Shown piece after piece: positions 1-64,000 of a stretch of 64,000 nt of DNA. This stretch comes from a bacterium (GTDB lineage Bacteria > Auribacterota > UBA3054). The stretch's first letter is position 1, and each line of letters begins with the position of its first letter. Under the pieces are notes generated by a model. The model was not told where the DNA came from and did no database searches. It worked only from the letters and a program-made list of their open reading frames with translations. Where the stretch lies: the NCBI GenBank assembly GCA_017557885.1, contig JAFYXV010000002.1:478088-542087 (forward strand), given 5' to 3'. The position numbers and the translations under genes are program-made.

Positions 1-1127
1 ACCATCCCTGGCGGGATTATTCGAAGAAGAACGATTTCGTGCTCTTCAACATGAACTACGCCATCGACCCCAACAACATCCAGGTCGGAACAGTGCATTA
101 CGCCCCCAACTCCACCAACGACTATTTGTGGGGCATGAAGAATTACGTGGACTGCTACGCGGACAACTGGTACAACTATCCCGATCTCTCCGGTCCGGCC
201 AGGTCCATGAACTGCTCGGAATGGGGAGGCGGCGTCAACCACAAGCACAAGATCTGGTGGTTCAAACATTTTCCCCAGAAGGTGGGGCTGCACAGAGGGC
301 AGGTGATGAACTGGCTCTGCGTCTATCTCAACCCCGCCAAAGCCGCCCATCCGATAGGCGTCGGGGAGACGATAGAGCAAGAGGACGTGGACCTCGCGGG
401 CTTCTTCCCCTTCTCCTTTGAGCTGCCGCCCGGCACTACCCAGGCGGTGGTAAAAGTGACGGCCGGCATCCCGGTGGAATTCGGCATTCGTAAGAAATAC
501 GTGCCCATGAACAGCCGCAACTACATGATCACGGGTCCAAACAACGCTTACGAGGAATGGACGTATCTCAGGAGCACCGAGAAAATATGGACGCTGACGG
601 AGGGCAACTGTTTCGGACAGGCGCTGACGGGAAGATGGTACATCACCTTCGGCAAAGCCTACGACTACTCCCTCTCCCGCCCCTTCGACGACAACACCAA
701 TTATGTCGTCAGCGTGGAAGCCTGGCCGAAAGTTGTTAACGCCGAACCAATGGAGCTGGAGATCACCAAGCCCCTGGAGGGCGAGCGTCTGGATTCCGCC
801 TCGCAAATTCGCTGGGAGGCCGTAAACTCTCCCTCGGACGGCTTGCTGTCTTTCAACCTTGCCTATTCCACCAACGACTTCCTCGGCCCCTGGATCGAGA
901 TCTGCGAGGACTACGCCTTCGAACTGAAATCCCCTTACAGTTGGAAATCTTTCCCGGACGGCGTCAAAAGCGACAAATCCAGGATCAGGATCATCGCCAG
1001 GGATCTCCACGGCAACGCCTGCACCAACTATTCCGGACTTTTCGGGATCCGCCTGGACCCGGTGCCGGAACCGGCCCTGGCGCTCTTTATGCTGGCTCTT
1101 TTTGGTATAATCGTTCGCAAAATTTAA
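1..1127 (+). CDS. secreted PEP-CTERM-type protein, 5' end outside the window
   Basis: The reading frame is open from position 3, so the start codon lies before the window; a GTG at 39 is internal. The visible part (about 375 residues) has a first domain with many Trp/Tyr residues, a C-terminal Fn3-like stretch (about 240-340) and a terminal anchor 'VPEPALALFMLALFGIIVRKI'-like block: PEP motif, hydrophobic segment, RK. This is the layout of exosortase-type sorting signals, so the protein is probably exported and processed at the cell surface. The 'YNYPDL..GPAR...WGGG...WWFKHFPQK.G' stretch resembles the C-terminal part of the protein at 32653-33924, so the two share a domain. The function of that domain is not recognised. 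Confidence 0.75.
   Translation, partial: HPWRDYSKKNDFVLFNMNYAIDPNNIQVGTVHYAPNSTNDYLWGMKNYVDCYADNWYNYPDLSGPARSMNCSEWGGGVNHKHKIWWFKHFPQKVGLHRGQVMNWLCVYLNPAKAAHPIGVGETIEQEDVDLAGFFPFSFELPPGTTQAVVKVTAGIPVEFGIRKKYVPMNSRNYMITGPNNAYEEWTYLRSTEKIWTLTEGNCFGQALTGRWYITFGKAYDYSLSRPFDDNTNYVVSVEAWPKVVNAEPMELEITKPLEGERLDSASQIRWEAVNSPSDGLLSFNLAYSTNDFLGPWIEICEDYAFELKSPYSWKSFPDGVKSDKSRIRIIARDLHGNACTNYSGLFGIRLDPVPEPALALFMLALFGIIVRKI
1101..1111 (+). promoter_or_regulatory. extended -10 promoter for pckG
   Basis: TTTGGTATAAT has a perfect -10 hexamer (1106-1111) with an extended TG, inside the last codons of the upstream gene and 44 bases before the pckG ATG. There is no good -35. The same element recurs before other genes in the window. 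Confidence 0.55.
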
Positions 1128-1154
1128 AGTTCTACTCTCTTTGAGGATACATTC

Positions 1155-3113
1155 ATGGCAATTGTCAAAACACCAAAATTCACCAACGAAAAAGTTTTCG
1201 CTTGGGTCGACAAATGGAACAAAGTCTGCACCCCCGACAAGATCGTTGTCGTAAAGGGGACAAAAGAAGAGCATCTTTCTATCTGCGAAATGATGGTTAA
1301 AAAAGGCCAGTTCATAAAGCTGGATCCCAAGAAGCGCCCCGACTGCTACCTGGCCAGATCGCATGAAAGCGACGTGGCTAGAGTGGAAGGCCGCACCTTC
1401 ATCTGTTCAAAATCTGAAATAGACGCCGGCCCGACCAACCACTGGATGGACCCCGAGGAAATGAAGAAACGGATGCTGAAGGCTTACTCCGGCTGCATGA
1501 AGGGCCGCACGATGTACGTTATACCCTACGCCATGGGCCCCATCGGCAACCCCATAACCCAGTACGGCATCGAAATAACCGACTCGCCTTACGTGGTCGT
1601 CAACATGAACATCATGACCAGGACCGGCTCCGACGTATTGAAACACCTCGGCAAGGACGGCTCGTTTATCCCCTGCATCCATTCCGTCGGCGCGCCTTTG
1701 AAAAAAGGCCAGAAGGACGTCGCCTGGCCCTGCGCCAAAAAGATCGAGGACAAATATATCACCCAGTTCCCGGAAGACGGCGAGATCTGGTCCTTCGGCT
1801 CAGGCTACGGCGGCAACGCGCTCCTGGGGAAGAAGTGCTTCGCTCTGCGCATCGCCAGCAAGCTGGCTAAGGACCAGGGCTGGATGGCCGAGCACATGCT
1901 GATCCTGACTTTGACTTCGCCAGAAAAGAAGCAGTATCACGTGACGGCCGCTTTCCCCTCGGCCTGCGGCAAGACCAACCTTGCCATGATGCTGCCGAAA
2001 TTGCCGGGCTGGAAGCTGCAGACTATCGGCGACGACATCGCCTGGCTCAAGCCCGGATCTGACGGCCGCCTTTACGCCATCAACCCCGAGAACGGCTTCT
2101 TCGGCGTCGCTCCCGGCACTTCCAACGACTCCAACCCGAACGCCCTGAAATCCTGCAAGAAGGGCACGATCTTCACCAACGTCGTCTTGACTCCCGACGG
2201 CGACATCTGGTGGGAGGACATGGGCGTCAAGGCGCCCAAGGAAGGCGTTGACTGGAAAGGCAACCCCTGCTACGTCTGCGCGGACGACCCCTACCGCATG
2301 GGGCCCAAGCCCGGCATGACCAAAAAGGAGATCAAGGAGCTGGGCTACGTGGCGGCGCACAAGAACAGCCGCTTCACCGCCCCCGCCGAGAACTGCCCGG
2401 TCCTGGACAAGGCCGGCTTCAACGGGCTCTATAAAGGCAAACCCACCGGCGTGCCTATCGACGCCATACTCTTCGGCGGCCGCAGGCCTTCCACCATTCC
2501 TCTGGTCAACGAGGCCAAGAGCTGGACCCACGGCGTCTTTTTGGGCTCCGCCGCCGGCTCCGAAGTGACCGCCGCGGTCATCTCCGACCAGATCGGAAAA
2601 GTCCGCCGCGACCCGATGGCCATGCTGCCCTTCTTCGGCTACAACGTCGCCGACTATTTCCAGCACTGGCTCGAGATGGAGCGCACCTCCCCCGACGCGA
2701 CGAAGCTTCCCAGGATCTATTTCGTCAACTGGTTCCGCAAGACCAGTGACGGCAAATTCATGTGGCCGGGCTTCGGCGACAACAGCCGCGTCCTGAAGTG
2801 GATCTGCCAGAGGATCGAAGGCAAGGTGAAAGCCAACGAGACCGCCATCGGAAACCTGCCTTTCGCCAAGGACATAGACCTTACGAATAACGAGGGCAGG
2901 GAGGGCTTCACCGTCGATCCCAAGATGCTCTCGGAGATCTTGAAGGTCGATGTGGAAGGCTGGAAGAAAGAGATCGCCACGGTGGGCGCCTCCTACGACG
3001 AATACGACGCCAAACCCTCGAAGGACAGCCAAGTTATCTCCAAGACCGCCCACCGGGTACCCAAGGCCCTGCGCCAGGTCCTGGCGGATGTTGCGGCGGG
3101 GCTTGAAATCTAG
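1155..3113 (+). CDS. pckG: phosphoenolpyruvate carboxykinase (GTP)
   Basis: Converts oxaloacetate and GTP to PEP, CO2 and GDP; in anaerobes it often runs toward oxaloacetate for fermentation. The 652 residues are slightly longer than the usual 600-620. The GTP-class signature FPSACGKTN lies at about 267-275 and carries the hyper-reactive Cys271 and the P-loop Lys273. Further family blocks are 'GDDIAWLKP', 'NPENGFFGVAPGT' and 'ILFGGRRPSTIPLV'. The ATG at 1155 follows GAGGA at normal spacing. The gene has its own promoter and appears monocistronic. The ATP-class enzyme is excluded by these motifs. Confidence 0.97.
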   Translation: MAIVKTPKFTNEKVFAWVDKWNKVCTPDKIVVVKGTKEEHLSICEMMVKKGQFIKLDPKKRPDCYLARSHESDVARVEGRTFICSKSEIDAGPTNHWMDPEEMKKRMLKAYSGCMKGRTMYVIPYAMGPIGNPITQYGIEITDSPYVVVNMNIMTRTGSDVLKHLGKDGSFIPCIHSVGAPLKKGQKDVAWPCAKKIEDKYITQFPEDGEIWSFGSGYGGNALLGKKCFALRIASKLAKDQGWMAEHMLILTLTSPEKKQYHVTAAFPSACGKTNLAMMLPKLPGWKLQTIGDDIAWLKPGSDGRLYAINPENGFFGVAPGTSNDSNPNALKSCKKGTIFTNVVLTPDGDIWWEDMGVKAPKEGVDWKGNPCYVCADDPYRMGPKPGMTKKEIKELGYVAAHKNSRFTAPAENCPVLDKAGFNGLYKGKPTGVPIDAILFGGRRPSTIPLVNEAKSWTHGVFLGSAAGSEVTAAVISDQIGKVRRDPMAMLPFFGYNVADYFQHWLEMERTSPDATKLPRIYFVNWFRKTSDGKFMWPGFGDNSRVLKWICQRIEGKVKANETAIGNLPFAKDIDLTNNEGREGFTVDPKMLSEILKVDVEGWKKEIATVGASYDEYDAKPSKDSQVISKTAHRVPKALRQVLADVAAGLEI

Positions 3114-3131
3114 CCGGGTATTTGGTAATAT
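3103..3131 (+). promoter_or_regulatory. sigma70-type promoter for the small gene at 3141
   Basis: TTGAAA (3103-3108), 17-base spacer, TAATAT (3126-3131) with TTTGG in front. It overlaps the pckG stop codon. Transcription would begin at about 3138, only a few bases before the ATG at 3141, so the mRNA may be almost leaderless. Confidence 0.5.
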
Positions 3132-3140
3132 ATCCTTCCT

Positions 3141-3425
3141 ATGAATTGTGATATGTGTTTTTCCATCAAGCTCCGTCAGGACAGGGACGGCCTTTTTTGC
3201 GCCCTTTGCCCTGAACTGGGCCTAATGGCAAACGGCAGGAACAGAGCGGAAGCTTCCGACCGCCTCACCTCCCTCATCATGGAGTGGCTCGAGCGCCGGC
3301 AGTCTTTCGACAAGGACAGGGAGCATCTCCCCTCCGTTTCCGGGAGCGACTACGACGTCTTCCCGCTTTCCACGGGGCAGGAGACCAAGCTTCTGATCGT
3401 TCCCAAAGACCGTTTGCTGAACTGA
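3141..3425 (+). CDS. small HicB-like fold protein
   Basis: A 94-residue protein. The segment 'FSIKLRQDRDGLFCALCPEL' followed by a short strand and the helix 'NRAEASDRLTSLIMEWLERR' matches the layout of HicB-like antitoxin N-terminal domains (beta-beta-beta-alpha with '..DG.y.A.cPEL......tr.EA...l'). No HicA partner lies beside it, and it is followed at 37 bases by pdxJ. It may be a stand-alone HicB-fold regulator or a lineage-specific protein. An ATG at 3153 is an alternative start. The family assignment is by pattern only. Confidence 0.55.
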   Translation: MNCDMCFSIKLRQDRDGLFCALCPELGLMANGRNRAEASDRLTSLIMEWLERRQSFDKDREHLPSVSGSDYDVFPLSTGQETKLLIVPKDRLLN

Positions 3426-3462
3426 GGGAAAAATTAACCATAAAAAATTTTATTGATCTGCT

Positions 3463-4173
3463 TTGAAACTGGGCGTTAACATTGATCACGTGGCTACCCT
3501 GCGCCAGGCGCGGGGAGGCCAGTCTCCGGAGCCCGTCTTTGCCGCCGCTTTGGCGGAACAGGCCGGCGCCTCCGGGATCACGGTGCATTTGCGTGAAGAT
3601 CGCCGCCACATCCAGGATCGCGACGTTTTCCTTCTGAAGGAGACCGTTCAGACGAAACTTAACCTGGAGATGGCCGTGAACGCCGAGGTCATGGAAGTGG
3701 CTCTGCAAGTTAAGCCTCACTGCGCTTGTCTGGTCCCCGAAAGACGCCAGGAACTTACCACCGAAGGCGGTCTGGACGTGGCGGGCAGCCTCGCGCAGGT
3801 GCGCAGCTGCATCGTCAAGATGCAGAGCGTCGGCACCGTCGTGAGCCTGTTTATCGCGCCGGAAGAAGAGCAGATCATAGCGGCGGCAAAATCCGGGGCG
3901 CAGTTCGTGGAACTGCACACCGGCTCTTTTGCCAACGCTAAAGGCGAAAGCGACCAGCAGAGGGAGCTGACGCGTCTTATCGAAGCGGCGGAAAAAGCCC
4001 ATTCCCTGGGCCTGAGAGTCAACGCGGGCCACGGCCTGGACTACTTCAACGCTTCCTGGATGCACCACGTTCCCTACCTGGAAGAGCTCAACATCGGCCA
4101 CTCCATCATCTCCCGCGCCGTCTTTATTGGCCTTCCCCAGGCGGTGAAGGAGATGCTGGCCATCATCGAATGA
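3463..4173 (+). CDS. pdxJ: pyridoxine 5'-phosphate synthase
   Basis: Condenses 1-deoxy-xylulose 5-phosphate with 3-amino-1-hydroxyacetone phosphate to form pyridoxine 5'-phosphate in the DXP-dependent vitamin B6 route. The 236 residues form a TIM barrel with the family signatures '[16 protein letters not shown]' at the N-terminus, '[18 protein letters not shown]', 'VELHTGSFA', '[13 protein letters not shown]' and '[15 protein letters not shown]'. The start must be TTG (3463): an in-frame TGA sits at 3454-3456 and the conserved GVNIDHV begins four codons later. No clear Shine-Dalgarno sequence precedes it, so translation may be weak or coupled. Confidence 0.96.
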
Positions 4174-4276
4174 TCTGCGTTTTTCGCATTTCAGATACAA
4201 ATTAACCAACCTCAAAATAACCAAGGCGTCCGCCCGAAGATCTATTCGCGGCGGAGTCTGAACAAAAGGAACATTT

Positions 4277-5131
4277 ATGTCCGTTATTTCCATTCAGGAA
4301 CTTCTGGAAGCCGGAGTCCATTTCGGTCACCAGAGACGCAAACGCAACCCGAAGATGATCCCTTACATCTTTGAGGAACGCAAAGGCATCCACATCATCG
4401 ACCTGAGGAAGACTCAGCGCTTCCTGGACTATGCCACCCAGTTCGCCCGTCTGGTGGCCCAAAAGGGCGGCAAAGTCCTCTTCGTCTGCACGAAGCTCCA
4501 GTCCAAGACCATCGTGGCCGAGCAGGCCAAGAACTGCCAGATGCCCTACGTGTGCGAACGCTGGCTGGGCGGCACCTTAACGAACCTCCGCACCATCCGT
4601 CAGTCCGTCCGCCGCATGAACGAGATCGAAGATCTCCAGAAGAAAGGCCTCTTCCAGCAGCTGCCCAAGAAAGAGCAGGCTGTCATGAGCAGAGAGTATG
4701 ACAAGTTCAACAAGAACCTCTGCGGTCTCAGAGACCTCCAGGAAGCTCCCGCCGCCATCTTCATCGTCGACGTCAACAAAGAACGCATCGCCGTCACCGA
4801 AGCCAAGAAACTGGGCATCCCCGTCATCGCTCTCTGCGACACCAACGGCAACCCCGACAACGCCGACTTCGTCATCCCCGGCAACGACGACACCATCAGC
4901 TCCGTGACGCTCATCACGACCACGATCGCCAAAGCCATCAACGAAGGCCGCGTCTATTTCGAGGAAGTCGAGAAGCAGCGCAAGGAGCGCGAACTCCTGG
5001 AAAAGGAACAGGAAAAAGCCCAGCAGAAGCAGCGCAGTGAAAAGCGCGGCGAAAAACGTGCTGAAAAAGAACCCAAGGCCGCTCCCAAGGAAGCCGCTGA
5101 AAGCGCTCCCCAGGAAGCCCCCAAGGAATAA
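4277..5131 (+). CDS. rpsB: 30S ribosomal protein S2
   Basis: Small-subunit protein S2. It has the conserved N-terminus 'LLEAGVHFGHQRRKRNPKM', 'YVCERWLGGTLTN' and 'IPVIALCDTNGNPD'. At 284 residues it is longer than typical because of a charged Lys/Glu/Ala-rich tail (from about residue 230) that is probably disordered. AAAGGA precedes the ATG. The order rpsB-tsf with 36 bases between is the usual bacterial arrangement. The 103 bases upstream could hold an autoregulatory leader, but I see no convincing structure there. Confidence 0.97.
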   Translation: MSVISIQELLEAGVHFGHQRRKRNPKMIPYIFEERKGIHIIDLRKTQRFLDYATQFARLVAQKGGKVLFVCTKLQSKTIVAEQAKNCQMPYVCERWLGGTLTNLRTIRQSVRRMNEIEDLQKKGLFQQLPKKEQAVMSREYDKFNKNLCGLRDLQEAPAAIFIVDVNKERIAVTEAKKLGIPVIALCDTNGNPDNADFVIPGNDDTISSVTLITTTIAKAINEGRVYFEEVEKQRKERELLEKEQEKAQQKQRSEKRGEKRAEKEPKAAPKEAAESAPQEAPKE

Positions 5132-5167
5132 CATAAAATTAACGAACAACAATACAGGAATATACAT

Positions 5168-5764
5168 ATGGCCGAAATTACTGCCAAACTGGTCAACCAA
5201 CTGCGCGAGCTTACCCAAGCCGGCATGATGGACTGCAAAAAAGCCCTGGTCGAAGCCGAGGGCGACATGGAAAAAGCCAAAGAGATCTTAAGAAAGCGCG
5301 GCGTGGCGAAAGCCGTCAAGAAGGCCACCCGCTCCACCAATGAAGGCGTCGTGGCCAGCTACATCCACTCCAACAGCAAAGTTGGCGTGCTCATCGAAGT
5401 GGCCTGCGAATCCGACTTCGTGGCCAAGAACGAACTGTTCCAGGAGATGGTCAAGGACCTGACGATCCAGATCGCCTCCATGGCTCCCCAGTACGTTTCC
5501 CGCGAACAGGTCCCCGCCGAAGTGGTCGAGAAGGAAAAAGCCTTCTACCGCGAGGAAGTGGCCAACAAGCCCGCCAACATCCAGGACAAGATCATCGAAG
5601 GCAAACTCGAGAAATTCTATTCCGAGATCTGCCTCGTTGACCAGCCCTTCGTGAAAGACGACAAGATAAAGATCAATGATCTCATCAAAGGCGTCATCGC
5701 GAAGCTGGGCGAGAACATGGTCGTTCGCCGCTTCGTCCGTTACCAGGTCGGCGAAGAGCTGTAA
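5168..5764 (+). CDS. tsf: elongation factor Ts
   Basis: Guanine-nucleotide exchange factor for EF-Tu. It has the UBA-like N-terminus 'LVNQLRELTQAGMMDCKKAL', followed by 'VGVLIEVACESDFVAKN', the core TDFVAxN-type motif here as SDFVAKN. At 198 residues it is the short form, lacking part of the second C-terminal subdomain, as seen in several phyla. It is co-transcribed with rpsB and ends at a strong terminator. Confidence 0.97.
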   Translation: MAEITAKLVNQLRELTQAGMMDCKKALVEAEGDMEKAKEILRKRGVAKAVKKATRSTNEGVVASYIHSNSKVGVLIEVACESDFVAKNELFQEMVKDLTIQIASMAPQYVSREQVPAEVVEKEKAFYREEVANKPANIQDKIIEGKLEKFYSEICLVDQPFVKDDKIKINDLIKGVIAKLGENMVVRRFVRYQVGEEL

Positions 5765-5770
5765 ATCATT

Positions 5771-5803
5771 AAAAAGAGCGCCCCGCGAGGCGCTCTTTTT
5801 TTT
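5771..5803 (+). terminator. rho-independent terminator of rpsB-tsf
   Basis: Stem AGAGCGCC (5775-5782) / GGCGCTCT (5789-5796), six-base loop, then a run of eight T. It separates tsf from pyrH, which lies 65 bases downstream. Confidence 0.93.
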
Positions 5804-5828
5804 AAGCTAAAACTAAAAAAGAGATCCT

Positions 5829-6533
5829 ATGCAATTCAAACGCGTGCTGCTGAAACTCAGCGGAGAAGTTCTGGGCGGCGCTTCCGGAACGGGCCTTGAT
5901 CCGGAAGCTTTGAGCCGGGTGGCCAAAGAGATCAAAGAAGCGGCCGAGACCAAAACAGAGATCGCCATCGTCGTGGGCGGCGGCAATTTCTTCCGCGGGC
6001 TTTCGGAAAAGGGCCACAAAATGGACCGCGTGTCCGCCGATTACATCGGCATGCTGGGGACCGTCATGAACGCCCTGGCTCTGAAAGATTTTCTTACGGC
6101 GGAAGGCGTGGCGGCGGAAGTCATGTCGGCTGTCGAGATGCCGCGCCTAGCCAACCTCGTCCAGCCCCTGAAAGCGAAAAAATGGCTTGCCAAGGGCAAG
6201 ATCGTCATCTTCGCTGGCGGCACGGGACACCCCTTCTTCTCTACCGACACCACGGCGGCCTTGAGAGCGGCCGAAGTGGGCGCGGAAGTCGTCATGAAAG
6301 GCACGAAAGTGGACGGCGTTTACACAGCGGACCCAATGAAGGACGCGTCTGCCAAAAGGCTGCCCGAACTCACCTACGACGAAGTTCTGGAAAAGCGCCT
6401 GAACGTCATGGATCTCACTTCCATCACGATGTGCCGCCAGAACGGCATCAAGATCATGGTCTTCGACATGCGCGCTCCCGGAAACATTGCGAAAGTTCTG
6501 AGGGGCGAAGCGAACTGTTCCATCATAAGCTGA
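5829..6533 (+). CDS. pyrH: UMP kinase
   Basis: Phosphorylates UMP to UDP in pyrimidine nucleotide synthesis; a hexameric amino-acid-kinase-fold enzyme. The 234 residues carry 'LLKLSGEVLGG', the glycine-rich 'IVVGGGNFFRG', 'FAGGTGHPFFSTDT' and 'TKVDGVYTADP'. It follows the terminator of rpsB-tsf, so it either relies on read-through or has its own promoter (GCTAAAAC at about 5806 resembles the window's -10 element). The ATG follows AAAGAGAT. frr, which often follows pyrH, is absent here. Confidence 0.96.
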   Translation: MQFKRVLLKLSGEVLGGASGTGLDPEALSRVAKEIKEAAETKTEIAIVVGGGNFFRGLSEKGHKMDRVSADYIGMLGTVMNALALKDFLTAEGVAAEVMSAVEMPRLANLVQPLKAKKWLAKGKIVIFAGGTGHPFFSTDTTAALRAAEVGAEVVMKGTKVDGVYTADPMKDASAKRLPELTYDEVLEKRLNVMDLTSITMCRQNGIKIMVFDMRAPGNIAKVLRGEANCSIIS

Positions 6534-6560
6534 AAATTTAACGCTAAAAGGAGTTCAACT

Positions 6561-6938
6561 ATGACCGAACTGAAATTCTACCAATGCAAACACTGCGGCA
6601 ACATCATTGCTTTCGCCAAATCGAGCGGCGTTCCCGTCGTCTGCTGCGGCGAAAAAATGGAGGAACTCGTTCCCAACACCACCGACGCTTCGGTTGAAAA
6701 ACACGTGCCGGTAGTTTCCATCGAAGGGAACAAAGTCACCGTATCCGTCGGCTCCGCGCCCCATCCCATGACGGAAGCGCATTACATCGAATGGATCGCC
6801 ATCCAGACCAAGAACGGCAACCAGAGGAAGGCCCTGACGCCTTCTGACGAGCCGAAGGCTGAGTTCCCTCTCCTGCCCGGCGACGAAGTCATCCAGGCCC
6901 TGGCTTACTGCAATCTGCACGGCCTTTGGAAAAAGTAA
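6561..6938 (+). CDS. dfx: desulfoferrodoxin (2Fe superoxide reductase)
   Basis: Reduces superoxide to hydrogen peroxide in the cytoplasm of anaerobes, with electrons usually from rubredoxin. The 125 residues contain both iron sites. The centre I ligands are C9, C12, C28 and C29. The centre II ligands H48 (in EKHVP), H68, H74, C117 and H120 are all present, as is the catalytic Lys47. AAAGGAG lies upstream. It starts 27 bases after pyrH and may be co-transcribed with it. The assignment is firm because every metal ligand is present. Confidence 0.96.
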   Translation: MTELKFYQCKHCGNIIAFAKSSGVPVVCCGEKMEELVPNTTDASVEKHVPVVSIEGNKVTVSVGSAPHPMTEAHYIEWIAIQTKNGNQRKALTPSDEPKAEFPLLPGDEVIQALAYCNLHGLWKK

Positions 6939-6942
6939 TTAG

Positions 6943-7377
6943 ATGAGGCCTGCTCATTTTGCCAGGTTGGCGATCGTAATGGCCCTGTTTTTCGCCGCGG
7001 GGCATCTGATTTACGCCGGGGCGCTCTATACGGCCAAAGACGATCAAGCGAAGATCGAAAAGGTCGAGACGACGCGCCAGGCGGCGCCCTTCGCCCTCGA
7101 TATTCTTCTTGTCCTGGGAGTTTATTTCACGGGGCTTCTGGCCTCTTCGGTCAAGAAGTCCCCTAATATTATTTCCCGCAAGCGCCAGTACACGATCCTC
7201 TGCTTCTTGCTGCTGGTTTTCTTGGCGCTCATTATCTGGCGGACCGGACAGGAGCCGCTTATACGTCCCATAATGAGGCGCCACGTCTTCATGGCGGTGG
7301 TCTTCGCGCTTTTGGGCCTTTACAATAAACGGCACTTCGCCCTGACAAAGGAAGAGGAGGCCGAATATGAAAGGTAA
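6943..7377 (+). CDS. small integral membrane protein
   Basis: A 144-residue protein with four likely membrane segments (about 8-28, 49-68, 82-102 and 112-128) and a charged C-terminal tail. No family is recognised. It begins four bases after dfx and overlaps the next gene (a lipoprotein) by 11 bases, so the three are probably translated from one message. Confidence 0.7.
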   Translation: MRPAHFARLAIVMALFFAAGHLIYAGALYTAKDDQAKIEKVETTRQAAPFALDILLVLGVYFTGLLASSVKKSPNIISRKRQYTILCFLLLVFLALIIWRTGQEPLIRPIMRRHVFMAVVFALLGLYNKRHFALTKEEEAEYER

Positions 7378-8038
7378 ACTGCTGTTCTTTTTGGCTTCCG
7401 TTTTCCTGCTCGTTTCCTGCGCGACCGTTGCCCCAGAACCGGACGACACGCCCGCTTTCGGCCCGGACCGGAAGGAAAACGCGGTGAAGGAGATCAGGGA
7501 AAACAAAAATAAAAACGCCGGAAGCGTGTTCCGCTACAGCGTCGATCTGGAAATAGAAACGCTCGACCAGGGCAAGCAGAAGATCGCCGCCATGGCGCTC
7601 TGGCAGCCGGATCAGGCGGTCCGCTGGCGTCTGAAATACATGGGCTACACCTTTTTCTCGGCCCTCGGCAACAAGGACGTCTGGCTGCTTTTCCTGGAGG
7701 ACGCCGGCATCGTTTACACCTGCCCGGCCTCCCGTTTGCAAAACGTGCGGGCTCCCAATATTCCGCCCTTGGCCTGGAAAGTGCTTTACCAATCTTTGGG
7801 CGGCTTCTGCCCCGAAGTCGGGCGCATTAAAAAAGCCTATGAAAGCGGCGGCCGGGTGGTCATAGAGACCGCCGACGGAAAACTCTCCTACGACCAGCTG
7901 TTCCTTCCCGCTTTCGGATGGTGGGAAGCGCCCTCCGGGGAAAAATGCCTGGCCAGTTTCAGCAAGCCTGAAGCGGTCAACGCCCCGCACGCCTTCGAGC
8001 CCTGCACCAACAAATACCGGGTGCTCCCCCTGCAGTAG
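7367..8038 (+). CDS. outer-membrane-type lipoprotein, LolB-like in outline
   Basis: A 223-residue protein with a type II signal peptide, 'LLFFLASVFLLVSC'; the lipidated Cys is about residue 18. The mature part is a single beta-rich domain ('FRYSVDLEIETLDQGKQKIA', 'VRWRLKYMGYTFFSAL'). The size, a strand pattern that begins with substrate-type 'V.F.Y.....', and lipidation resemble LolB/DUF4292 lipoproteins, but I cannot confirm this from sequence alone. The start overlaps the upstream membrane protein by 11 bases, and the stop directly abuts rlmN. Confidence 0.7.
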   Translation: MKGKLLFFLASVFLLVSCATVAPEPDDTPAFGPDRKENAVKEIRENKNKNAGSVFRYSVDLEIETLDQGKQKIAAMALWQPDQAVRWRLKYMGYTFFSALGNKDVWLLFLEDAGIVYTCPASRLQNVRAPNIPPLAWKVLYQSLGGFCPEVGRIKKAYESGGRVVIETADGKLSYDQLFLPAFGWWEAPSGEKCLASFSKPEAVNAPHAFEPCTNKYRVLPLQ

Positions 8039-9088
8039 ATGGAAGGAAGCGCGCTACCCTCTGTTTCGGAAACCCCCGACAGCGCAATGGCCGGGTGGTT
8101 TGCCTCGGCGGGCGAAAAGCCCTACCGCCTGAAGCAGCTTAAAGATTGGTATTTCAAGCGTCCGGAGGTCAAGAGTTTTCAGGAGCTGGCGAATTTCCCC
8201 AAAGCCCTGAGGGAAAAGCTGGAGCGTGATTTTGCTTTTTTAAGCCTGTCTCTGGAAGAGGCGAAACTGGCTCCGGACGGCTCGAAAAAACAAACCTTGC
8301 TTTTGCGGGACAGCCTTGTGACGGAGACCGTGACCATGCCGATGGACGGCTACCATACCGTCTGCCTTTCCACTCAGGTAGGCTGCCCTGTGGGCTGCCG
8401 CTTCTGCTTTTCCGGGCGCCACGGCCTCAAGAGAAACCTGACGGCCGGTGAAATGGCGGACAGCCTCCGCTGCTCTCTGCCGCCTTCCGGCGCCGAGAGT
8501 TTGAACCTTGTCATCATGGGCATGGGAGAGCCTTTTTACAATTACGAGGCGCTGAAAACTTTCCTCAACATTTGCAAAGACGGCTTCGGCGTCGGCTCCC
8601 GCCGGGTGACCGTCTCCACGGTCGGCGTTCTGGCGGGGATAGAAAGATTCGCCGCGGATTTTCCGCAGATGAACCTGGCGGTCTCGTTGCACGCTCCCAG
8701 GGAAGAGCTGCGCCGGACGCTTATCCCCAGGGCGCCTTCCGAAATAAGGGAACTTTTGCCCGCCTTGAAAAAATATTTCGCCGCCACCAAAAGGCTCGTG
8801 ACTTTCGAATACGCCATGATAGGAGACGTGAACGACAGTCTTAGGGAAGCGAAAGAATTGTGCGAGCTTTTGAAAGGCTTCGACTGCAAAATAAATCTGA
8901 TTCCCCTGAACGAGGTGCCGGAGGGAGATTTTTCGCCGAGCGAGAAAGAAAACTCGGAGCGCTTCGTCGATTATTTAAAAGGACGCGGCATGAACGTCAC
9001 AGTAAGGCACAGCCTGGGCGGAAAAGTCGGCGGAGCCTGCGGACAGCTGGCCGACCGCCGGAACGGGGACGTTCCCAAAAAGTCCTGA
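8039..9088 (+). CDS. rlmN: 23S rRNA (adenine-2503-C2)-methyltransferase, radical SAM
   Basis: Methylates A2503 of 23S rRNA (and possibly A37 of some tRNAs). The radical-SAM cluster is C116-x3-C120-x2-C123 (GCPVGCRFCF), and the methyl-carrying Cys334 lies in 'GGACGQL' near the C-terminus. The 349 residues are a normal length. The first ATG abuts the preceding stop codon with no clear Shine-Dalgarno. The Met at about residue 17 is a possible alternative start because the conserved part begins near residue 28. It is convergent with the lipoprotein at 9095, with six bases between the stops. Confidence 0.95.
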   Translation: MEGSALPSVSETPDSAMAGWFASAGEKPYRLKQLKDWYFKRPEVKSFQELANFPKALREKLERDFAFLSLSLEEAKLAPDGSKKQTLLLRDSLVTETVTMPMDGYHTVCLSTQVGCPVGCRFCFSGRHGLKRNLTAGEMADSLRCSLPPSGAESLNLVIMGMGEPFYNYEALKTFLNICKDGFGVGSRRVTVSTVGVLAGIERFAADFPQMNLAVSLHAPREELRRTLIPRAPSEIRELLPALKKYFAATKRLVTFEYAMIGDVNDSLREAKELCELLKGFDCKINLIPLNEVPEGDFSPSEKENSERFVDYLKGRGMNVTVRHSLGGKVGGACGQLADRRNGDVPKKS

Positions 9089-9094
9089 AAAAGC

Positions 9095-9736
9095 TTATTC
9101 CGGCTTGAAGGTGTTTTTGTTTTCCGCCCACCACTTCTTCCATTCCTCGGCGGTCTCGAAATTGGCGTCCGTATAAAAGCCGAGGTTGAAGATGGCGTTC
9201 TCCCTGACGTCGTCAAATTGGCTGTCCAGGCAGTCGATAAGGACCTGGAACTTGCGGCGGCTCTCCACGTAATCCGCGATGGTGGTCATGGCGGAATCCC
9301 TGACGTCCTCGTTGGGATCGTTCAGAAGCGGGATCATATCGTCCAGCATGAAAGCCACGCCGGCGTAATCTTCCAGGGCCATCAGAGCCTGCTCCCGCAG
9401 GTAGGCGTCGTCGCTTTTCAGCATCTTGCGGAAAGCCGCCCGGACTGACGGGCCCCTGGTTGTGGTCTTGCTCAGAAAGGTGGCGTACTGGGCCAGAACG
9501 ACGTTGTTGGTCTCGTTGGCGCACTGCTTCAGAAGAGCGTCCACATCCGTGTTGGAGGTTGATCTCACGATGGCTTCTATCTGCTGGGGGTCGAAGATGG
9601 GAGTCGAAAATTCGTTTTTCCCGGCCGCTTTGGCGGCGTTCGCCCCGTCCTGCCCTTCCGCTTCTTTTTTCTCACAGCCGCAAACGGCCAGCCCGAAGGT
9701 CAGAAGGCATAAGATCAATGCTTGCGAAGATGACAT
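9095..9736 (-). CDS. HEAT-repeat lipoprotein
   Basis: A 213-residue protein with a lipoprotein signal, 'LILCLLTFGLAVCGC', followed by a short Ala/Gly/Glu linker. From about residue 50 there are helical HEAT-like repeats: 'DDAYLREQALMALEDYAG', 'DPNEDVRDSAMTTIADYV' and 'DSQFDDVRENAIFNLGFYT' share the D..VR..A...L pattern. It is probably a periplasm-facing scaffold or interaction protein. It stands alone, divergent from the gene at 9929. Confidence 0.75.
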   Translation of the reverse strand: MSSSQALILCLLTFGLAVCGCEKKEAEGQDGANAAKAAGKNEFSTPIFDPQQIEAIVRSTSNTDVDALLKQCANETNNVVLAQYATFLSKTTTRGPSVRAAFRKMLKSDDAYLREQALMALEDYAGVAFMLDDMIPLLNDPNEDVRDSAMTTIADYVESRRKFQVLIDCLDSQFDDVRENAIFNLGFYTDANFETAEEWKKWWAENKNTFKPE

Positions 9737-9862
9737 AAAGAGTCCTCAAAAATAAGATTAAAAGTTCAATAGATTTTAGCATAAAAAAGCTCCTGGAAAA
9801 AAGGCGTGAAAAGCGAAGCGCCAAGTCTCTCCGGCCTTTCCGGCGGAGGCCTTCCTAAGTGT

Positions 9863-9890
9863 TTGTTTTTGCTTGTCTTTATGGTATAAT
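9863..9890 (+). promoter_or_regulatory. promoter for the zinc-ribbon gene at 9929
   Basis: TTGTTT (9863-9868), 16-base spacer and a perfect TATAAT (9885-9890) preceded by TGG. The start codon is 38 bases downstream. Confidence 0.6.
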
Positions 9891-9928
9891 CTAAAATTAT
9901 TCTGAGAATTATACTAGAGGTAAAACCA

Positions 9929-10570
9929 ATGTCCACATTCTTCGATCAAGAAAACACGTGCGCGGTCTGCGGCGCGACAAGCAGCTATACCTGCATCGGC
10001 AGCACCAACAGCTTTGGCGCGCCGGATCTGGATCTGCGTCCGCCTCCGATGCAAAGAGACACTATGTTCGCCTGGATCCAAGCCTGCCCCGCATGCGGCT
10101 ACGTCGCCGACAATGTGTCCGACCAGACCAAAGTGACCAAAGAATGGCTGCAGTCGAAAAGCTACCAGACCTGCGACGGTATCGCTTTCCGCTCCGAGCT
10201 GGCCGTAAACTTCTACAGGCGGCATTTGATCTGCCTGGAAGAGGGGAATCCGGAAAATGCTTTCTACGCTGTCCTTTACGCGGCCTGGTCCTGCGACGAC
10301 ACGGGGGACGACGAAAACGCCCGGATCTGCCGAAAACTGGCGGCCTCGATGGCGGTGAAGCTTATAGAGGGCGGGGAAGTCAACAAGGAAAATCTTCTGC
10401 TGATCAGAGCGGACTTGATGCGCAGGGCGGGGATGTTCGACGAGCTGATCGAGCAGTACTCTTCCGTCAGTTTCCAGAATGAATTGTTGAGCAAAATACT
10501 GAATTTTCAAATCGCAAAAGCAAAAAAGAAAGATACCGCCTGCTATAACGTCCAGAGCGTGACGGGCTGA
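9929..10570 (+). CDS. zinc-ribbon plus helical-repeat protein (DUF2225-like)
   Basis: A 213-residue protein. Two CxxC knuckles, CAVC near residue 11 and CPAC near residue 54, can bind one zinc; 'DLDLRPPPMQRDTMFAWIQ' lies between them and GY follows the second. A helical, TPR-like part with 'ENAFYAVLYAAWSCDD' follows. This order (CxxCg...D.D.rP......CP.CGY, then helical repeats) fits the DUF2225 type of uncharacterised protein. No enzymatic motif is visible. It lies upstream of argF, with 40 bases between them. Confidence 0.6.
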   Translation: MSTFFDQENTCAVCGATSSYTCIGSTNSFGAPDLDLRPPPMQRDTMFAWIQACPACGYVADNVSDQTKVTKEWLQSKSYQTCDGIAFRSELAVNFYRRHLICLEEGNPENAFYAVLYAAWSCDDTGDDENARICRKLAASMAVKLIEGGEVNKENLLLIRADLMRRAGMFDELIEQYSSVSFQNELLSKILNFQIAKAKKKDTACYNVQSVTG

Positions 10571-10610
10571 TGAATTGTTCAAGGCAAAGCCAAATAAGGA
10601 GAATTATTTT

Positions 10611-11546
10611 ATGGCAAATTACACTAATTTGCTTCGCATGACAGACCTTAGCCCCGAAACCCTTCGGAAGATCCTGAAGGTTTCCGCGGCGCTGAAAAAA
10701 GAACCGGAAAACACGCTGCTCAAAGGCGAAACTTTGGCTTTGATCTTCGAGAAGCCCAGCCTCCGCACGCGCGTGAGCTTCCAGCTGGCCGCCGAGGAAA
10801 TGGGCGGCCGCGCTTTGGTCCTGCGTCCGGATGAGATCAAAATGGGCGTCAGGGAAGCGGTCAAAGACATCGCCCGCTATCTTTCCCGCAACGTCACCAT
10901 TGCCGCCATGCGCGTCTTTTCCCACAATACGCTGGTCGAATTCGCCAAATACGCCTCCATTCCCGTGGTCAACGCTTTGTGCGACGAGGAGCACCCCTGC
11001 CAGGCCTTCGCCGATCTTCTGACCATTGAGGAATGCTTCGGAAAAATCAAAGGCGTCAACATCACCTACCTGGGCGACGGCAACAACGTTTGCTGCAGCC
11101 TGATGTTCGGCGCCGCCATGACCGGAGCCAACATGACCGTGGGCTGCCCCAGGGGCTACGAGCCTCCCGAAGACGTCGTGAAAAAAGTCTTGGAATACGC
11201 AGCTGAAAGCGGATCCTCGATAAAGATAATAAACGATCCCAAAGCCGCCGCCGCCGGAGCCGACGTCCTCTACACGGACGTCTGGGTCAGCATGGGCCAG
11301 GAGGAGGAAAAAGCCAAACGCATGAAAGATTTCGAAGGATTCTGCCTGGACGACGAATGTTTGAAGAGAGCCTCCGCAAACGCCATAGTGCTGCACTGCC
11401 TCCCCGCTCACCGCGGCGAAGAGATCACTGATTCCGTCATCGAGAGCGCCGGCTCCCGCGTCTTCCAGGAGGCGGAGAACCGCCGCCACGTGGAGAAAGC
11501 GGCGCTTTTGTTCGCCCTCGGCAAACTCGACCAGGTGAAGTGCTGA
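10611..11546 (+). CDS. argF: ornithine carbamoyltransferase
   Basis: Transfers the carbamoyl group to ornithine to give citrulline in arginine synthesis. The 311 residues carry the carbamoyl-phosphate motif SLRTRVSF, 'HPCQAFADL' and the ornithine loop 'LHCLPAHRGEEI'. I chose the ATG at 10611 because AAGGAG lies 9-14 bases upstream and 'MANYTNLLRMTDLSPE' is a normal N-terminus; a TTG at 10575 would add 12 unlikely residues. The next gene begins four bases after the stop. Confidence 0.95.
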   Translation: MANYTNLLRMTDLSPETLRKILKVSAALKKEPENTLLKGETLALIFEKPSLRTRVSFQLAAEEMGGRALVLRPDEIKMGVREAVKDIARYLSRNVTIAAMRVFSHNTLVEFAKYASIPVVNALCDEEHPCQAFADLLTIEECFGKIKGVNITYLGDGNNVCCSLMFGAAMTGANMTVGCPRGYEPPEDVVKKVLEYAAESGSSIKIINDPKAAAAGADVLYTDVWVSMGQEEEKAKRMKDFEGFCLDDECLKRASANAIVLHCLPAHRGEEITDSVIESAGSRVFQEAENRRHVEKAALLFALGKLDQVKC

Positions 11547-11550
11547 TCCT

Positions 11551-12357
11551 ATGGCGTTCTGGAATTTCTGGCATAAAAAGAAAGAAGCGGAGGGGCAGGA
11601 GCAGATCTTCCCCAAAGTGGACCTTCACGCCCACATCCTGCCCGACGTGGACGACGGCAGCAGGGACGAGGCCATGACGCTGGAAATGATGGAAGCGGCT
11701 TTGAAAGCCCGCGTGGTGCACATCAACGCCACGGCCCACCACAGGAACAACCTTAGCCCGGAGATCGACGTGATCCGCCAAGCCTTCTCCAAGGCCAAAG
11801 AGCTCAGGGATAATAATCTTCTTCCCCTTTCCCTCTCCTGCTCCCTGGAGACGGAATTCTATCCGGAAGTCGAGACGCTTTTCAAAGACTGCCGCGTTTC
11901 CCTCACGGGCAAAAACGGCAAGTACGCCCTCGTGGAGTTCACCTCCGACGTCAACCAGCAGGCCGCCGTGGCGGCGGTCTTCCAGCTTTCCCTGGCCGGG
12001 TTCCGGCCGGTGGTGGTCCATCCCGAGCGCTTTTATTTCGTGCAGCGCCATCCGGAAGCCGCCGGGGAGATGCAGAGCCGCGGCGCCCTCATCATGCCCA
12101 ACGCCACCAGTTTCGTCGGCCACTACGGCCAGGTCGCCAGGGAAACGGCGGAAAGCATCTTGAAAAACGGCGCGGCCGACGCCCTCAGTTCCGACGCCCA
12201 CCGTCCGGATTATTACGAACAGTACGCCGCCGGCTGCCGCTGGGTGGCGAAAAAATACGGGGAAAACACGCTTGTTGACCTGACCTGGAAAACGCCCTGC
12301 CGGATCCTTGGCTACGAACCGGAGACCGAGCGGGACGATTTCGATCCTTTCCTTTGA
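11551..12357 (+). CDS. PHP-type protein tyrosine phosphatase (CpsB/YwqE family)
   Basis: Manganese-dependent phosphatase that removes phosphate from the BY-kinase tyrosine tail and so sets the rate of polysaccharide assembly. The 268 residues begin with 'KVDLHAHILPDVDDGSRDE' (metal ligands in HxH), have the HH pair in 'TAHHRN', 'VVVHPERF', and end with 'SSDAHRPDYY'. The substrate kinase is the next gene, 39 bases downstream, as in Gram-positive capsule and PVC exopolysaccharide loci. Only four bases separate it from argF, so part of its transcription may come from there. Confidence 0.93.
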   Translation: MAFWNFWHKKKEAEGQEQIFPKVDLHAHILPDVDDGSRDEAMTLEMMEAALKARVVHINATAHHRNNLSPEIDVIRQAFSKAKELRDNNLLPLSLSCSLETEFYPEVETLFKDCRVSLTGKNGKYALVEFTSDVNQQAAVAAVFQLSLAGFRPVVVHPERFYFVQRHPEAAGEMQSRGALIMPNATSFVGHYGQVARETAESILKNGAADALSSDAHRPDYYEQYAAGCRWVAKKYGENTLVDLTWKTPCRILGYEPETERDDFDPFL

Positions 12358-12396
12358 TAATAAATCTCAACATCAATAACCAAAACGGTACGCAAC

Positions 12397-14442
12397 ATGA
12401 ACGAACAGACAAACTGGGAAGCCAAAACGGAAGAGCGGGACATTCGCTATTATTTTGAAGTTTTGACCAAATACGCTCCCCTGATCTTCATCATCACCGT
12501 CATCACCACGGGCCTGGCCATCGCCATCACCTTGAACATGCACAAGGTCTATCAGGGAAAAGTTCTCCTGTGCATCGAACCCCAGGACAACACGATCATC
12601 GACAACGTCAGGGTCAGCGACCAGCGCGCCTACGCCTTGAGGCAGACGCAGATCCAGATGTTCTACAGCCGCAACCTGATCAAGATGACCCTGGACACTC
12701 TGCGCACCAACTCCCTTCTGTCCTTCACCATTCCCAACCGCAAGGCCACGGAAGCCCAGCTCATCACGGCCTTCTCGAAAAAGATCTCGCTGAAATCCGA
12801 GATGCGCACGGACCTGGTCTGGCTCTACGTGGAGGACGAGGACAAAAGGCGCGCCAGCGCGTACTGCAACACCCTGGCGGAAACTTACATTCGCTTCTCC
12901 GTGCAGCGCCGCATGGCGGTTATGCAGCTTTACTACAAGCAGATGAACGACAACGCCAACGCCAAGAAAGCCGAGCTGATCGCGGAGGAGCAGGCCCTTC
13001 TGGAATACAAGAGCACCAACAACTACCAGAACGTCCCCGGACACATCGAGCTTCTGAATTCGGAGATCGCGGAGCTTCAGCACGTGCTGCAGAACAACCT
13101 TGTGAAGCTTGACGACCAGAGCCTCTCGGAGACCGAAAAATTCACTATAGGCGACGAAAACGCCAAGATCAACCGGGACATACTGCACAAGCGCTCCACC
13201 ATCATCGCCCTGGACGAGATCGTGAAAAACGTCAAAGTCCGGGAGATGCAGCTGGAGTCCACCCGCAGCCAATACAGGGATCTGCTGGCCCTGGTCTCGA
13301 AGTTCGCCCTGGGCAGCAATATGGAAAACTACAACGTGCGCATCGTGGACTATTCGGAGGTGCCCACCTCGCCCATCAAGCCCAACGCCATCAACAACCT
13401 CATCATGGGGTTTGTCATCGGCTTGGTGCTGGGCCTCGGCCTGACCTTCTTCCTGGAATATTGGGACGACACCCTGAAGACTCCGGACGATGTGGAGCGC
13501 TTCCTGCACATGCCCGTTCTGGGCACGGTCCCCAAGATGGCCAAGTCCAACAACGTCCAGGATCTGGAAAGGATCGTGGAATTCTATCCCAAGAGCATCA
13601 TCACGGAAAGCTACCAGTCCATCAGGACGAACATTCTTTTCTCTTCGCCCAAGCCGATCAAAGTCATGGTCATCACCAGTTCGGCCATGAGCGAAGGTAA
13701 GACCACCACCGCGGCCAACGTGGCGGAGGTCATGGCGGCCGCCGGCGACAAAGTCCTTTTGATCGACGCCGACATGCGCCGTCCCCGCGTCCACAAGATC
13801 TTCGGCGAAGACAACGACGGCGGCCTTTCCGCCTACCTGGTGGGCATGAAGGAGGTCGGCGATCTGGTCAGGAAGACCACCATGCTGAACCTCAACATCA
13901 TCAACTCCGGCCACACGCCGCCGGTGCCGGTGGAGCTCCTGAACTCCCCGAGGCTGGGCGAGCTGGTCAAATGGGCCAGGGACAACTACGACCGCGTCAT
14001 CATCGACGCTCCGCCCTACATGGTGGTGACGGACAGCGCCATCATCGCCCAGCACACGGACGCCGCGCTGCTTGTGGCCAACGGCGACAGAACGCCCAGG
14101 GAGCAGGTCAAGAACTGCCTTGCCCAGCTCAAGAAGATCAACGTCAACGTCCTGGGCATCATATTGAACAACGTGGATATCTCCAGAGGCGGTTATTACC
14201 GCTACGGCTACACCTACTCTTACTACCGCTCTTACAGGGCCTACAGAAGCTCCTACAGGAGCGCCTACCGAAGCGCCTACAAGAGCAGTGAAAGCAGCAA
14301 ATCCGACAAGGAGCCCAAGACGGCCGCCGCCAACCCGGCCGACAACCGCCGCAAGGCCCTGGAAGCCTACGAGAAACTGCTGAAAGAAAGAGAAAAGGCA
14401 AACGCGGAAAAAGATAATAAAGACAAAGAAGCCCAAAGCTAA
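12397..14442 (+). CDS. Wzc-type polysaccharide co-polymerase / bacterial tyrosine kinase
   Basis: A fused inner-membrane co-polymerase and BY-kinase of 681 residues. There is a Wzz domain with TM1 at about 28-48, a long periplasmic coiled coil and TM2 at about 330-350. The cytosolic kinase has Walker A 'SEGKTTTA' near 430, Walker A' 'LLIDADMRRP' near 453 and Walker B 'VIIDAPPY' near 534. The C-terminal tyrosine cluster (about 600-630) holds many Tyr in a Tyr/Arg/Ser-rich tail, the autophosphorylation site. A charged Lys/Glu tail follows. It is paired with the phosphatase upstream and controls chain length and export. Confidence 0.95.
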   Translation: MNEQTNWEAKTEERDIRYYFEVLTKYAPLIFIITVITTGLAIAITLNMHKVYQGKVLLCIEPQDNTIIDNVRVSDQRAYALRQTQIQMFYSRNLIKMTLDTLRTNSLLSFTIPNRKATEAQLITAFSKKISLKSEMRTDLVWLYVEDEDKRRASAYCNTLAETYIRFSVQRRMAVMQLYYKQMNDNANAKKAELIAEEQALLEYKSTNNYQNVPGHIELLNSEIAELQHVLQNNLVKLDDQSLSETEKFTIGDENAKINRDILHKRSTIIALDEIVKNVKVREMQLESTRSQYRDLLALVSKFALGSNMENYNVRIVDYSEVPTSPIKPNAINNLIMGFVIGLVLGLGLTFFLEYWDDTLKTPDDVERFLHMPVLGTVPKMAKSNNVQDLERIVEFYPKSIITESYQSIRTNILFSSPKPIKVMVITSSAMSEGKTTTAANVAEVMAAAGDKVLLIDADMRRPRVHKIFGEDNDGGLSAYLVGMKEVGDLVRKTTMLNLNIINSGHTPPVPVELLNSPRLGELVKWARDNYDRVIIDAPPYMVVTDSAIIAQHTDAALLVANGDRTPREQVKNCLAQLKKINVNVLGIILNNVDISRGGYYRYGYTYSYYRSYRAYRSSYRSAYRSAYKSSESSKSDKEPKTAAANPADNRRKALEAYEKLLKEREKANAEKDNKDKEAQS

Positions 14443-14453
14443 GGAGGCCTCAC

Positions 14454-16064
14454 ATGTCGGACAAGAGCCGCACAATCTGCTTCAGCAGCATCCTGGCGAT
14501 ACTGGTCGCGTCCCTGCCCTGCGCCTATTTCCTGCTTTTCCAGGAATACGTAAGGCTGGCCGTGCTGGGTCTTCTCATCTTCGCCCTGCTCCTGTATTAC
14601 AAGGGTGAGTTCGCCAAAGCCTACTGGCGGCGGGCTCTCCTGGGGCTGAGCGTCGTGTACGCCATCTACGCCTGCGACCCTCTGACGGCGGGCAGTTTCG
14701 ATCCCGCGAAGGAGACGGCGGTCTTCTATTACGTTTACGCCGTCCTGATCTGCCTGGCGCTTCTCATCGATTTTCTCATGATGATCACGAATTTCTTCGT
14801 CAAGCGTCAGCAAGCCAAAAATTTTCTCAAATCCATTTCCATCACGGAATGGTGCGTTTACCTGGTGCTTCTGAACGGGTTCATGTTTTTGGCGATCACC
14901 GAGGCCTTCGGCATGCTGAGATCCGGCAGCGGCCTCTTCTATTCCGCCCTGACCTGCTTCAAGCCCTTGGCCGCAGTCATTCTCTTTTTCCTGATAACCA
15001 GGTTCTGCGCGCCCAGCGACCACGAGGAGCATGAGAAGGCTTCGGCCGGCGCCAAATCCTCCCTGAAGCTGCATTACAATCTGCTGGCGATCTTCTTCAT
15101 CGGCTTCGTCTTTTACTCCGTGGTCTTCGGCGGCGCCAAGATCGGCATCGCCGTCAGCAAGACCCGCTTCGTGACCAGGGACGCCAACAGGCTCAAAGCA
15201 AAAGGCCAGGACGCCTACGGCGCCGTCATGCGCGCTTTTTCTCTCTGCGACGACGAAGCCGCCAAGATCTATGACCTGGGATACCTGGCCGGCAAAAAGG
15301 AATACGAGGCCCAGGCGGCTCTTGCGGGAGACGACTTCAAAAGACGCCAGGTGGAAAAGGAGGCCCTCATAGGCGCCCTCATAGGCCAGACTCAAGACTT
15401 TTTGGCCGCTTTCTACGCGGACTCCCTGGACCCCTCCTACCGCTTCGCGACTCACACGGTCACCCAGCACATCCAAAGGTTGATGAAGAGCGCCCAGCAG
15501 AACAGTTATCTGCTTTACTTCCTCTCCCGGTTGAACGCCATGGCCGGCAACCAGGTCATCGCCCGCAATTATCTTCAGACCTTCGGCTTCAACTATCCCG
15601 ACCACCCCAGCGTGGCTTTCCTGACCAGCACTTTCTCCAGCTCCGCCGACAAGGTCTACACCCTGCCCTGCGCCTACTGGCTGGTCCCCAGGGAGGACGC
15701 CGCGGTGGAAAGGACCAGCGAGGAGATCGTCATGCTCAACGGCCGCAGCACCGCCGGCTATCTCTGGCTGCCCCCCGGAAAATATTCCTTCACGCTTTAC
15801 GCCAGGGACGAGGGCGCCGACCATGAGAAAGCCAAGGAGATGAATTTCGACCCGGCCTGCAAAGCGGAGATCTGGGTCGGCGACGAATCCTCCGCCCTCC
15901 GGGTCATCTCGGAAGACCGCAAGTTCCAGCCCTACGAGATGGAGTTCAACGTCAAGAATTCGCCCGAGCTCTTCACCCTGCGCTTCACCAACGACCGCGA
16001 CGAGGGCAAGGGCCTTGACCGCAATCTCGGATTGCAAAAACTGGAGATCAGATGCGTTCAGTAG
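14454..16064 (+). CDS. unrecognised polytopic membrane protein with periplasmic domain
   Basis: A 536-residue protein. About seven hydrophobic segments lie in the first 220 residues, followed by a soluble domain (about 235-536) with helical content and a beta-rich end carrying 'YLWLPPGKYSFTLYARDEG', which resembles a carbohydrate-binding or jelly-roll strand pattern. It has a strong AAGGAGG, starts 11 bases after the BY-kinase and overlaps the next gene by 13 bases. No known family. Its position between the kinase and the Wzy-like genes suggests a part in export or assembly of the polysaccharide. Confidence 0.65.
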   Translation: MSDKSRTICFSSILAILVASLPCAYFLLFQEYVRLAVLGLLIFALLLYYKGEFAKAYWRRALLGLSVVYAIYACDPLTAGSFDPAKETAVFYYVYAVLICLALLIDFLMMITNFFVKRQQAKNFLKSISITEWCVYLVLLNGFMFLAITEAFGMLRSGSGLFYSALTCFKPLAAVILFFLITRFCAPSDHEEHEKASAGAKSSLKLHYNLLAIFFIGFVFYSVVFGGAKIGIAVSKTRFVTRDANRLKAKGQDAYGAVMRAFSLCDDEAAKIYDLGYLAGKKEYEAQAALAGDDFKRRQVEKEALIGALIGQTQDFLAAFYADSLDPSYRFATHTVTQHIQRLMKSAQQNSYLLYFLSRLNAMAGNQVIARNYLQTFGFNYPDHPSVAFLTSTFSSSADKVYTLPCAYWLVPREDAAVERTSEEIVMLNGRSTAGYLWLPPGKYSFTLYARDEGADHEKAKEMNFDPACKAEIWVGDESSALRVISEDRKFQPYEMEFNVKNSPELFTLRFTNDRDEGKGLDRNLGLQKLEIRCVQ

Positions 16065-17422
16065 GTTGGAAAACTTATCTTCTGATCTTTCTGGCCGTGC
16101 TCTGCGCGCTCCTGGCCTTCTGGCGCTGCTATTCCGGGCGCTTCCAGCCGGTCACGCCCACCATGCTCATCAACAGCGGCCTTTCCATCCCCTACGCCGC
16201 GGAGCAGGATCTGCTTTCCGTCACCCGCTGCTGCCTTGAGCATTCCGCCTCCTGGGTGGAGCAGCTGGTCTTCTACGGCATGCATCACGACGACGCCCTG
16301 CCCGATTCCAAAGGCGTTTATTTCGTTTACGCCCTCGGCGCGGCCCTGGCCTGCCTGATGGCTTTCCGCGTCGGCTCCTCCTGCGTCAACATCTACGTGG
16401 GATTGGGATCGGCGTTCCTTCTGGCCTGCATGCCGCTGCAGAACTGGGCCAACTGCGCTTTCACCGCCGCGCTGGTCCTCTTCAACTGGGACAGGCTCCT
16501 GTCCGCGCTGAAATTCAACACCTATCTGACCTGGACCCTTTATTTCCTGTCCGCCATAATGATGCTCTTCAACTGTTTCTTCACGGAGACGGTTCTGCTG
16601 CAGTGGTGGTTCGGGGCCCAGCTTCTGTCGCTGGTCATAAGGTATCTTATGATCCCGCGCCATCACAGGTCGCCCCATTATCTCTCCTCGGACATCAAGC
16701 CCCGGGTCTTCGTCAGAGGGGAAAGCAGCCTGAGGGAAGTCTATGTTTTCCTGGGCGTCGTCATCACCGCCTGGATAACCGTTACGACGCTCTCCCTGAT
16801 GATCTCCTCCTTCCTGGCCCAGAACAATCTCAGGATCAGCGCCTTCTTCAAGATCGTCCTCTGGTCCACCGTCGTCATTGTGACGCTGGCGGTCGTTTAC
16901 ATCCTCATGCCCAACCACGCCGACCTGAAGGAAAAGTTCGGAAAATACTTCAAGCGCATGACGGTCAGGATCTTCGACCAAAGCCCGGAAACGACCTTCT
17001 TCCATTTGAGAGTTCCCCAGATGGGCTTGGCGCTGGGCGTTTACGCTTTGGCCATCATGGCCTTTGCGCCTTTCGTTTTGAAGATCTACGGCATGCAGAT
17101 GCGCTTCTTCGTCTCCTCCGGGCTGAGCGCTTTTCTGACTTTCGCCGACGACCTTTCGCCCTTGGAAAAAGCCGCGCCCTTCTTCCCCTTCCTCCTGGCG
17201 CTTCTGACTTTCACGCTCCACAAGCTCGGCAAACTGCGCTCCCAGGACAGCTGCGGCATTCTTTCCGTCTGCTGCTTCTCGGTGCTTTTCCTGCTGCAGC
17301 AGCGCTACGCGGCCATCTCCGCGCCTTTCTACGTCATCTGCACCCTGGCTTTTCCCTACATCGCGCTGCGCCTGGCCTTCGGATATCCCAAGAGCGAGCA
17401 AAAGGAGGCTCAGCATGCCTAG
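16052..17422 (+). CDS. unrecognised polytopic membrane protein
   Basis: A 456-residue protein with roughly 10-11 membrane segments and few soluble loops apart from a basic loop near 200-225 and another near 290-315. It could be a flippase- or GT-C-like protein, but I see no diagnostic motif (no DxD pair near the first periplasmic loop). It overlaps its neighbours on both sides (13 bases before, 8 after), so it is an obligate part of the polysaccharide operon. Confidence 0.65.
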   Translation: MRSVGWKTYLLIFLAVLCALLAFWRCYSGRFQPVTPTMLINSGLSIPYAAEQDLLSVTRCCLEHSASWVEQLVFYGMHHDDALPDSKGVYFVYALGAALACLMAFRVGSSCVNIYVGLGSAFLLACMPLQNWANCAFTAALVLFNWDRLLSALKFNTYLTWTLYFLSAIMMLFNCFFTETVLLQWWFGAQLLSLVIRYLMIPRHHRSPHYLSSDIKPRVFVRGESSLREVYVFLGVVITAWITVTTLSLMISSFLAQNNLRISAFFKIVLWSTVVIVTLAVVYILMPNHADLKEKFGKYFKRMTVRIFDQSPETTFFHLRVPQMGLALGVYALAIMAFAPFVLKIYGMQMRFFVSSGLSAFLTFADDLSPLEKAAPFFPFLLALLTFTLHKLGKLRSQDSCGILSVCCFSVLFLLQQRYAAISAPFYVICTLAFPYIALRLAFGYPKSEQKEAQHA

Positions 17423-19457
17423 GCTGATCTTCCTTCTTTTCCTCTGCTGCGCCATGCTGGGCTGCCGCAAGAGCGGCCGCTCGGATGTCTCGGATCTGGG
17501 AAACGAGCGCTTTTCTCCGGAAAAATGCCGGGAAGCGTTCCTGCTTTCCTCCAACGTGCTCTCCCGCTATCCGCTTTTGATCCGCACCAAAGCCGGCGAG
17601 GAGATCGAGCTTCCCTGCGAATGGCCTGTTCCGGTTTACAAAGAAGAGATCGGGCGCCTGGAGATCTCGCAGCTTGAAGACGGCTCCGCGGAGACCTCCG
17701 CCGTCCGGCTGGCTTCCTCTCCCACCAATCTTTTCTTCCTTTCCCGCCAGCTCGCCCCAAAATGCCCTGAGCTTCCCCTGCCCTTTGACAGCGACGAAGC
17801 TTCCGCTCCCCTTTGGGAAGCGCTTCTGGCCTGCTGGAAAGGGCTCGGCGCCACCAACGTCTTCATATCCGAGGCTCTGGCCAGGATCATGCTGGCCGCT
17901 CCCCAGAGGACCGCGCTGCTCTGCATTCCCTACGACGATTTCCGCGGCGCTTTCCTGGCGGAGAGAAGCATCAGAGCCCCCAGGGCTTCCGATCTGGCAT
18001 CCCTCTGGGCCAGGACTTATTTTTACTTAAGGACCGCCGCGAAGGAGAAACGCTTCGAGGACGTCAAAAGGATCGCCCTGGATTCCCTGGATATAGAGGG
18101 AAAGAGCCCGGAATGGCACGCCATCATGGGCGAATATCTGAGAGTGTGCGATCCCACCAGGATAAAGGACATCGAAGAGCACTACGCCAAAGCCATGAGC
18201 CTTTACGCCCGGAAATCGAAAGGGCTGCCCTTCTACCGCATCTGGGTGGAGAAGACCGGCCTGGAGGCTTTCCTCTTCGACAGCGAGACCGTCATCTCCC
18301 ATTACTACACGATCCTGGAATCCCTGAAGGAAAACGAAGCCAAGGGCGCCGTCACTCCGGAGTTCGCCTCCGCCATCCGGGAGCAGACCTACACCAGCAT
18401 CGCCAAGCTTCTCCTGCGCTACGATCAGAACGCCAACGCCTCCCAGTGGGCCGCCCGCCTGCTCGCCCCTGAATTTTCCAAAGAAGCCAAGCTGCAGGGA
18501 ATGGCTCTCGTCTTCCAGGCGGCGGAAAAGAACGGCCAGATCTTCGACGCCATCGGGGAATACGACTCCATCATCCAAAACGCCTCCTCCCCGGAGGAGA
18601 AAAATTTCTGGCGTCTGGAAAAAGGCGTGGCCCTCATCAAGTTCGACCTGCCGGAGGAGGCCAGCGCCCTCTACGCCGAGATCATGAAGGACGATCCCGG
18701 CCTGGAGAACAGGCAGTTCGCCCTGAACGCCGAGAGCCAGGACGCCCGCTTCATGCACCTCTATTACTACGTCCTGCGGGTGGAAAAGGACGACATGCGC
18801 GACATGGCGCTCTCCAACCTGAGGAAACGCGGCATCCTGAACAGAGCCGATTCTTCCTATTACCTCTCCCAGGCCGCCCAGCTGCAGGTCTGCATGCAGA
18901 GGCTCAAGGAGGCTTACAACATCTACGAGACCATTTACAAGGAAGACAATCACGCCCTTTTGGAATACATTTATCTCCTTTACCGCAACAGCCATTACGA
19001 CCAGTGCGTCAAGCTTTTGAGAACGCTTCCCTACCACAAGAACAGCGATATTGCCAAAGACTGGCGCTTCTCGATCCTCAGGCTGTTCCGCGCCAGGAGG
19101 GTCAAGCCCGTCATCGAAAAAGTCGTCAACGATTTTTCCACCCACACCAACGATCTGACCAGAGCCCGCTATCTGAACGGGCTGGGCAACATCTACCAGA
19201 GCTATCGCCAGAGCGACAAAGCCGCCGCTTATTACGCGGAAGGCATCGAGGCCGATCCCAAAAACATCGACAATTACCTCGACCTGGGCTTCCTCTACTG
19301 CATGTCCTCCAACAAAGCCAAAGCCGCCGAGATGCTGGACAGGATCCTGAGTCTTCCCCTGACTCCGGATCAAAAAAGGACCATGCTCTACGACTGGCGC
19401 GCCATCGAGCTTTATTACACCGCCGATCGGGAAATGCCGGAGGAGGATTATGAGTAG
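17415..19457 (+). CDS. large TPR lipoprotein of the polysaccharide locus
   Basis: A 680-residue protein with a lipoprotein signal, 'LIFLLFLCCAMLGC', then a long all-helical protein. Clear TPR-like units occur near the end ('ARYLNGLGNIYQSYRQSDKA' then 'NIDNYLDLGFLYCMSSNKA'). It is probably a periplasmic scaffold tethered to a membrane, comparable in role to TPR lipoproteins of other exopolysaccharide secretion systems. AAAGGAGG lies upstream, and the next gene starts inside its last codons. Confidence 0.75.
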   Translation: MPRLIFLLFLCCAMLGCRKSGRSDVSDLGNERFSPEKCREAFLLSSNVLSRYPLLIRTKAGEEIELPCEWPVPVYKEEIGRLEISQLEDGSAETSAVRLASSPTNLFFLSRQLAPKCPELPLPFDSDEASAPLWEALLACWKGLGATNVFISEALARIMLAAPQRTALLCIPYDDFRGAFLAERSIRAPRASDLASLWARTYFYLRTAAKEKRFEDVKRIALDSLDIEGKSPEWHAIMGEYLRVCDPTRIKDIEEHYAKAMSLYARKSKGLPFYRIWVEKTGLEAFLFDSETVISHYYTILESLKENEAKGAVTPEFASAIREQTYTSIAKLLLRYDQNANASQWAARLLAPEFSKEAKLQGMALVFQAAEKNGQIFDAIGEYDSIIQNASSPEEKNFWRLEKGVALIKFDLPEEASALYAEIMKDDPGLENRQFALNAESQDARFMHLYYYVLRVEKDDMRDMALSNLRKRGILNRADSSYYLSQAAQLQVCMQRLKEAYNIYETIYKEDNHALLEYIYLLYRNSHYDQCVKLLRTLPYHKNSDIAKDWRFSILRLFRARRVKPVIEKVVNDFSTHTNDLTRARYLNGLGNIYQSYRQSDKAAAYYAEGIEADPKNIDNYLDLGFLYCMSSNKAKAAEMLDRILSLPLTPDQKRTMLYDWRAIELYYTADREMPEEDYE

Positions 19458-20766
19458 CAAGCCTTCCTTCTTCAGCCGGATCTTCCGGGGCTCCGGAAAA
19501 AAGATCCTGCTTGTCGCCCTGGCCGTCGCGCTTCTCTATCCCATAGCGCGCATCTACAGCGTGCCCTTCTCCTACATGCAGGAGATATTCAATTACGACA
19601 GCGACGCGAACTTGAAGACCTGGAGCGTCATGTCCCAGTTCATCCGGGAAGACGACGCCCTGGTCATCATGCAGACCGACGGCAACTACACTCTCCAGAT
19701 CTACGAAGGGCGCGGCGTTTACGCTTACCGCTACATTCCGGCGGTCAACCTGGAGACGGAGTTCGCCAGCCTCATTGAAAAATACGGCCGCGTCTGGGTC
19801 TTCATTTACAACGGCGTGCTGTCCTCGGGCTCCATCTTCATCCCGAAGCAGTACCAGGAGGTGCTCGGCGAGCAGTACCAGTCCTGCTTCACGCTGCCTT
19901 TGTTTTTCGGCGAGACAGTGTATCTGGAGAAAAACGAAAAGGCGGAGATGGCCAGGGCGCTCTTTTCCCAGCAGCTTCTGAATTACATTTCCGACATCGC
20001 CAAGGAGATCGACTACCGCGACCTGGCGGTCTTCTTCCAGAAGGCCGGGCAGTACGAAAACGCCAAGAACGTTTTGGAAAGAGCCATCTTCATTTTCCCC
20101 AACAGCGCGCTTCTGTACCGCACTCTGGCGGAATGCTACGTCAGCTCCGGCAACCTGGAAGCCTACGAAAAGATCTACCACAGCAACGTCATGGCCAACG
20201 CCCTCTCCCGGGCGACCACAGGCAAAGCCCATCTGACGGCCCTTTTCCAGAACGCCATCTTCACTTCCCGCAAAGGATTCCTGGAAAGAGCCCGCCGCCT
20301 TTATTTGAGCCTTATCGACCTTTTCGGCAACCAGCCCGATCCCTACCTGGAATCCCAGGTGCGGCGCTATTTCACCAAAGACGTGCTTTTGCCCATGGGT
20401 GACACCAACGAAGCGATCTCCCAGCTTCTGGTCGACATCAACGCCGGAGCCCAGAACATGGATTATTCCTACAACCTGCTGCTGGACATCCTGGACAACT
20501 GCGGATACTCCAACGCCGCGGTCTCCCTGGGATACGGCTATTTCAAATACAAGAACCACCAGGACGTCAAATCCGCCATGCGCTACGGGACAATGGCTGT
20601 CAAGTACGGGACCCTGGACCAGCTGAAGGAAGCCATCGGCATGATCAGCGAAAGGAACCGTTACAACCCCCTGCTCATGGAAAAACTGAGGCTGGAGAGA
20701 GATTGGTACCGGGAATGGACCAACGCCGCCCTCTCCCACGGCCTGGTGCCCTTCGGAGGCAAATAA
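19450..20766 (+). CDS. membrane-anchored TPR-like protein
   Basis: A 438-residue protein with a short basic N-terminus, one membrane anchor at about 17-37, then a periplasmic part. Residues 50-150 form a mixed domain ('DDALVIMQTDGNYTLQIYEG'). From about 170 helical repeats follow: 'AVFFQKAGQYENAKNVLERA' and 'LYRTLAECYVSSGNLEAYEK' are TPR units. It probably works with the TPR lipoprotein encoded directly upstream, with which it overlaps by 8 bases. Confidence 0.7.
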   Translation: MSSKPSFFSRIFRGSGKKILLVALAVALLYPIARIYSVPFSYMQEIFNYDSDANLKTWSVMSQFIREDDALVIMQTDGNYTLQIYEGRGVYAYRYIPAVNLETEFASLIEKYGRVWVFIYNGVLSSGSIFIPKQYQEVLGEQYQSCFTLPLFFGETVYLEKNEKAEMARALFSQQLLNYISDIAKEIDYRDLAVFFQKAGQYENAKNVLERAIFIFPNSALLYRTLAECYVSSGNLEAYEKIYHSNVMANALSRATTGKAHLTALFQNAIFTSRKGFLERARRLYLSLIDLFGNQPDPYLESQVRRYFTKDVLLPMGDTNEAISQLLVDINAGAQNMDYSYNLLLDILDNCGYSNAAVSLGYGYFKYKNHQDVKSAMRYGTMAVKYGTLDQLKEAIGMISERNRYNPLLMEKLRLERDWYREWTNAALSHGLVPFGGK

Positions 20767-20768
20767 AA

Positions 20769-21350
20769 ATGAATCCTCTTCGCAAAATGCTCTCCCTTTG
20801 CCGCGCCGCGTCTTTGCGCCTTAAGGGCGTCAAGGTGAAGCCCGGATTGGTGACCTACGGCAGCCCCATCGTCAACCTGACGAAGGGCGGCCTCATCTCC
20901 CTCGGCGAGAACTGCGTGCTTTGCTCCAGCAGCAGGGCCAACTTCGCCGGGGTGAACCATCCCGTCATCCTTGCGCTCCTGAGGCCGGGGGCGACCCTGG
21001 AAATAGGAGACGACACCGGCATCTCCGGCGGCTCCTTCTGCGCCGCGCGAAGCGTAAAGATAGGAAAAGGCTGCCTCATAGGCGCCAACGCGCTGGTGAC
21101 GGATTGCGATTTCCACGCTCTCAAACCCGAGGGGCGCCGCCACAATTCCAATCCCGAGGACGTCGGCTGCGAGCCTGTGGTAATAGAGGACAACGTCTGG
21201 CTGGGAGCCAACGTGACGGTCCTGAAAGGCGTCAGGATCGGCCGGGACACCGTGGTGGCCGCCGGCAGCGTCGTCACCAAAAGCCTGCCGGAAGGCGTGC
21301 TGGCCGCCGGAGCGCCCGCCAAAGTAATCAGAGAATTGAAAGAGAGATAA
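20769..21350 (+). CDS. hexapeptide-repeat acyltransferase
   Basis: A 193-residue left-handed beta-helix acyl- or acetyltransferase of the LbetaH/WcaF-CysE type. Repeated [LIV]-G-x4 units include 'IGDDTGISGGSF', 'IGKGCLIGANALVTDCDFH' with the catalytic-type His, 'IEDNVWLGANVTVLKGVRIG', and the terminal 'AAGAPAKVIRELKER'. It probably decorates a sugar of the exported polymer. The start is the ATG at 20769, two bases after the previous stop; an in-frame upstream start would run into the preceding gene. Confidence 0.88.
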   Translation: MNPLRKMLSLCRAASLRLKGVKVKPGLVTYGSPIVNLTKGGLISLGENCVLCSSSRANFAGVNHPVILALLRPGATLEIGDDTGISGGSFCAARSVKIGKGCLIGANALVTDCDFHALKPEGRRHNSNPEDVGCEPVVIEDNVWLGANVTVLKGVRIGRDTVVAAGSVVTKSLPEGVLAAGAPAKVIRELKER

Positions 21351-22640
21351 GTGAACGCTTTTCTGCCCTTAGCATTGGTAATCGGAGGAATATTGGTCCT
21401 TTGGATGATCGCCCATCATCCAAGCTGGTTCTTTTATATCCTCGTTTTCATCATGCTGGAGCCCTCCCGCTACCTCAGCCTTTCCAACGTTCCCTTCGGT
21501 CCTTTCTCCCTGAAAGGCTACGAGCTGCTGCTTCCCCTGATCTATTTCGTCGCTTTCAAATACCGCAAGCGGCCGCTGAAGGAATGCACGCCCTTTTTCC
21601 TGCCGCTCTTTTTCCTCTCCGCCTGCATATCCCTCCTGAACGGCCTGCGCCAGGGCTACGGCGTCTCCGCCTTCAACTACTTCCGACCCTACGCCTCGGT
21701 GTGGATGGCGGTGGCCGTCCCGCTGTTTTTCAAAGACACCAGGGAGACGGAACGCCTTCTGAAATTTTTCACCTTCTGGGCCACCTTCTTCATCATCGTG
21801 GAAATGGTGGCGCTGCAGACAGGCTTGGGCTACAACTTCGTCTATTCCCCCATCAGAGCCAGCTACAGTTCCCTTCTGAGCGACACCTCCTGCTCCAACA
21901 TGGCCTTTATTTTCATCTACGCCTTCGCCATGTTCGACTTCGGCATGAAGAACGCCCTGGCCTATCTGATGCTTATCGGCTTTTCCTTCGTCTGCACCAT
22001 CATCAGTTCCGCCAGGGCCGTCTGGCTCGGCATGCTGGTGTCCGTCGCGGGCTTTTTCGCCATGGGCCGCCTCCGCTCGAAACTCTACCTGACTCTTTTC
22101 AGCATCCTGGGGATCATCGCCCTGTTCTTCCTTGGCTCCCTTTACATCGCGCGCTATGACATGACGCTGGCGGAACGCCTGCCCTCGCTTTTCAGCACCG
22201 AGGAAGGCAACGCCCACTGGCGCCTGCTGGCCTGGAGCCAGACCATCGACGACATCAGGCAGCATCTCATCATTGGCTGGCCCATGGGCAACGAACCCCT
22301 CTTCTATGTGGAGAGCTCCGGCATCTTCTGCACCAACGCCGTGCACAACGAATTCCTGAAGATCACCCGCTACATGGGGCTGCCCGGGCTCTTCTTCTTC
22401 CTTTGCCTGATCTTCACTTATCTTTCCAAAAGCTTGAAATACGTTATCCGCTACCGCGGCGACGAGCAGCGAAAAATGCTGGCGCTCTTTTTGTGCGCCG
22501 TCTTCATCATGGTCACTTCCGCTTTCTCCCAGCGCATCACCTCCATCGACATCTGTCCTTTCGTCTGGAGCGTCTTCGGATTGATCTACCTGAGGAGCCT
22601 GGAAGCGGAAGAAAGAGCCAACCAGGGAGCGGCCCAATGA
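21351..22640 (+). CDS. O-antigen ligase/polymerase-like membrane protein (Wzy_C)
   Basis: A 429-residue protein with about ten membrane segments. The family hallmark is the large periplasmic loop: 'NAHWRLLAWSQTIDDIRQHL', then G(W)P and a 'NAVHNEFLKITRYMGLPG' block, where the His in HNEFL is the conserved functional residue. It either polymerises or ligates repeat units. The start is GTG (21351), directly after the previous TAA; no ATG fits. Confidence 0.85.
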   Translation: MNAFLPLALVIGGILVLWMIAHHPSWFFYILVFIMLEPSRYLSLSNVPFGPFSLKGYELLLPLIYFVAFKYRKRPLKECTPFFLPLFFLSACISLLNGLRQGYGVSAFNYFRPYASVWMAVAVPLFFKDTRETERLLKFFTFWATFFIIVEMVALQTGLGYNFVYSPIRASYSSLLSDTSCSNMAFIFIYAFAMFDFGMKNALAYLMLIGFSFVCTIISSARAVWLGMLVSVAGFFAMGRLRSKLYLTLFSILGIIALFFLGSLYIARYDMTLAERLPSLFSTEEGNAHWRLLAWSQTIDDIRQHLIIGWPMGNEPLFYVESSGIFCTNAVHNEFLKITRYMGLPGLFFFLCLIFTYLSKSLKYVIRYRGDEQRKMLALFLCAVFIMVTSAFSQRITSIDICPFVWSVFGLIYLRSLEAEERANQGAAQ

Positions 22641-23776
22641 AAGTGATAATGCTGAACGCCAACATTTCCGGAGTGGGGACCTTCCACCGGGCCCTCTGGT
22701 TCGCCAGGATGCTGGGGGAAGAGGGGCACAGCGTGACCGTCTGCACCACCTCCCGGACTAACAAGTTTGAAAGGACCTTCATCGCGGACCGTCCGAACGT
22801 CACCGTCATCGAGGGCCCGAGGTTCGGCTTCGACCTCTATCCCGGAAAAGGCTCCAACATCGACATATTTTGGCGTCTGAAATATCTTTTGAAGGATGGT
22901 TTCGACGTTATTTACGCTTTTGAATATCATCCCAACGTCTCCTGGCCCGTCTGTCTCTGCCGGAAAAACAGGCGCCTCATTTCCGACTGGTGCGACCTTT
23001 ACGCCGGCGCCGCCAACGTTTTCAGGGGAAACAAAGCCATGCACCGCTGGGACGCCAAAAGGGAGGCCGGCATCCGCCGCAAAGCCGACCTTGTCACCGT
23101 CATCAGCGATTTTCTCGGCCGCAAGGCGGAGGAAGTGGGCGTGCCGAAGGAAAAGGTCGTCCTCATCAGGGAAGGCGTGGATACAAATTACATGCGGCCC
23201 TTCGACAAATCGGAGGCGCGACGCCGCCTGGGCCTTGCGGAAGACCGGCTTTACATAACCACGCTGCAGGACGGAGCCGCCTTCCCGCCGCTTCTTAAGA
23301 GCCTGGCCGCTCTGCGCAAGGAGAACAAAAAGATCTCAGTGCTCTTCGTGGGAAGGATGCGGGAGGACCAGCGGAAACTGGTTGAGGAAACGGGCCTGAA
23401 GGACGCCGTTTTCTGCACGGGCTTCGTCAGCGACGAGGACCTGCCCCGCTTCCTTTGCGCCGGCGACGCCGCGGCTCTGCCCATGGTGGATTCCCTGGCC
23501 AACCGCTCCCGCTTCCCTCATAAGATCGGCGACTATCTGGCCTGCGGCCTGCCCCTGGCGGTCACCAACATCGGAGAGTATCCGGAAATGCTGCGGGAAG
23601 AGGACCTGGCGGCGGTCAGCGAGCCCGGGGAAGCTTTCACCGCCGCTTTGAAGAGCCTGCTTCTGGATGAGGAAAGACGCGCCGACCTTTCCGGGCGCGC
23701 AAGGAAATGGATCGTTGAGAATCTCGACTGGCAAGTTTTAAAAAAAGACATTGTTCGCTGCGTGGAGGGTAACTGA
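22637..23776 (+). CDS. glycosyltransferase, GT4-like
   Basis: A 379-residue GT-B-fold enzyme. The N-terminal domain has 'GVGTFHRALWFARMLGEEGH', and the C-terminal nucleotide-sugar half has 'VLIREGVDTNYMRPFDKSEA', 'VLFVGRMREDQRKL' and 'HKIGDYLACGLPLAVTNIGE', in which the GLP and the acidic GE correspond to the donor-binding E-x7-E region in loose form. It probably adds one sugar of the repeat unit on the cytoplasmic face. The start overlaps the previous stop as ATGA; a longer frame reaching back to 22403 is not used. Confidence 0.88.
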   Translation: MKVIMLNANISGVGTFHRALWFARMLGEEGHSVTVCTTSRTNKFERTFIADRPNVTVIEGPRFGFDLYPGKGSNIDIFWRLKYLLKDGFDVIYAFEYHPNVSWPVCLCRKNRRLISDWCDLYAGAANVFRGNKAMHRWDAKREAGIRRKADLVTVISDFLGRKAEEVGVPKEKVVLIREGVDTNYMRPFDKSEARRRLGLAEDRLYITTLQDGAAFPPLLKSLAALRKENKKISVLFVGRMREDQRKLVEETGLKDAVFCTGFVSDEDLPRFLCAGDAAALPMVDSLANRSRFPHKIGDYLACGLPLAVTNIGEYPEMLREEDLAAVSEPGEAFTAALKSLLLDEERRADLSGRARKWIVENLDWQVLKKDIVRCVEGN

Positions 23777-25926
23777 TGGCTTATACGCGCAAAATTTTCA
23801 CTTACTTTTTATGCGCCCTGGGGTTTTGTCTCTCGTCCCTTTATCTTTGGTCGTACCTGAGCCAATCCCAGAATTCCCTGAGGACCGTGGTCTTCGGCCT
23901 TTTCCTGATCGTCGTGATGCTGGCCATGATCAGCTGGCGGGCCGCCGTCTTCACCTTCATCTTCTGCGTTCCCCTTTTAAACACGCTGCCTACGATTTTG
24001 GGAGTCAACAATCTCTGGCCCCCCTTCAGTTTCAACCTGCTTTATCTTTCCGGACTTTCCACGGCCTTCCTGATCTACGTCGTCACCGGACATCCGCTGA
24101 AGGCCAGGGCGCGCTACCGCCACGGCGGATTGAACTCCTCCCCTTACGACATTCTTTGGCTGCTGCTTATCCTTCTGACCGTCCTGGGCACGGTGGTGGG
24201 CGCCCTGCGTTATGAGAACGTTTTCTGCCCGGGCTTCTTCCGGAGCCTGCCTGACAAGCTGGCCGCCATCCCCTTCGCCTCCCAGACCAACAACGCCCTT
24301 TGCTACACCCGCGCCATGCAGTTCGTCTTCATGGCTCTGGCGTTTTATTTCGTCTCCTCCGCCATGCGCTCCCAAAGGGACGTTTACACTGTCCTCAAGC
24401 TGCTTTTGATCTCTTCGGTCTTCGCCTCCCTTTACGGCATCTGGCAGCATCATTCCGGCCTTTTCCTGGTGGGCATCCAGGTCTTCTTCAAGCGTATCAA
24501 CGCCACCTTCAACGGCCCCGACTCCGCCGCCACTTATTTCCTGGTCATCATGCTGCTTTCCTGTTCGGCCTTTTTCTTCGCGAAAAAGATCGTGCACTTC
24601 CTGATGATCGCCGCAGTCATGGTCCTTTCGGCCGTCTGCCTTTACTTCACCGAGACAAGGACCGCCATCTACGCCATGGTGATGGCTCTGTTCTTTACGT
24701 TCCTGCTGGCGGTCACCCGCTCCAAGCTCTTCCTCAAATCGCTGCCTCTTATCGTCTGCCTGATCGGCTTGTTCATATTCTTCGCGCCCGGCAACCGCCT
24801 GAGTCTGCCCGGCCGGTACCTTGTCCAAAACCTCAAGACGCAGCGCGCCTTCCAGGGCATGGACAAGCTGAGGATAGAGCCCCGCAAGATCGACGAATGG
24901 CTCTCCTTCCGCTCCTACCACTGGTACGCCACCCTGGAAGCCATCAAGGAGTCTCCCGTGTTCGGCCACGGTTTGGGAACGCTGGACAAGCTTTACAAGA
25001 AATACAAGACGCCCAGGGACCAGTATCAGTCCGCCTTCGCCCACAACCTCTACCTGGACTATTACTCCGAGCTTGGGCTGCCGGGCTTCCTTCTCATAAT
25101 CTCTTTCTTCACGCTCTCCATCTTCCTTGCCTGGCGCCTCTGGTCGAATATGTGCTGCGGCAAGCATATCCGAAGCCTGGCCCTGGGGCTTTTGGCCACG
25201 CAGTTTTCCATCGCCTTGGGCAACCTGTTCTCCTCCAGCCTTTACTATGTGACCGAGCTGATGTTTTTGCAGTGCATTCTGATGGCCATGCTCTCCAACA
25301 TGTTCACCTTCTATTATCCGCCCCGGGAGATATCCCTCAAAAGAGAGTTTTTCCATACCGTCAAAGCCGTCTGGGGCTCTCCCGCCTCCCGCCTGGCCTT
25401 CCTTGGCTGCGCGGCGGTGATCCTGGGGCTCTTCTTCTGGCGCTGCAGGATCTCGGCCAAACTGGGCGAGGAGCAGTACTACAGCTGCGAGCCCTACGAC
25501 AACCAGGCCCGCATCCTGGAATACGGCATAAGCCATTACGAGTATGACCAGCAGAGCAACAAGTTCGCCAGGACCGAACGCTATGTTTACCGTCCCATGA
25601 AGATGAACTCCCGCTTCCTGCAGATCTATCTCAGGGCCAGCCACCCGGACGCCAATCTTAAGCCCGTGCCCGCGACCTTCACCGTCAACGGGAAACTGGC
25701 GGGTTCCTGCGTCCTGTCCAACCGCAACTGGCGGGCCTGCGTCCTGGATCTCGGAACGGTCGTGCCGCAGCTGACCAACGACCACGCCCTGGCGAACGGC
25801 ATGATCGTCCCCATCAATTTCGGCATGATCTCCGGACGCATGTGGAATCCCCTGGATTGGAACCCCATGGAAAAAAGCATCCATTACGGCGTCGATCTGG
25901 GCACCGTCATACAGGGACTTTACTAA
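23776..25926 (+). CDS. second O-antigen ligase/polymerase-like membrane protein with C-terminal extension
   Basis: A 716-residue protein with about a dozen membrane segments in the first 510 residues. The ligase loop has 'WYATLEAIKESPVFGHGLGT' and 'SAFAHNLYLDYYSELGLPG', containing the conserved HN. After a final membrane segment (about 535-555), a periplasmic domain of about 160 residues, beta-rich with 'RFLQIYLRASHPDANLKPV', has no match I recognise. Two such proteins in one locus suggest separate polymerase and ligase roles. It overlaps the glycosyltransferase stop as TGATG. Confidence 0.85.
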   Translation: MAYTRKIFTYFLCALGFCLSSLYLWSYLSQSQNSLRTVVFGLFLIVVMLAMISWRAAVFTFIFCVPLLNTLPTILGVNNLWPPFSFNLLYLSGLSTAFLIYVVTGHPLKARARYRHGGLNSSPYDILWLLLILLTVLGTVVGALRYENVFCPGFFRSLPDKLAAIPFASQTNNALCYTRAMQFVFMALAFYFVSSAMRSQRDVYTVLKLLLISSVFASLYGIWQHHSGLFLVGIQVFFKRINATFNGPDSAATYFLVIMLLSCSAFFFAKKIVHFLMIAAVMVLSAVCLYFTETRTAIYAMVMALFFTFLLAVTRSKLFLKSLPLIVCLIGLFIFFAPGNRLSLPGRYLVQNLKTQRAFQGMDKLRIEPRKIDEWLSFRSYHWYATLEAIKESPVFGHGLGTLDKLYKKYKTPRDQYQSAFAHNLYLDYYSELGLPGFLLIISFFTLSIFLAWRLWSNMCCGKHIRSLALGLLATQFSIALGNLFSSSLYYVTELMFLQCILMAMLSNMFTFYYPPREISLKREFFHTVKAVWGSPASRLAFLGCAAVILGLFFWRCRISAKLGEEQYYSCEPYDNQARILEYGISHYEYDQQSNKFARTERYVYRPMKMNSRFLQIYLRASHPDANLKPVPATFTVNGKLAGSCVLSNRNWRACVLDLGTVVPQLTNDHALANGMIVPINFGMISGRMWNPLDWNPMEKSIHYGVDLGTVIQGLY

Positions 25927-25944
25927 AACCAACCAAGGCTTATT

Positions 25945-26427
25945 ATGATATCCACCTTAAGTAAGATCGTTGACAGGGAGACTCTCGGGAAAGAATGCGA
26001 AAAGCTGCGCGCCGAAGGCAAGACCATCGTGACCTGCAACGGCAGCTTCGACCTTTTCCACTACGGCCACCTCTGCTTTCTGGAGGAAGCCAAAAGACAG
26101 GCGGACGTCCTCATAGTGGGCCTTAATTCCGACAGCTCCATCAAGCAGTACAAAAGCCCCCTGCGGCCCATAATCTGCCAGGAGCAGCGCGCCGCGCTTC
26201 TCTCTTCCATCGCCATCGTAAGCTTCGTGCACATCTTCGACGAGACCGTGCCCATGCCCTTTCTGGAAGTCGTGAAACCCAACGTGCACGTCAACGGCTC
26301 GGAGTACGGCGAAGACTGCATCGAAGCCGCCACGGTGAAAAAATACGGCGGCCGCATCCATCTTATGCCCAAGGTGGCCGGTCTCTCCACCACCGGGCTC
26401 ATCGCCAAGATCAAAGCGCTTCCCTGA
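25945..26427 (+). CDS. rfaE2: RfaE2-type sugar-phosphate nucleotidyltransferase
   Basis: A 160-residue cytidylyltransferase-fold enzyme equivalent to the C-terminal half of HldE. It adenylylates D-glycero-beta-D-manno-heptose 1-phosphate or a related sugar phosphate. The catalytic HxGH is H39-Y-G-H42 in 'CNGSFDLFHYGH', and the late block is 'VAGLSTTGLIAKI', where bacterial RfaE usually has 'GRSTT'. No RfaE1 kinase domain is fused or adjacent, so the sugar may be supplied from elsewhere or the substrate may differ. The stop overlaps the next start. Confidence 0.85.
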   Translation: MISTLSKIVDRETLGKECEKLRAEGKTIVTCNGSFDLFHYGHLCFLEEAKRQADVLIVGLNSDSSIKQYKSPLRPIICQEQRAALLSSIAIVSFVHIFDETVPMPFLEVVKPNVHVNGSEYGEDCIEAATVKKYGGRIHLMPKVAGLSTTGLIAKIKALP

Positions 26428-28208
26428 TGAAGAAAAAACTCCTGATTCTCCTCGCGGTCATCCTTCTGGCGGTCATTTTTTCCGCCGCCGCCCGCCATTT
26501 CTACGACTCCTACCGCCTTGACCGGGAGCTGGAATCCCTGGCGGAAAAAGAGGCGGACGGGAAGACCGCCCTTCCGGCAGCAAGCGCTCCGGAAAAGGAG
26601 GATTCTCCCCGCATCGCGGAGGAGGCGCTGGAGGAAGGCCCGGACTTCGTCGAGCTCTACGCCGGCAGGGAGAACGTCTTCATCACCGCCGACGCGGCCT
26701 TCGAGCTTTTCCGGCGCTTCGTGGAAAGAGCCTACGACGGGATCTACGGGACTTTTCTCTACGACCAATACGCCTCCCTTTTCGTGGATCTGACGGACAA
26801 CCTGGAGGAACGCTACGAAGCCGCGGAAGGCGAAGACCGCATGACCACCAGGAACGCCCTGCTTTTCTCGTCCATCTGCGTAAAACTCTGCCTGCCAGAC
26901 GCCAGGATCCCCATTTCCGTCGGCTCCGACACGGAAAAAGAGATCAAACTGATCAAAGAGGCTTCCTTCATCGGGGAAAGGAACGGGCGGCCCTGCGATT
27001 ATACCGTTTACGCTTCCTTCGCGGAGAAAGCGGAAACGCCCTGGGGCGGAGCGGCCCTTCTCAGGGCCTTTTTGGAGCGCCGCTTCTTTTCCCTGGAAGA
27101 CAAGGAAGACCTCAAGACGCTTCTGGTGCTGGCGGAGGCTCTTTTCAACAGCGGCATCTCCTCCCAGAATTACGGCGAGGCCGCCCGCTTTCTGAAAGTC
27201 TTCGACGGCGAGACCAGGGTCATGACCATAAAAGAATTCTGGGACCTGGCCTTAGCAAGCCTCCCGGCCTCCTACCGCGCGGCGGATCTTTTCTCCCTGG
27301 CCGATAACGAAGAGTTTTTAAATAAAGCGCTGCCCTTATCTAAAAGCGCTTTCGATCCGCCACCCTGGCGCGATCCCTCCCAGATCCTGGAGCCGGCCCC
27401 GAAGGTCTGGTTCTTTCAGCCGGCCCTGGCCTTGGCGCCCCGGACCTTCAGGGAACTGCACCGCTGGGTGATCCGGCCCAAAACCGAGCATCTGCTCTAT
27501 GTGCTGGGCGTTTCCGACGCCCTGCCCTCCTCCGAAGAGATCCTTTTGGAAGCTTTGAAAAAAGAAGTGCGGGGCAACCTTGGCATCATGGACCGGGCGG
27601 TCGAGTGCGCCGCGCTGCTGAAACCTCAGACGAAAAAGCACGCTCCCGCCCTTTTGGTCCGCTCCATGCTCTACACCGCGGAAAAGCCCGATGAGCAGAC
27701 GAGGGAGGCGGACTGGCCGAAAATCAAGGCCGTTTACGTCGAGGAGGCCTCCGATTTCTTCCGGGCCCTCGCGGAACTCATCAAGGAATTGAACGAACTT
27801 TACACCGAGCTGGATCTTTTCCGGGTCATGACTTCCTACAAAAAGAACACCCTCACTCCCGACCGTCTTCTGGAAGCGGAGCAGATCTTCCAGGAGCTGG
27901 CCGACATGGCCCGGGAGGACGCCCTTTACCTGCAAAGCGGAGAGAAGGAGGCCGTCAGCGGGGAAAGGGCCCTGATGAACGCCCGCCGCTTCCTGACGCT
28001 TCTCAGTTCCCAGAAGACGCAGGATCCGCCCTGGGAAAAAGAGACGCCCCTGGGCTTGGAATACAACTTCCAGAAGATCTCCCTGGCCGGGCTCAGAAAG
28101 CCCCGCCTCGCCAAGATCGCCGTTCCCGGCAAAGAGGGGGAGGAAAACTATCTCGGCGTGCGCTACCAATTCTTTGAAAAAGAAAACGACCTGCAGGAGA
28201 CTAAATGA
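26427..28208 (+). CDS. membrane-anchored DUF3160-like protein
   Basis: A 593-residue protein with one N-terminal membrane anchor (about 4-22), an acidic linker, then a helical exported domain. 'FVELYAGRENVFITADAAFE' near residue 75, which reads like 'Y......vFiT.Da..h', and the later 'ELDLFRVMTSYKKNTLTPDR' helical region resemble the DUF3160 family, whose function is unknown. It overlaps rfaE2 (TGATG) and the CopZ-like gene (ATGA-type, 4 bases), so it closes the polysaccharide operon and may couple it to the copper genes. Confidence 0.5.
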   Translation: MKKKLLILLAVILLAVIFSAAARHFYDSYRLDRELESLAEKEADGKTALPAASAPEKEDSPRIAEEALEEGPDFVELYAGRENVFITADAAFELFRRFVERAYDGIYGTFLYDQYASLFVDLTDNLEERYEAAEGEDRMTTRNALLFSSICVKLCLPDARIPISVGSDTEKEIKLIKEASFIGERNGRPCDYTVYASFAEKAETPWGGAALLRAFLERRFFSLEDKEDLKTLLVLAEALFNSGISSQNYGEAARFLKVFDGETRVMTIKEFWDLALASLPASYRAADLFSLADNEEFLNKALPLSKSAFDPPPWRDPSQILEPAPKVWFFQPALALAPRTFRELHRWVIRPKTEHLLYVLGVSDALPSSEEILLEALKKEVRGNLGIMDRAVECAALLKPQTKKHAPALLVRSMLYTAEKPDEQTREADWPKIKAVYVEEASDFFRALAELIKELNELYTELDLFRVMTSYKKNTLTPDRLLEAEQIFQELADMAREDALYLQSGEKEAVSGERALMNARRFLTLLSSQKTQDPPWEKETPLGLEYNFQKISLAGLRKPRLAKIAVPGKEGEENYLGVRYQFFEKENDLQETK

Positions 28209-28414
28209 AAACGCTTAAATTCAAAATTCAGGACATGGGCTGCCAGAACTGCGCGGCGGCCATCAGAAGCGAAATAGAGAAACTCCCGGGCATCCTGGAC
28301 ATACAGCTTGACCCCGAAAGCAAAGCCGCCGCCGTCGCTTTTAAGGAAGCGCTTTGCTCCAAGGATAAAATTTTCCAAGCCGTCCGGGAAGCCGGCTTCA
28401 CGCCTGAAGAATAA
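28205..28414 (+). CDS. copZ: CopZ-like copper chaperone (HMA domain)
   Basis: A 69-residue single heavy-metal-associated domain with 'MGCQNCAAAI': the CxxC pair (C14, C17) binds Cu(I). The fold pattern beta-alpha-beta-beta-alpha-beta is complete, ending in 'AVREAGFTPEE'. It is encoded three bases before the copper ATPase, to which it would deliver copper. Confidence 0.85.
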   Translation: MKTLKFKIQDMGCQNCAAAIRSEIEKLPGILDIQLDPESKAAAVAFKEALCSKDKIFQAVREAGFTPEE

Positions 28415-28417
28415 TTG

Positions 28418-30559
28418 ATGAAGTGCCTTGTCTTTTTCGCCCCGGGCATGCACTGCGCCGGCTGCGCCTCCGCGATAAGCCGCCAGATAGGGAAGCTTCC
28501 CGGGATCGAGCGGACCGGCGTCGATCCCGTCAGCAAGCGCTGCCTCGTCTGTTACGACGAGACGCTGGTAAATGAAGAGGAGATCCTGGAAGCCTCCCGG
28601 AAAGCGGGCTTCCCTCCCACAAAGGAGCTTCCCTCCTCCCGAGACGATCAGAAAGACATTTTCAAAAACGCGCTTTTCCTCCTGGCCGTAATTTGCGCCG
28701 CGGCGCTCTTCCTGCTGGAATGGAACATCATCCCCCAGCCGGGCTCTCCCGGCCTCAGCGGGCTTCTTCAGCTTCTTCTGACCGTCCCCGCCCTTCTTTG
28801 GGGCGCGGATATTTATAAGGGCGCCTATCTGTCCATTCGCTACGCCCATCCCGACATGCAGCTTCTGGTGGGCCTTTCCACCGCCTCGGCTTTCCTCTAC
28901 AGTATTGCCGAGCTTTTGATGTACGCTTTCTCCTATACCGCCCATCCTCATTTTCATTTCTGCGCCAGCGCCATGATATTGGCCGTCGTGGGCTTGGGGA
29001 AAAAGCTGGAGGAAAGAGCCAAAAAGAAAGCCAACTCTTCCCTGGAAGAGCTCTCCGGACTTATCCCGCGGGAGGCCCACCTTTTAGAAAACGGCCTTGA
29101 GAAAAACATTCCCTCCGACCTTCTCCGGCCCGGCGATCTTGTTATTGTCAAACCCGGGGAGAGAGTCCCCGGCGACGGCCGGATCACGGAGGGACGCAGC
29201 GCCCTGGACGAATCGTTTTTAACGGGGGAAAGTTTGCCGGTGGACAAAGTACCCGGGGACGAGGTCAAAGGGGGCTCTATGAACCTCCAGGGAGCCTTCA
29301 CGCTCCTTTTGGAACGCTCCGGCAGCCAGACCGTCCTCGCGGAAATGATCAGGCTGGTGGAGGAGGCGCAGATGTCCAAGCCCCGCATCGCCAGGATAGC
29401 CGACCTGGTGGCCGGCCGCTTCTCTCTGGGAATAATCCTCTGCGCCCTCGCGACGCTTACTGTTTGGTGGATCCTTAAGGATTTCTCCACCGCCCTGCCC
29501 TACGCGCTCACGGTATTGGTGGTGGCCTGCCCCTGCGCCCTGGGATTGGCGACTCCCGCCGCCCTCTCCTGCGGGCTGGGCCGCGCCGCCAATCTCGGCA
29601 TTCTGTTTAAGGACGCCCTGGCTCTGGAGACGCTTTCCCGCTGCGACATCATCTTCTTTGACAAGACCGGGACGCTGACGGAGGGAAAGCCCGCCGTTTC
29701 CGGCTCCCCCGATCCGGAGGCGCTCCGGATCGCCGCCTCTTTGGAGCAGTATTCTGAGCATCCCCTGGCCAAGGCGGTATTGGAAAAAGCCCAAGAAGCC
29801 GGGCTGACTCCCGAGGAATGCCGGGACTTCAGCGCCGAATACGGCAAGGGCGTCCGCGCTTTCAGGCTTTCGGACGGCCAGGAGATGCTCTCGGGCAGCC
29901 CGGCGTTCCTCAGGGAAAACGGCGTTCCCCTGAAGGAGGACGAGCTGTCCTCCCTGACCAGCATCCACGTGGCTTTGGGGAAAAAATACCTGGGCGCGCT
30001 TTTAATTGCCGACGCCCCCAGGAAAGAGGCCACGGAAGTTATCGCGGACCTGAAAAAGCAAGGGCTAAGGTGCGTGCTTCTGACGGGGGACCGGGAGGCG
30101 GCCGCCAGGGAGTTCGCCAAAGAAGTTCCTCTTTCCGAAGTCGTCGCCTCCTGTCTGCCCGAAGAAAAGCTCAGGCTTGTCAAGGAAGCCCAGGCCAAGG
30201 GCCGCTTCGCGGCCATGACCGGCGACGGCGTGAACGACGCTCCCGCCCTGGCGCAAGCGGATGTTTCCATCTCCCACTACAAGGGCGCCGGCGCCGCCCA
30301 GCAGGCCGCCAAGATCCTTCTGACAAGAGACGACCTCAGGCTTATTCCCGCCGCCTTCAGGCTCAGCAGAAAAACGCTTCTTATTATCAAGGAAAATCTA
30401 TTCTGGGCCTTCATCTTCAACCTTGTCACGATCCCGCTGGCTGCCGGCCTTTTCACCATCTTCGGACTTCCCGGCATGCGTCCGGAAGTCGGCGCCGCGG
30501 CCATGGCCATAAGCTCACTTCTGGTGGTCGGCAATTCATTGCGCCTCAGAAAATCCTGA
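28418..30559 (+). CDS. copA: copper-exporting P1B-type ATPase
   Basis: Exports Cu(I)/Ag(I) from the cytoplasm with ATP. The 713 residues contain one N-terminal HMA domain (GMHCAGC, C13/C16), eight membrane segments, the actuator TGES near 269, the intramembrane metal site C371-P-C373 with the GLATPA follow-up, the phosphorylated D415 in DKTGT, the HP motif (SEHPLAKAV) and 'TGDGVNDAPAL' near 601. ATG 28418 is preferred over the TTG three bases earlier. Confidence 0.96.
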   Translation: MKCLVFFAPGMHCAGCASAISRQIGKLPGIERTGVDPVSKRCLVCYDETLVNEEEILEASRKAGFPPTKELPSSRDDQKDIFKNALFLLAVICAAALFLLEWNIIPQPGSPGLSGLLQLLLTVPALLWGADIYKGAYLSIRYAHPDMQLLVGLSTASAFLYSIAELLMYAFSYTAHPHFHFCASAMILAVVGLGKKLEERAKKKANSSLEELSGLIPREAHLLENGLEKNIPSDLLRPGDLVIVKPGERVPGDGRITEGRSALDESFLTGESLPVDKVPGDEVKGGSMNLQGAFTLLLERSGSQTVLAEMIRLVEEAQMSKPRIARIADLVAGRFSLGIILCALATLTVWWILKDFSTALPYALTVLVVACPCALGLATPAALSCGLGRAANLGILFKDALALETLSRCDIIFFDKTGTLTEGKPAVSGSPDPEALRIAASLEQYSEHPLAKAVLEKAQEAGLTPEECRDFSAEYGKGVRAFRLSDGQEMLSGSPAFLRENGVPLKEDELSSLTSIHVALGKKYLGALLIADAPRKEATEVIADLKKQGLRCVLLTGDREAAAREFAKEVPLSEVVASCLPEEKLRLVKEAQAKGRFAAMTGDGVNDAPALAQADVSISHYKGAGAAQQAAKILLTRDDLRLIPAAFRLSRKTLLIIKENLFWAFIFNLVTIPLAAGLFTIFGLPGMRPEVGAAAMAISSLLVVGNSLRLRKS

Positions 30560-30610
30560 CCGCAAAATTTCAGCGCGGTCAAAAAATCCTGGCGCAAACT
30601 CCCTTTGCAA

Positions 30611-30640
30611 TTGACTTTTCGCCGCAACAAGTGCTAAAAT
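30611..30640 (+). promoter_or_regulatory. promoter for the CDF transporter
   Basis: TTGACT (30611-30616), 18-base spacer, TAAAAT (30635-30640) with TGC in front. The leader of about 70 bases has GGGGT (from 30655) and AACCCC (from 30684) that could pair, so metal-dependent control of the leader is possible but not shown. Confidence 0.65.
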
Positions 30641-30718
30641 ATGCGGAAATTTTTGGGGTGAGATTCCCTAGGTTTTTTCTTTTTAACCCCCCGGCCGCTG
30701 GCTATAAGGAGCAAATGA

Positions 30719-31627
30719 GTGCGATCCCTGACAGTCCAGACTTACCAAGCCCAACTCAAGCGCGTCACTTGGCTGGGGGTTTTCTGCAACGTTCTTTTAG
30801 CGTCGCTTAAAACTGTCCTCGGCTTCCTGGGGCAGAGCCACGCCCTTCTGGCGGACGGCATCCACAGCTTCTCCGATCTGGTGACGGATCTGGCTATCCT
30901 CTGCGGCGCGCTTTTCTGGAACGAACCACCGGACGAGGCCCATCCTTACGGCCATACGAAACTGGAGGCCCTCATAACCTTCCTAATCGGCGGCGTGCTT
31001 TTCGCGGTGGCGGTGCGCATACTTTTGTCCTCCATCGACGCCGTCAGGGAGCCTTCCCTTGTGTTCTCCTGGCCCATGGCGATCGTGGCCTTCGCCTCCG
31101 CCTGCATCAAGGAGGCGCTGTACCATTTGACCTACCGCACCGGCGAAAGGATCAACTCCCCCGCCCTCAAGGCCAACGCCTGGCACCAGCGCTCCGACGC
31201 CCTGAGCTCGCTGCCGGTCTTGATTGTCCTTCTGGTGGTGAAATTCCGCCCGGATTGGCAGTTCCTGGACGGCTTGGGCGGCATTCTGGTCTCCATTATG
31301 ATCTTCCACGCCGCCTGGGAGGTCATCAAGCCCTCCTTCGACGCTTTGATCGACCGGGGGCTGACCAACGACAAACTTTTGGAAATAAAGAAAACGGCGC
31401 TTTCCATACAAGGCGTCCTGGCAGTGCATGCCCTGCGTTCCAGGGTGAACGGAGCCACCGTTTTCCTTGACATGCACATTCTGGTTGACAAAGACATGAC
31501 AGTGTACGAAGGTCACAGGCTGGCTCACGAGGTGCGCGATCGCATCGTCGAAAAATGCAAGGTCAGCGACGTCCTGGTGCACATAGAACCCTTCACTGAA
31601 GAAGAAGAGGAGGAAAAACTATGCTGA
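30719..31627 (+). CDS. cation diffusion facilitator (CDF) family transporter
   Basis: A proton-coupled divalent metal exporter (Zn, Fe, Mn or Co). The 302 residues have six membrane segments, the metal site in 'HALLADGIHSFSDLVTD', 'HPYGHTKLEAL' after TM3, a second site in 'NAWHQRSDALSS' and a cytosolic C-terminal metal-binding domain with 'DMHILVDKDMTVYEGHRLAH'. The start is GTG (30719) with AAGGAG seven bases upstream; the ATG at 30715 is in another frame that ends quickly. It overlaps corA by 7 bases. Confidence 0.92.
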   Translation: MRSLTVQTYQAQLKRVTWLGVFCNVLLASLKTVLGFLGQSHALLADGIHSFSDLVTDLAILCGALFWNEPPDEAHPYGHTKLEALITFLIGGVLFAVAVRILLSSIDAVREPSLVFSWPMAIVAFASACIKEALYHLTYRTGERINSPALKANAWHQRSDALSSLPVLIVLLVVKFRPDWQFLDGLGGILVSIMIFHAAWEVIKPSFDALIDRGLTNDKLLEIKKTALSIQGVLAVHALRSRVNGATVFLDMHILVDKDMTVYEGHRLAHEVRDRIVEKCKVSDVLVHIEPFTEEEEEEKLC

Positions 31628-32568
31628 AGATCTACAAGAACGAAAACGGTGTCCTGACCGAGAGCCCCAAGATCGAGCCTCACACCTGGATAGACGCCAG
31701 CAATCCCACTCCTGAAGAACTGCACAACCTGGCGAAATATTTCAAGCTGCCGGTTGAAACGATAACCGACCCTCTGGACGTGGACGAACGAGCCCGCTGC
31801 GAAACGGACGAAGATTACAACATGATAATCTACCGCATCCCGACCTACGAGGAGAACGAGGCCAAGGGTTACAGGCAGTATTTCACCGTGCCTCTGGGCA
31901 TCATTCTGGTCCAGGACTGCATGATCACTATTTGCAGAAGGGACACCAACGTCATCCACAATCTCTTCAAGCAGAAAAACAAGCACCTTTACGTAAAGCA
32001 CTTCCCCTACCTCATCCTCCAGATCTTCTGGCAGACCTCCCTTACCTACCTCTCCGATCTGAAGGACATCAACACCAACACCTCCATCGTGCAGAAGAAA
32101 CTGGAGAGCTCCATGAGCAACAAGCACCTCTTCGGCATGATGGCGCAGGAGAAGACGCTCGTTTACTTCACGACCTCGCTTAGATCCAACGACTTCATGC
32201 TTGACCGCTTGAAAAGGATGGCCTTCTTCAGGAAGAGCCTGACGGAAGAGGAGGAAGACCTTCTGGACGACGTCATCGTGGAAAACAGGCAGGCCCTTGA
32301 GACCGCAAAAATATACAACGACATTCTTACCGGCATGATGGACGCTTTCGCTTCCGTCATCAACAACAATGTCAACCAGATCTTGAAACGGTTCGCCTCA
32401 ATCTCCATCGTCTTCGCCTGGGCGACTTTGATCTTCAGCCTTTACGGCATGAACTCCACGGATCTTCCGGTGGCGAAAATGAACTACGGTTTCCATTACA
32501 TCATCGCTTTCACCGTCATCACGTGCATCATCATGCTAATTTTGTTCTGGCGCAAGAAACTGCTTTAA
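31621..32568 (+). CDS. corA: CorA-family divalent cation transporter
   Basis: A pentameric magnesium (or cobalt/nickel/zinc) channel of 315 residues. It has a large cytosolic N-terminal domain, a long stalk helix, and two membrane segments at the end. The selectivity signature Y275-G-M-N278 lies between them, and the chain ends with basic residues RKK. It is co-translated with the CDF exporter upstream, so the pair balances divalent metals. A strong terminator follows. Confidence 0.92.
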   Translation: MLKIYKNENGVLTESPKIEPHTWIDASNPTPEELHNLAKYFKLPVETITDPLDVDERARCETDEDYNMIIYRIPTYEENEAKGYRQYFTVPLGIILVQDCMITICRRDTNVIHNLFKQKNKHLYVKHFPYLILQIFWQTSLTYLSDLKDINTNTSIVQKKLESSMSNKHLFGMMAQEKTLVYFTTSLRSNDFMLDRLKRMAFFRKSLTEEEEDLLDDVIVENRQALETAKIYNDILTGMMDAFASVINNNVNQILKRFASISIVFAWATLIFSLYGMNSTDLPVAKMNYGFHYIIAFTVITCIIMLILFWRKKLL

Positions 32569-32589
32569 GCAAAAAACCAGAAGCCATAA

Positions 32590-32616
32590 AGCCCGCCCGA
32601 AAGGCGGGCTTTTTTT
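32590..32616 (+). terminator. rho-independent terminator after corA
   Basis: Stem AGCCCGCC (32590-32597) / GGCGGGCT (32603-32610), loop CGAAA, then T7. The T-run merges into the next gene's -10 element. Confidence 0.93.
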
Positions 32617-32624
32617 GCTAAAAT
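32613..32624 (+). promoter_or_regulatory. extended -10 promoter for the gene at 32653
   Basis: TTTTGCTAAAAT, with TAAAAT at 32619-32624, lies directly on the T-tail of the corA terminator. The -35 position falls inside the terminator stem. Confidence 0.5.
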
Positions 32625-32652
32625 TGAAAGGTCAACAACGCGGGGGGCAAAA

Positions 32653-33924
32653 ATGAAATACTGGTTTATCCTTATCGTCGGCGCGGCCCTGGGGGCCGCC
32701 CTTGTTCTGCACTTCACCTCTTCCCCGAGATTCCTGCGCCGTTCCGCCGGAACGCGTCATGAAAACGTTATCCCCGATCAAGTCTGCTGCGAAAGAACGC
32801 AGAGCTGGAAATGCCTTCCCGAAAGAGCGCCCAAAGGCGAAATGGAAGAGAACATCAAGTGCTATATGGAGGACCCCAAACAGAGCGACTGGCAGCCGCC
32901 CTGTTTCAATTACGACCACCAGGTCGCCGTCATGCCAATCAAAGCTAAAGTAATAGTCCTCATCTACGATCCCGTTCTTAAGAGTCAGGGCAACATAAAA
33001 CTGACGGAATACCTGAAGGCCCGTGATCCCAGGAAACTCTCCCAGTTCCTCTGCGACGTTATAAGGGATTCCAGCGACGGTTATGTCAACTATGAGATCG
33101 TGGACATAATCGAACACGACCAGTTCAACAAGAAAATAGACGGCTTCACTTACACCGAGGAGTCTTTCCTCGACGCCAGGAAGAACAACTCCTGGCATCA
33201 GCCCGACCGCTCCGACTACCGCACCATCTTCGAAGAGAACGACCTCATCCGCCGCTGCAAGGAGGAAGGCATAACGGAAGTCTGGATCTGGGGCGCCGGC
33301 GGCTTCGGTTACGACGAACTCGCCATGTACATCCCCAACCGCTACGCCCGCTTCGCCCCCACCCTGAATCCCTGGTTCTACCGTCCCTACGAGATCCCGC
33401 CGGAAATAGGCCACACCGTCTGGGTGATGGGCTTCAACTATGAGTGCGGCCCCGACAACATGATCCACAGCTACGGACACAGAGTGGAAAGCATCATGAG
33501 TCTTGTCTTCGCAAGAGGGACTTGGGAAACGGAGCTCTACGGCAAAGATCCTTGGAACACTTTCGCCGCCATCCCCGAAGGCAACAAGAATCCCGTTCCC
33601 GCCAACATCGGCAACGTCCACGTTCCGCCCAACGGCGACCACGGCTACGATTACGCGAACACCAACCGGGTACTATCCTTCGTCAACGCCTGGCACTCCT
33701 ACCCCGACCTCTCCAAAGGCAGAGCCCGCTTGATCGGCAAAGAAGAATGGGAAGGCGACCAACTGGGCTACCAGCAGTGGTGGCTCAGACAGCTTCCCAA
33801 AAAGCCCGGCTACACCAAGTTGGGCTACAACAACTGGTGGGTCTATATCGCCAACACGGACGAAGACCTCCCCTTCTACTACCCCATACAGCCCGAGGAA
33901 TTCAAACCCCCGAAAGAACAGTAA
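32653..33924 (+). CDS. exported protein of unknown function, related to the protein at 1-1127
   Basis: A 423-residue protein with an N-terminal signal/anchor (about 3-22). It contains four Cys in the first 85 mature residues, a Rossmann-like stretch ('AKVIVLIYDPVLKSQ', 'ITEVWIWGAGGFGYDELAMY') and a Trp/Tyr-rich C-terminal domain. Its C-terminal third ('HSYPDLSKGRARLIGKEEW', 'QQWWLRQLPKKPGYTKLGYN') aligns by eye with the partial secreted protein at the window start, but here without the PEP-CTERM tail. No known family. GGGGGG precedes the ATG, and the gene is monocistronic between two terminators. Confidence 0.65.
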   Translation: MKYWFILIVGAALGAALVLHFTSSPRFLRRSAGTRHENVIPDQVCCERTQSWKCLPERAPKGEMEENIKCYMEDPKQSDWQPPCFNYDHQVAVMPIKAKVIVLIYDPVLKSQGNIKLTEYLKARDPRKLSQFLCDVIRDSSDGYVNYEIVDIIEHDQFNKKIDGFTYTEESFLDARKNNSWHQPDRSDYRTIFEENDLIRRCKEEGITEVWIWGAGGFGYDELAMYIPNRYARFAPTLNPWFYRPYEIPPEIGHTVWVMGFNYECGPDNMIHSYGHRVESIMSLVFARGTWETELYGKDPWNTFAAIPEGNKNPVPANIGNVHVPPNGDHGYDYANTNRVLSFVNAWHSYPDLSKGRARLIGKEEWEGDQLGYQQWWLRQLPKKPGYTKLGYNNWWVYIANTDEDLPFYYPIQPEEFKPPKEQ

Positions 33925-33946
33925 AAAAGATACAGATACGAAAACA

Positions 33947-33974
33947 AAAGCGGAGCGAATGCTCTGCTTTTTTT
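33947..33974. terminator. bidirectional terminator
   Basis: AAAGCGGAGC (33947-33956), loop GAAT, GCTCTGCTTT (33961-33970), A-tract and T-tract on the two sides. It serves the gene ending at 33924 on + and the fic gene ending at 33973 on -. Confidence 0.85.
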
Positions 33975-35037
33975 ATTTTGCTACGGTCGTTCTGTTGACG
34001 ACCCACTTCGCGCCGCGGCCATGTCCTTCCGGACGGATGAGACCTTCCTCTTTCATTTTCTTCAGGACGGCTCTAACCATGTCGTGGCTGACCAAGGGGC
34101 AGTCGTCCTCGATCTCGGAAAGGCTGAAGGGCACAAAGCGCTTCAAAACCGCCGCTCTCACCTGCTCGCTCTTCGTGCCTCGGCCCGTGCCCATTCCGCG
34201 CACGCCTTCCTCCAGCTCGTGGTAAGCCTTCAAAAGCATGCCCCAGAAATAATTCAGCCAGGGATGCACGTCGTGCTTGCCTTCATGCCAGAAGTCGGAG
34301 CTGGCTTTCAGCGCGGCGTAATATTCCGTCTTGGCCTGCTCGGTTATCCTTTCCAAAGAAACGTAGCGGCCCACGTTGTAATCGCAATGGTAGAGAAGCA
34401 GGAGCGTAAGAAGCCTCGCTATTCTTCCGTTGCCGTCCCGGAAAGGATGGATGCATAAGAAATCCAGAATGGTAAGAGGAATGACGATCAAAGGCTCCAC
34501 GTCCATCGTTCCTATCGCCTTGCTGTAAGAGGAGACCAGGTCTTCCATGGCGGCGGGCGTCTCCGCCGCGGGGACCGCTTTGAAGCGCACCCTCAGAAGC
34601 GTGCCGTCGGGATTGTATTCCCTGATCTCGTTGTTGGTGGTCTTGTATTTCCCGCCTTCCTCCGGCATGTAGCCGTAAAGCAGTTTATGCATCTTGAGGA
34701 TCGTATCCACGGCAAAGGGCATGTACGTCCCCTCTCTGTGTATGAGGGAAAGCACGTCCCTATATCCCGCCACTTCCTGTTCCGAGCGGTTCTGGGGCTT
34801 CGATTCCTCTTTCACCAGGGCCTTCACTCTCTCCCTGGGCGTAACGTTGCCCTCTATCCTCGTGCTGGATTCGCTGGATTCAATGAGCGCAATGTGCCTT
34901 AAAGACTCCAGCGTTTCCGGCGTCTGCTTCGCGAACAAAAGCTGCATGCCCTGGTATTCTCCCAGGCGCTTTAAGGTTCCCAGCTGCTCCTTGCTGAAAA
35001 GCAAAGAGGACAAAAATTTTTCATTCAGTGACTGCAT
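33973..35037 (-). CDS. fic: Fic-domain protein (AMP transferase) with built-in inhibitory motif
   Basis: Transfers AMP (or another nucleotide) to protein hydroxyl groups. The catalytic motif is H197-PFRDGNGRIAR207, complete. An inhibitory helix motif [ST]xxxE[GN] occurs on the N-terminal side as S58-x3-E62-G63, which makes it a class II, self-inhibited Fic protein. The last about 80 residues look like a winged-helix domain ('SLSEIEDDCPLVSHDMVRAV', 'MKEEGLIRPEGHGRGAKW'), so it may also bind its own promoter. The 354 residues are the usual length for this architecture. It stands alone. Confidence 0.93.
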   Translation of the reverse strand: MQSLNEKFLSSLLFSKEQLGTLKRLGEYQGMQLLFAKQTPETLESLRHIALIESSESSTRIEGNVTPRERVKALVKEESKPQNRSEQEVAGYRDVLSLIHREGTYMPFAVDTILKMHKLLYGYMPEEGGKYKTTNNEIREYNPDGTLLRVRFKAVPAAETPAAMEDLVSSYSKAIGTMDVEPLIVIPLTILDFLCIHPFRDGNGRIARLLTLLLLYHCDYNVGRYVSLERITEQAKTEYYAALKASSDFWHEGKHDVHPWLNYFWGMLLKAYHELEEGVRGMGTGRGTKSEQVRAAVLKRFVPFSLSEIEDDCPLVSHDMVRAVLKKMKEEGLIRPEGHGRGAKWVVNRTTVAK

Positions 35038-35053
35038 AAGCTCTCCAATTTTT

Positions 35054-35124
35054 TAAGGGTATTATACCAACTAATAAGGGTAATATCAAGCCGCAATTAC
35101 CTTAATAATAAAATTACTACCCTA
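35054..35124. repeat. four-copy TAAGGGTAATAT operator-like repeats at the fic promoter
   Basis: Two direct copies (TAAGGGTATTAT 35054-35065; TAAGGGTAATAT 35075-35086) and two inverted, looser copies (ATTACCTTA 35096-35104; ATTACTACCCTA 35113-35124). They span the fic promoter elements, as expected for a repressor or autoregulator. Confidence 0.6.
35061..35089 (-). promoter_or_regulatory. fic promoter
   Basis: Read on the minus strand: TTGATA (35089-35084), 17-base spacer, perfect TATAAT (35066-35061). It is embedded in the operator-like repeats. The start codon is 23 bases downstream. Confidence 0.7.
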
Positions 35125-35158
35125 TTTCCGCGAAGAGGCAAGGATTTTTGTTATATCC

Positions 35159-35187
35159 TTGCCAGTGTTCCGCTTTTGTAGTACAAT
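35159..35187 (+). promoter_or_regulatory. promoter for the beta-helix protein at 35238
   Basis: TTGCCA (35159-35164), 17-base spacer, TACAAT (35182-35187). It lies divergent from the fic promoter, about 70 bases away. Confidence 0.6.
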
Positions 35188-35237
35188 AATTAATCCGTAA
35201 ACGTAAATAAATTTCAAAGAGGAAAAATAAAAAGACC

Positions 35238-37715
35238 ATGAAAAAATTACTTCTTTTTCTCGCTTTGGCGAGCCTGGCTGCTTTTGCCGAGACCGTGGTT
35301 CTCGATATATCGGAAGCTCCCATCACTTTTACCTCCGAAGGCGTCAGCGGTAAGGGTCCCGAGGGCGAAGACGTTGAGGGATCGTATGACGAATACATCA
35401 TCGAGGGTTCCCCGTATTATAGAGACTACGTGATCAAGGTCCAAAGCGGCACGCACAACATTACCCTCAGGAACGTTAACATAACCTATCCCGAAACGAT
35501 ACCTTTCGACATGTCGCCCGGCGCCAGCGTCACTATGACTTTGTCCGGTCAGAACGCCTTTACCATGCCGTTTGAAAAGGAAGGTTCTCCCGTGCATGTG
35601 CCTGAAGGCGCCAGTTTGACCATTCAGGGCGAAGGGTCCCTGACCGCCACCGCGCTGGAATCCACCTACGGCGCCGGAATAGGCAGCGTAAGAGGAGAAA
35701 ACTCCGGCGTCATCACCATCAACGGCGGAACTATCTCGGCGCGCGGCGACTATTATTCCGCGGGCATCGGCGGCGGCTATGAAGGCCGCGGCACCGTGAT
35801 CATCACAGGCGGCGACATCACGGCGGAAGCCCTGGGCTGCGGCGCGGGTATCGGCGGCGGCGGCAACGCCGGCGGCAGCGGCAATTACAGGTACGGCACC
35901 TGCGACGTTACGATAAGCGGCGGCCGGATCAAAGCCAAAAGCGACACCGGCGCCGGCATCGGGCATGCCTGGTATGCCTCCAACGACCCGGCCGGCACTG
36001 TGACCATAACCGGCGGAACGATAGAAGCCGAGAGCAGGGAAGGCGCTGGCATCGGAGCCGGCGGACTGGGCTACGGCCCGAACATCTACATCAGCGGCGG
36101 ATCTATCAAAGCGGAATCGACCGGCGGCGGAGACAAAGTCGGCGCCGGCGTCTCCTCCTCCTGCCCCGATCCGCGTACGGGCGTTGGCGGCGAACGCGTC
36201 AATTTGGCGACAGTGCGCGAGGCCTTCGCTGATCAGGGACAAAGTTATCTTTTCACCATGTACAGATCCGGCGGCGACTATCCCTACACTTATTCCGGAT
36301 CCGGCTATACCGCCGACAACGATAATGATCTGTATTTTTATCTGCCAGGCGCCGAATTTTTCGGCGACGAATATGATGTCAAGGGCAGCAACGGCCGGTA
36401 CTTCTGGGGAAGGATCTATGATGGCGAGGAAGGCGAGCTGAACCTTTATTTCTGCGAAAATCTGACTTTGGATATCAGTGACGGTCCCATATACTTCGAT
36501 TTCAGAAATAGCGAAGCGTATCAATATACAGACCCTTACGATCCTGATGAGAAAACGACTATATGCGCCAGCGACAACTATATCATAAAAGGCACATACG
36601 CTCCGGACTACGAAGACGATCAACGGCCAAGATACGGCATTGCTGTCTATTCAGAGATAACAATTATCACTAATAAGATAACTTTGGAAAACTGCAATAT
36701 CAGCGCTGCGTCCGCCTTCCGCTTGGAAGAAAATGCCTCTGTAGAATTGGTCTTGAAAGGCGTCAACACGCTGCGCTCTTCCTCTGACGCCGGTATTTTC
36801 GTATCTTCAGGCACCACGCTGACGATTTGTTCTGAAAGCACCGGCTCTCTCTTTGCTTACGGCGGCAAGCACAGCGATGACGACGAATTTGACGATGAAT
36901 TTGACGATGAAATTATCGGAAGAAATTACAAAGCGGGCGCAGGTATCGGCGGTTACGATGATGAAATGCCAGGCGTAATGATAATCAACGGCGGAACGAT
37001 CACAGCCGAAGGAGCGAAAGGCGCCGCTGGTATCGGCGGCGGTTACGGCGATTCGGCCTGGGTTCGTTATTTGACCATCAACGGCGGCAACATTACCGCA
37101 ATAGGTCATCATGGCGCGGGCATTGGCGGCGGCCAGGGAAGCATCTGCGATCTCACCATTACCGGCGGAAATATCATAGCTTCCTCCGATGACGGCGCAG
37201 GCATCGGATCCGGCAAAGACGCCACATATCATGGCACCGTGATCATTACCGGCGGAACGATAAAAGCTACTAGCAAGAACGGATCGGGCATCGGCGGCGG
37301 CGATGGCGGAACCATCCCCGACATCTACATCAGCAGCGGCTCGGTCTGGGCTTCTTCCATCGACCAGGCTCTGACAAGGGAAGGCGGCGAAGCGGTCTAT
37401 CAGGCGACTCTGCAGAACGCGATGGTCGCGCCCGAGACCTCAGGCTATCATATCATGGGCGTTTCGGAAGAAGTGACTTTCACCACGAAGAAAGACGGAG
37501 CCGCTTACGATTACACCTACACCGGCACAGGCTATTCCGACAGCAACGACCTCTATTTCTATCTGCCGGACGGCTCTTATGTGATCACAGGCTCGAACGG
37601 CAGATTCACAGGCGGAACGATCAGCGGCGGCGCCGCGACCTTCGAGGTCTTGCCGGAACCGACGGTGATCGCCGCACTTCTGGCTTTCCTCGCTCTCTAC
37701 CTCCGCAGGAAGTAG
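35238..37715 (+). CDS. secreted beta-helix repeat protein with PEP-CTERM anchor
   Basis: An 825-residue protein. The signal peptide is 'MKKLLLFLALASLAAFA'. The body consists of right-handed beta-helix-type coils built on 'TITGGTI.A....GAGIGGG' units of about 20-30 residues. It shows a two-fold internal duplication: about 18-400 and 410-790 each begin with a 'VLDIS..PI.F' strand and contain the 'L..LKG.N.' and GAGIGGG modules. The C-terminus 'VLPEPTVIAALLAFLALYLRRK' is a PEP-CTERM-type sorting signal. It is probably a surface or matrix protein. No enzymatic motif is visible. GAGG lies upstream of the ATG. Confidence 0.85.
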   Translation: MKKLLLFLALASLAAFAETVVLDISEAPITFTSEGVSGKGPEGEDVEGSYDEYIIEGSPYYRDYVIKVQSGTHNITLRNVNITYPETIPFDMSPGASVTMTLSGQNAFTMPFEKEGSPVHVPEGASLTIQGEGSLTATALESTYGAGIGSVRGENSGVITINGGTISARGDYYSAGIGGGYEGRGTVIITGGDITAEALGCGAGIGGGGNAGGSGNYRYGTCDVTISGGRIKAKSDTGAGIGHAWYASNDPAGTVTITGGTIEAESREGAGIGAGGLGYGPNIYISGGSIKAESTGGGDKVGAGVSSSCPDPRTGVGGERVNLATVREAFADQGQSYLFTMYRSGGDYPYTYSGSGYTADNDNDLYFYLPGAEFFGDEYDVKGSNGRYFWGRIYDGEEGELNLYFCENLTLDISDGPIYFDFRNSEAYQYTDPYDPDEKTTICASDNYIIKGTYAPDYEDDQRPRYGIAVYSEITIITNKITLENCNISAASAFRLEENASVELVLKGVNTLRSSSDAGIFVSSGTTLTICSESTGSLFAYGGKHSDDDEFDDEFDDEIIGRNYKAGAGIGGYDDEMPGVMIINGGTITAEGAKGAAGIGGGYGDSAWVRYLTINGGNITAIGHHGAGIGGGQGSICDLTITGGNIIASSDDGAGIGSGKDATYHGTVIITGGTIKATSKNGSGIGGGDGGTIPDIYISSGSVWASSIDQALTREGGEAVYQATLQNAMVAPETSGYHIMGVSEEVTFTTKKDGAAYDYTYTGTGYSDSNDLYFYLPDGSYVITGSNGRFTGGTISGGAATFEVLPEPTVIAALLAFLALYLRRK

Positions 37716-37744
37716 ATCCCGACAATCTACTTTTTTGCTAGCGA

Positions 37745-37774
37745 AAGGCTCCCTCGTTCCGGGGGAGCCTTTTT
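37745..37774 (+). terminator. rho-independent terminator
   Basis: AGGCTCCC (37746-37753) / GGGAGCCT (37763-37770), nine-base loop, T-run. Confidence 0.88.
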
Positions 37775-37790
37775 ATTCCCCTGCTCTGCA

Positions 37791-37801
37791 TTTGCTAAAA
37801 T
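37791..37801 (+). promoter_or_regulatory. extended -10 promoter for the gene at 37839
   Basis: TTTGCTAAAAT, with TAAAAT at 37796-37801; no convincing -35. It is identical in its last 10 bases to the element at 32615-32624. Confidence 0.55.
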
Positions 37802-37838
37802 ATAACGATGTAAATCAACTACCCAAGGGGGAATAATA

Positions 37839-40268
37839 ATGAAAAAAGCATTTGTTTTGTTTGCTGTGTTTGCAGCCATGGGCGCCATGGCTGAGACCGC
37901 GGTCCTGAGCACCGCTTACGGCGTTACGACTTTCACTGCCGACGGCGTCACCGGCTACAACACTTCCGGCGGCGCGGTGACCGGCGCCTTCGACGAGTAT
38001 TCGTTCCAGGGTTCCGGCGAATCACCTTACGGCATCACCGTAGAAGGCGGCACGCACAAGATCGCTCTGACGGACGTGCATATCGCCTCCAGCAACAGCT
38101 TCACCTTCGACATAAATGGCGGCAATGTCACGCTGGAACTCACGGGCAGCAACGCCTTCGTGTCTGGCGCCAGCTGCGGCGTTCTGGTTGACAAGGAAGC
38201 TTCGCTTACCATCACCGGCGGAGGTTTTCTTACGGCTATCGCCACGGCTGAATTGGAAGACGGAAAATCCAACGGCTGCGCGGGCCTGGGCGGCTATGCC
38301 GGAGAAGATTCCGGCCCGATCGTAATTGAGAGCGGCACGGTTTACGCCCGCGGCGCGGTCTATGCTTCCGGCTTGGGCGCCGGCGCCCACGGCGTGGCCA
38401 ACGTGACCATCAACGGCGGCCAAGTTTATGCTTTCGGCGGCCACTTCTCCGCCGGCATCGGCGGCGGCACGGGCTGGGAAGGCACGGCCGGGAAGATCAC
38501 CATCAACGGCGGCTACGTCTATGCGGAAGCCAATAACGGCGCCGGCATCGGCTGCGGCGACGAAGGCGGCCACAACGACTATCCCGCCGGCACAGTCACC
38601 ATCACGGGCGGCACCATTGAAGCTTACAGCATGGAAGGCGCGGGCATCGGCGCCGGCAACGGGCCTGGCGACAGCGGCAGAGGTCCGAAGATCACTATTT
38701 CCGGCGGCACCATCTACGCTTACTCCAGCCAGGGCGAAGAGATCGGCCAGGGCAAGAACCACTCCGAATGCCCGGATCTCGTCAACGCCAAGAATGAAAA
38801 AGTTTACAAAGTGACCATCTTCGGCGCTAAGCCGGAAGAGGGCGGCGTCTTCACCTGCACGGTCAAGAAGGAAGGCGACGAGAGCTTCTCCTACGTTTAC
38901 GAAGGCGAAGGACATTCCATGACTCCGGATCTTTACTTCCATCTCCCCAACGGCGAATACACGGTGACCTGCGGAGAAGACGAATACGTTGGCGCTGTTG
39001 ACGGAGCCGACACTTCCTTCGCTAAGAAAGCCAGCGGTTCCGTAACACTCTCCGTTGAATTCGGTAACGTCCTGTTCTCTTCCTACGGCGTGGAAGGCTA
39101 CACTGACTCCGGTTCTTATGTCAAAGGCCTTTACGAGGACTATGAAGTAATAGGCACCAGCGTCGATCAGTACGTCATCAACGTCAGCAGCGGCGTCCAC
39201 AAGATCAAACTGAACCATGCTTTGGTCTCCACCACCAACGCCTGCGCCTTCAACATCGAGGCGGCTATCGTAGAACTGGAACTCACCGGCAGCAACGCTT
39301 TCGTTTCCGGCGGAGGCTGCGGCATCCACGTCGCCAAGAACGCCTCCCTTACGATCAGGGACGGAGGAGAAGAGGGTTCCGTGACAGCCATAGCCACCAC
39401 GGGTGAAGATGCCAGTAGCTACGCCTGCGCCGGCATCGGCGGCGCCGAAAACGAAGCCAACGGCCCCATCGTCATCGAGAGCGGCTCCGTCATGGCCCAG
39501 GGCGCGCCCTATGCCGCGGGCATTGGCGGCGGCTCTCAGTCTCCCGCTGACGTGACCATCAAGGGCGGCGAAGTGTACGCCGTAGCCGGCGCCTACGGCG
39601 CGGGCATCGGCGGCGGCACCGGTTGGGGCGGCTACGCCGGCACTATCACCATCGAGGGCGGCTATGTGGCGGCCATGGCTTTCAACGGCGCGGCTATCGG
39701 CTGCGGCGATGAAGGCGGACACAACACTTATCCCGCCGGCACGGTCACCATCACCGGCGGCACCATCACGGCGGAAAGCGAAGGCGGCGCGGGCATCGGC
39801 GCTGGCTGCGGTCCGGAAGATTCCGGTCGCGGACCCAACATCTATCTGAGCAACTGCTCAGTTTACGCCCTCTCCGTCACCGGCATGCCCGTCGGCCCGG
39901 GCACGGCCATGAGCGAGTGCCCCGCTCCCCTCGACAAGGAAGGCGGCAAGGAAGTTTACGGCGCGATCCTGCCTGAGATCCTGCCCGACCAGGAAACTTA
40001 CCGCACCATCTACGGTGTGAAGGTGGGCGACACCTCTTTCGAATACACCTACTACGGCCGCGGGCACTTCATTGAAGAAGACCTCTTCTTCCCCTACGGC
40101 TCTCTGCAGTTCTTCCTGCCCAACGGCAGCTACGTGGTCCAGGGCGACGACACCCTGCCCTACGGCGGCACGGTGAAGGACGAAGACACGACCTTCGAAG
40201 TCCTGCCGGAACCGGCCTTCGCCGTTCTTGCGCTCATAGCTCTTGCTGCGCTCCTCCGCAGAAAATAA
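37839..40268 (+). CDS. secreted beta-helix repeat protein with PEP-CTERM anchor, paralogue of 35238
   Basis: An 809-residue protein. It has signal peptide 'MKKAFVLFAVFAAMGAMA', two tandem homologous halves (about 18-390 and 400-790) each with an N-terminal strand region ('VTLELTGSNAFVSG' in half 1, 'VELELTGSNAFVSG' in half 2), then 'GAGIGGGTGW' coils, and a C-terminal 'VLPEPAFAVLALIALAALLRRK' sorting signal. The two halves also share 'CGDEGGHN.YPAGTVTITGG' almost exactly, so the duplication is fairly recent or kept alike. AAGGGGGA precedes the ATG. It is separately promoted and terminated. Confidence 0.87.
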   Translation: MKKAFVLFAVFAAMGAMAETAVLSTAYGVTTFTADGVTGYNTSGGAVTGAFDEYSFQGSGESPYGITVEGGTHKIALTDVHIASSNSFTFDINGGNVTLELTGSNAFVSGASCGVLVDKEASLTITGGGFLTAIATAELEDGKSNGCAGLGGYAGEDSGPIVIESGTVYARGAVYASGLGAGAHGVANVTINGGQVYAFGGHFSAGIGGGTGWEGTAGKITINGGYVYAEANNGAGIGCGDEGGHNDYPAGTVTITGGTIEAYSMEGAGIGAGNGPGDSGRGPKITISGGTIYAYSSQGEEIGQGKNHSECPDLVNAKNEKVYKVTIFGAKPEEGGVFTCTVKKEGDESFSYVYEGEGHSMTPDLYFHLPNGEYTVTCGEDEYVGAVDGADTSFAKKASGSVTLSVEFGNVLFSSYGVEGYTDSGSYVKGLYEDYEVIGTSVDQYVINVSSGVHKIKLNHALVSTTNACAFNIEAAIVELELTGSNAFVSGGGCGIHVAKNASLTIRDGGEEGSVTAIATTGEDASSYACAGIGGAENEANGPIVIESGSVMAQGAPYAAGIGGGSQSPADVTIKGGEVYAVAGAYGAGIGGGTGWGGYAGTITIEGGYVAAMAFNGAAIGCGDEGGHNTYPAGTVTITGGTITAESEGGAGIGAGCGPEDSGRGPNIYLSNCSVYALSVTGMPVGPGTAMSECPAPLDKEGGKEVYGAILPEILPDQETYRTIYGVKVGDTSFEYTYYGRGHFIEEDLFFPYGSLQFFLPNGSYVVQGDDTLPYGGTVKDEDTTFEVLPEPAFAVLALIALAALLRRK

Positions 40269-40286
40269 GCGCTTTCGCGCTTAAAG

Positions 40287-40319
40287 AAAAAGGCTCTCCT
40301 TCACAGGAGAGCCTTTTTT
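40287..40319 (+). terminator. rho-independent terminator
   Basis: AAAAAGGCTCTCCT (40287-40300), TCAC loop, AGGAGAGCCTTTTTT (40305-40319). Confidence 0.95.
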
Positions 40320-40323
40320 ATTG

Positions 40324-40360
40324 CCATGATATTTGCAAGTTAGACTTGCAAATATCGTGG
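40324..40360. promoter_or_regulatory. palindromic operator upstream of the DUF4143 ATPase
   Basis: Arms of 17 bases, CCATGATATTTGCAAGT and ACTTGCAAATATCGTGG, separated by TAG, with one mismatch near the ends. The TTGCAA inside the right arm (40346-40351) can serve as a -35 with GATAAT at 40368-40373 (16-base spacer), so a bound protein would block transcription. Confidence 0.75.
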
Positions 40361-40406
40361 TGGTTATGATAATATGGTGTCGTCCAAAATCAAGAAGGAG
40401 TTTATT

Positions 40407-41567
40407 ATGATTCAACGCGAAATGACCAAAGTCATGAAAAAAAGGGCCAAGGAATACCCTGTTCTAACTGTTGTCGGTCCGCGGCAGTCAGGAAAAACCA
40501 CACTGGTCAAATCATGTTTCCCAAATTACAATTACGCCAATCTGGAAGATCCTGAGACCCGTGATTTAGCCGAAACGGATTACAAACGATTCCTCTCTAC
40601 ATATAAAACGCCTTTAATAATTGACGAAATTCAGAGAGTGCCGAAACTGGCTTCGGCGATACAAGTTAAAGTCGATGAAAACAGAAGTAGAACCGGGCAG
40701 TATATTCTGACCGGCTCCCATCAGCCCGTGCTTAAACAGACCGTCACGCAATCCCTAGCTGGCAGAAGCGCCTTTTTGGAATTATTGCCTTTAACTTTTT
40801 CCGAACTGTGCAAAGGCAGGAACAAAAAAGGGGCTGATGTTGACGATCTGATCTTGACCGGCACAATGCCGGAATTGACGAACGGGCTCATAAAACCGTC
40901 TGTATATTACAAAAACTACGTTAATTCGTATATCGAAAGAGATGTCAGGCTCATTTCCAACATAGAGAACACATCATCTTTCAACCGCTTTTTAGTCTTG
41001 CTGGCCGGAAGGATCGGACAGCTTGTAAATCTAAACACGCTTTCCGGAGAAGTCGGCGTAAGCCATACCACGCTTAATTCATGGCTTAATATTTTGGAAG
41101 CGTCTTTCATAGTTTTTCGCTTAGAGCCATATTATGCCAATATCGGGAAAAGACTTATTAAAACCCCAAAGATCTACTTTACCGAAACAGGACTTGCTGC
41201 CTACCTTTTGGGTATCAAAAATTCTGAACAAGTCAGCAGCCATCCGCTTAGGGGCAATCTTTTTGAAAATCTCGTTGCCGGAGATATCCTTCGTCACGAA
41301 AAAAACGCTGATAATGATGGGGACTTATTCTTCTTCAGGACCACGAACGGCTTGGAGATTGATTTGCTTCGCCTTTATAACGACAGTTTTCAACCAATAG
41401 AAATCAAATCGTCCATGACTTACAATCCCTCCTTGGAGAACTCCTTGGAGCGCTTTATGGACATTTTTCCTAAAGTTGTTAAACCGACGCTTATATATGC
41501 CGGAAAGAATATTCCTCCCGGAGACAAAAAGATCGAGTGGCGCAATTATCTTGATTTTAAGCTTTAA
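40407..41567 (+). CDS. AAA-type ATPase with DUF4143 C-terminal domain
   Basis: A 386-residue protein. The P-loop 'GPRQSGKTT' is at 24-32, Walker B at 'PLIIDEIQRVP', and sensor 'YILTGSH' follows. The C-terminal part is a winged helix plus a restriction-nuclease-like fold: 'GLEIDLL' and 'PIEIKSS' supply D and ExK-type residues. This family is common as stand-alone genes in gut bacteria and has no settled function. The start is the ATG with AAGGAG seven bases upstream. Its GC content is lower than its neighbours, which suggests transfer. Confidence 0.9.
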   Translation: MIQREMTKVMKKRAKEYPVLTVVGPRQSGKTTLVKSCFPNYNYANLEDPETRDLAETDYKRFLSTYKTPLIIDEIQRVPKLASAIQVKVDENRSRTGQYILTGSHQPVLKQTVTQSLAGRSAFLELLPLTFSELCKGRNKKGADVDDLILTGTMPELTNGLIKPSVYYKNYVNSYIERDVRLISNIENTSSFNRFLVLLAGRIGQLVNLNTLSGEVGVSHTTLNSWLNILEASFIVFRLEPYYANIGKRLIKTPKIYFTETGLAAYLLGIKNSEQVSSHPLRGNLFENLVAGDILRHEKNADNDGDLFFFRTTNGLEIDLLRLYNDSFQPIEIKSSMTYNPSLENSLERFMDIFPKVVKPTLIYAGKNIPPGDKKIEWRNYLDFKL

Positions 41568-41574
41568 AAAAGGC

Positions 41575-42177
41575 TCAGAGCGATTTTGTTCGCTTGGGCT
41601 CGTCGGCGAGCCAGCGCGAAAGGATCTCGGCTTTTTGCGCTTCAGAGAGGGTACAGCTTGGCAGCTCTTTGCGCAAACGGGGCAGGAGGGCCCCCAGCGA
41701 GGCCGCAAAGGCCGCTGAAATGTTCAGGCTCTCTACGAACCCGTACATGGGCAAAAAGGCCTTTAGATCGCATTCAGCTAAGCTTTCCTCCCCTACGCCC
41801 CTATGCTCGTTGCCGAAAATGATGGCCAAGGGTTTGTCGAGGGGCAGTTCGGGAAGGGGGAAGGCTTTTTCCCCGTCCTTGGGGAGGGCGGTGGCGACGA
41901 TGAGTCTGCCTTCCGAGCGGAGGCAGTCGAAGCACTCCTTATGCGAGTGCCAGAATTTGAGGTCCAGCCAGCGCTCGCAGCCTTTGGAGATCTTTCTTTC
42001 CAGCTCGAATTTTTCGCTGGTGGTGATGATGTGTATCTCCTGGAGGCCGAAGGCTTCGCAGCTTCTAAGTACCGCCGCGAAGTTATAAGGGTCGTAAACG
42101 TTGTCCAGGACGGGAACGCAGTAATTCGTTCGATTTTCCAGGACCGCTTTGATCTTTTCCAAACGTTCCGGGGTCAT
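41575..42177 (-). CDS. trmH: TrmH-like SPOUT RNA 2'-O-methyltransferase
   Basis: A 200-residue SPOUT (knotted) methyltransferase, most like tRNA (Gm18) methyltransferase. Motif 1 is 'NVYDPYNFAAVLRSCEAFG', motif 2 is 'PLAIIFGNEHRGVGEE' and motif 3 is 'FVESLNISAAFAASL', with the AdoMet knot. The ATG follows the TAA of the polysaccharide deacetylase with no gap, so it is the last gene of the minus-strand operon. The exact RNA target is inferred. Confidence 0.9.
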   Translation of the reverse strand: MTPERLEKIKAVLENRTNYCVPVLDNVYDPYNFAAVLRSCEAFGLQEIHIITTSEKFELERKISKGCERWLDLKFWHSHKECFDCLRSEGRLIVATALPKDGEKAFPLPELPLDKPLAIIFGNEHRGVGEESLAECDLKAFLPMYGFVESLNISAAFAASLGALLPRLRKELPSCTLSEAQKAEILSRWLADEPKRTKSL

Positions 42178-43428
42178 TTATTTCCCCTGCGTGAAGAAGA
42201 AGGAGCGACGGTAGGTCCTGCCGTCCCGGGCTTTAATTTTTATGGCGCAGGTGACGTGAACGTCGTCCTTGGGAGCCTGGAAGATGAGCGTGTTGCCGTC
42301 CTGGCGGAACTGGGGATGCTCGTGGTTGCAGCGGATGGTCATTTCCCCGCCCTGGCGCCAGGCTTGGAGCATTTCGTCGCTGAGCGTAAGGCGGCATTCC
42401 GTTCCCTGTATCCTGGCTGATCCCCCGTCGCCGGGAGATTCTAAGCTTGCTTCCGCGCAGGGCTCAGTGAGCCAGGAGGCGAAAGTGGAAAGAGAGGTGC
42501 TTTGGTTGACCTGATAGCGGGAGAGGAGGTAGGGATCGCAGTCTTTTGAGTTTTGCCCGGCGTTGACGGTCGTGGCGGTTTCAAAGTCGGCTTTGTCAAG
42601 AAGCTTGAAGCATTCCTCGCTGTAGTAGCCGTAGGGGTAGCAGAAGTCCGTTATCTTTAAGCCGGTTTTGTCCTCTATGGTGTTTTTCGCTTCTATGATC
42701 TCTTCTTTTAGCCTGGCGGCGTAGGCTCTGTCGCTTTCGCCGCGGGTTCTTGTCAGCTTCGGGTGCGTCATAGAGTGGCAGCCTACCGTATGGCCTCTTT
42801 TGGCGAGGCTTTTGATCTGCTTCCAGTTCATGGCGGCGCTTCCTCCCACGAAGTCGGGGTAGACGTAGAAGACGCCCCGGAAGCCGTATTTTTCCAAAAG
42901 CGGGACGGCGTTCTGGTATTGCGACTTCCAGCCGTCGTCGAAAGTAAGCATCACGCACTTTTTAGGAAGGCCTATACGCCCATCGAAGTAGTCGAGCCAT
43001 TCGGCGGGTGAGATGGAATAGTAGCCTTCCCTTTGCAGATAGGCGAGCTCTTCCTCGAGCTTTCCTCTAGAAATTATCATGTCGCCCGCTTTGTCGTTCC
43101 TTACCTGGTGGTACATGAAGATGGGGAGCGACGAGGGGCCGTCGCCTTTTCTTATTTTCGGCTGCGGGGGAGGGGGCGGAGGCGGAGGGGGCTCCGTTTC
43201 GCCAAGCTGCTCCAAGTCGGCGGGCGAGATGTTGGTCCTTTCCGACGCGACGCTTTTTTCGGCCGCTTTGTTTTCAGCGTCCTTTACGACGTCCTCGACG
43301 TTAAGGTAATCGCTGACGGCGCTCGGCCCAGACGCGACGCCCGCGGGTATAGCGTCAGGTGAGGCGCAGCCTAAAAGCAAAAAGGCCGCCAATGCGGCGG
43401 CCGCAAAATAAAGTGACCGCCGCGTCAT
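42178..43428 (-). CDS. lipoprotein polysaccharide deacetylase
   Basis: A 416-residue protein with lipobox 'LAAFLLLGC' (Cys near residue 21), then a linker with an eight-proline run, then a NodB-fold domain: 'LPIFMYHQVRND', 'LTFDDGWKSQY' with the metal-binding Asp near 158, and HSMTHP with the two metal His. A C-terminal beta domain (about 310-416) may bind glycans. It probably removes acetyl groups from a surface polysaccharide or peptidoglycan. Its start overlaps the stop of the upstream gene (ATGA). Confidence 0.9.
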   Translation of the reverse strand: MTRRSLYFAAAALAAFLLLGCASPDAIPAGVASGPSAVSDYLNVEDVVKDAENKAAEKSVASERTNISPADLEQLGETEPPPPPPPPPQPKIRKGDGPSSLPIFMYHQVRNDKAGDMIISRGKLEEELAYLQREGYYSISPAEWLDYFDGRIGLPKKCVMLTFDDGWKSQYQNAVPLLEKYGFRGVFYVYPDFVGGSAAMNWKQIKSLAKRGHTVGCHSMTHPKLTRTRGESDRAYAARLKEEIIEAKNTIEDKTGLKITDFCYPYGYYSEECFKLLDKADFETATTVNAGQNSKDCDPYLLSRYQVNQSTSLSTFASWLTEPCAEASLESPGDGGSARIQGTECRLTLSDEMLQAWRQGGEMTIRCNHEHPQFRQDGNTLIFQAPKDDVHVTCAIKIKARDGRTYRRSFFFTQGK

Positions 43429-45800
43429 TCTTTCCTCATCACGAACCCGTTTTTGATCTCGATCAACTTGAAGCCGCTGAGGTCTTCCTCGCTGCCGTCG
43501 GCCATGATCACTTCGAAGGGACAGGATATCGCTTCAATAAAGCCGGTAAGAGTCGCGTTGCCGCCCTGGAACTCAACGCTCGAATTGGCTTCCAGCGCAA
43601 CGTCGCCGCTGGCGGTGAAATTGCCGGATTCCATTAAGAATTCATCGCATTTCACGCATCCAATGATTTCGCCTTCCCGGCCTTTCAGCGTCACGGTCTC
43701 CGCCACGACGCCGAATCCGCTTCTTATAGTCTCGGCTAAGATGTAGCAATTGTTGGCCTGGAAATCTTTGCAGGCAAGGGCTTGCGTCAAACTGGTGGCT
43801 TTGAGTTTCGTTTTGGTAAGAGAAATGGTATTGTCGCACAGGAAGGCGTTGGTCTCCTTGGAGAAGATCTCGCACACGCAGTCGTTAAGATATACGTTGG
43901 TCAGGAAGGAGGCGCTGCCGGTGATGTTAAACTCGGCATTTTTAGCTTTCGTCAAGCCCTGGACGGAAACGGCGTCGCCGAAGTCGTCGGGGGCGAGCGT
44001 CGCTATGCCTCCCGTAATGTCGGCGTTCCCGTAAACGTCGAGGCAGGAGCCGAGGTCCAGCCTGGAATCGGAGGACAAAAGGTTCCCGAAGACGCGCAGG
44101 GAGTAATCGCCGGCGCTCCCGACCGTCACTTGCGAATCGAAGAGTCTGGCGTCGTTGCTTATTTCCAGCGTGCCGTCCGCTGTGACTGTGGAATCCACGA
44201 GCTGCAGATTGCCGTCCGCCATCATGGCCAGATCGTCGTTGGCGTTAACGTTGAGAACGCAGTTCGTCAGCGCGATATTGCCGCTGGCGACGTAAAGCAT
44301 GGCTGTGTCGTTTTCGTCGTGATGGAAAATGTTTATTACGGAATCTTTTCCGTACATATTTCCGGAGAAGATCGAAAGCTCCGCGTCCGCCCCCTCTTTC
44401 GAAACGTTCAGGGTTATGTTGGAGAAGGCTAATTCGCCGTAAGAGTGGTCGAAGGAGCCTACGGTGAGAGTCGCGTTCTCGCTGCCGAAGAAGCGGATGT
44501 TGCCGTAGCCGGAGTCGAAGAGATCCCTAACTGTGTTTTTGGAGTTGGGTTCCAAAAAGACTTTGAGATACCCGTCGCAGTAGATGTTCGTGCCCTGAAA
44601 ATTATTCAGGTAAAGCGAGCCGTGCTTGTATTTCCAGCCCGGACCTTCCTTGTTCAGCATGGCGCTCTTTCCGTCAATCAGAAGCTCAAAGGGCGCGGAG
44701 ATGTAGTACTCGTTGTCAACTATGACTTCCGGCATATCGTCCGCGTTGAAGCTGTCCGTCTCGTTAAGCAACATGGCGCAGTCTCTGTGCCCGAGGGCGG
44801 TCTCCGGCCCGCGGAAGACCACTCTGCCGTAGCCAAGGAAGTTGCAGAAGCCGTATTTGCCGCAAAGGGAGTGATCCATGCTCTCGAAGATGTTGGTGGA
44901 GCCGTAGGGGCTCATGATATCAAGGCCGCCCTTGAACTCGATCTTCTTGCCGCGGTAATTGTACAGCACCAAAACGTCGTTGGTGAACAAAAAGCCGTCG
45001 CCCTGCATGCCGTCCGTTATTTCCCTGCCGTCCAGCTTCAGCCATTTCACGCCCAATTCCCGATTGCTGCCCGGCACCACCCATTTCCCCACGGGGTCCA
45101 CTATCTTGTAGTTCAGGGCCCAGCTTTTGGCGTTGAAAGTGACTTTTACCTTGCAGCCGTTGGTCAGGGACACGCCGCCTTTATAGACGATATTGTTGGC
45201 GGTCGCAAGATCGACGGTGTCGCCTATGAACCACCTGTTGGTCTGCATGGAGTAAAGGCCCATGTTTATTTCGTCGTCAACGATGTCGAAGCCTTCGGAG
45301 AAGGGCTCCGCCAAGGTCGATTTGTACATCAGCTTGGAATTTATGGCGCTGACGTTGACGGGATAGATCGTATCGTTGTAAACTAGGCAGTAATCTAGTT
45401 CCGAATATTCCTTCTGGGGATAAGCGTAGCTGAACTTTCTCTTGTCCGGGAAATAGCTGACGGTTGGATCGTCCTCGTCCTTGTAATACCAGGAGTTCTT
45501 CTTGATGTTGAAGGGCAGTTCGGCGTCTATGCCGACTTCCGGTCCTTCCCACATGTTGTAGCAGACAAGCTTGGCGCCCCGGGCAACCAGGTTCGTGAAG
45601 ATCTTGATGCCGGGATAATAGACGCCCTTCGGCGGGATGGTCGTAAAGTTCGTTATGACGGTCATTCCCACCACCCAGCCCTTCAGGTTGGATGTGAACT
45701 TGCATTTCACCTGCTCAGGATGCACGGTCCAGTCGTGCTTAGCCTGGGCGTTGGCGGCGCAAAGCGCGGCGAAAATGAGCATTAAAGCAAATCGTCGCAT
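43425..45800 (-). CDS. large secreted beta-helix-like protein
   Basis: A 791-residue protein with signal peptide 'MRRFALMLIFAALCAANAQA'. The N-terminal half (to about 380) is a mixed domain with many Tyr/Trp residues. From about 390 it is a ladder of short strands of parallel beta-helix type ('VTADGTLEISNDARLFDSQ', 'SSDSRLDLGSCLDVYGNAD'), as in autotransporter passengers and adhesins, but without a PEP-CTERM tail or a beta-barrel. It is encoded between the YchF-like gene and the deacetylase with short gaps. The function is not known; a surface or periplasmic role is likely. Confidence 0.7.
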   Translation of the reverse strand: MRRFALMLIFAALCAANAQAKHDWTVHPEQVKCKFTSNLKGWVVGMTVITNFTTIPPKGVYYPGIKIFTNLVARGAKLVCYNMWEGPEVGIDAELPFNIKKNSWYYKDEDDPTVSYFPDKRKFSYAYPQKEYSELDYCLVYNDTIYPVNVSAINSKLMYKSTLAEPFSEGFDIVDDEINMGLYSMQTNRWFIGDTVDLATANNIVYKGGVSLTNGCKVKVTFNAKSWALNYKIVDPVGKWVVPGSNRELGVKWLKLDGREITDGMQGDGFLFTNDVLVLYNYRGKKIEFKGGLDIMSPYGSTNIFESMDHSLCGKYGFCNFLGYGRVVFRGPETALGHRDCAMLLNETDSFNADDMPEVIVDNEYYISAPFELLIDGKSAMLNKEGPGWKYKHGSLYLNNFQGTNIYCDGYLKVFLEPNSKNTVRDLFDSGYGNIRFFGSENATLTVGSFDHSYGELAFSNITLNVSKEGADAELSIFSGNMYGKDSVINIFHHDENDTAMLYVASGNIALTNCVLNVNANDDLAMMADGNLQLVDSTVTADGTLEISNDARLFDSQVTVGSAGDYSLRVFGNLLSSDSRLDLGSCLDVYGNADITGGIATLAPDDFGDAVSVQGLTKAKNAEFNITGSASFLTNVYLNDCVCEIFSKETNAFLCDNTISLTKTKLKATSLTQALACKDFQANNCYILAETIRSGFGVVAETVTLKGREGEIIGCVKCDEFLMESGNFTASGDVALEANSSVEFQGGNATLTGFIEAISCPFEVIMADGSEEDLSGFKLIEIKNGFVMRKE

Positions 45801-45827
45801 GCTAGTTTGGGCGATGGGTGGGGGCTT

Positions 45828-46517
45828 TTAGACGTTGAAGCGTATCTCTATGATGCTTCCGTCTTCAATTATATAATTTTTGTCCACTAATTTCACTAGA
45901 CCTTTCTTCTGGGCCTCCGACATATTGAAGACCGTCATGAAGTCCTCGAAACTTACCACGTCGGCTTTGATGAAGCCGCGGGCCAGGTCGGAATGGATCT
46001 TCCCGGCGCAGGTCACGGCGTCCGAGCCCAGGGGCACGGGCCAGGCGTGCACTTCCTTTTTGCCGGCGGTGTAGAAGAACATGATCTTGGCTTTCTCAAG
46101 GCAGAGCCTGATAGCTTCGTTGACGTCCGGGGCTTCCTTCACGATGACCGTGGGCTTGTAGCTCAAAAAGGCCAGAACCGTCAGGATCTCCTTTTCGGCG
46201 TCCGTGAATTCGGCGTCGCACAGCGGCTTCTCCTCGTTCAGGATGTCGCGGCATTTTTCTAGCAGCGCTTTCTCCTCGGCGCTCTCCGCTCTCTCCAACC
46301 TAGTCTCGATCTTCTCCATGTCCTCGATAAGGAGATCAAGGATGGCGTCTTCCAGGATGATTATGGCGTCGGCATGCACGAACTCGTCCTTGTGCAATTC
46401 CGCGAAGAAGGGGGAGTATTTGTCGGGTTTGAATTTTTCCTGCAGCGCGAGCAAGCGCTCGTCGTTGTATTTTACTTTGCCTTCGGGGTAATTCAGTTCA
46501 TGAAAAGCGATCTTCAT
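45828..46517 (-). CDS. YchF-like protein lacking the GTPase core (DUF933/TGS protein)
   Basis: A 229-residue protein. Residues 145-229 are the TGS-like C-terminal domain of Obg-like ATPase YchF ('FYTAGKKEVHAWPVPLGSDA', 'IIEDGSIIEIRFNV'), and 50-125 correspond to the YchF helical arm ('METRLER'-type coiled coil, 'LEKCRDILNEEKPL'). Residues 8-50 still resemble the G-domain piece after switch I ('NYPEGKVKYNDERLLALQEK'), but the P-loop, the DxxG and NxxE motifs are gone. It cannot bind nucleotide in the usual way. It is located in an operon with an RND pump. See findings. Confidence 0.85.
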   Translation of the reverse strand: MKIAFHELNYPEGKVKYNDERLLALQEKFKPDKYSPFFAELHKDEFVHADAIIILEDAILDLLIEDMEKIETRLERAESAEEKALLEKCRDILNEEKPLCDAEFTDAEKEILTVLAFLSYKPTVIVKEAPDVNEAIRLCLEKAKIMFFYTAGKKEVHAWPVPLGSDAVTCAGKIHSDLARGFIKADVVSFEDFMTVFNMSEAQKKGLVKLVDKNYIIEDGSIIEIRFNV

Positions 46518-46536
46518 ACACTTTGCCTTAATTTAT

Positions 46537-49500
46537 TTATACGGATTTCTTTTTGTCAGAAGCGAAGAGCAGGTAAACCATGGGCAGGACGAACATCATG
46601 ACGATGCCCGAGAAAGTCACGCCGCCCACGGAAATGATGCCGATAGAGACGCGCAGTTCCGCCGCGATGCCTTTTGCCAGCGCCATGGGCAGCATGCCGA
46701 TGGCGCTGGCGCAGGTCACCATCATGACCGGCGTGAACTGGTCCTTCAGGGCGAAGATCATGGCTTCGCGCTTAGAGAGCCCGCCCGCCGCGGCCTGGTT
46801 CGCGCAGTCGATGAACAGCACGGCCGCGTTCACGACCACGCCGATCAGCGTCACTACGCCCAAAAGTACGAAAATGGAGACCTGGTGCCCTGTTATGAAC
46901 AGGGACCACATGACGCCCACCAAGCCCAAAGGCAGGGTGGTCAGGATGTAGATGGGGCTCGTGAAGGATTCAAGTATGGCCGCCAGCGTTAAGAACGTAA
47001 GGAAGACCGCCATGATGGCCGCTTCCATAAAGTCCGGGATAGCCTCGTCCATGTATTCCGAGGAGCCCGAAGTTTCCGTGTAGTAGCCCGCCGGCAGGAG
47101 CTCTTCCTTTTTCAGGGTGTCCAGCACGTTGTTGATAGCTTTGCTAAGAGACCCGCCCTGCGCCAGGTCCGCGATGATGGAGACGCCGCGGCTCTTGTCG
47201 CGCCTGTAAACCTTACTGGGCTGATAGGAGTCCTGGATGTCCGCCACGGTCTCAAGCATCACCGTCTTGCCGCCCGCGGGGATCGTGAAGTCCTTGACCT
47301 GGTTCTTGCCGGGGATCTCCTGGTATTTCACGCGGATGTGGTAAGTGCGGTCGCCTTTCCTGTAGTCCGCGGCTTTGATACCGTCGATGTTGGCTAATAA
47401 GCAGTAGCCGAGCTCCTGGGCCGTCAATCCGTAGTCCGACATGATGGCGCGCTTGGGCGTTATCTTGATTTCCTCTTTGCCGTCTCTGACGGAGGTGTCG
47501 GTCGTAGTGATGTTGACGTCGGTGTCCAGAACTTCCTGGGACCTTAAGCCGATCTTGTTCAGCTGATCGAGGTCGCTGCCGAGAACGATGACGTTAAGAG
47601 GCAGCTGCTGGTTGCCCATGGCGTTCAAAATAGAGATCGTGATGATGCAGTCGGTCTCGTCCTTCACCAGTTCCCTGATGTCGTCCAGCCTGTCGAACAA
47701 ACTCCACTTACGCTGCGTCTTGTCCTTGAAGAAGAGCTGTATTTGGCCTAAGAAGACGCCTTCCGTAGCTTCCTTGATGTCGCCGTCCACTTTGCCGATC
47801 GTCACCATGGAGTAATCCAGATCCGACAATCCCGTCAGCTTCGCTTCGATGGCCGCCATTCTCTCGGTAGTCTTGTCGAGGTTGTAGTAGGTCGGGTACT
47901 CGACTTTCACGCAGACTCTGGCCAGGTCGATAGGCTCGGTGAAAATGAAGCCGATCTTGTTGATGAGGGACATCGACTGCAAAAGCAGAAGCAGGCAGAC
48001 GATAACGACTACGACCGTAAGAAGCTTGGAGCGCGACAAAAACTCCACGATAGCCGCGTAGGCTTCCCCGAGGCTCTGCTGGATCCCCACCACGAGGTCC
48101 TCGAAGGCCTTGCCGATACCTTTGTCTTTCTTCGTCATGAAGATAGCGCACAGCATCGGCGTAAGCGTAAAGCTGATGAAGATGGAGGCCAGGTTGATGA
48201 TCAGCGTCGTCACGGCGAACGGCCTGAAGAACAATCCCACGATGGAGCTCATCATGGAAATCGGGATCATCACGACGACGTTCGTGCCCGCGGAGGCCAA
48301 AACCGCCACCGCCACGTCGGAGGTGCCGACTCGGGCGGCTTCCCAGGGACTGTCGAAGTCCGGGAACCTTTTCACGATCGACTGCAGCACGACGATGGAG
48401 TTCGAGACCAGAACGCCCGTTGACAAACCTAGCGCCAACAGCGTCGCGGTGTTCAGGGAGTTTCCGGTCAAAAAGACGAAGAATAAGCTTATGATAACTG
48501 TCAGCGGCATGGCTACGCCCGCCACTACGGCCGTCCTTATGTTCGCCAGGAAGATGATCAATATTATGGCGCACAGAACGATACTGCTGACGATGTCCGA
48601 GATGCCGCCCTTCACCATCGAGGAGACGATATTGGCGTCGTCGGAGACCCAGATCATCTCCATGCCGCCGGGCATATTCTTGCTCAGCTCTTCGTAGCGC
48701 TTCCTAATAAGCTCCACCACCCTTACGGTATTGGCTTCCGATTTCTTGACGATCTTTAGGAGCACGCCCTGCTTTCCGTTCAGCGTCGCCCTCTGCCGCA
48801 CTTCCTCTGTGCTCATGAAGACTTTGCCCAGATCAGCCAGGGTTATCCTCTGCCCGTTGTTATTCGCCACTTCCAAACTGGCGATATCTTCCACGGCGTC
48901 GTACTCGGCGTCGAACCTTACCGAGAACTCCATGCCCTTCTCTCTAACTCGCCCGGAGGGCAGGTTTAAGATCTCGGCCTGCAGTTTCTCCACCAGTTGC
49001 CCGGTGGTCAGGTTCGCTTCCGCCATCTTCTCGCGATCGACTTCTACGTGCACTTCCCTTTCGTTGCCGCCCACCAGCGTCACTTCCGACACGCCGCTTA
49101 AGGCCGCGAACTGGTCGCCCAGCTCGTTGTCGGCGTAGTCGTACATATCGTCCACGTCCGCCGAGCCGGTCAGGAAGATGTTCGCCACAGCCGTCGCGTT
49201 AATGTTTATCTTCTCGATGATCGGCCTGTCGGCGTCCGTCGGCAGGTCGTCCAGGATCGTATCGAGTTTCTCCCTGACGTCCACGGCCGCGGTGTCCACG
49301 TCCACGTCCAGGTTGAATTCCAGCGAGATATAGCACAGGTTCTCCATACAGGAGGCGTCGATGTGCTTAAGTCCGTCCACGCCGGCCACGGCGTCCTCTA
49401 TTCGCTTTGCGATATCCTTTTCAATATCCGAGGGCGTCGCACCCAGCCAGGTCGTCGAGATCGTGACATACGGGATGTCCATCTGCGGCAAGAGCTCCAG

Positions 49501-49599
49501 TGAGATCTTGCGGTAGGCGTTCAATCCCAACGCCACCAGCGCGATGAGCAAGCAGGACATCGCGACAGGTCTTTTCGTTGAAGCGTCTGATAAAAACAT
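46537..49599 (-). CDS. RND-family efflux permease (AcrB/COG0841 type)
   Basis: A 1020-residue trimeric inner-membrane pump. It has twelve membrane segments in two repeats, N-terminal 'STKRPVAMSCLLIALVALGL', periplasmic porter domains and the typical 'NGKQGVLLKIVKKSEANTV' strand. Unusually, TM4 reads 'GVLVSNSIVVLQS', with Ser399-Asn400 where related pumps have D-D or D-N and Q in place of E. TM10 has 'GVVVNAAVLFIDCANQ'. The fusion protein is encoded eight bases upstream. No TolC-like gene is present, so an outer-membrane partner must come from elsewhere. Confidence 0.93.
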   Translation of the reverse strand: MFLSDASTKRPVAMSCLLIALVALGLNAYRKISLELLPQMDIPYVTISTTWLGATPSDIEKDIAKRIEDAVAGVDGLKHIDASCMENLCYISLEFNLDVDVDTAAVDVREKLDTILDDLPTDADRPIIEKININATAVANIFLTGSADVDDMYDYADNELGDQFAALSGVSEVTLVGGNEREVHVEVDREKMAEANLTTGQLVEKLQAEILNLPSGRVREKGMEFSVRFDAEYDAVEDIASLEVANNNGQRITLADLGKVFMSTEEVRQRATLNGKQGVLLKIVKKSEANTVRVVELIRKRYEELSKNMPGGMEMIWVSDDANIVSSMVKGGISDIVSSIVLCAIILIIFLANIRTAVVAGVAMPLTVIISLFFVFLTGNSLNTATLLALGLSTGVLVSNSIVVLQSIVKRFPDFDSPWEAARVGTSDVAVAVLASAGTNVVVMIPISMMSSIVGLFFRPFAVTTLIINLASIFISFTLTPMLCAIFMTKKDKGIGKAFEDLVVGIQQSLGEAYAAIVEFLSRSKLLTVVVVIVCLLLLLQSMSLINKIGFIFTEPIDLARVCVKVEYPTYYNLDKTTERMAAIEAKLTGLSDLDYSMVTIGKVDGDIKEATEGVFLGQIQLFFKDKTQRKWSLFDRLDDIRELVKDETDCIITISILNAMGNQQLPLNVIVLGSDLDQLNKIGLRSQEVLDTDVNITTTDTSVRDGKEEIKITPKRAIMSDYGLTAQELGYCLLANIDGIKAADYRKGDRTYHIRVKYQEIPGKNQVKDFTIPAGGKTVMLETVADIQDSYQPSKVYRRDKSRGVSIIADLAQGGSLSKAINNVLDTLKKEELLPAGYYTETSGSSEYMDEAIPDFMEAAIMAVFLTFLTLAAILESFTSPIYILTTLPLGLVGVMWSLFITGHQVSIFVLLGVVTLIGVVVNAAVLFIDCANQAAAGGLSKREAMIFALKDQFTPVMMVTCASAIGMLPMALAKGIAAELRVSIGIISVGGVTFSGIVMMFVLPMVYLLFASDKKKSV

Positions 49600-49607
49600 A
49601 AGATCTC

Positions 49608-50771
49608 CTACTTCTCCGAAGAATTCATGACCTGAACAACAGCTCCGTCTGCTACCTGGCTCTGTCCTTCCACCAAGACCATATCGCCTTCCTTAAGATC
49701 CGGCGAGGACACTTCGATCATAGTTTCGGCATCCGGCCCCTTCACGACCGGCACTTCCTTAACGGTCTTCCCGTCAGCATTCAAAACATACACCACATCG
49801 TTATCCCGTCTATGCAACACAGACGCCAGCGGCACCGATAGCCCGTTCTTACTCTGCAGCTCTATTTCTACCTGCACCAGCGTTCCCGGCACCAGATTCC
49901 CGCTCTCGTTATACAGATACCCCTTTATGTCGAAGGTCCTAAGTTTCTCATCGATAGTCGGCGCTTTCATCGCGACAGGATAGCTCCCAACCTTCTCTCC
50001 CCCATAATACACTGTAAACTGTGTCTTCCCAGCCGTGATCAAACTATAATACACTGCCGGCACCGCCGCCCACATTTCCAGCTTATACGTATCCGCCACC
50101 AAGCACACCTGGCTTCCGACTCCCACGAAGTCTCCCGCCAGATAATTGCAGTACACGACATATCCGGTATAAGGCGCCAAGGACACGGTATCCGACAGAT
50201 TCTTCCTTGCAATTCCCAGCGCCGCATCCGCCTGCGTCACCTTATCCTCCGACAGCTTCACGTTCGCTTCCTGCACGTCTATCTTAGCCTTGCTCTTCAG
50301 ATACGTCGCTTCATAATCCTGGTACTCCTCCAGGGGCACCACTGCCTTCTCCAGCAGTATCTTATACCTTTCATAATTCAGCTCATCCACATGGAAGTCC
50401 GCCTTAGCCTGCTCCAGATTCGCCTTAGCCACATCCAAACTGCTCTTCGCCACATTCAGATCCTGCTCGGCCATTGTCACGGCCCTCTCCGCATTCTCCT
50501 TATCTATCTGGAAGAGTTTCGTCTCTCCCTTCACGGTCGGCGTTCCCTTTACCACCCACACGTCATCCAGATTCCCGGTCGCCCTAGCGCACACCGTCGC
50601 ATAATCGCTCGCCTTCAGAGTCGACAGCAGATTGATCTTATACGTAAAGTCCTGCCTGCCCACCGCCGAACACACGACCTTCACCGCGGGTTTCTCTTTC
50701 GTAACGACAGCCTCCTCCTTCGAGCACGCAACCCCAAGGAGCAACACCAAAATCAAAGGTATATAACGCAT
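49608..50771 (-). CDS. RND membrane fusion protein, lipoprotein
   Basis: A 387-residue periplasmic adaptor with lipobox 'LVLLLGVACS' (Cys near 16), a lipoyl-like half ('VCARATGNLDDVWVVKGTPT'), a helical hairpin (about 80-185, heptad-rich 'LEQAKADFHVDELNYERYKI'), a second lipoyl half ('LSDTVSLAPYTGYVVYCNYL') and beta-barrel/membrane-proximal domains. It connects the RND permease encoded next to an outer-membrane channel. It is the first gene of a six-gene minus-strand cluster reaching to trmH. Confidence 0.94.
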   Translation of the reverse strand: MRYIPLILVLLLGVACSKEEAVVTKEKPAVKVVCSAVGRQDFTYKINLLSTLKASDYATVCARATGNLDDVWVVKGTPTVKGETKLFQIDKENAERAVTMAEQDLNVAKSSLDVAKANLEQAKADFHVDELNYERYKILLEKAVVPLEEYQDYEATYLKSKAKIDVQEANVKLSEDKVTQADAALGIARKNLSDTVSLAPYTGYVVYCNYLAGDFVGVGSQVCLVADTYKLEMWAAVPAVYYSLITAGKTQFTVYYGGEKVGSYPVAMKAPTIDEKLRTFDIKGYLYNESGNLVPGTLVQVEIELQSKNGLSVPLASVLHRRDNDVVYVLNADGKTVKEVPVVKGPDAETMIEVSSPDLKEGDMVLVEGQSQVADGAVVQVMNSSEK

Positions 50772-50818
50772 ACTTTCCCCAAAACTAAGGGTTAATTAAA
50801 AAACACTGTTAAAATAAT

Positions 50819-50829
50819 ATTTTACCAAA
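50819..50829 (-). promoter_or_regulatory. extended -10 promoter of the RND operon
   Basis: On the minus strand TTTGGTAAAAT (TAAAAT at 50824-50819), 48 bases before the ATG of the fusion protein gene. No strong -35. Confidence 0.55.
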
Positions 50830-50861
50830 TAACCCAAAACCAACACCACACACCACCAAAC

Positions 50862-50887
50862 CAAAAAAGAGCCCCGCCAAGCGGGGC
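50862..50887 (-). terminator. rho-independent terminator of the DUF3892-like gene
   Basis: On the minus strand GCCCCGC (50887-50881), TTG loop, GCGGGGC (50877-50871), followed by TC and seven T. Confidence 0.85.
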
Positions 50888-50922
50888 CCCCTTCTCTCTA
50901 GCAAAACAACTAGCGAACCAAA

Positions 50923-51306
50923 TCACTTCGAACTTTTCACCGCCACGGTCTTCTTCGCCCGTGCACCGACATTCCTAGTCTTAGTCACCGTCACGGTCTT
51001 ATCCGCACCCCCCTTCTCCGAACCACTCCTCGCCAGCGTCAGCAGCAGCTTAAGCGGCCCCACATCCCGAGGCGTCCCAATCCCGCTCACCTTCCCCGCC
51101 GCATTCCGCACCAACACCACCGGCAGCACTTCCTCAAAAATGACCGCATGGAAAGCGTACAGCCCCCGATCGATCGCCATAGCCATCGCTTCAGGCCGCA
51201 TGCTCCACGCCCTACCGCCGTACGTACCTCCCAGCAAAACGATCGCATCCGGATCCTTCGCCTTCGGTCCAGCCAACTCAACCCACGACACTTCAATATC
51301 ACGCAT
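50923..51306 (-). CDS. small DUF3892-like protein
   Basis: A 127-residue protein. The pattern of residues 19-90 ('IVLLGGTYGGRAWSMRPEAM' then 'IDRGLYAFHAVI...LPVVLV', ending P.KLLLTL) fits DUF3892 proteins, short cytosolic proteins of unknown role that share 'IGG...G..W..s..eAi..IE.G...F'. The tail (95-127) is Lys/Thr/Val-rich and basic and might touch nucleic acid. A very strong AGGAGGT precedes the ATG. The gene lies at the border between the GC-rich core and the AT-rich island. Confidence 0.6.
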   Translation of the reverse strand: MRDIEVSWVELAGPKAKDPDAIVLLGGTYGGRAWSMRPEAMAMAIDRGLYAFHAVIFEEVLPVVLVRNAAGKVSGIGTPRDVGPLKLLLTLARSGSEKGGADKTVTVTKTRNVGARAKKTVAVKSSK

Positions 51307-51347
51307 AGTTACCTCCTACGGTAAATGATTACAAGTTCTATCTTTTT

Positions 51348-51360
51348 AACTAGCGACTAG
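51348..51360 (+). repeat. left copy of AACTAGCGACTAG flanking the TrlF-like gene
   Basis: AACTAGCGACTAG is identical to 54565-54577 on the other side of the TrlF-like gene. Similarity extends loosely about 15 bases upstream and 5 downstream. It could be a remnant of a cassette boundary. Confidence 0.6.
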
Positions 51361-51432
51361 CATTTCCGCTAGCTGTTAGCTTTTTCACTAGTCACTACCT
51401 ATTTTACTATACTTTGCAACCCGTTGCTATCA

Positions 51433-51455
51433 GTTGTAAAGTAATCCTTTACAAC
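51433..51455. promoter_or_regulatory. inverted repeat, operator-like
   Basis: GTTGTAAAG (51433-51441), TAATC, CTTTACAAC (51447-51455): perfect 9-base arms. It lies between divergent genes and could bind a dimeric regulator. Confidence 0.5.
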
Positions 51456-51465
51456 GCAGCGCCCC

Positions 51466-51546
51466 AACTTGGTCTCTTTTAGTCTTAGCTTGGTCCCTTT
51501 TTCGACTGAGCTTGGTCACCTTTGTCAACCGAACTTGGTCCCTTTT
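51466..51546 (+). repeat. four-copy CTTGGTCNCYTTT array
   Basis: Copies begin at 51466, 51487, 51509 and 51532 (steps 21, 22 and 23 bases); each reads (A/G)(A/G)CTTGGTCNCYTTT or very close. Near-helical spacing places them on one DNA face at two-turn steps. No gene uses them as coding sequence. Confidence 0.8.
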
Positions 51547-51775
51547 CCGCTAGCTTCTACTAATTTTGTTAGTCCATGCTATCAAGTTTACTAGATAGAA
51601 AGAACTATAAAACATATTCAATCTGTGATCATTCGTTTAGCATGTGATCAAAACGATAATCTTACATAAATTATACATGAGCCATCGTAAGTTATTTTTG
51701 TAACACATCACTGTTATAGATTACTCCGTTTAATGTTACACCACAGCATATGACATGTGCAAAATTTAAAAATCA

Positions 51776-51804
51776 TTGAAAAAGCAAAAGCGGTATGATA
51801 CAAT
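51776..51804 (+). promoter_or_regulatory. promoter for the TrlF-like gene
   Basis: TTGAAA (51776-51781), 17-base spacer, TACAAT (51799-51804). Confidence 0.65.
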
Positions 51805-51812
51805 GGCTTCAA

Positions 51813-51871
51813 TTATTTCAACCACTATAGGCGCTTAGGGTGCCGTGTGTTAGACGCAAGGACTGAAATAA
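51813..51871 (+). promoter_or_regulatory. 5' leader stem-loop abutting the ribosome binding site
   Basis: TTATTTCA (51813-51820) pairs with TGAAATAA (51864-51871). Inside, GGCGC (51830-51834) can pair with GTGCC (51840-51844). The 3' arm overlaps the first bases of AAGGAG (51870-51875), so folding could limit translation of the next gene. Confidence 0.5.
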
Positions 51872-51884
51872 GGAGACTTAGATT

Positions 51885-54458
51885 ATGTTTGAATCCGGTT
51901 TATCATACATAAAATCTGACTTCCATTTGCATACTCATAAAGACAAAGAGTTTATGTATTCTGGGGAACAGAATTCTTTTGTGGAAAATTATGTTTCTGG
52001 ACTTAAGAAGGAAGGTATAAATCTTGGTGTAATAACAAATCACAACAAGTTTGATAAAGATGAATACACAGCGATTCGCAAGGCTGCAAAAAAAGAGGAT
52101 ATTTTTATTCTTCCCGGCGTTGAACTTACTGTAAAAGAAGGATCTAACGGAGTCCATACGTTGATCGTATTTAATCCTGATGACTGGTTTTCGAATGGCG
52201 AAAATCATATTCAAACATTTTTGACGGCTGCTTTTGCAACCATTTCCAACCCGGAAAACCGAAATACAAAATGTATATATGATTTAAAAAACACTATAGA
52301 AGCACTTGAAGCGTATAACAGAGATTATTTTATTGTATTTGCCCATGTTGATCAGAATAGTGGATTATTCAGTGAATGTAGTGGAGGTCTGTTGGAATCA
52401 CTTTCAGGCATTGCGTCATTTAAAAAGCGTGTTTTGGGGCTTCAAAAAGCAACAACACAGAAGAACATAGAACAGTTTCGCAGAATTTTTGGTTATCTTC
52501 CTGCCTTAGTTGAGGGATCTGATCCAAAGTCCATTGAAGATATTGGAAAAGGTAGCAAGCATACTTATCTCAAAATCGGAGAATTTTCTTATTCGGCCGT
52601 TAAATTTGCCCTGCAGGACAGCAGTAACAGACTATTCAATGCCATGCCTAATATAAAACATGGGTATATAGAATCACTTGTTTTTCAAGGCGGTAAGTTT
52701 GATGGACAGAAAATCTTGTTTTCGCCTGAATTGAATACGTTAATCGGAATCAGAGGTAGTGGAAAATCAGCAGTAATAGAAGTAATTCGTTATATTCTTG
52801 GCCTAGACCCTCAGACAGATAATGAATATAAAGAATCTCTAGTAAAAAGCGTTCTTGGTTCTGGCGGAAAAGGTTCATTATCTGTTGTCGATAAACATGG
52901 TAAAAGATATATCATAAGTCGTATTTTAGGCGAGCGAACCAGTGTGGTAGACGAAGATAAAAATGATCTGAATATTACCCCATTAAGCATATTTGATGGG
53001 GTGCAATACTTCGGTCAAAAAGACCTTTCTAATAGTGCTGACCACGAAAATGGCCTTCTTGAAAAACTGGTAAGTAGAAAACTCGGTCAACAGGCAACGG
53101 TTGATAGCTGCATAGCTGAATTATGTGATGCTGTTGATCATCTTTTGGATGTCAATAAGATTCCTGGACAAATTGAAGAAGCAAATACTAGGAAGTCAGA
53201 AATTGAACACAAAATGTCCATTTTCAAAGATAAGGGAGTTGCAGAAAAGCTTAAAAAGCAGGCGGCATATATTACTGATCAGACCAAACTGGATTCGGTA
53301 AAAACAGAGGTTGCACACATAGTCAAGGCAATTAAAAGCGCTTATGACGGTCATAACGAGGCCTCTTCCAAATTATCAGAATACGAGAGTTCTTATAATA
53401 CCGAGTTGATTACCGAGGCAAAAAAAGTTTTAGCTCTTATAGATCAGCAACTTGAGGCCATAAGAAACGCTATTCAGCAGATGCAGATTCAGGAAAGGTT
53501 TTTTGAGGATATTATTGAAAAGCTTAATTCGGAAGTGACGGCATTAGCAGATGAATTTGCTGAAATAAAACGTGAGATAAAAGACGAAACCCTTGATGCG
53601 GATACGTTTGTACAACTGACCGCAAATACTGAGAAAGTTAAAGATAAACTTCAACAACTGACTGAAAAGTCCAAGAAAAAGTCGGCTATTGAAAATGTCT
53701 ACAAAAAAGCAGAACGTCAACGGAATGATATTCTTTTAAATTCATTCCAAGCTTATCAATTTGAGATAGAAAGAATAAATCAAATTCAAAGTGAACTCCA
53801 CATTGTTATAGAATCTAAAGGAGACAAGGAAGGCTTAAAAACCAGACTGAAGAGCGATTTTAGAGGAACGGGAATCAGCGATACAAAGTATCAGGCACTA
53901 AGCGATAATTTTACTGATTATGTTGACTTGATAGCGGATTGGATTTTAGCAGATGGATTGAAAATGAAAAGTGTTTTGACTGACAGTGAGTATAGTAAAT
54001 TGGAGGAAAAACTCAGAGAACAATATACCGAATTACTCAAATATCAGGTACAGAATAAAGTGGAAATATATTATCACAATAAACTTCTCAAACAACACTC
54101 TATTGGCCAACGCGCGTCGGCTCTAATACTTTTTATCCTAACACAGGATAATAATGATGTGATTTTTATAGACCAGCCGGAAGATGACCTGGATAATAAA
54201 GTGATTTATGACGAGGTGATTAGTGCAATAACTAAGAAAAAGCCCAATATTCAGTTTGTTTTTGCGACTCATAATGCGAATATTCCAGTGCTTGGTGATG
54301 CAGATAGAATACTTGTAGTAGATTACCAAGACACAAGGATAGATGTCTCTCAAGGAAATATAGATCTAGGCGACACACATAAACAGATTGTTGATATTAT
54401 GGAAGGTGGAAAAGATGCCTTTGAAAGAAGGCATCTTATCTACGAATCATGGAGGTAA
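51885..54458 (+). CDS. TrlF-like PHP phosphoesterase + SMC/RecN-type ATPase
   Basis: An 857-residue protein. An N-terminal PHP domain has the metal motif D12-x-H14-x-H16, 'ITNHNKFD', 'PGVELTV' and 'FAHVD'. An ABC/SMC-type ATPase follows: Walker A 'GIRGSGKS' at 288-295, a coiled-coil arm (about 395-690), signature S739-IGQR, Walker B 'VIFIDQPEDDLD' near 760-770 and an H-loop 'FATHN' near 793. This PHP-plus-ATPase order is that of TrlF-family proteins. An ATP-gated nuclease or phosphoesterase role in defence is inferred from the architecture and the adjacent restriction-modification and FRG genes. It is AT-rich, with AAGGAG upstream. Confidence 0.85.
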   Translation: MFESGLSYIKSDFHLHTHKDKEFMYSGEQNSFVENYVSGLKKEGINLGVITNHNKFDKDEYTAIRKAAKKEDIFILPGVELTVKEGSNGVHTLIVFNPDDWFSNGENHIQTFLTAAFATISNPENRNTKCIYDLKNTIEALEAYNRDYFIVFAHVDQNSGLFSECSGGLLESLSGIASFKKRVLGLQKATTQKNIEQFRRIFGYLPALVEGSDPKSIEDIGKGSKHTYLKIGEFSYSAVKFALQDSSNRLFNAMPNIKHGYIESLVFQGGKFDGQKILFSPELNTLIGIRGSGKSAVIEVIRYILGLDPQTDNEYKESLVKSVLGSGGKGSLSVVDKHGKRYIISRILGERTSVVDEDKNDLNITPLSIFDGVQYFGQKDLSNSADHENGLLEKLVSRKLGQQATVDSCIAELCDAVDHLLDVNKIPGQIEEANTRKSEIEHKMSIFKDKGVAEKLKKQAAYITDQTKLDSVKTEVAHIVKAIKSAYDGHNEASSKLSEYESSYNTELITEAKKVLALIDQQLEAIRNAIQQMQIQERFFEDIIEKLNSEVTALADEFAEIKREIKDETLDADTFVQLTANTEKVKDKLQQLTEKSKKKSAIENVYKKAERQRNDILLNSFQAYQFEIERINQIQSELHIVIESKGDKEGLKTRLKSDFRGTGISDTKYQALSDNFTDYVDLIADWILADGLKMKSVLTDSEYSKLEEKLREQYTELLKYQVQNKVEIYYHNKLLKQHSIGQRASALILFILTQDNNDVIFIDQPEDDLDNKVIYDEVISAITKKKPNIQFVFATHNANIPVLGDADRILVVDYQDTRIDVSQGNIDLGDTHKQIVDIMEGGKDAFERRHLIYESWR

Positions 54459-54564
54459 TACATCGGTTTGCCAACATTAAGCGATTACCATGTGTGTCAG
54501 TACTTGTTTTAAGTACTCATAAATTTTTCGTATTGATTGTTTAAAGTTAAAACTCTTCCTATTC

Positions 54565-54577
54565 AACTAGCGACTAG
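54565..54577 (+). repeat. right copy of AACTAGCGACTAG
   Basis: Identical to 51348-51360. It lies in the 173-base gap between the convergent TrlF-like and DUF262 genes. Confidence 0.6.
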
Positions 54578-54631
54578 TATTTTTGATTGTTACTATTATT
54601 TTTTTATGATTTTAGCAAATTAGCTTCTAAC

Positions 54632-56452
54632 CTAAAGTGATTCATAATACTTTCTGATTTTTTTGGCCATTAAAACTCGGCGTTCTTCTAAAAACTCTTT
54701 GTAATGAGTATGATCCATTTCAAAAACCTCTAATGGGACGCAATTGGTTTGCAAATTAGCAATTAATTGGTCGTAGTTTGTAATGGAGCCTATTTTTATT
54801 TCACCGGTTTCGCATTGTTTTTTTGCTTCAGAGAAGTAAACATGAGGTGCCAATTTTCCTATAGCTTTATTAATCTGTGTATCAAGGAAAGCATAATTGC
54901 CCTCTTGGTTGTACATTGATTTTTCATATCCATTTGATTTCAGATATTCTTTTGGAAAAATATGATGTACATCACCATTTTCAATAAGCTCTCTTACAAG
55001 AATATTATTAGATAACAATGATACGTCATTCATTGAAACTTGTGCAGCAAGAAAAACTAAATAAGTCGGATTAATAGTGGATGTGGCATCAAGATCTTGC
55101 ACAACTTTAGTATTCCAAAAATTATCAGAAATTTCTGCTGCCTCAATATCCTTGAGGGTTGATACGCCCCCTTTTTCACTAATCAAACGAATATCTTTTG
55201 CAAAAACAGATTCGGGAGAACCACTATAACGTCCAGTTAAAACAGAAAGGACATACCATTTTTGCACCAAACGCTTTACTTCACTAACAGGGACCTCGCC
55301 TGATTGTATTAAACGTAGATATAAGGTGTACGCAAAGTCTAGTGCCATCTTTGAATTCACTAATTTTTTTGAAACAAATCCGGCACTACGTATAGCAAGC
55401 ATGAACTGTTTGAAATTATACTCATTAAAAACATTTAAAACTCCTTTTTTTAATAGGCCGTATGTTTCAGATACGATTTCTTCCTTATATTCTCGAGTAT
55501 TAAAATCTCTACCAGAAAGCAAACTTACTAATTCGGAAAGTTTGGCTCTTGGAAACATATGCATGAATGCAACTCTGATAACATCATTATAATCTGGATC
55601 AAAGACATCTTCTGTTTCGTCTTTTAGCCAAGTTATTTTGTCAAAATATTCTGTGTTAGTAAATGCTTGATCTTCTTGTAAAATTGTTTCGTGGAAAGAA
55701 GGTATTTTAGATAAATGCGAATAGTAATCTATAGCCTTGCGTAGATTATTACCATCATACTTTTCATCAGAGGCGATTTTTGACATTACAAAATCGCCTT
55801 GACTTAACGAAGTTCCTTTAGAATTTATACGAATAAAGATATCTGTTACAACATCGATGCTCAACTTATCATCTAATTCTATAACTCCTATTGTACGATT
55901 TTCGATAGCTCTAAGTTTGGTTATTATTTTGTCTAGCTTATTTTTCTCCATTTCAGGATTGTTTTTGCAATATTCTTCAATAAAAGAATACACAGAGAAA
56001 TCGTTTTTAAATATTTCTGCTATGTCAGCAATCCAACGCTTGCTTCTAATGTGGCTTGAATCTTGAACCGCAAATATTTCACTATCTGGATCATTAGAAA
56101 AAGCTTCGAAAGGATTAAAAGCAATTTTGATCCTTTCTTTGGAATAGTTATTGTTTACTATAGGTATTCCAGAAATTGCTGTCATTAATGCAGTCACTCG
56201 CTGTTGACCGTCTATTAATATTTTTTTGCCAGAAGAAATCCCGCCGTTCCTAAGACGAATATCAGGATTCTTCCAAGTAATTAAGTACCCCGTTGGAAAA
56301 CCTTTATAAAGAGAATCCAATAAATCCCTAACTTGTGTCTTTCTCCACACAAATGGTCGTTGAATTTCTGGAACAGCAATATCTCCACCAGCTATATAAC
56401 CAAGAATAGTGCTAATTTGTGTTGATATTGTTCTATATTTTTCGATTTCCAT
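54632..56452 (-). CDS. DUF262 + HNH nuclease protein (GmrSD/SspE-like)
   Basis: A 606-residue protein. The N-terminal DUF262 (ParB/sulfiredoxin-like NTPase) has 'IQRPFVW' at 30-36 and 'DGQQRVTAL' at 81-89. A long helical middle is followed by a C-terminal HNH motif, with H496-H497 and N515/N519 in 'GNYAFLDTQINKAIG'. The same order is found in modification-sensing restriction proteins (GmrSD, SspE, BrxU). It is encoded 47 bases after the S subunit in the same direction, so it is probably co-expressed with the methylase and may restrict DNA according to modification state. The substrate is unknown. Confidence 0.88.
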   Translation of the reverse strand: MEIEKYRTISTQISTILGYIAGGDIAVPEIQRPFVWRKTQVRDLLDSLYKGFPTGYLITWKNPDIRLRNGGISSGKKILIDGQQRVTALMTAISGIPIVNNNYSKERIKIAFNPFEAFSNDPDSEIFAVQDSSHIRSKRWIADIAEIFKNDFSVYSFIEEYCKNNPEMEKNKLDKIITKLRAIENRTIGVIELDDKLSIDVVTDIFIRINSKGTSLSQGDFVMSKIASDEKYDGNNLRKAIDYYSHLSKIPSFHETILQEDQAFTNTEYFDKITWLKDETEDVFDPDYNDVIRVAFMHMFPRAKLSELVSLLSGRDFNTREYKEEIVSETYGLLKKGVLNVFNEYNFKQFMLAIRSAGFVSKKLVNSKMALDFAYTLYLRLIQSGEVPVSEVKRLVQKWYVLSVLTGRYSGSPESVFAKDIRLISEKGGVSTLKDIEAAEISDNFWNTKVVQDLDATSTINPTYLVFLAAQVSMNDVSLLSNNILVRELIENGDVHHIFPKEYLKSNGYEKSMYNQEGNYAFLDTQINKAIGKLAPHVYFSEAKKQCETGEIKIGSITNYDQLIANLQTNCVPLEVFEMDHTHYKEFLEERRVLMAKKIRKYYESL

Positions 56453-56499
56453 TATCTTTCATTACTCCTAAATGCTTTTATGATAAAAATACCCCACCT

Positions 56500-57642
56500 T
56501 TAGACTTTCGTTTTCTTATTATTTCTAACAATTACTTTTTTGATGTTAGAAATTTTTCTTTCCGCGTAAAGAACAATATCTTTAATTACAATTTTCTGAA
56601 CTGCAGAGATTAGTGTTTCCATTTTCTTATAGTCTGGTTTTCCGCGTTTCGTGAGCAAAGAAATATCAAGAGCATCTGCATCTTTAGCGTAGAAGTTGTG
56701 ACCATAATCGAATTTACCGGTATGAGCCGCTTTATGGCAAGCGGAAGTTACAAATATAGCAGCCTTTGTTGGAATTTTTTCCGTATGCACTACTGCAATG
56801 TGATCATCTCCTCCATATTTATAATTGCGATACTTGGCCGATCCAAACATATCAATAGTTGTTGTGTTCTTACTAAAAATTTCAACTTTATTGTCAATAA
56901 AAGCTGATACACCTTCCTCTGATTCTCCTGCTGTTACAAATGGTAAATCACCTGGAATGCGGTCTTCACTTTTTAGACGTTTCCCGCGTGTGGATTCACC
57001 ATACAAATCCTTTAGATTAAAAATGCCCCATCTATCACTCTTATAAGCAGCAATCGCTTGTTCCTCCTCTATGGACAATTTATAATTGTCCAAGCTACTC
57101 ACTTTCAAGTAAGCTTCTAATTCCGCAACCCTCTCGGCTTCTAATTCCGCAACCCTCTCGGCTTCTAATTCCGCAACATATTTGCTCATAAAATCAAAAT
57201 CTATTGTTCCATCTGTATTTATTGGAAGAAAGATGGATTGAGACTTGATTTTCTCCCAAGTACACATGGTATCATAACCAAACTCGTAGTGGATGAAATT
57301 AAGTGAACTTGCTATAAAGAGGCCAGTTTTATAAGATAGACTAAATTTAGGAATAAGTGAAAAAACTCTTGCATGTGTAACCATCTTGTATTCTTCATTA
57401 CGATAAAAGGCATTTCCAAACATATCAATGGTTATCGTGCCAGCAGGGAAAATCCTTGCTGAAATGTCTGTTTGTCCGAGAATTCCATAATTGGCCACTC
57501 CCGCTGTTATAACCGGTGTCCCTTTTCCGTTGATATGCCTTTTTTGTATGTCGAAGTTTCCACTACAACTATCAAATAGATTTTCAATTTTAAAATTGCC
57601 CCACTTAACAGCTTTTAACTTTCTGTTAAGTGAGGCCGTCAT
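56500..57642 (-). CDS. hsdS: restriction-modification specificity (S) subunit
   Basis: A 380-residue protein made of two target-recognition halves. Half 1 contains 'TITIDMFGNAFYRNEEYKMV' and half 2 'TTIDMFGSAKYRNYKYGG', showing that the halves are homologous. They are joined by a coiled-coil spacer with tandem VAELEAER units (about 155-178). It directs the methylase/nuclease to a bipartite DNA sequence. Its ATG overlaps the stop of the M gene (ATGA). The S subunit size fits BcgI-B-like proteins as well as type I S proteins. Confidence 0.9.
   Translation of the reverse strand: MTASLNRKLKAVKWGNFKIENLFDSCSGNFDIQKRHINGKGTPVITAGVANYGILGQTDISARIFPAGTITIDMFGNAFYRNEEYKMVTHARVFSLIPKFSLSYKTGLFIASSLNFIHYEFGYDTMCTWEKIKSQSIFLPINTDGTIDFDFMSKYVAELEAERVAELEAERVAELEAYLKVSSLDNYKLSIEEEQAIAAYKSDRWGIFNLKDLYGESTRGKRLKSEDRIPGDLPFVTAGESEEGVSAFIDNKVEIFSKNTTTIDMFGSAKYRNYKYGGDDHIAVVHTEKIPTKAAIFVTSACHKAAHTGKFDYGHNFYAKDADALDISLLTKRGKPDYKKMETLISAVQKIVIKDIVLYAERKISNIKKVIVRNNKKTKV
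57113..57177 (-). repeat. 24-bp tandem repeat in the S-subunit spacer
   Basis: Unit GCTTCTAATTCCGCAACC.. (24 bp) at 57113-57136 and 57137-57160, identical, and a partial third copy 57161-57177. It encodes VAELEAER repeats in frame, so gain or loss of a unit changes spacer length by eight residues. Confidence 0.9.
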
Positions 57643-59681
57643 TTTCCCAAGCGTTCATCTCCAACTTGCTGGTTCCTTAATAAGCGAGCAACTTCCCACG
57701 CGAGATAATCACCGACAGTTTTCTTTAAATCATCCAAAGTTGGTCTTATATCAACAGGTGCTGTTTGGTTCCAATCTGCCCCGTTTCCGGGATCTATGTG
57801 TCCTTCGTAATAATCTTTTTCTGAAAGAAAACACAATTTGCTTTTCCCAAATCGAACAAGATTAACTAGTTCATTATATCTATCTTTAGCATGGTCTATA
57901 TCTCTCAAATTAACACGTGCTTTTTTTCGATTCGTTCTTGAATAGCCGTCGTTAGAGAAATCGATAAATTTTACTATGTCGTCTTTTTGATGTGCCTCTC
58001 CAACTCGGAATACGTATACATATGTCTGCACACTTGACTTGCCTAGAAATAGATCTATAGGCATTTTTATACTAGCAATCAGCGTACTGTGTTTTAAAAT
58101 ACTTTTGTTATATTCTTTTGCTTTTCCACTACCGGCAGAATTTTGAATAATTATTGCAGCAAAGCCTTTATTCATCATAGAGAGGGCTTTTTCAACGAAT
58201 ATCATGCCATTCCCAGGAGCTGAATATGGAGGATTTAGGACAAAAGCATTTGCAGGGAATTTTCCTTTTCTCCCAAAACCATATTTACCGTCAAACTCTA
58301 TTAATGAGTCTTTGTTTATTATATTTGAGCTACCGTCTCCCATTAGTATCATGTTGAGGATAGCGAGCATGTAAACTTCTGAAAGGATTTCCAATCCCAA
58401 AATTTGATTTGCTTTTATTTCGGCGGACTTTACGGCCAACTTATCGGGTGATTTGATTTTTTCCTTGGCGTCTTTGAGCATTTCATTCATAGAAGCAACA
58501 AGAAGCCCAGCAGAACCGGTAGCAAAGTCCCACACATAAGAGTCCATATTGACTCTTGCCAAACGAGCAAGGAGCGTGGCTACATAGGACGGAGTCAGGA
58601 CAACATCATTAAGTTTGTCCTGAGAAAAACCAAGCCAGCTATACATTTCATTAAACAATTTACCGGTAAAATCTGTGCTAAGGCCAATTTTATAGTATAT
58701 TCCCAAATCGTCGATTATTTTTGTAAACACTCTTTTAAGCTGGCTTTCTCCATTTTTGGCCTTATTGATATTATCTGTAGTCAGAGTGTTTTGTAATGTT
58801 CTGAAAATCAAATCCTTTTTTTCCTTCGGCAATTTCTTTTCATTTAAAAATGCATTTATTTTGCGCAGAATAATATCTCCATCGCGATTGCCTTCTTCCT
58901 TGGAGGATTTTAAATCCGCTTTTTCAAGAGCTTCCACTTTCCCGGGAACTCCAAGTGTTGCAATAATTGAAGCGGCGACTAGATAAACACGATCACGCTC
59001 GCTCAACCCTTTTTCGTTTTGATAAATATCATTATTTATTTTAACAAGACTTGCTTTAATCTCCTGTTCGCGGGCTTCTCTAAGTTTCTCAATTTCTGAT
59101 TGCGTTAATTTTAATTGTTTAACTTTTTCTATGAATTTATCAAAACTGTTCTTTTTCAAAAAAGAAAAATCATCGTAATCATCTATTTTTTGGCCCATGC
59201 CGAAATTGCTTTTGGAGACATAATAAACTCCTATATCATATTTAAGATTCCCGATATCGTCCTTATAGCCGGTCATACCAATTGCTATGATTTCTGTATA
59301 ACTTGTATAATGAAGAATTGCGTTTGCATAATGAACAGCACCATTAACAGCATAAGAATTAATCGTTTTATAATCGGGTTGATTTTTGGCTGTTTTATTG
59401 GCAACTTTCCCGTCAGTATCAACTTTTACTAGCTTATCTTTGTATCCTTTATATTCAACAAGAACTGGATATTTACATAGGTTTTTATCCTGCAAAAGAA
59501 GTTTTGCATCTGGACGGTTTCCTCCCTCACCGCCGTTTTTAGACGCATAATCATTGAGGGCTCGATCTATTTCTGTGTTTAGTGATTCCTGCTCAAGCTT
59601 ATAATCTAGTTTATAAGTTTTAAGCCATCCATTGCCTAGCTGGGCAATTAATGGTTCTACAGATTGTACTTTTTTGACCAT
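57639..59681 (-). CDS. N6-adenine DNA methyltransferase with nuclease-like N-terminus (BcgI-like type IIB RM)
   Basis: A 680-residue protein. The N-terminal domain carries P57-D58 and E76-Y-K78 ('PVLVEYKG') with the spacing of a PD-(D/E)xK nuclease. A helical linker follows, then the HsdM-type methylase: motif I 'DFATGSAGLL' near 385 and catalytic NPPY near 481. No hsdR exists nearby, so cutting would rest on this chain, as in BcgI-like enzymes where one polypeptide carries R and M and a separate subunit carries S. GGGAG precedes the ATG. If the N-terminus is inactive, the pair would be a solitary methylase. Confidence 0.85.
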   Translation of the reverse strand: MVKKVQSVEPLIAQLGNGWLKTYKLDYKLEQESLNTEIDRALNDYASKNGGEGGNRPDAKLLLQDKNLCKYPVLVEYKGYKDKLVKVDTDGKVANKTAKNQPDYKTINSYAVNGAVHYANAILHYTSYTEIIAIGMTGYKDDIGNLKYDIGVYYVSKSNFGMGQKIDDYDDFSFLKKNSFDKFIEKVKQLKLTQSEIEKLREAREQEIKASLVKINNDIYQNEKGLSERDRVYLVAASIIATLGVPGKVEALEKADLKSSKEEGNRDGDIILRKINAFLNEKKLPKEKKDLIFRTLQNTLTTDNINKAKNGESQLKRVFTKIIDDLGIYYKIGLSTDFTGKLFNEMYSWLGFSQDKLNDVVLTPSYVATLLARLARVNMDSYVWDFATGSAGLLVASMNEMLKDAKEKIKSPDKLAVKSAEIKANQILGLEILSEVYMLAILNMILMGDGSSNIINKDSLIEFDGKYGFGRKGKFPANAFVLNPPYSAPGNGMIFVEKALSMMNKGFAAIIIQNSAGSGKAKEYNKSILKHSTLIASIKMPIDLFLGKSSVQTYVYVFRVGEAHQKDDIVKFIDFSNDGYSRTNRKKARVNLRDIDHAKDRYNELVNLVRFGKSKLCFLSEKDYYEGHIDPGNGADWNQTAPVDIRPTLDDLKKTVGDYLAWEVARLLRNQQVGDERLGK

Positions 59682-59885
59682 TGTACTCCCTCAATTTCGA
59701 TATTTGACAAAAAACATAAACTTGTTATTTGCCACGTTATCTTTGTTAATAATTGAGACAGCATTCTTAAAGAAAAACTGCACCAATATCTATCAATTTC
59801 AGTGTATTTTATCAAATTTAGGTTCATAATGGAACTGTATTTGGTGTCATAAAATCCCGACAATTAAAGGTGTTCTAGCAGCGAT

Positions 59886-59921
59886 GCTAGTAAAACCAAT
59901 GAACATTACTATCAAAATTTG
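59886..59921 (+). repeat. dispersed CTAG-repeat copy in the RM/FRG gap
   Basis: GCTAGTAAAACCAATGAACA.. resembles 61963-61998 (about three quarters identical by eye) and more weakly 62094-62130. It lies in the 251-base gap between the RM genes and the FRG gene, which otherwise shows only AT-rich sequence. Confidence 0.5.
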
Positions 59922-59932
59922 TTGAGTACTTA

Positions 59933-61744
59933 TTATGAAAGATCTATGTCAGCATAATTTGCTATCAATGGGTTGTCGTAAGAAGAAAGCTGAGGAAATA
60001 CAACAGTTATCCCTTTTTTATCAAATATCTCTTTGTCGTATTCCGAATCGTCGCCATTATATAATTCTTGGAGAACAGATTCGTCAATACTTTTTGTTGA
60101 TTTTTCTTTTCTTCTTAAAACCGTTAAAGTAACGGCTTCACAATTTGAGAATTGTTTCCAAAAATCCTCGATTGACTTTATTCCTAAAACAATATCTCCG
60201 ACTTTTAGTTCGGAGTGTTTTTCCGCAAATTTACTAAGATGTTTTATAACTTGTTTGTTCCCTTTCTGTTCTAAAACTAGTGGTTGCAAATGGTCTAGTT
60301 CTTGACATAAAACAGAAGAGGTGTTTTCTAATTCTGGATAAATAAAACTATCAGAAATTCCTAGTCTTGCCAAATCCATTAAAATGTTGTTTTTTTTGCC
60401 TTCTTCAACTTCAATAAAATCAAAAAACAAAAACGATTCATCTCTCCATATAAATCTTTTAAAAATATCAAGAACATAAAAATCAGACAATGCTTTTTTT
60501 ATAGCAAAATAATGTTTGCTTGTTTGCATTCCTGAATGAGTGTTTGAAGTGATCATCTGAATGTCGGTCTGAAGAGATGAAATAATTTTGGACTGTTTAA
60601 TAGTTATCTGTTTAGACAAGTTACTTCTTTTACTGCTGCCGAAGGAGATTAAACGGAAATCATTCTCTATTTTTCTAATTTCATCTAGAACATCTTGCTC
60701 TAGTGGTAACTTATAAATGATAGAGTTTTCTATTGCTGTCCTATCTCTGTCTTGTGGTTTAAGGAAGAGCAACCTAAAGCATTCTTCATATCCTTTTAAG
60801 TCTGATAATGGCAACATATAATTTTTGTCTAATAAATACCCAAAAAGTAAAAAAGCACTACTTTGATTTGATATTCTCCAATTATTGTTTTTTGGCTTTA
60901 CACATATAATTTGAGCCATATCGACTAAAGAAAATTCAGAAGCATAATAACCACTATCCCTTCGGGATTTTAAGAGCAATTCTTTTGTAATTGGGTTCGT
61001 TTTTGATATCTGCGTAGCTTCGTTTAATATTTTTCTCCTATTAGCGGTATCGGGTTCTAGAGCATATTCTTCATATTTTTTGGAAAAATTTGACATGTTG
61101 TTATGAAAATTGTTTTCATAATATGCCGTACTATCTATTGTTGCCACGTTTGCCAACAAAGCTGTGTTGCTATCATCAGGGAACCTAATGGCTCTTTCAG
61201 AAATAAAAAAACAATACAATTTACCATTATGTTTATTAATTGAACTTTTTGCTGCAAAGTACAATGCAATTAGAGGGTTTTCGGTTACATCAAGTAACCT
61301 TGTTGGCACTCTATAGTGTTGCATTTTGGCCAATTTTTCAAATGTGGTTTTACAATCAGTAAATGCTTCTGGGCATCTATTGATAGCTTCGTAATAAAAT
61401 TTGTGTTCATTAATTATTCTGCCGTTTCGATAAATTGATGGTTCCAATTTATATGTGTTATCATCTTCGCCTCTAAAGAACAACTTGAATTTATTGCCAA
61501 AGGGCATTACTTCATTTATCTTATCTAACAACTCCACTTTTTCTTTAAACCAAGAATAAAAACTTTCGATTGAATTAATTTCTCTATTGGTTTTTTCGTC
61601 AGTTTTTTCAGAATTGTTAATAGCCTCAAACGAACTATTATTCAAAAGATCAGACGCGTTTTTTGATTGCTTGTCGAAAGATGCGCTATCATTTTTAACG
61701 TCTTTGGCAGGACCTGTTAGAATCGGTTGTTCTGTCTCTATCAT
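59933..61744 (-). CDS. FRG-domain protein
   Basis: A 603-residue protein. A low-complexity N-terminus (1-55) is followed by the FRG domain: F90-R91-G92-E93, 'YKLEPSIYRNGR' and the closing block 'LAKMQHYRVPTRLLDVTENP' (Q142-H143, TRLLD 148-152) and 'LIALYFAAKS'. The remaining about 430 residues have no match; near residue 500 'GDIVLGIKSIEDFWK' resembles a PDZ-like strand-helix piece. FRG proteins are often found in prophages and defence islands, and their activity is not settled. It lies upstream of the RM operon in the same direction. A TATAAT sits at 61776-61771 (minus). Confidence 0.88.
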   Translation of the reverse strand: MIETEQPILTGPAKDVKNDSASFDKQSKNASDLLNNSSFEAINNSEKTDEKTNREINSIESFYSWFKEKVELLDKINEVMPFGNKFKLFFRGEDDNTYKLEPSIYRNGRIINEHKFYYEAINRCPEAFTDCKTTFEKLAKMQHYRVPTRLLDVTENPLIALYFAAKSSINKHNGKLYCFFISERAIRFPDDSNTALLANVATIDSTAYYENNFHNNMSNFSKKYEEYALEPDTANRRKILNEATQISKTNPITKELLLKSRRDSGYYASEFSLVDMAQIICVKPKNNNWRISNQSSAFLLFGYLLDKNYMLPLSDLKGYEECFRLLFLKPQDRDRTAIENSIIYKLPLEQDVLDEIRKIENDFRLISFGSSKRSNLSKQITIKQSKIISSLQTDIQMITSNTHSGMQTSKHYFAIKKALSDFYVLDIFKRFIWRDESFLFFDFIEVEEGKKNNILMDLARLGISDSFIYPELENTSSVLCQELDHLQPLVLEQKGNKQVIKHLSKFAEKHSELKVGDIVLGIKSIEDFWKQFSNCEAVTLTVLRRKEKSTKSIDESVLQELYNGDDSEYDKEIFDKKGITVVFPQLSSYDNPLIANYADIDLS

Positions 61745-62192
61745 AACTGCTCTTGCTTGATGTTAACAAAATTATATAAATTTATCTGTATTTTATCATT
61801 TCTTGCTTAGAATGTGAACAATAATATATGTCATAAAATAGTGACATCAAGTGACTTCATAAAACTTAGCTACAAGGAGCAAACCACAGAAAATGATAGT
61901 GCACTATATATTTTGCTAGTGTTATCTTGCACTATGAAAAGCAGTGGCGTAATTGGAGAAATACTAGTAAAATCAGTGTACCTCACTATTGAAATTGGTG
62001 TAATGCTAGTGGTGTTGATAGCATGCTAGCGAAAGGGCTAGCGCACTAGCATGATTGGTAGCGCGCTACGAAAAGCAGTGGCGTAGAGTCTGAAAAGCTA
62101 GCAAAATCAGTGTAATACTAGCTGAATTGCTAGCGCGCTAGGAAAGGCGGTAGTGCGCTAGTAAAAAGGGTAGAAAAGGTATGGTTGGTTTG
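61745..62192. other. 448-base gene-free CTAG-rich repeat region
   Basis: No supportable gene. From 61900 to 62170 there are about eleven CTAG tetramers, mostly as GCTAGC/GCTAGT/ACTAG. Two 45-base degenerate direct repeats begin GAAAAGCAGTGGCGTA and end AAAATCAGTGTA (61936-61980 and 62068-62112). The FRG promoter lies at the left end. Confidence 0.75.
61936..62112 (+). repeat. pair of 45-base direct repeats
   Basis: Copies at 61936-61980 and 62068-62112 (132-base step), sharing GAAAAGCAGTGGCGTA, CTAG and AAAATCAGTGTA. The preceding TGCACTATGAAAA of copy 1 recurs at 63561-63573. Confidence 0.75.
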
Positions 62193-63488
62193 TTAAAGTC
62201 CCAACATCTCTTTAGCTTCTTCGTGACCTTGTTCAGCAGCTTTCTTTAGCCAAAATGTTGCTTGTTCTGGATCAGGATCTACTCCTTTGCCGTAATAATA
62301 AGCAAGGCCCAGGGCGAATTGTGCACTGGCATAGCCTTGCTCAGCGGATTTTGTGAACCATTCTACGGCTGTTTTATCGTCGCCAATCGAATCATAGTAC
62401 ACTCCCAAGCCGTACTGGGCCATGCTGTTTCCATCTTCTGCGGCGTCAGTAAAAAATTCTTTAGCTTTATCGAGATCTTGCGGTACTCCTTTTCCGACCA
62501 AATAGCAAGCGCCTAGATTATACTTTCCAAAAGAGTCGCCAAGATATGCCGCTTTGGTGAACCATTCAATGGCTTTTATATCGTCGTTCAATTTAGTATA
62601 AAATTTTCCTAAAGCATTTTGGGCGCCAGAAAGTCCCTGTTCCGCCGCTTTTGTGTACCATTCCATGGCTTTATCGTAATCTTGCGGTACGCCGTTTCCA
62701 TTTTCATAACAATCCCCGAGGGCATACGCTGCGTTCAAATTGCCCTGGCTTGCGGCTTTGGAAAACAACTCCACGGCCTTTTTGAAATCTTGCGGTACGC
62801 CTTTGCCGAAATAATAAAAATTAGCTAATGAGACCTGTGCGTTCGATTCGCCTTGTTCTGCTGCTTTGGTGTAGTATTCTATAGCTTTTTCGTAATTTTG
62901 CGGGACTCCTAGACCCAATTCGTATTTTAGTCCTAAAATATATTGTGCTTCATCATCTCCTTTATTTGCAGCATTAATAAAATATTCCGTAGATTTGGTG
63001 TACAATTCGTCTGCTTTTTTAGAATCTTGTGGTACACCAAGCCCCTTTTCATAACAATAGCCTAAATCGTGCTGTGATCTAGCGGATCCTTTTTCTGCTC
63101 CTTTTTTAAAGTATTCAACAGCTTTTTCGTAATCTTTTGGCATACCAATCCCCGATAAATAAAAAAAGCCGAGATGATCATAGGCAGAAGCGTCTTCTTG
63201 CTCGGCCGCCTTTGAAAACAAATCAAAAGCCTTCTCGAGATTTTGAGAAACACCTCTTCCGAACTTATAACATATAGCTAAATTATATATGGCCGGAGCG
63301 TATCCTTTTTGGGCAGCCTTTTCAAAATAGTTAAAAGCTAAATTGTCATCAACTGATTTAAGCCCGAGCTGATTGTATCGTTCCGGAGTGTTATTGATGA
63401 AGCGCAAAAATAAAAACGTACACACGATCATTACCGAGATAATGATAAGTACGACTATTATGTTTTTTGATGATGCGTTGGTTTTCAT
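62193..63488 (-). CDS. membrane-anchored Sel1-repeat protein
   Basis: A 431-residue protein with one N-terminal membrane anchor (about 10-30), then about eleven Sel1-like TPR repeats of 36 residues with the pattern 'A.YNLG.CY..G.GVPQD..KA.E.(Y/F)..AAEQG...AQ'. These repeats form a solenoid for protein-protein contact. The repeats are very alike, so copy number may vary. It is a low-GC gene at the island's right end and has its own -10 element. No direct link to the restriction genes is shown. Confidence 0.93.
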   Translation of the reverse strand: MKTNASSKNIIVVLIIISVMIVCTFLFLRFINNTPERYNQLGLKSVDDNLAFNYFEKAAQKGYAPAIYNLAICYKFGRGVSQNLEKAFDLFSKAAEQEDASAYDHLGFFYLSGIGMPKDYEKAVEYFKKGAEKGSARSQHDLGYCYEKGLGVPQDSKKADELYTKSTEYFINAANKGDDEAQYILGLKYELGLGVPQNYEKAIEYYTKAAEQGESNAQVSLANFYYFGKGVPQDFKKAVELFSKAASQGNLNAAYALGDCYENGNGVPQDYDKAMEWYTKAAEQGLSGAQNALGKFYTKLNDDIKAIEWFTKAAYLGDSFGKYNLGACYLVGKGVPQDLDKAKEFFTDAAEDGNSMAQYGLGVYYDSIGDDKTAVEWFTKSAEQGYASAQFALGLAYYYGKGVDPDPEQATFWLKKAAEQGHEEAKEMLGL

Positions 63489-63523
63489 AGTCTTTCAAAA
63501 ATTTGTTGCAATTGATGTAAAGT

Positions 63524-63532
63524 ATTATACCA
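63524..63532 (-). promoter_or_regulatory. extended -10 promoter of the Sel1 gene
   Basis: On the minus strand TGGTATAAT (TATAAT at 63529-63524), 36 bases before the ATG. Confidence 0.55.
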
Positions 63533-63578
63533 TTTCCATTTACAACTATTTAGAGTGCTTTGCACTATGAAAAATAAC

Positions 63579-63640
63579 GGTAAAACGCAAGGTACAAAAA
63601 CCGAAAAAGAGGGGTAAAACGCAAAGTAAATCCGAAAACC
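63579..63640 (+). repeat. two direct repeats GGTAAAACGCAA(G/A)GTA
   Basis: Copies at 63579-63594 and 63613-63628 (34-base step), each followed by (T)CCGAAAA. They lie beside the palindrome at 63645-63678, so they may be binding sites of the same system. Confidence 0.65.
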
Positions 63641-63644
63641 GTTT

Positions 63645-63678
63645 TTTCCAAAATGTTGATTCATCAACATTTTGGAAA
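63645..63678. repeat. perfect 16-base-arm palindrome
   Basis: TTTCCAAAATGTTGAT (63645-63660), TC, ATCAACATTTTGGAAA (63663-63678). No T-run follows, so it reads as an operator or structured DNA site rather than a terminator. Confidence 0.85.
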
Positions 63679-63711
63679 CTTGCGCATCTCCCCTAAAATG
63701 GCAAAAAGTTC

Positions 63712-64000
63712 TCAACTTAAGTAAGTTAGAAAGCTTTTTTTCTTTTTTTCTGATAAAACGTGCCCAGCTTCGCGGAAAAACGCGGAAAGGTTAGTGTCCG
63801 TAAGAAGGATCATAGCTTTGTTTTTGCCTAACCAGCGGGTCGCTCCGTCAAGGGGAGCTTCGTCCAGGGACCTTACGCATGCCAGGGCTACTCCGGCCTC
63901 TGCGCAGCTCTTGCGCAGGGCTATCATCTTTCTTTGCGAAAGCCTTTGTTTTTTGATGGCTCGGTAAGGAGCTAAAACGTTTTGAAAAGCTTTAGCGGAA
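63712..64000 (-). pseudogene. degenerate ImmA/IrrE-type metallopeptidase fragment (HigA-like), 5' end outside window
   Basis: Open from the window edge; about 95 residues are visible. 'LDGATRWLGKNKAMILLT' and 'FFREAGHVLSEKKKK' match the COG2856/ImmA-IrrE pattern '..GA.RWL...kalI.Ls....... FFHEaGH'. The HExxH first His is Arg here, about six residues before it are missing, and the chain stops after an A-rich tract where frameshift is easy, without the usual C-terminal part. It is probably a decayed antitoxin-plus-peptidase gene. A short, inactive but used protein cannot be excluded. Confidence 0.55.

Follow-up and report, generated by a model that had tools for sequence, protein, structure and literature searches.

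Does the A+T-rich block near the end of this 64,000-nucleotide window (the whole stretch of DNA that was analysed) encode one defence system of four parts, or a group of separate defences? A sequence-only reading had proposed a compact joint system composed of a TrlF-like PHP-ATPase, a BcgI-like restriction-modification (RM) module, a DUF262-HNH protein and an FRG protein. All five open reading frames were found intact at the positions which that reading gave, and family profile scores bore out the names of the parts (Table 1). The 4 bp overlap of M and S and the 47 bp gap between S and the DUF262 gene were also as described. M is separated from the FRG gene by 251 bp, and the TrlF-like gene is convergent with the DUF262 gene across a gap of 173 bp. 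The genes of the block have a G+C content of 0.316-0.365, whereas 2-kb windows over roughly the first 50 kb are mostly at 0.52-0.62, apart from a single dip to 0.48, in agreement with the description of an A+T-rich block in G+C-rich surroundings.

Table 1. Features of the block and its flanks, in window coordinates.
Feature	Position	Strand	Evidence or remark
Left anchor gene, 127 aa	50923..51306	-	Marks the left end of the slot; conserved in two sister genomes; without Pfam family
Exchangeable cargo, 10.6 kb	51355..61962		Content unlike that of sister G035; flank identity ~95% on the left and 89% on the right
TrlF-family protein, 857 aa	51885..54458	+	HLHT motif (PHP-type) in the N-terminal part; Walker A (288) and Walker B DQPE (from 760) of an SMC-like ATPase; ATHN at 794
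DUF262-HNH protein, 606 aa, GmrSD/BrxU-like	54632..56452	-	QRPF, DGQQR, FxxxN, HH...N...N
S, specificity subunit, 380 aa, two target-recognition domains	56500..57642	-	Two Methylase_S stretches
24-bp tandem repeat, 2.7 copies, 100% match	57113..57177	-	Yields three VAELEAER units of 8 aa in the linker of the two S recognition domains
M, fused nuclease/N6-adenine methyltransferase, 680 aa, BcgI-A-like	57639..59681	-	PD-X17-EYK, DFATGSAG, NPPY
Dyad TGTCGGGATTTTATGACA	59845..59862	-	Upstream of M
FRG-domain protein, 603 aa, PADLOC candidate family PDC-S15	59933..61744	-	Pfam and PADLOC; C-terminal half without family match
Leader common to the window and the unrelated cargo operon of G035 (71%), start codon included	61736..61847	-	Holds dyad TGTCACTATTTTATGACA at 61829-61846
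Right flank with Sel1-repeat gene	61963..63488	-	89% identical to sister G035

The flanks of the block were compared with those of sister genomes. The left flank up to window position 51354 corresponds to position 30315 of contig C158 in G035 with 94.8% identity, and the right flank corresponds to positions 48978-50513 of the same contig; the order and strand of both flanks are kept. Between these flanks G035 carries an 18.7-kb set unrelated to the cargo of the window, consisting of PDC-S33/RelA-SpoT-like, DruE-like, GajB, GajA, giant type IIG and DrmD-like genes. The second sister, G033, has the left flank in common with the window up to 51371 (79.9% identity), followed by RhuM/PDC-S05, PDC-M36A, a CBASS cyclase and a 2TM effector. 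Conserved flanks around defence cargo that differs between relatives, the pattern of a defence hotspot, were thus observed on both sides for G035 and on the left for G033. The block is one physical unit, as had been claimed, in the sense of a cargo between conserved flanks; its right boundary is defined by one sister genome (G035), and the window ends at the contig end. Since the sister slot holds other systems (GajA/GajB), the slot appears to gather unrelated systems. Because a close relative holds an unrelated defence-like set in the same place, the most likely reading of the block is a set of separate defences that can be exchanged. We therefore propose, with good confidence, that its five genes of four defence-like kinds represent separate anti-phage modules gathered as exchangeable cargo in a defence hotspot, and not one machine.

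The left-edge anchor, a putatively DUF3892-like gene, was considered as a universal defence marker and rejected: directly upstream of its copy in genome G038 lie two genes, one for a G-like protein of type II secretion and one without family match. No tRNA or known RNA was found at the edges of the slot.

M matched the PADLOC type IIG RM profile PDLC03616 over nearly its full length (792 bits), and S matched a type II specificity subunit profile of PADLOC (259 bits). The predicted nuclease motif of M starts at residue 57. The motifs of M and its PDLC03616 match indicate a nuclease and a gamma N6-methyltransferase in one protein, and S is separate with two recognition domains, which is the arrangement of a BcgI-like type IIB enzyme. 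A nuclease fused to the methyltransferase is described for BcgI-like enzymes in the accessible parts of PMC3874165 and PMC9159934. E73, D90, E105 and K107 are given as the catalytic residues of BsaXI in the accessible part of PMC11997821; D58, E76 and K78 of M are candidate counterparts, placed by motif spacing. An RM module with no separate R subunit had been pointed out earlier. The observation is correct, but the missing subunit is not unusual since the nuclease motif is fused to M, and it was rejected as an oddity. An identity of M as the MAD2 methyltransferase of MADS was also rejected (NF047738, 30.7 bits, far below the cut-off of 720).

BcgI-like S subunits were also found to occur in pairs, the sole difference being one 8-residue linker unit, for example in Microcystis strains with 2 and 3 units. 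The recognition gap of EcoR124I/II is altered by repeat number, and a type I S gene that varies in its number of repeats is reportedly already in print (PMC8836594). The S-linker pairs are a ready set for asking whether type IIB enzymes shift the recognition gap via repeat number. No S-linker repeats in type IIB enzymes were found in a literature search of mostly open-access papers, among them the accessible parts of PMC3874165, PMC9159934 and PMC11997821.

The DUF262 protein scored 109 bits with GmrSD_N (DUF262) of Pfam versus a cut-off of 33, and the motifs of GmrSD type IV enzymes, QR, DGQQR and FxxxN, are present at residues 31, 81 and 206. No Pfam DUF1524 match was obtained for the C-terminal region, in which H496, H497, N519 and N528 are unchanged in all 18 aligned relatives (each at least 72% identical). 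The best PDB sequence match was 7p9k (4.3e-9). The same entry, BrxU, was the only fold match at E≤1e-3 (6.8e-7), found with a weak model and with ~16% identity over the fold alignment. GmrSD, BrxU, RloF and TgvAB are presented as type IV enzymes near RM loci in the accessible parts of PMC4619093, PMC11411939 and PMC12707154, and the first two of these papers, as far as accessible, already contain the pattern of DUF262 proteins (RloF, TgvAB, BrxU) complementing type I RM or BREX. By analogy, the DUF262-HNH protein is likely complementary to the BcgI-like RM enzyme. The idea of a second layer beside a methylase is plausible and, as a pattern for type I RM and BREX, already published, but it is not specific to this methylase.

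The TrlF-like protein scored 513.7 bits with NF045780, above the curated cut-off of 350, and belongs to this TrlF family, which its name suggests was named after Photorhabdus trlF. Ppl was rejected as its identity (NF042955, 161.4 bits, below the cut-off of 1000). TrlF belongs to the Photorhabdus temperature restriction locus according to the accessible part of PMC7554251. No trlR- or trlG-like product adjoining trlF is annotated on the two plasmids examined (Listeria and E. coli). The FRG domain scored 67.9 bits versus a Pfam cut-off of 25, and PDC-S15 scored 224 bits. Among 7995 candidates examined, 22 proteins matched the C-terminal half, which was at least 90% covered in 8 of them (own included) and 63% covered in one more. 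The model of the FRG protein had a mean pLDDT of 59, low across much of the FRG region, and so poor a model gave no PDB match at E≤1e-3. A single paper (PMC9503650, accessible part) is the source both for placing FRG in the ADP-ribosyltransferase fold and for the idea of an NADase. No viral contigs carrying FRG or TrlF were found.

If all four parts formed one defence system with a joint mechanism, as the sequence-only reading had suggested, it would fit that they are the exact content of one exchanged block. Neighbourhood searches around DUF262 and M, however, returned no second genome with TrlF, DUF262, M-S and FRG. For the DUF262 family 81 loci were searched (50-76% identical; 80 that were the best of 441, and one viral), and S, FRG and TrlF were found near none at E≤1e-5, and this M near none, with three matches of 22-27 bits only. 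The flanks of 43 of these loci were long enough on both sides for every partner at the spacing of the window and those of 38 were too short; as a positive control, the same kind of search recovered every gene of the window's own locus. This M was found in none of 12 DUF262-bearing genomes (its own genome being the sole positive control), and DUF262 or TrlF at none of 10 other M-S loci, where the flanks of some M loci (L086, L088) were too short to reveal every partner. According to annotation, none of the other families of the block neighbours TrlF (on one plasmid each of Listeria and E. coli), a relative of DUF262 (on a Selenomonas plasmid) or an FRG-domain gene (on a Parabacteroides plasmid). 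Each module was thus found independently in the loci that could be read, the outcome which the sequence-only reading had itself named as refuting it, and the sister slot holds other systems. Given this independent occurrence the joint four-part system is not supported, and we consider it very unlikely.

Another explanation keeps TrlF separate and takes FRG, M, S and DUF262 as one leftward operon, in which DUF262, perhaps with FRG, would be a dedicated companion of the BcgI-like enzyme, as a backup against modified DNA or by suicide upon failed restriction. The common strand, the M/S overlap, the short S-DUF262 gap and the same dyad ahead of FRG and M are consistent with it, but FRG and M lie 251 bp apart with a dyad of M's own in the gap. 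The DUF262 family is found near RM genes: in a crude motif test, 25 of the 81 loci had an N6-methyltransferase-like or R-like helicase gene within 2.5 kb, where such genes were denser than farther out. Of the Pfam families in 76 upstream and 78 downstream neighbours, those of RM domains were the most frequent, though each occurred in at most 6. These partners, however, are of other types (MmeI-like, type ISP and type I). At one of the 10 other M-S loci, L115, S is followed after 70 bp by a gene of the FRG family, a single M-S-FRG neighbourhood, whereas the other nine have neither FRG nor DUF262. Such an operon seems improbable to us. A decayed island persisting as neutral DNA would suit A+T-rich, probably horizontally acquired DNA, but the five full-length reading frames with their family motifs kept make it hardly conceivable.

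A dyad, TGTCR...YGACA, lies upstream of both FRG and M. Its exact form has four copies in the own genome, two of them in this block; another on C4 follows the stop codon of an ADP-ribosylglycohydrolase gene at a distance of ~15 bp, and the one on C7 lies between two divergent trypsin-Sel1 genes. Genome G037 has one exact copy, which precedes a Sel1 gene; next to it is an A+T-rich stretch that includes an NgoFVII-type restriction gene and a Panacea antitoxin. Each of the 8 genomes of the genus contains one or more copies with at most one mismatch, the surroundings of such sites having been viewed for the own C9 copy only. The dyad is at most a candidate for a defence-only operator. Co-regulation of FRG with M-S is possible, because FRG follows S at L115 and the dyad precedes both FRG and M here. 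We also raise, tentatively and as the less probable case, that the slot may be a fixed immune expression site, in which a resident right-edge leader (promoter, dyad and start codon) and the left-edge anchor stay, while complete, unrelated defence operons replace one another by recombination downstream of one and the same start codon. If so, host control would apply to a defence operon from its arrival, and further hotspots could be sought by means of the leader. The words promoter, swap and exchange are absent from a paper on E. coli defence islands (PMC10121019).

If each module behaves as its family does, M and S would form a BcgI-like type IIB enzyme, (RM)2S, which would methylate a bipartite site and cleave on both sides of unmethylated ones. 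The DUF262-HNH protein would be a GmrSD/BrxU-like nucleotide-gated nuclease against modified phage DNA, and the phages that it would cut are of the kind escaping the first module, a complementarity suggested by family behaviour. TrlF, with PHP and an SMC-type ATPase, is probably a self-sufficient sensor-nuclease, and FRG is probably an NAD-consuming abortive effector of ADP-ribosyltransferase fold. The suspected four-part system thus becomes a mapped defence hotspot with cargo borders, and its modules, for which phage protection is predicted, are worth testing singly.

Each module resembles a known system and departs from it. M and S share with BcgI and BsaXI, as described in the accessible parts of PMC3874165, PMC9159934 and PMC11997821, the fused nuclease-methyltransferase, the separate two-domain S and the lack of a separate R, whereas a perfect 24-bp DNA repeat gives the S linker here its three 8-aa units. 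The DUF262-HNH protein is like GmrSD, BrxU, RloF and TgvAB in its DUF262 motifs, its HH..N..N region and the methylase genes close by, but it stands beside a BcgI-like locus, not type I or BREX. The TrlF protein falls into the curated family NF045780, whose name suggests the Photorhabdus gene (PMC7554251, accessible part) as its namesake, and is flanked here by the anchor gene and DUF262. The FRG protein has the N-terminal FRG domain of the PDC-S15 candidates of PADLOC, whereas its long C-terminal half is rare. The slot as a whole is like the core defence hotspots cDHS1 and cDHS2 of Pseudomonas aeruginosa, where strain-specific defence systems lie inside constant flanking genes (PMC10250203, accessible part): the flanks are fixed and the defence content changes between strains. 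It differs from them in the bacterium, in the few genomes compared, and in a promoter-like leader that, up to the start codon, is common to two unrelated cargos.

All five open reading frames of the block were intact and lay where the sequence-only reading had placed them, and its A+T-rich block in G+C-richer surroundings was borne out: the G+C content of the block genes is 0.32-0.37, whereas 2-kb windows up to ~50 kb are mostly at 0.52-0.62 with a single dip to 0.48. M and S overlap by 4 bp, S is separated from the DUF262 gene by 47 bp and M from the FRG gene by 251 bp, and the TrlF gene is convergent to its neighbor, 173 bp away. TrlF scored above the NF045780 cut-off, as did the GmrSD_N (DUF262) and FRG domains above theirs. 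S matched type II specificity subunits, and M matched a type IIG restriction-methyltransferase over nearly its full length. The absence of an R gene is explained by the nuclease motif PD-X17-EYK in the N-terminus of M; passages of PMC3874165 and PMC9159934 describe BcgI-like enzymes as such an RM fusion plus S. The C-terminal half of the FRG protein (residues ~310-603) matches no family and is rare: of the 22 matches, 8, counting its own, extend over 90% or more of the full protein. Its structure model was uninformative. FRG is described in part of PMC9503650 as an ART-superfamily, possibly NAD-consuming, effector.

Features of the block, its slot and the compared loci (window positions unless a locus or genome is named)
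Feature	Position or extent	Content
Anchor gene	50923-51306 (-)	127 aa, left edge of slot
CTAG-rich short repeats	51337-51594, 54554-54582, 61929-62161	both cargo edges and TrlF/DUF262 interval
Block (cargo)	51355-61962	TrlF, DUF262, S, M, FRG
Tandem repeat	57113-57177	perfect 24-bp repeat, 2.7 copies, in S gene; codes three 8-aa linker units
Dyad TGTCRNNATTTTRYGACA	59845-59862 and 61829-61846	upstream of M and of FRG; also precedes the sister's unrelated cargo
FRG protein	59933-61744
Shared leader	61736-61847	directly upstream of FRG start
Right flank	61963-63488	with Sel1-repeat gene
Incomplete ORF at contig end	63712-63999	no Pfam match; nearby stretch shares 77% identity with one next to a small sister gene, by eye helix-turn-helix antitoxin-like
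G035 (sister) cargo	18.7 kb	RelA/SpoT protein (candidate family PDC-S33), protein without family, DruE-like helicase, GajB, GajA, giant type IIG protein, DrmD-like SNF2 helicase
G033 (sister) after left flank		RhuM (PDC-S05), PDC-M36A, CBASS cyclase with 2TM effector, edge of type I S gene, then contig end
Second slot	L112 5683-7639; L113 4219-7236	anchor paralogue; ShosT/ShosA versus HEC-07-like plus 178-aa protein
G037 stretch	L176 1515-5079	A+T-rich; NgoFVII-type restriction gene and Panacea antitoxin, ~1-5 kb from exact dyad
M locus, another phylum	L115 8676-11468	M (C-terminal part only)-S-FRG; place after S held by FRG there, by DUF262 in the window
M locus, viral contig	L089 9992-12038	BcgI-like M split over three reading frames; decay or assembly error

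In the loci read, the modules of the block occur independently of each other, and the proposal that they form one joint four-part system was not supported. When 81 DUF262-family loci (the best 80 of 441 in species genomes, 50-76% identical, plus one viral contig) were searched with the window's other proteins, S, FRG and TrlF were absent from all 81 at E≤1e-5, and M gave just three matches of 22-27 bits. The flanks reached at least 3.3 kb upstream in 57 loci, 5.4 kb upstream in 49, 2.8 kb downstream in 66 and both outer limits in 43. Run on the locus of the window itself, a search of this kind recovered every gene there. M was not found at E≤1e-20 in 12 DUF262-bearing genomes, with the own genome as positive control. 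It is rare, with the own copy as the only one among 44 phylum genomes and 2 carriers among 398 genomes of another phylum. Of 43 genomes from the own phylum, 2 carried TrlF, namely the own one and another at 28%, and 4 gave an FRG match, which in the three besides the own genome was confined to the FRG domain.

Ten other M loci were read (L086-L093, L114 and L115), and none contained DUF262 or TrlF, where L086 is without upstream flank, L088 ends ~0.6 kb after S and L091 is a circular record with S spanning its start. An FRG-family gene was present in only one of the ten (L115), 70 bp after S. M-S carriers include coliphage PhiR12_3 and lactobacillus plasmids, and in L114 the flanking genes look housekeeping by eye. 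Plasmid records, at differing E-value limits, gave 234 matches for TrlF, 285 for the FRG protein (none covering 80% of it), 18 for DUF262 and 12 for M; in four plasmid neighborhoods examined, the incomplete annotation of these records showed none of the other modules.

The block is defense hotspot cargo, ordinary in kind. The own assembly has 13 contigs totaling 2.24 Mb, with the window reaching the end of contig 1. A left-flank search matched 6 of 8 genus genomes (own included), but the slot was reached only in the two sisters, G035 and G033; the match was partial in G034, consisted of an anchor-gene relative in G038, and in G039 the contig stopped short of the slot. In G035 the left flank is 94.8% identical up to position 51354, where homology stops, and the right flank is 89% identical to G035:C158 48978-50513 in the same order and strand. 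Between these flanks lie 10.6 kb in the own genome and, in G035, the different cargo listed in the table. In G033 the left flank is kept at 79.9% identity to position 51371.

A second slot was found on contig 7, where an anchor-gene paralogue directly follows a ShosT/ShosA pair (47.5 and 215 bits). The equivalent gap in G035, whose flanks share 92.7% and 97.6% identity with the own genome, contains instead a HEC-07-like protein of 567 aa together with a 178-aa protein. Further, weaker anchor-family copies (40-47%) were present on these contigs of both genomes. For the G038 copy, there was no defense-family gene among the two genes immediately upstream.

Two side findings, a leader shared between cargos and pairs of S linkers, are worth testing. 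The leader is 71% identical (E 6e-6) to the stretch 5' of the DrmD-like gene, which opens the unrelated G035 cargo, and the match spans a TGATAAAAT -10-like element, the start codon and two codons after it. Its alignment score was 57, whereas 500 shuffles averaged 18.7 and peaked at 31. The dyad within it reads TGTCACTATTTTATGACA in the own genome and TGTCGCGATTTTGCGACA in G035, with both arms altered together. At ≤2 mismatches, 0.07 dyads were expected in the window, and the reversed pattern had zero matches across 8 genomes. Other exact copies lay past an ADP-ribosylglycohydrolase gene (own C4, likewise in G035), in the interval separating two trypsin-Sel1 genes on own C7 and, in G037, upstream of a Sel1 gene that adjoins an A+T-rich stretch carrying an NgoFVII-type restriction gene. 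The dyad may serve a general regulator or a conflict-related one. A leader resident in the slot would be one explanation, but its identity is lower than that of the flanks (89-95%), which counts against residence; judged from these alignments, the leader may instead move together with the cargos.

The DUF262 protein had been proposed as a second layer tied to the methylase. Its full-length relatives in metagenomes were 72-78% identical (120 matches listed, own included, of 8000 scored). Within 2.5 kb of DUF262, a crude motif test found methyltransferase-like genes in 13 of 81 loci, R-like genes in 15 and either in 25; the density of both peaked within this distance, with R-like slightly up again past 7.5 kb. 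Among 76 upstream and 78 downstream neighbors, MmeI-like, type ISP and type I components were the commonest Pfam assignments, each at most 6. The family is found beside RM genes in general, in agreement with the RM association of GmrSD homologues, RloF and TgvAB in passages of PMC4619093 and PMC11411939, and we therefore consider a layer complementary to RM a fair inference. The RM partner is interchangeable, though, and such a layer is not specific to this methylase. A literature search for DUF262 and BcgI in the same paper returned one review, which has BcgI in its reference list. The DUF262 structure model was weak (pLDDT 54.7); in the PDB it matched BrxU 7p9k alone at E≤1e-3, and BrxU was also the best hit by sequence.

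Among 120 S relatives listed of 5678 matches, a motif count gave two linker units in 65, three in 34 and no clear count in 21. Thirteen pairs among those listed, mostly from metagenome assemblies in which repeat collapse is a possible artefact, were identical at all aligned residues with one partner without one 8-aa unit. They fall into three sequence families (IAELEAER, whose named members are Microcystis, SQLEACRL and IRELEEER). In 7 pairs, across all three families, the unit was the sole difference, and the other 6 also differed in end length. Three-unit and two-unit S were also present in Microcystis contigs of 5.1 Mb and 4.9 Mb. Judged from these sequences, type IIB enzymes may switch their recognition gap through repeat number. 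According to passages of PMC3874165 and PMC9159934, the gap of EcoR124I/II is set to 6 or 7 bp by the presence of two or three 4-aa units; in BsaXI, linker deletions in a half subunit left the gap unchanged.
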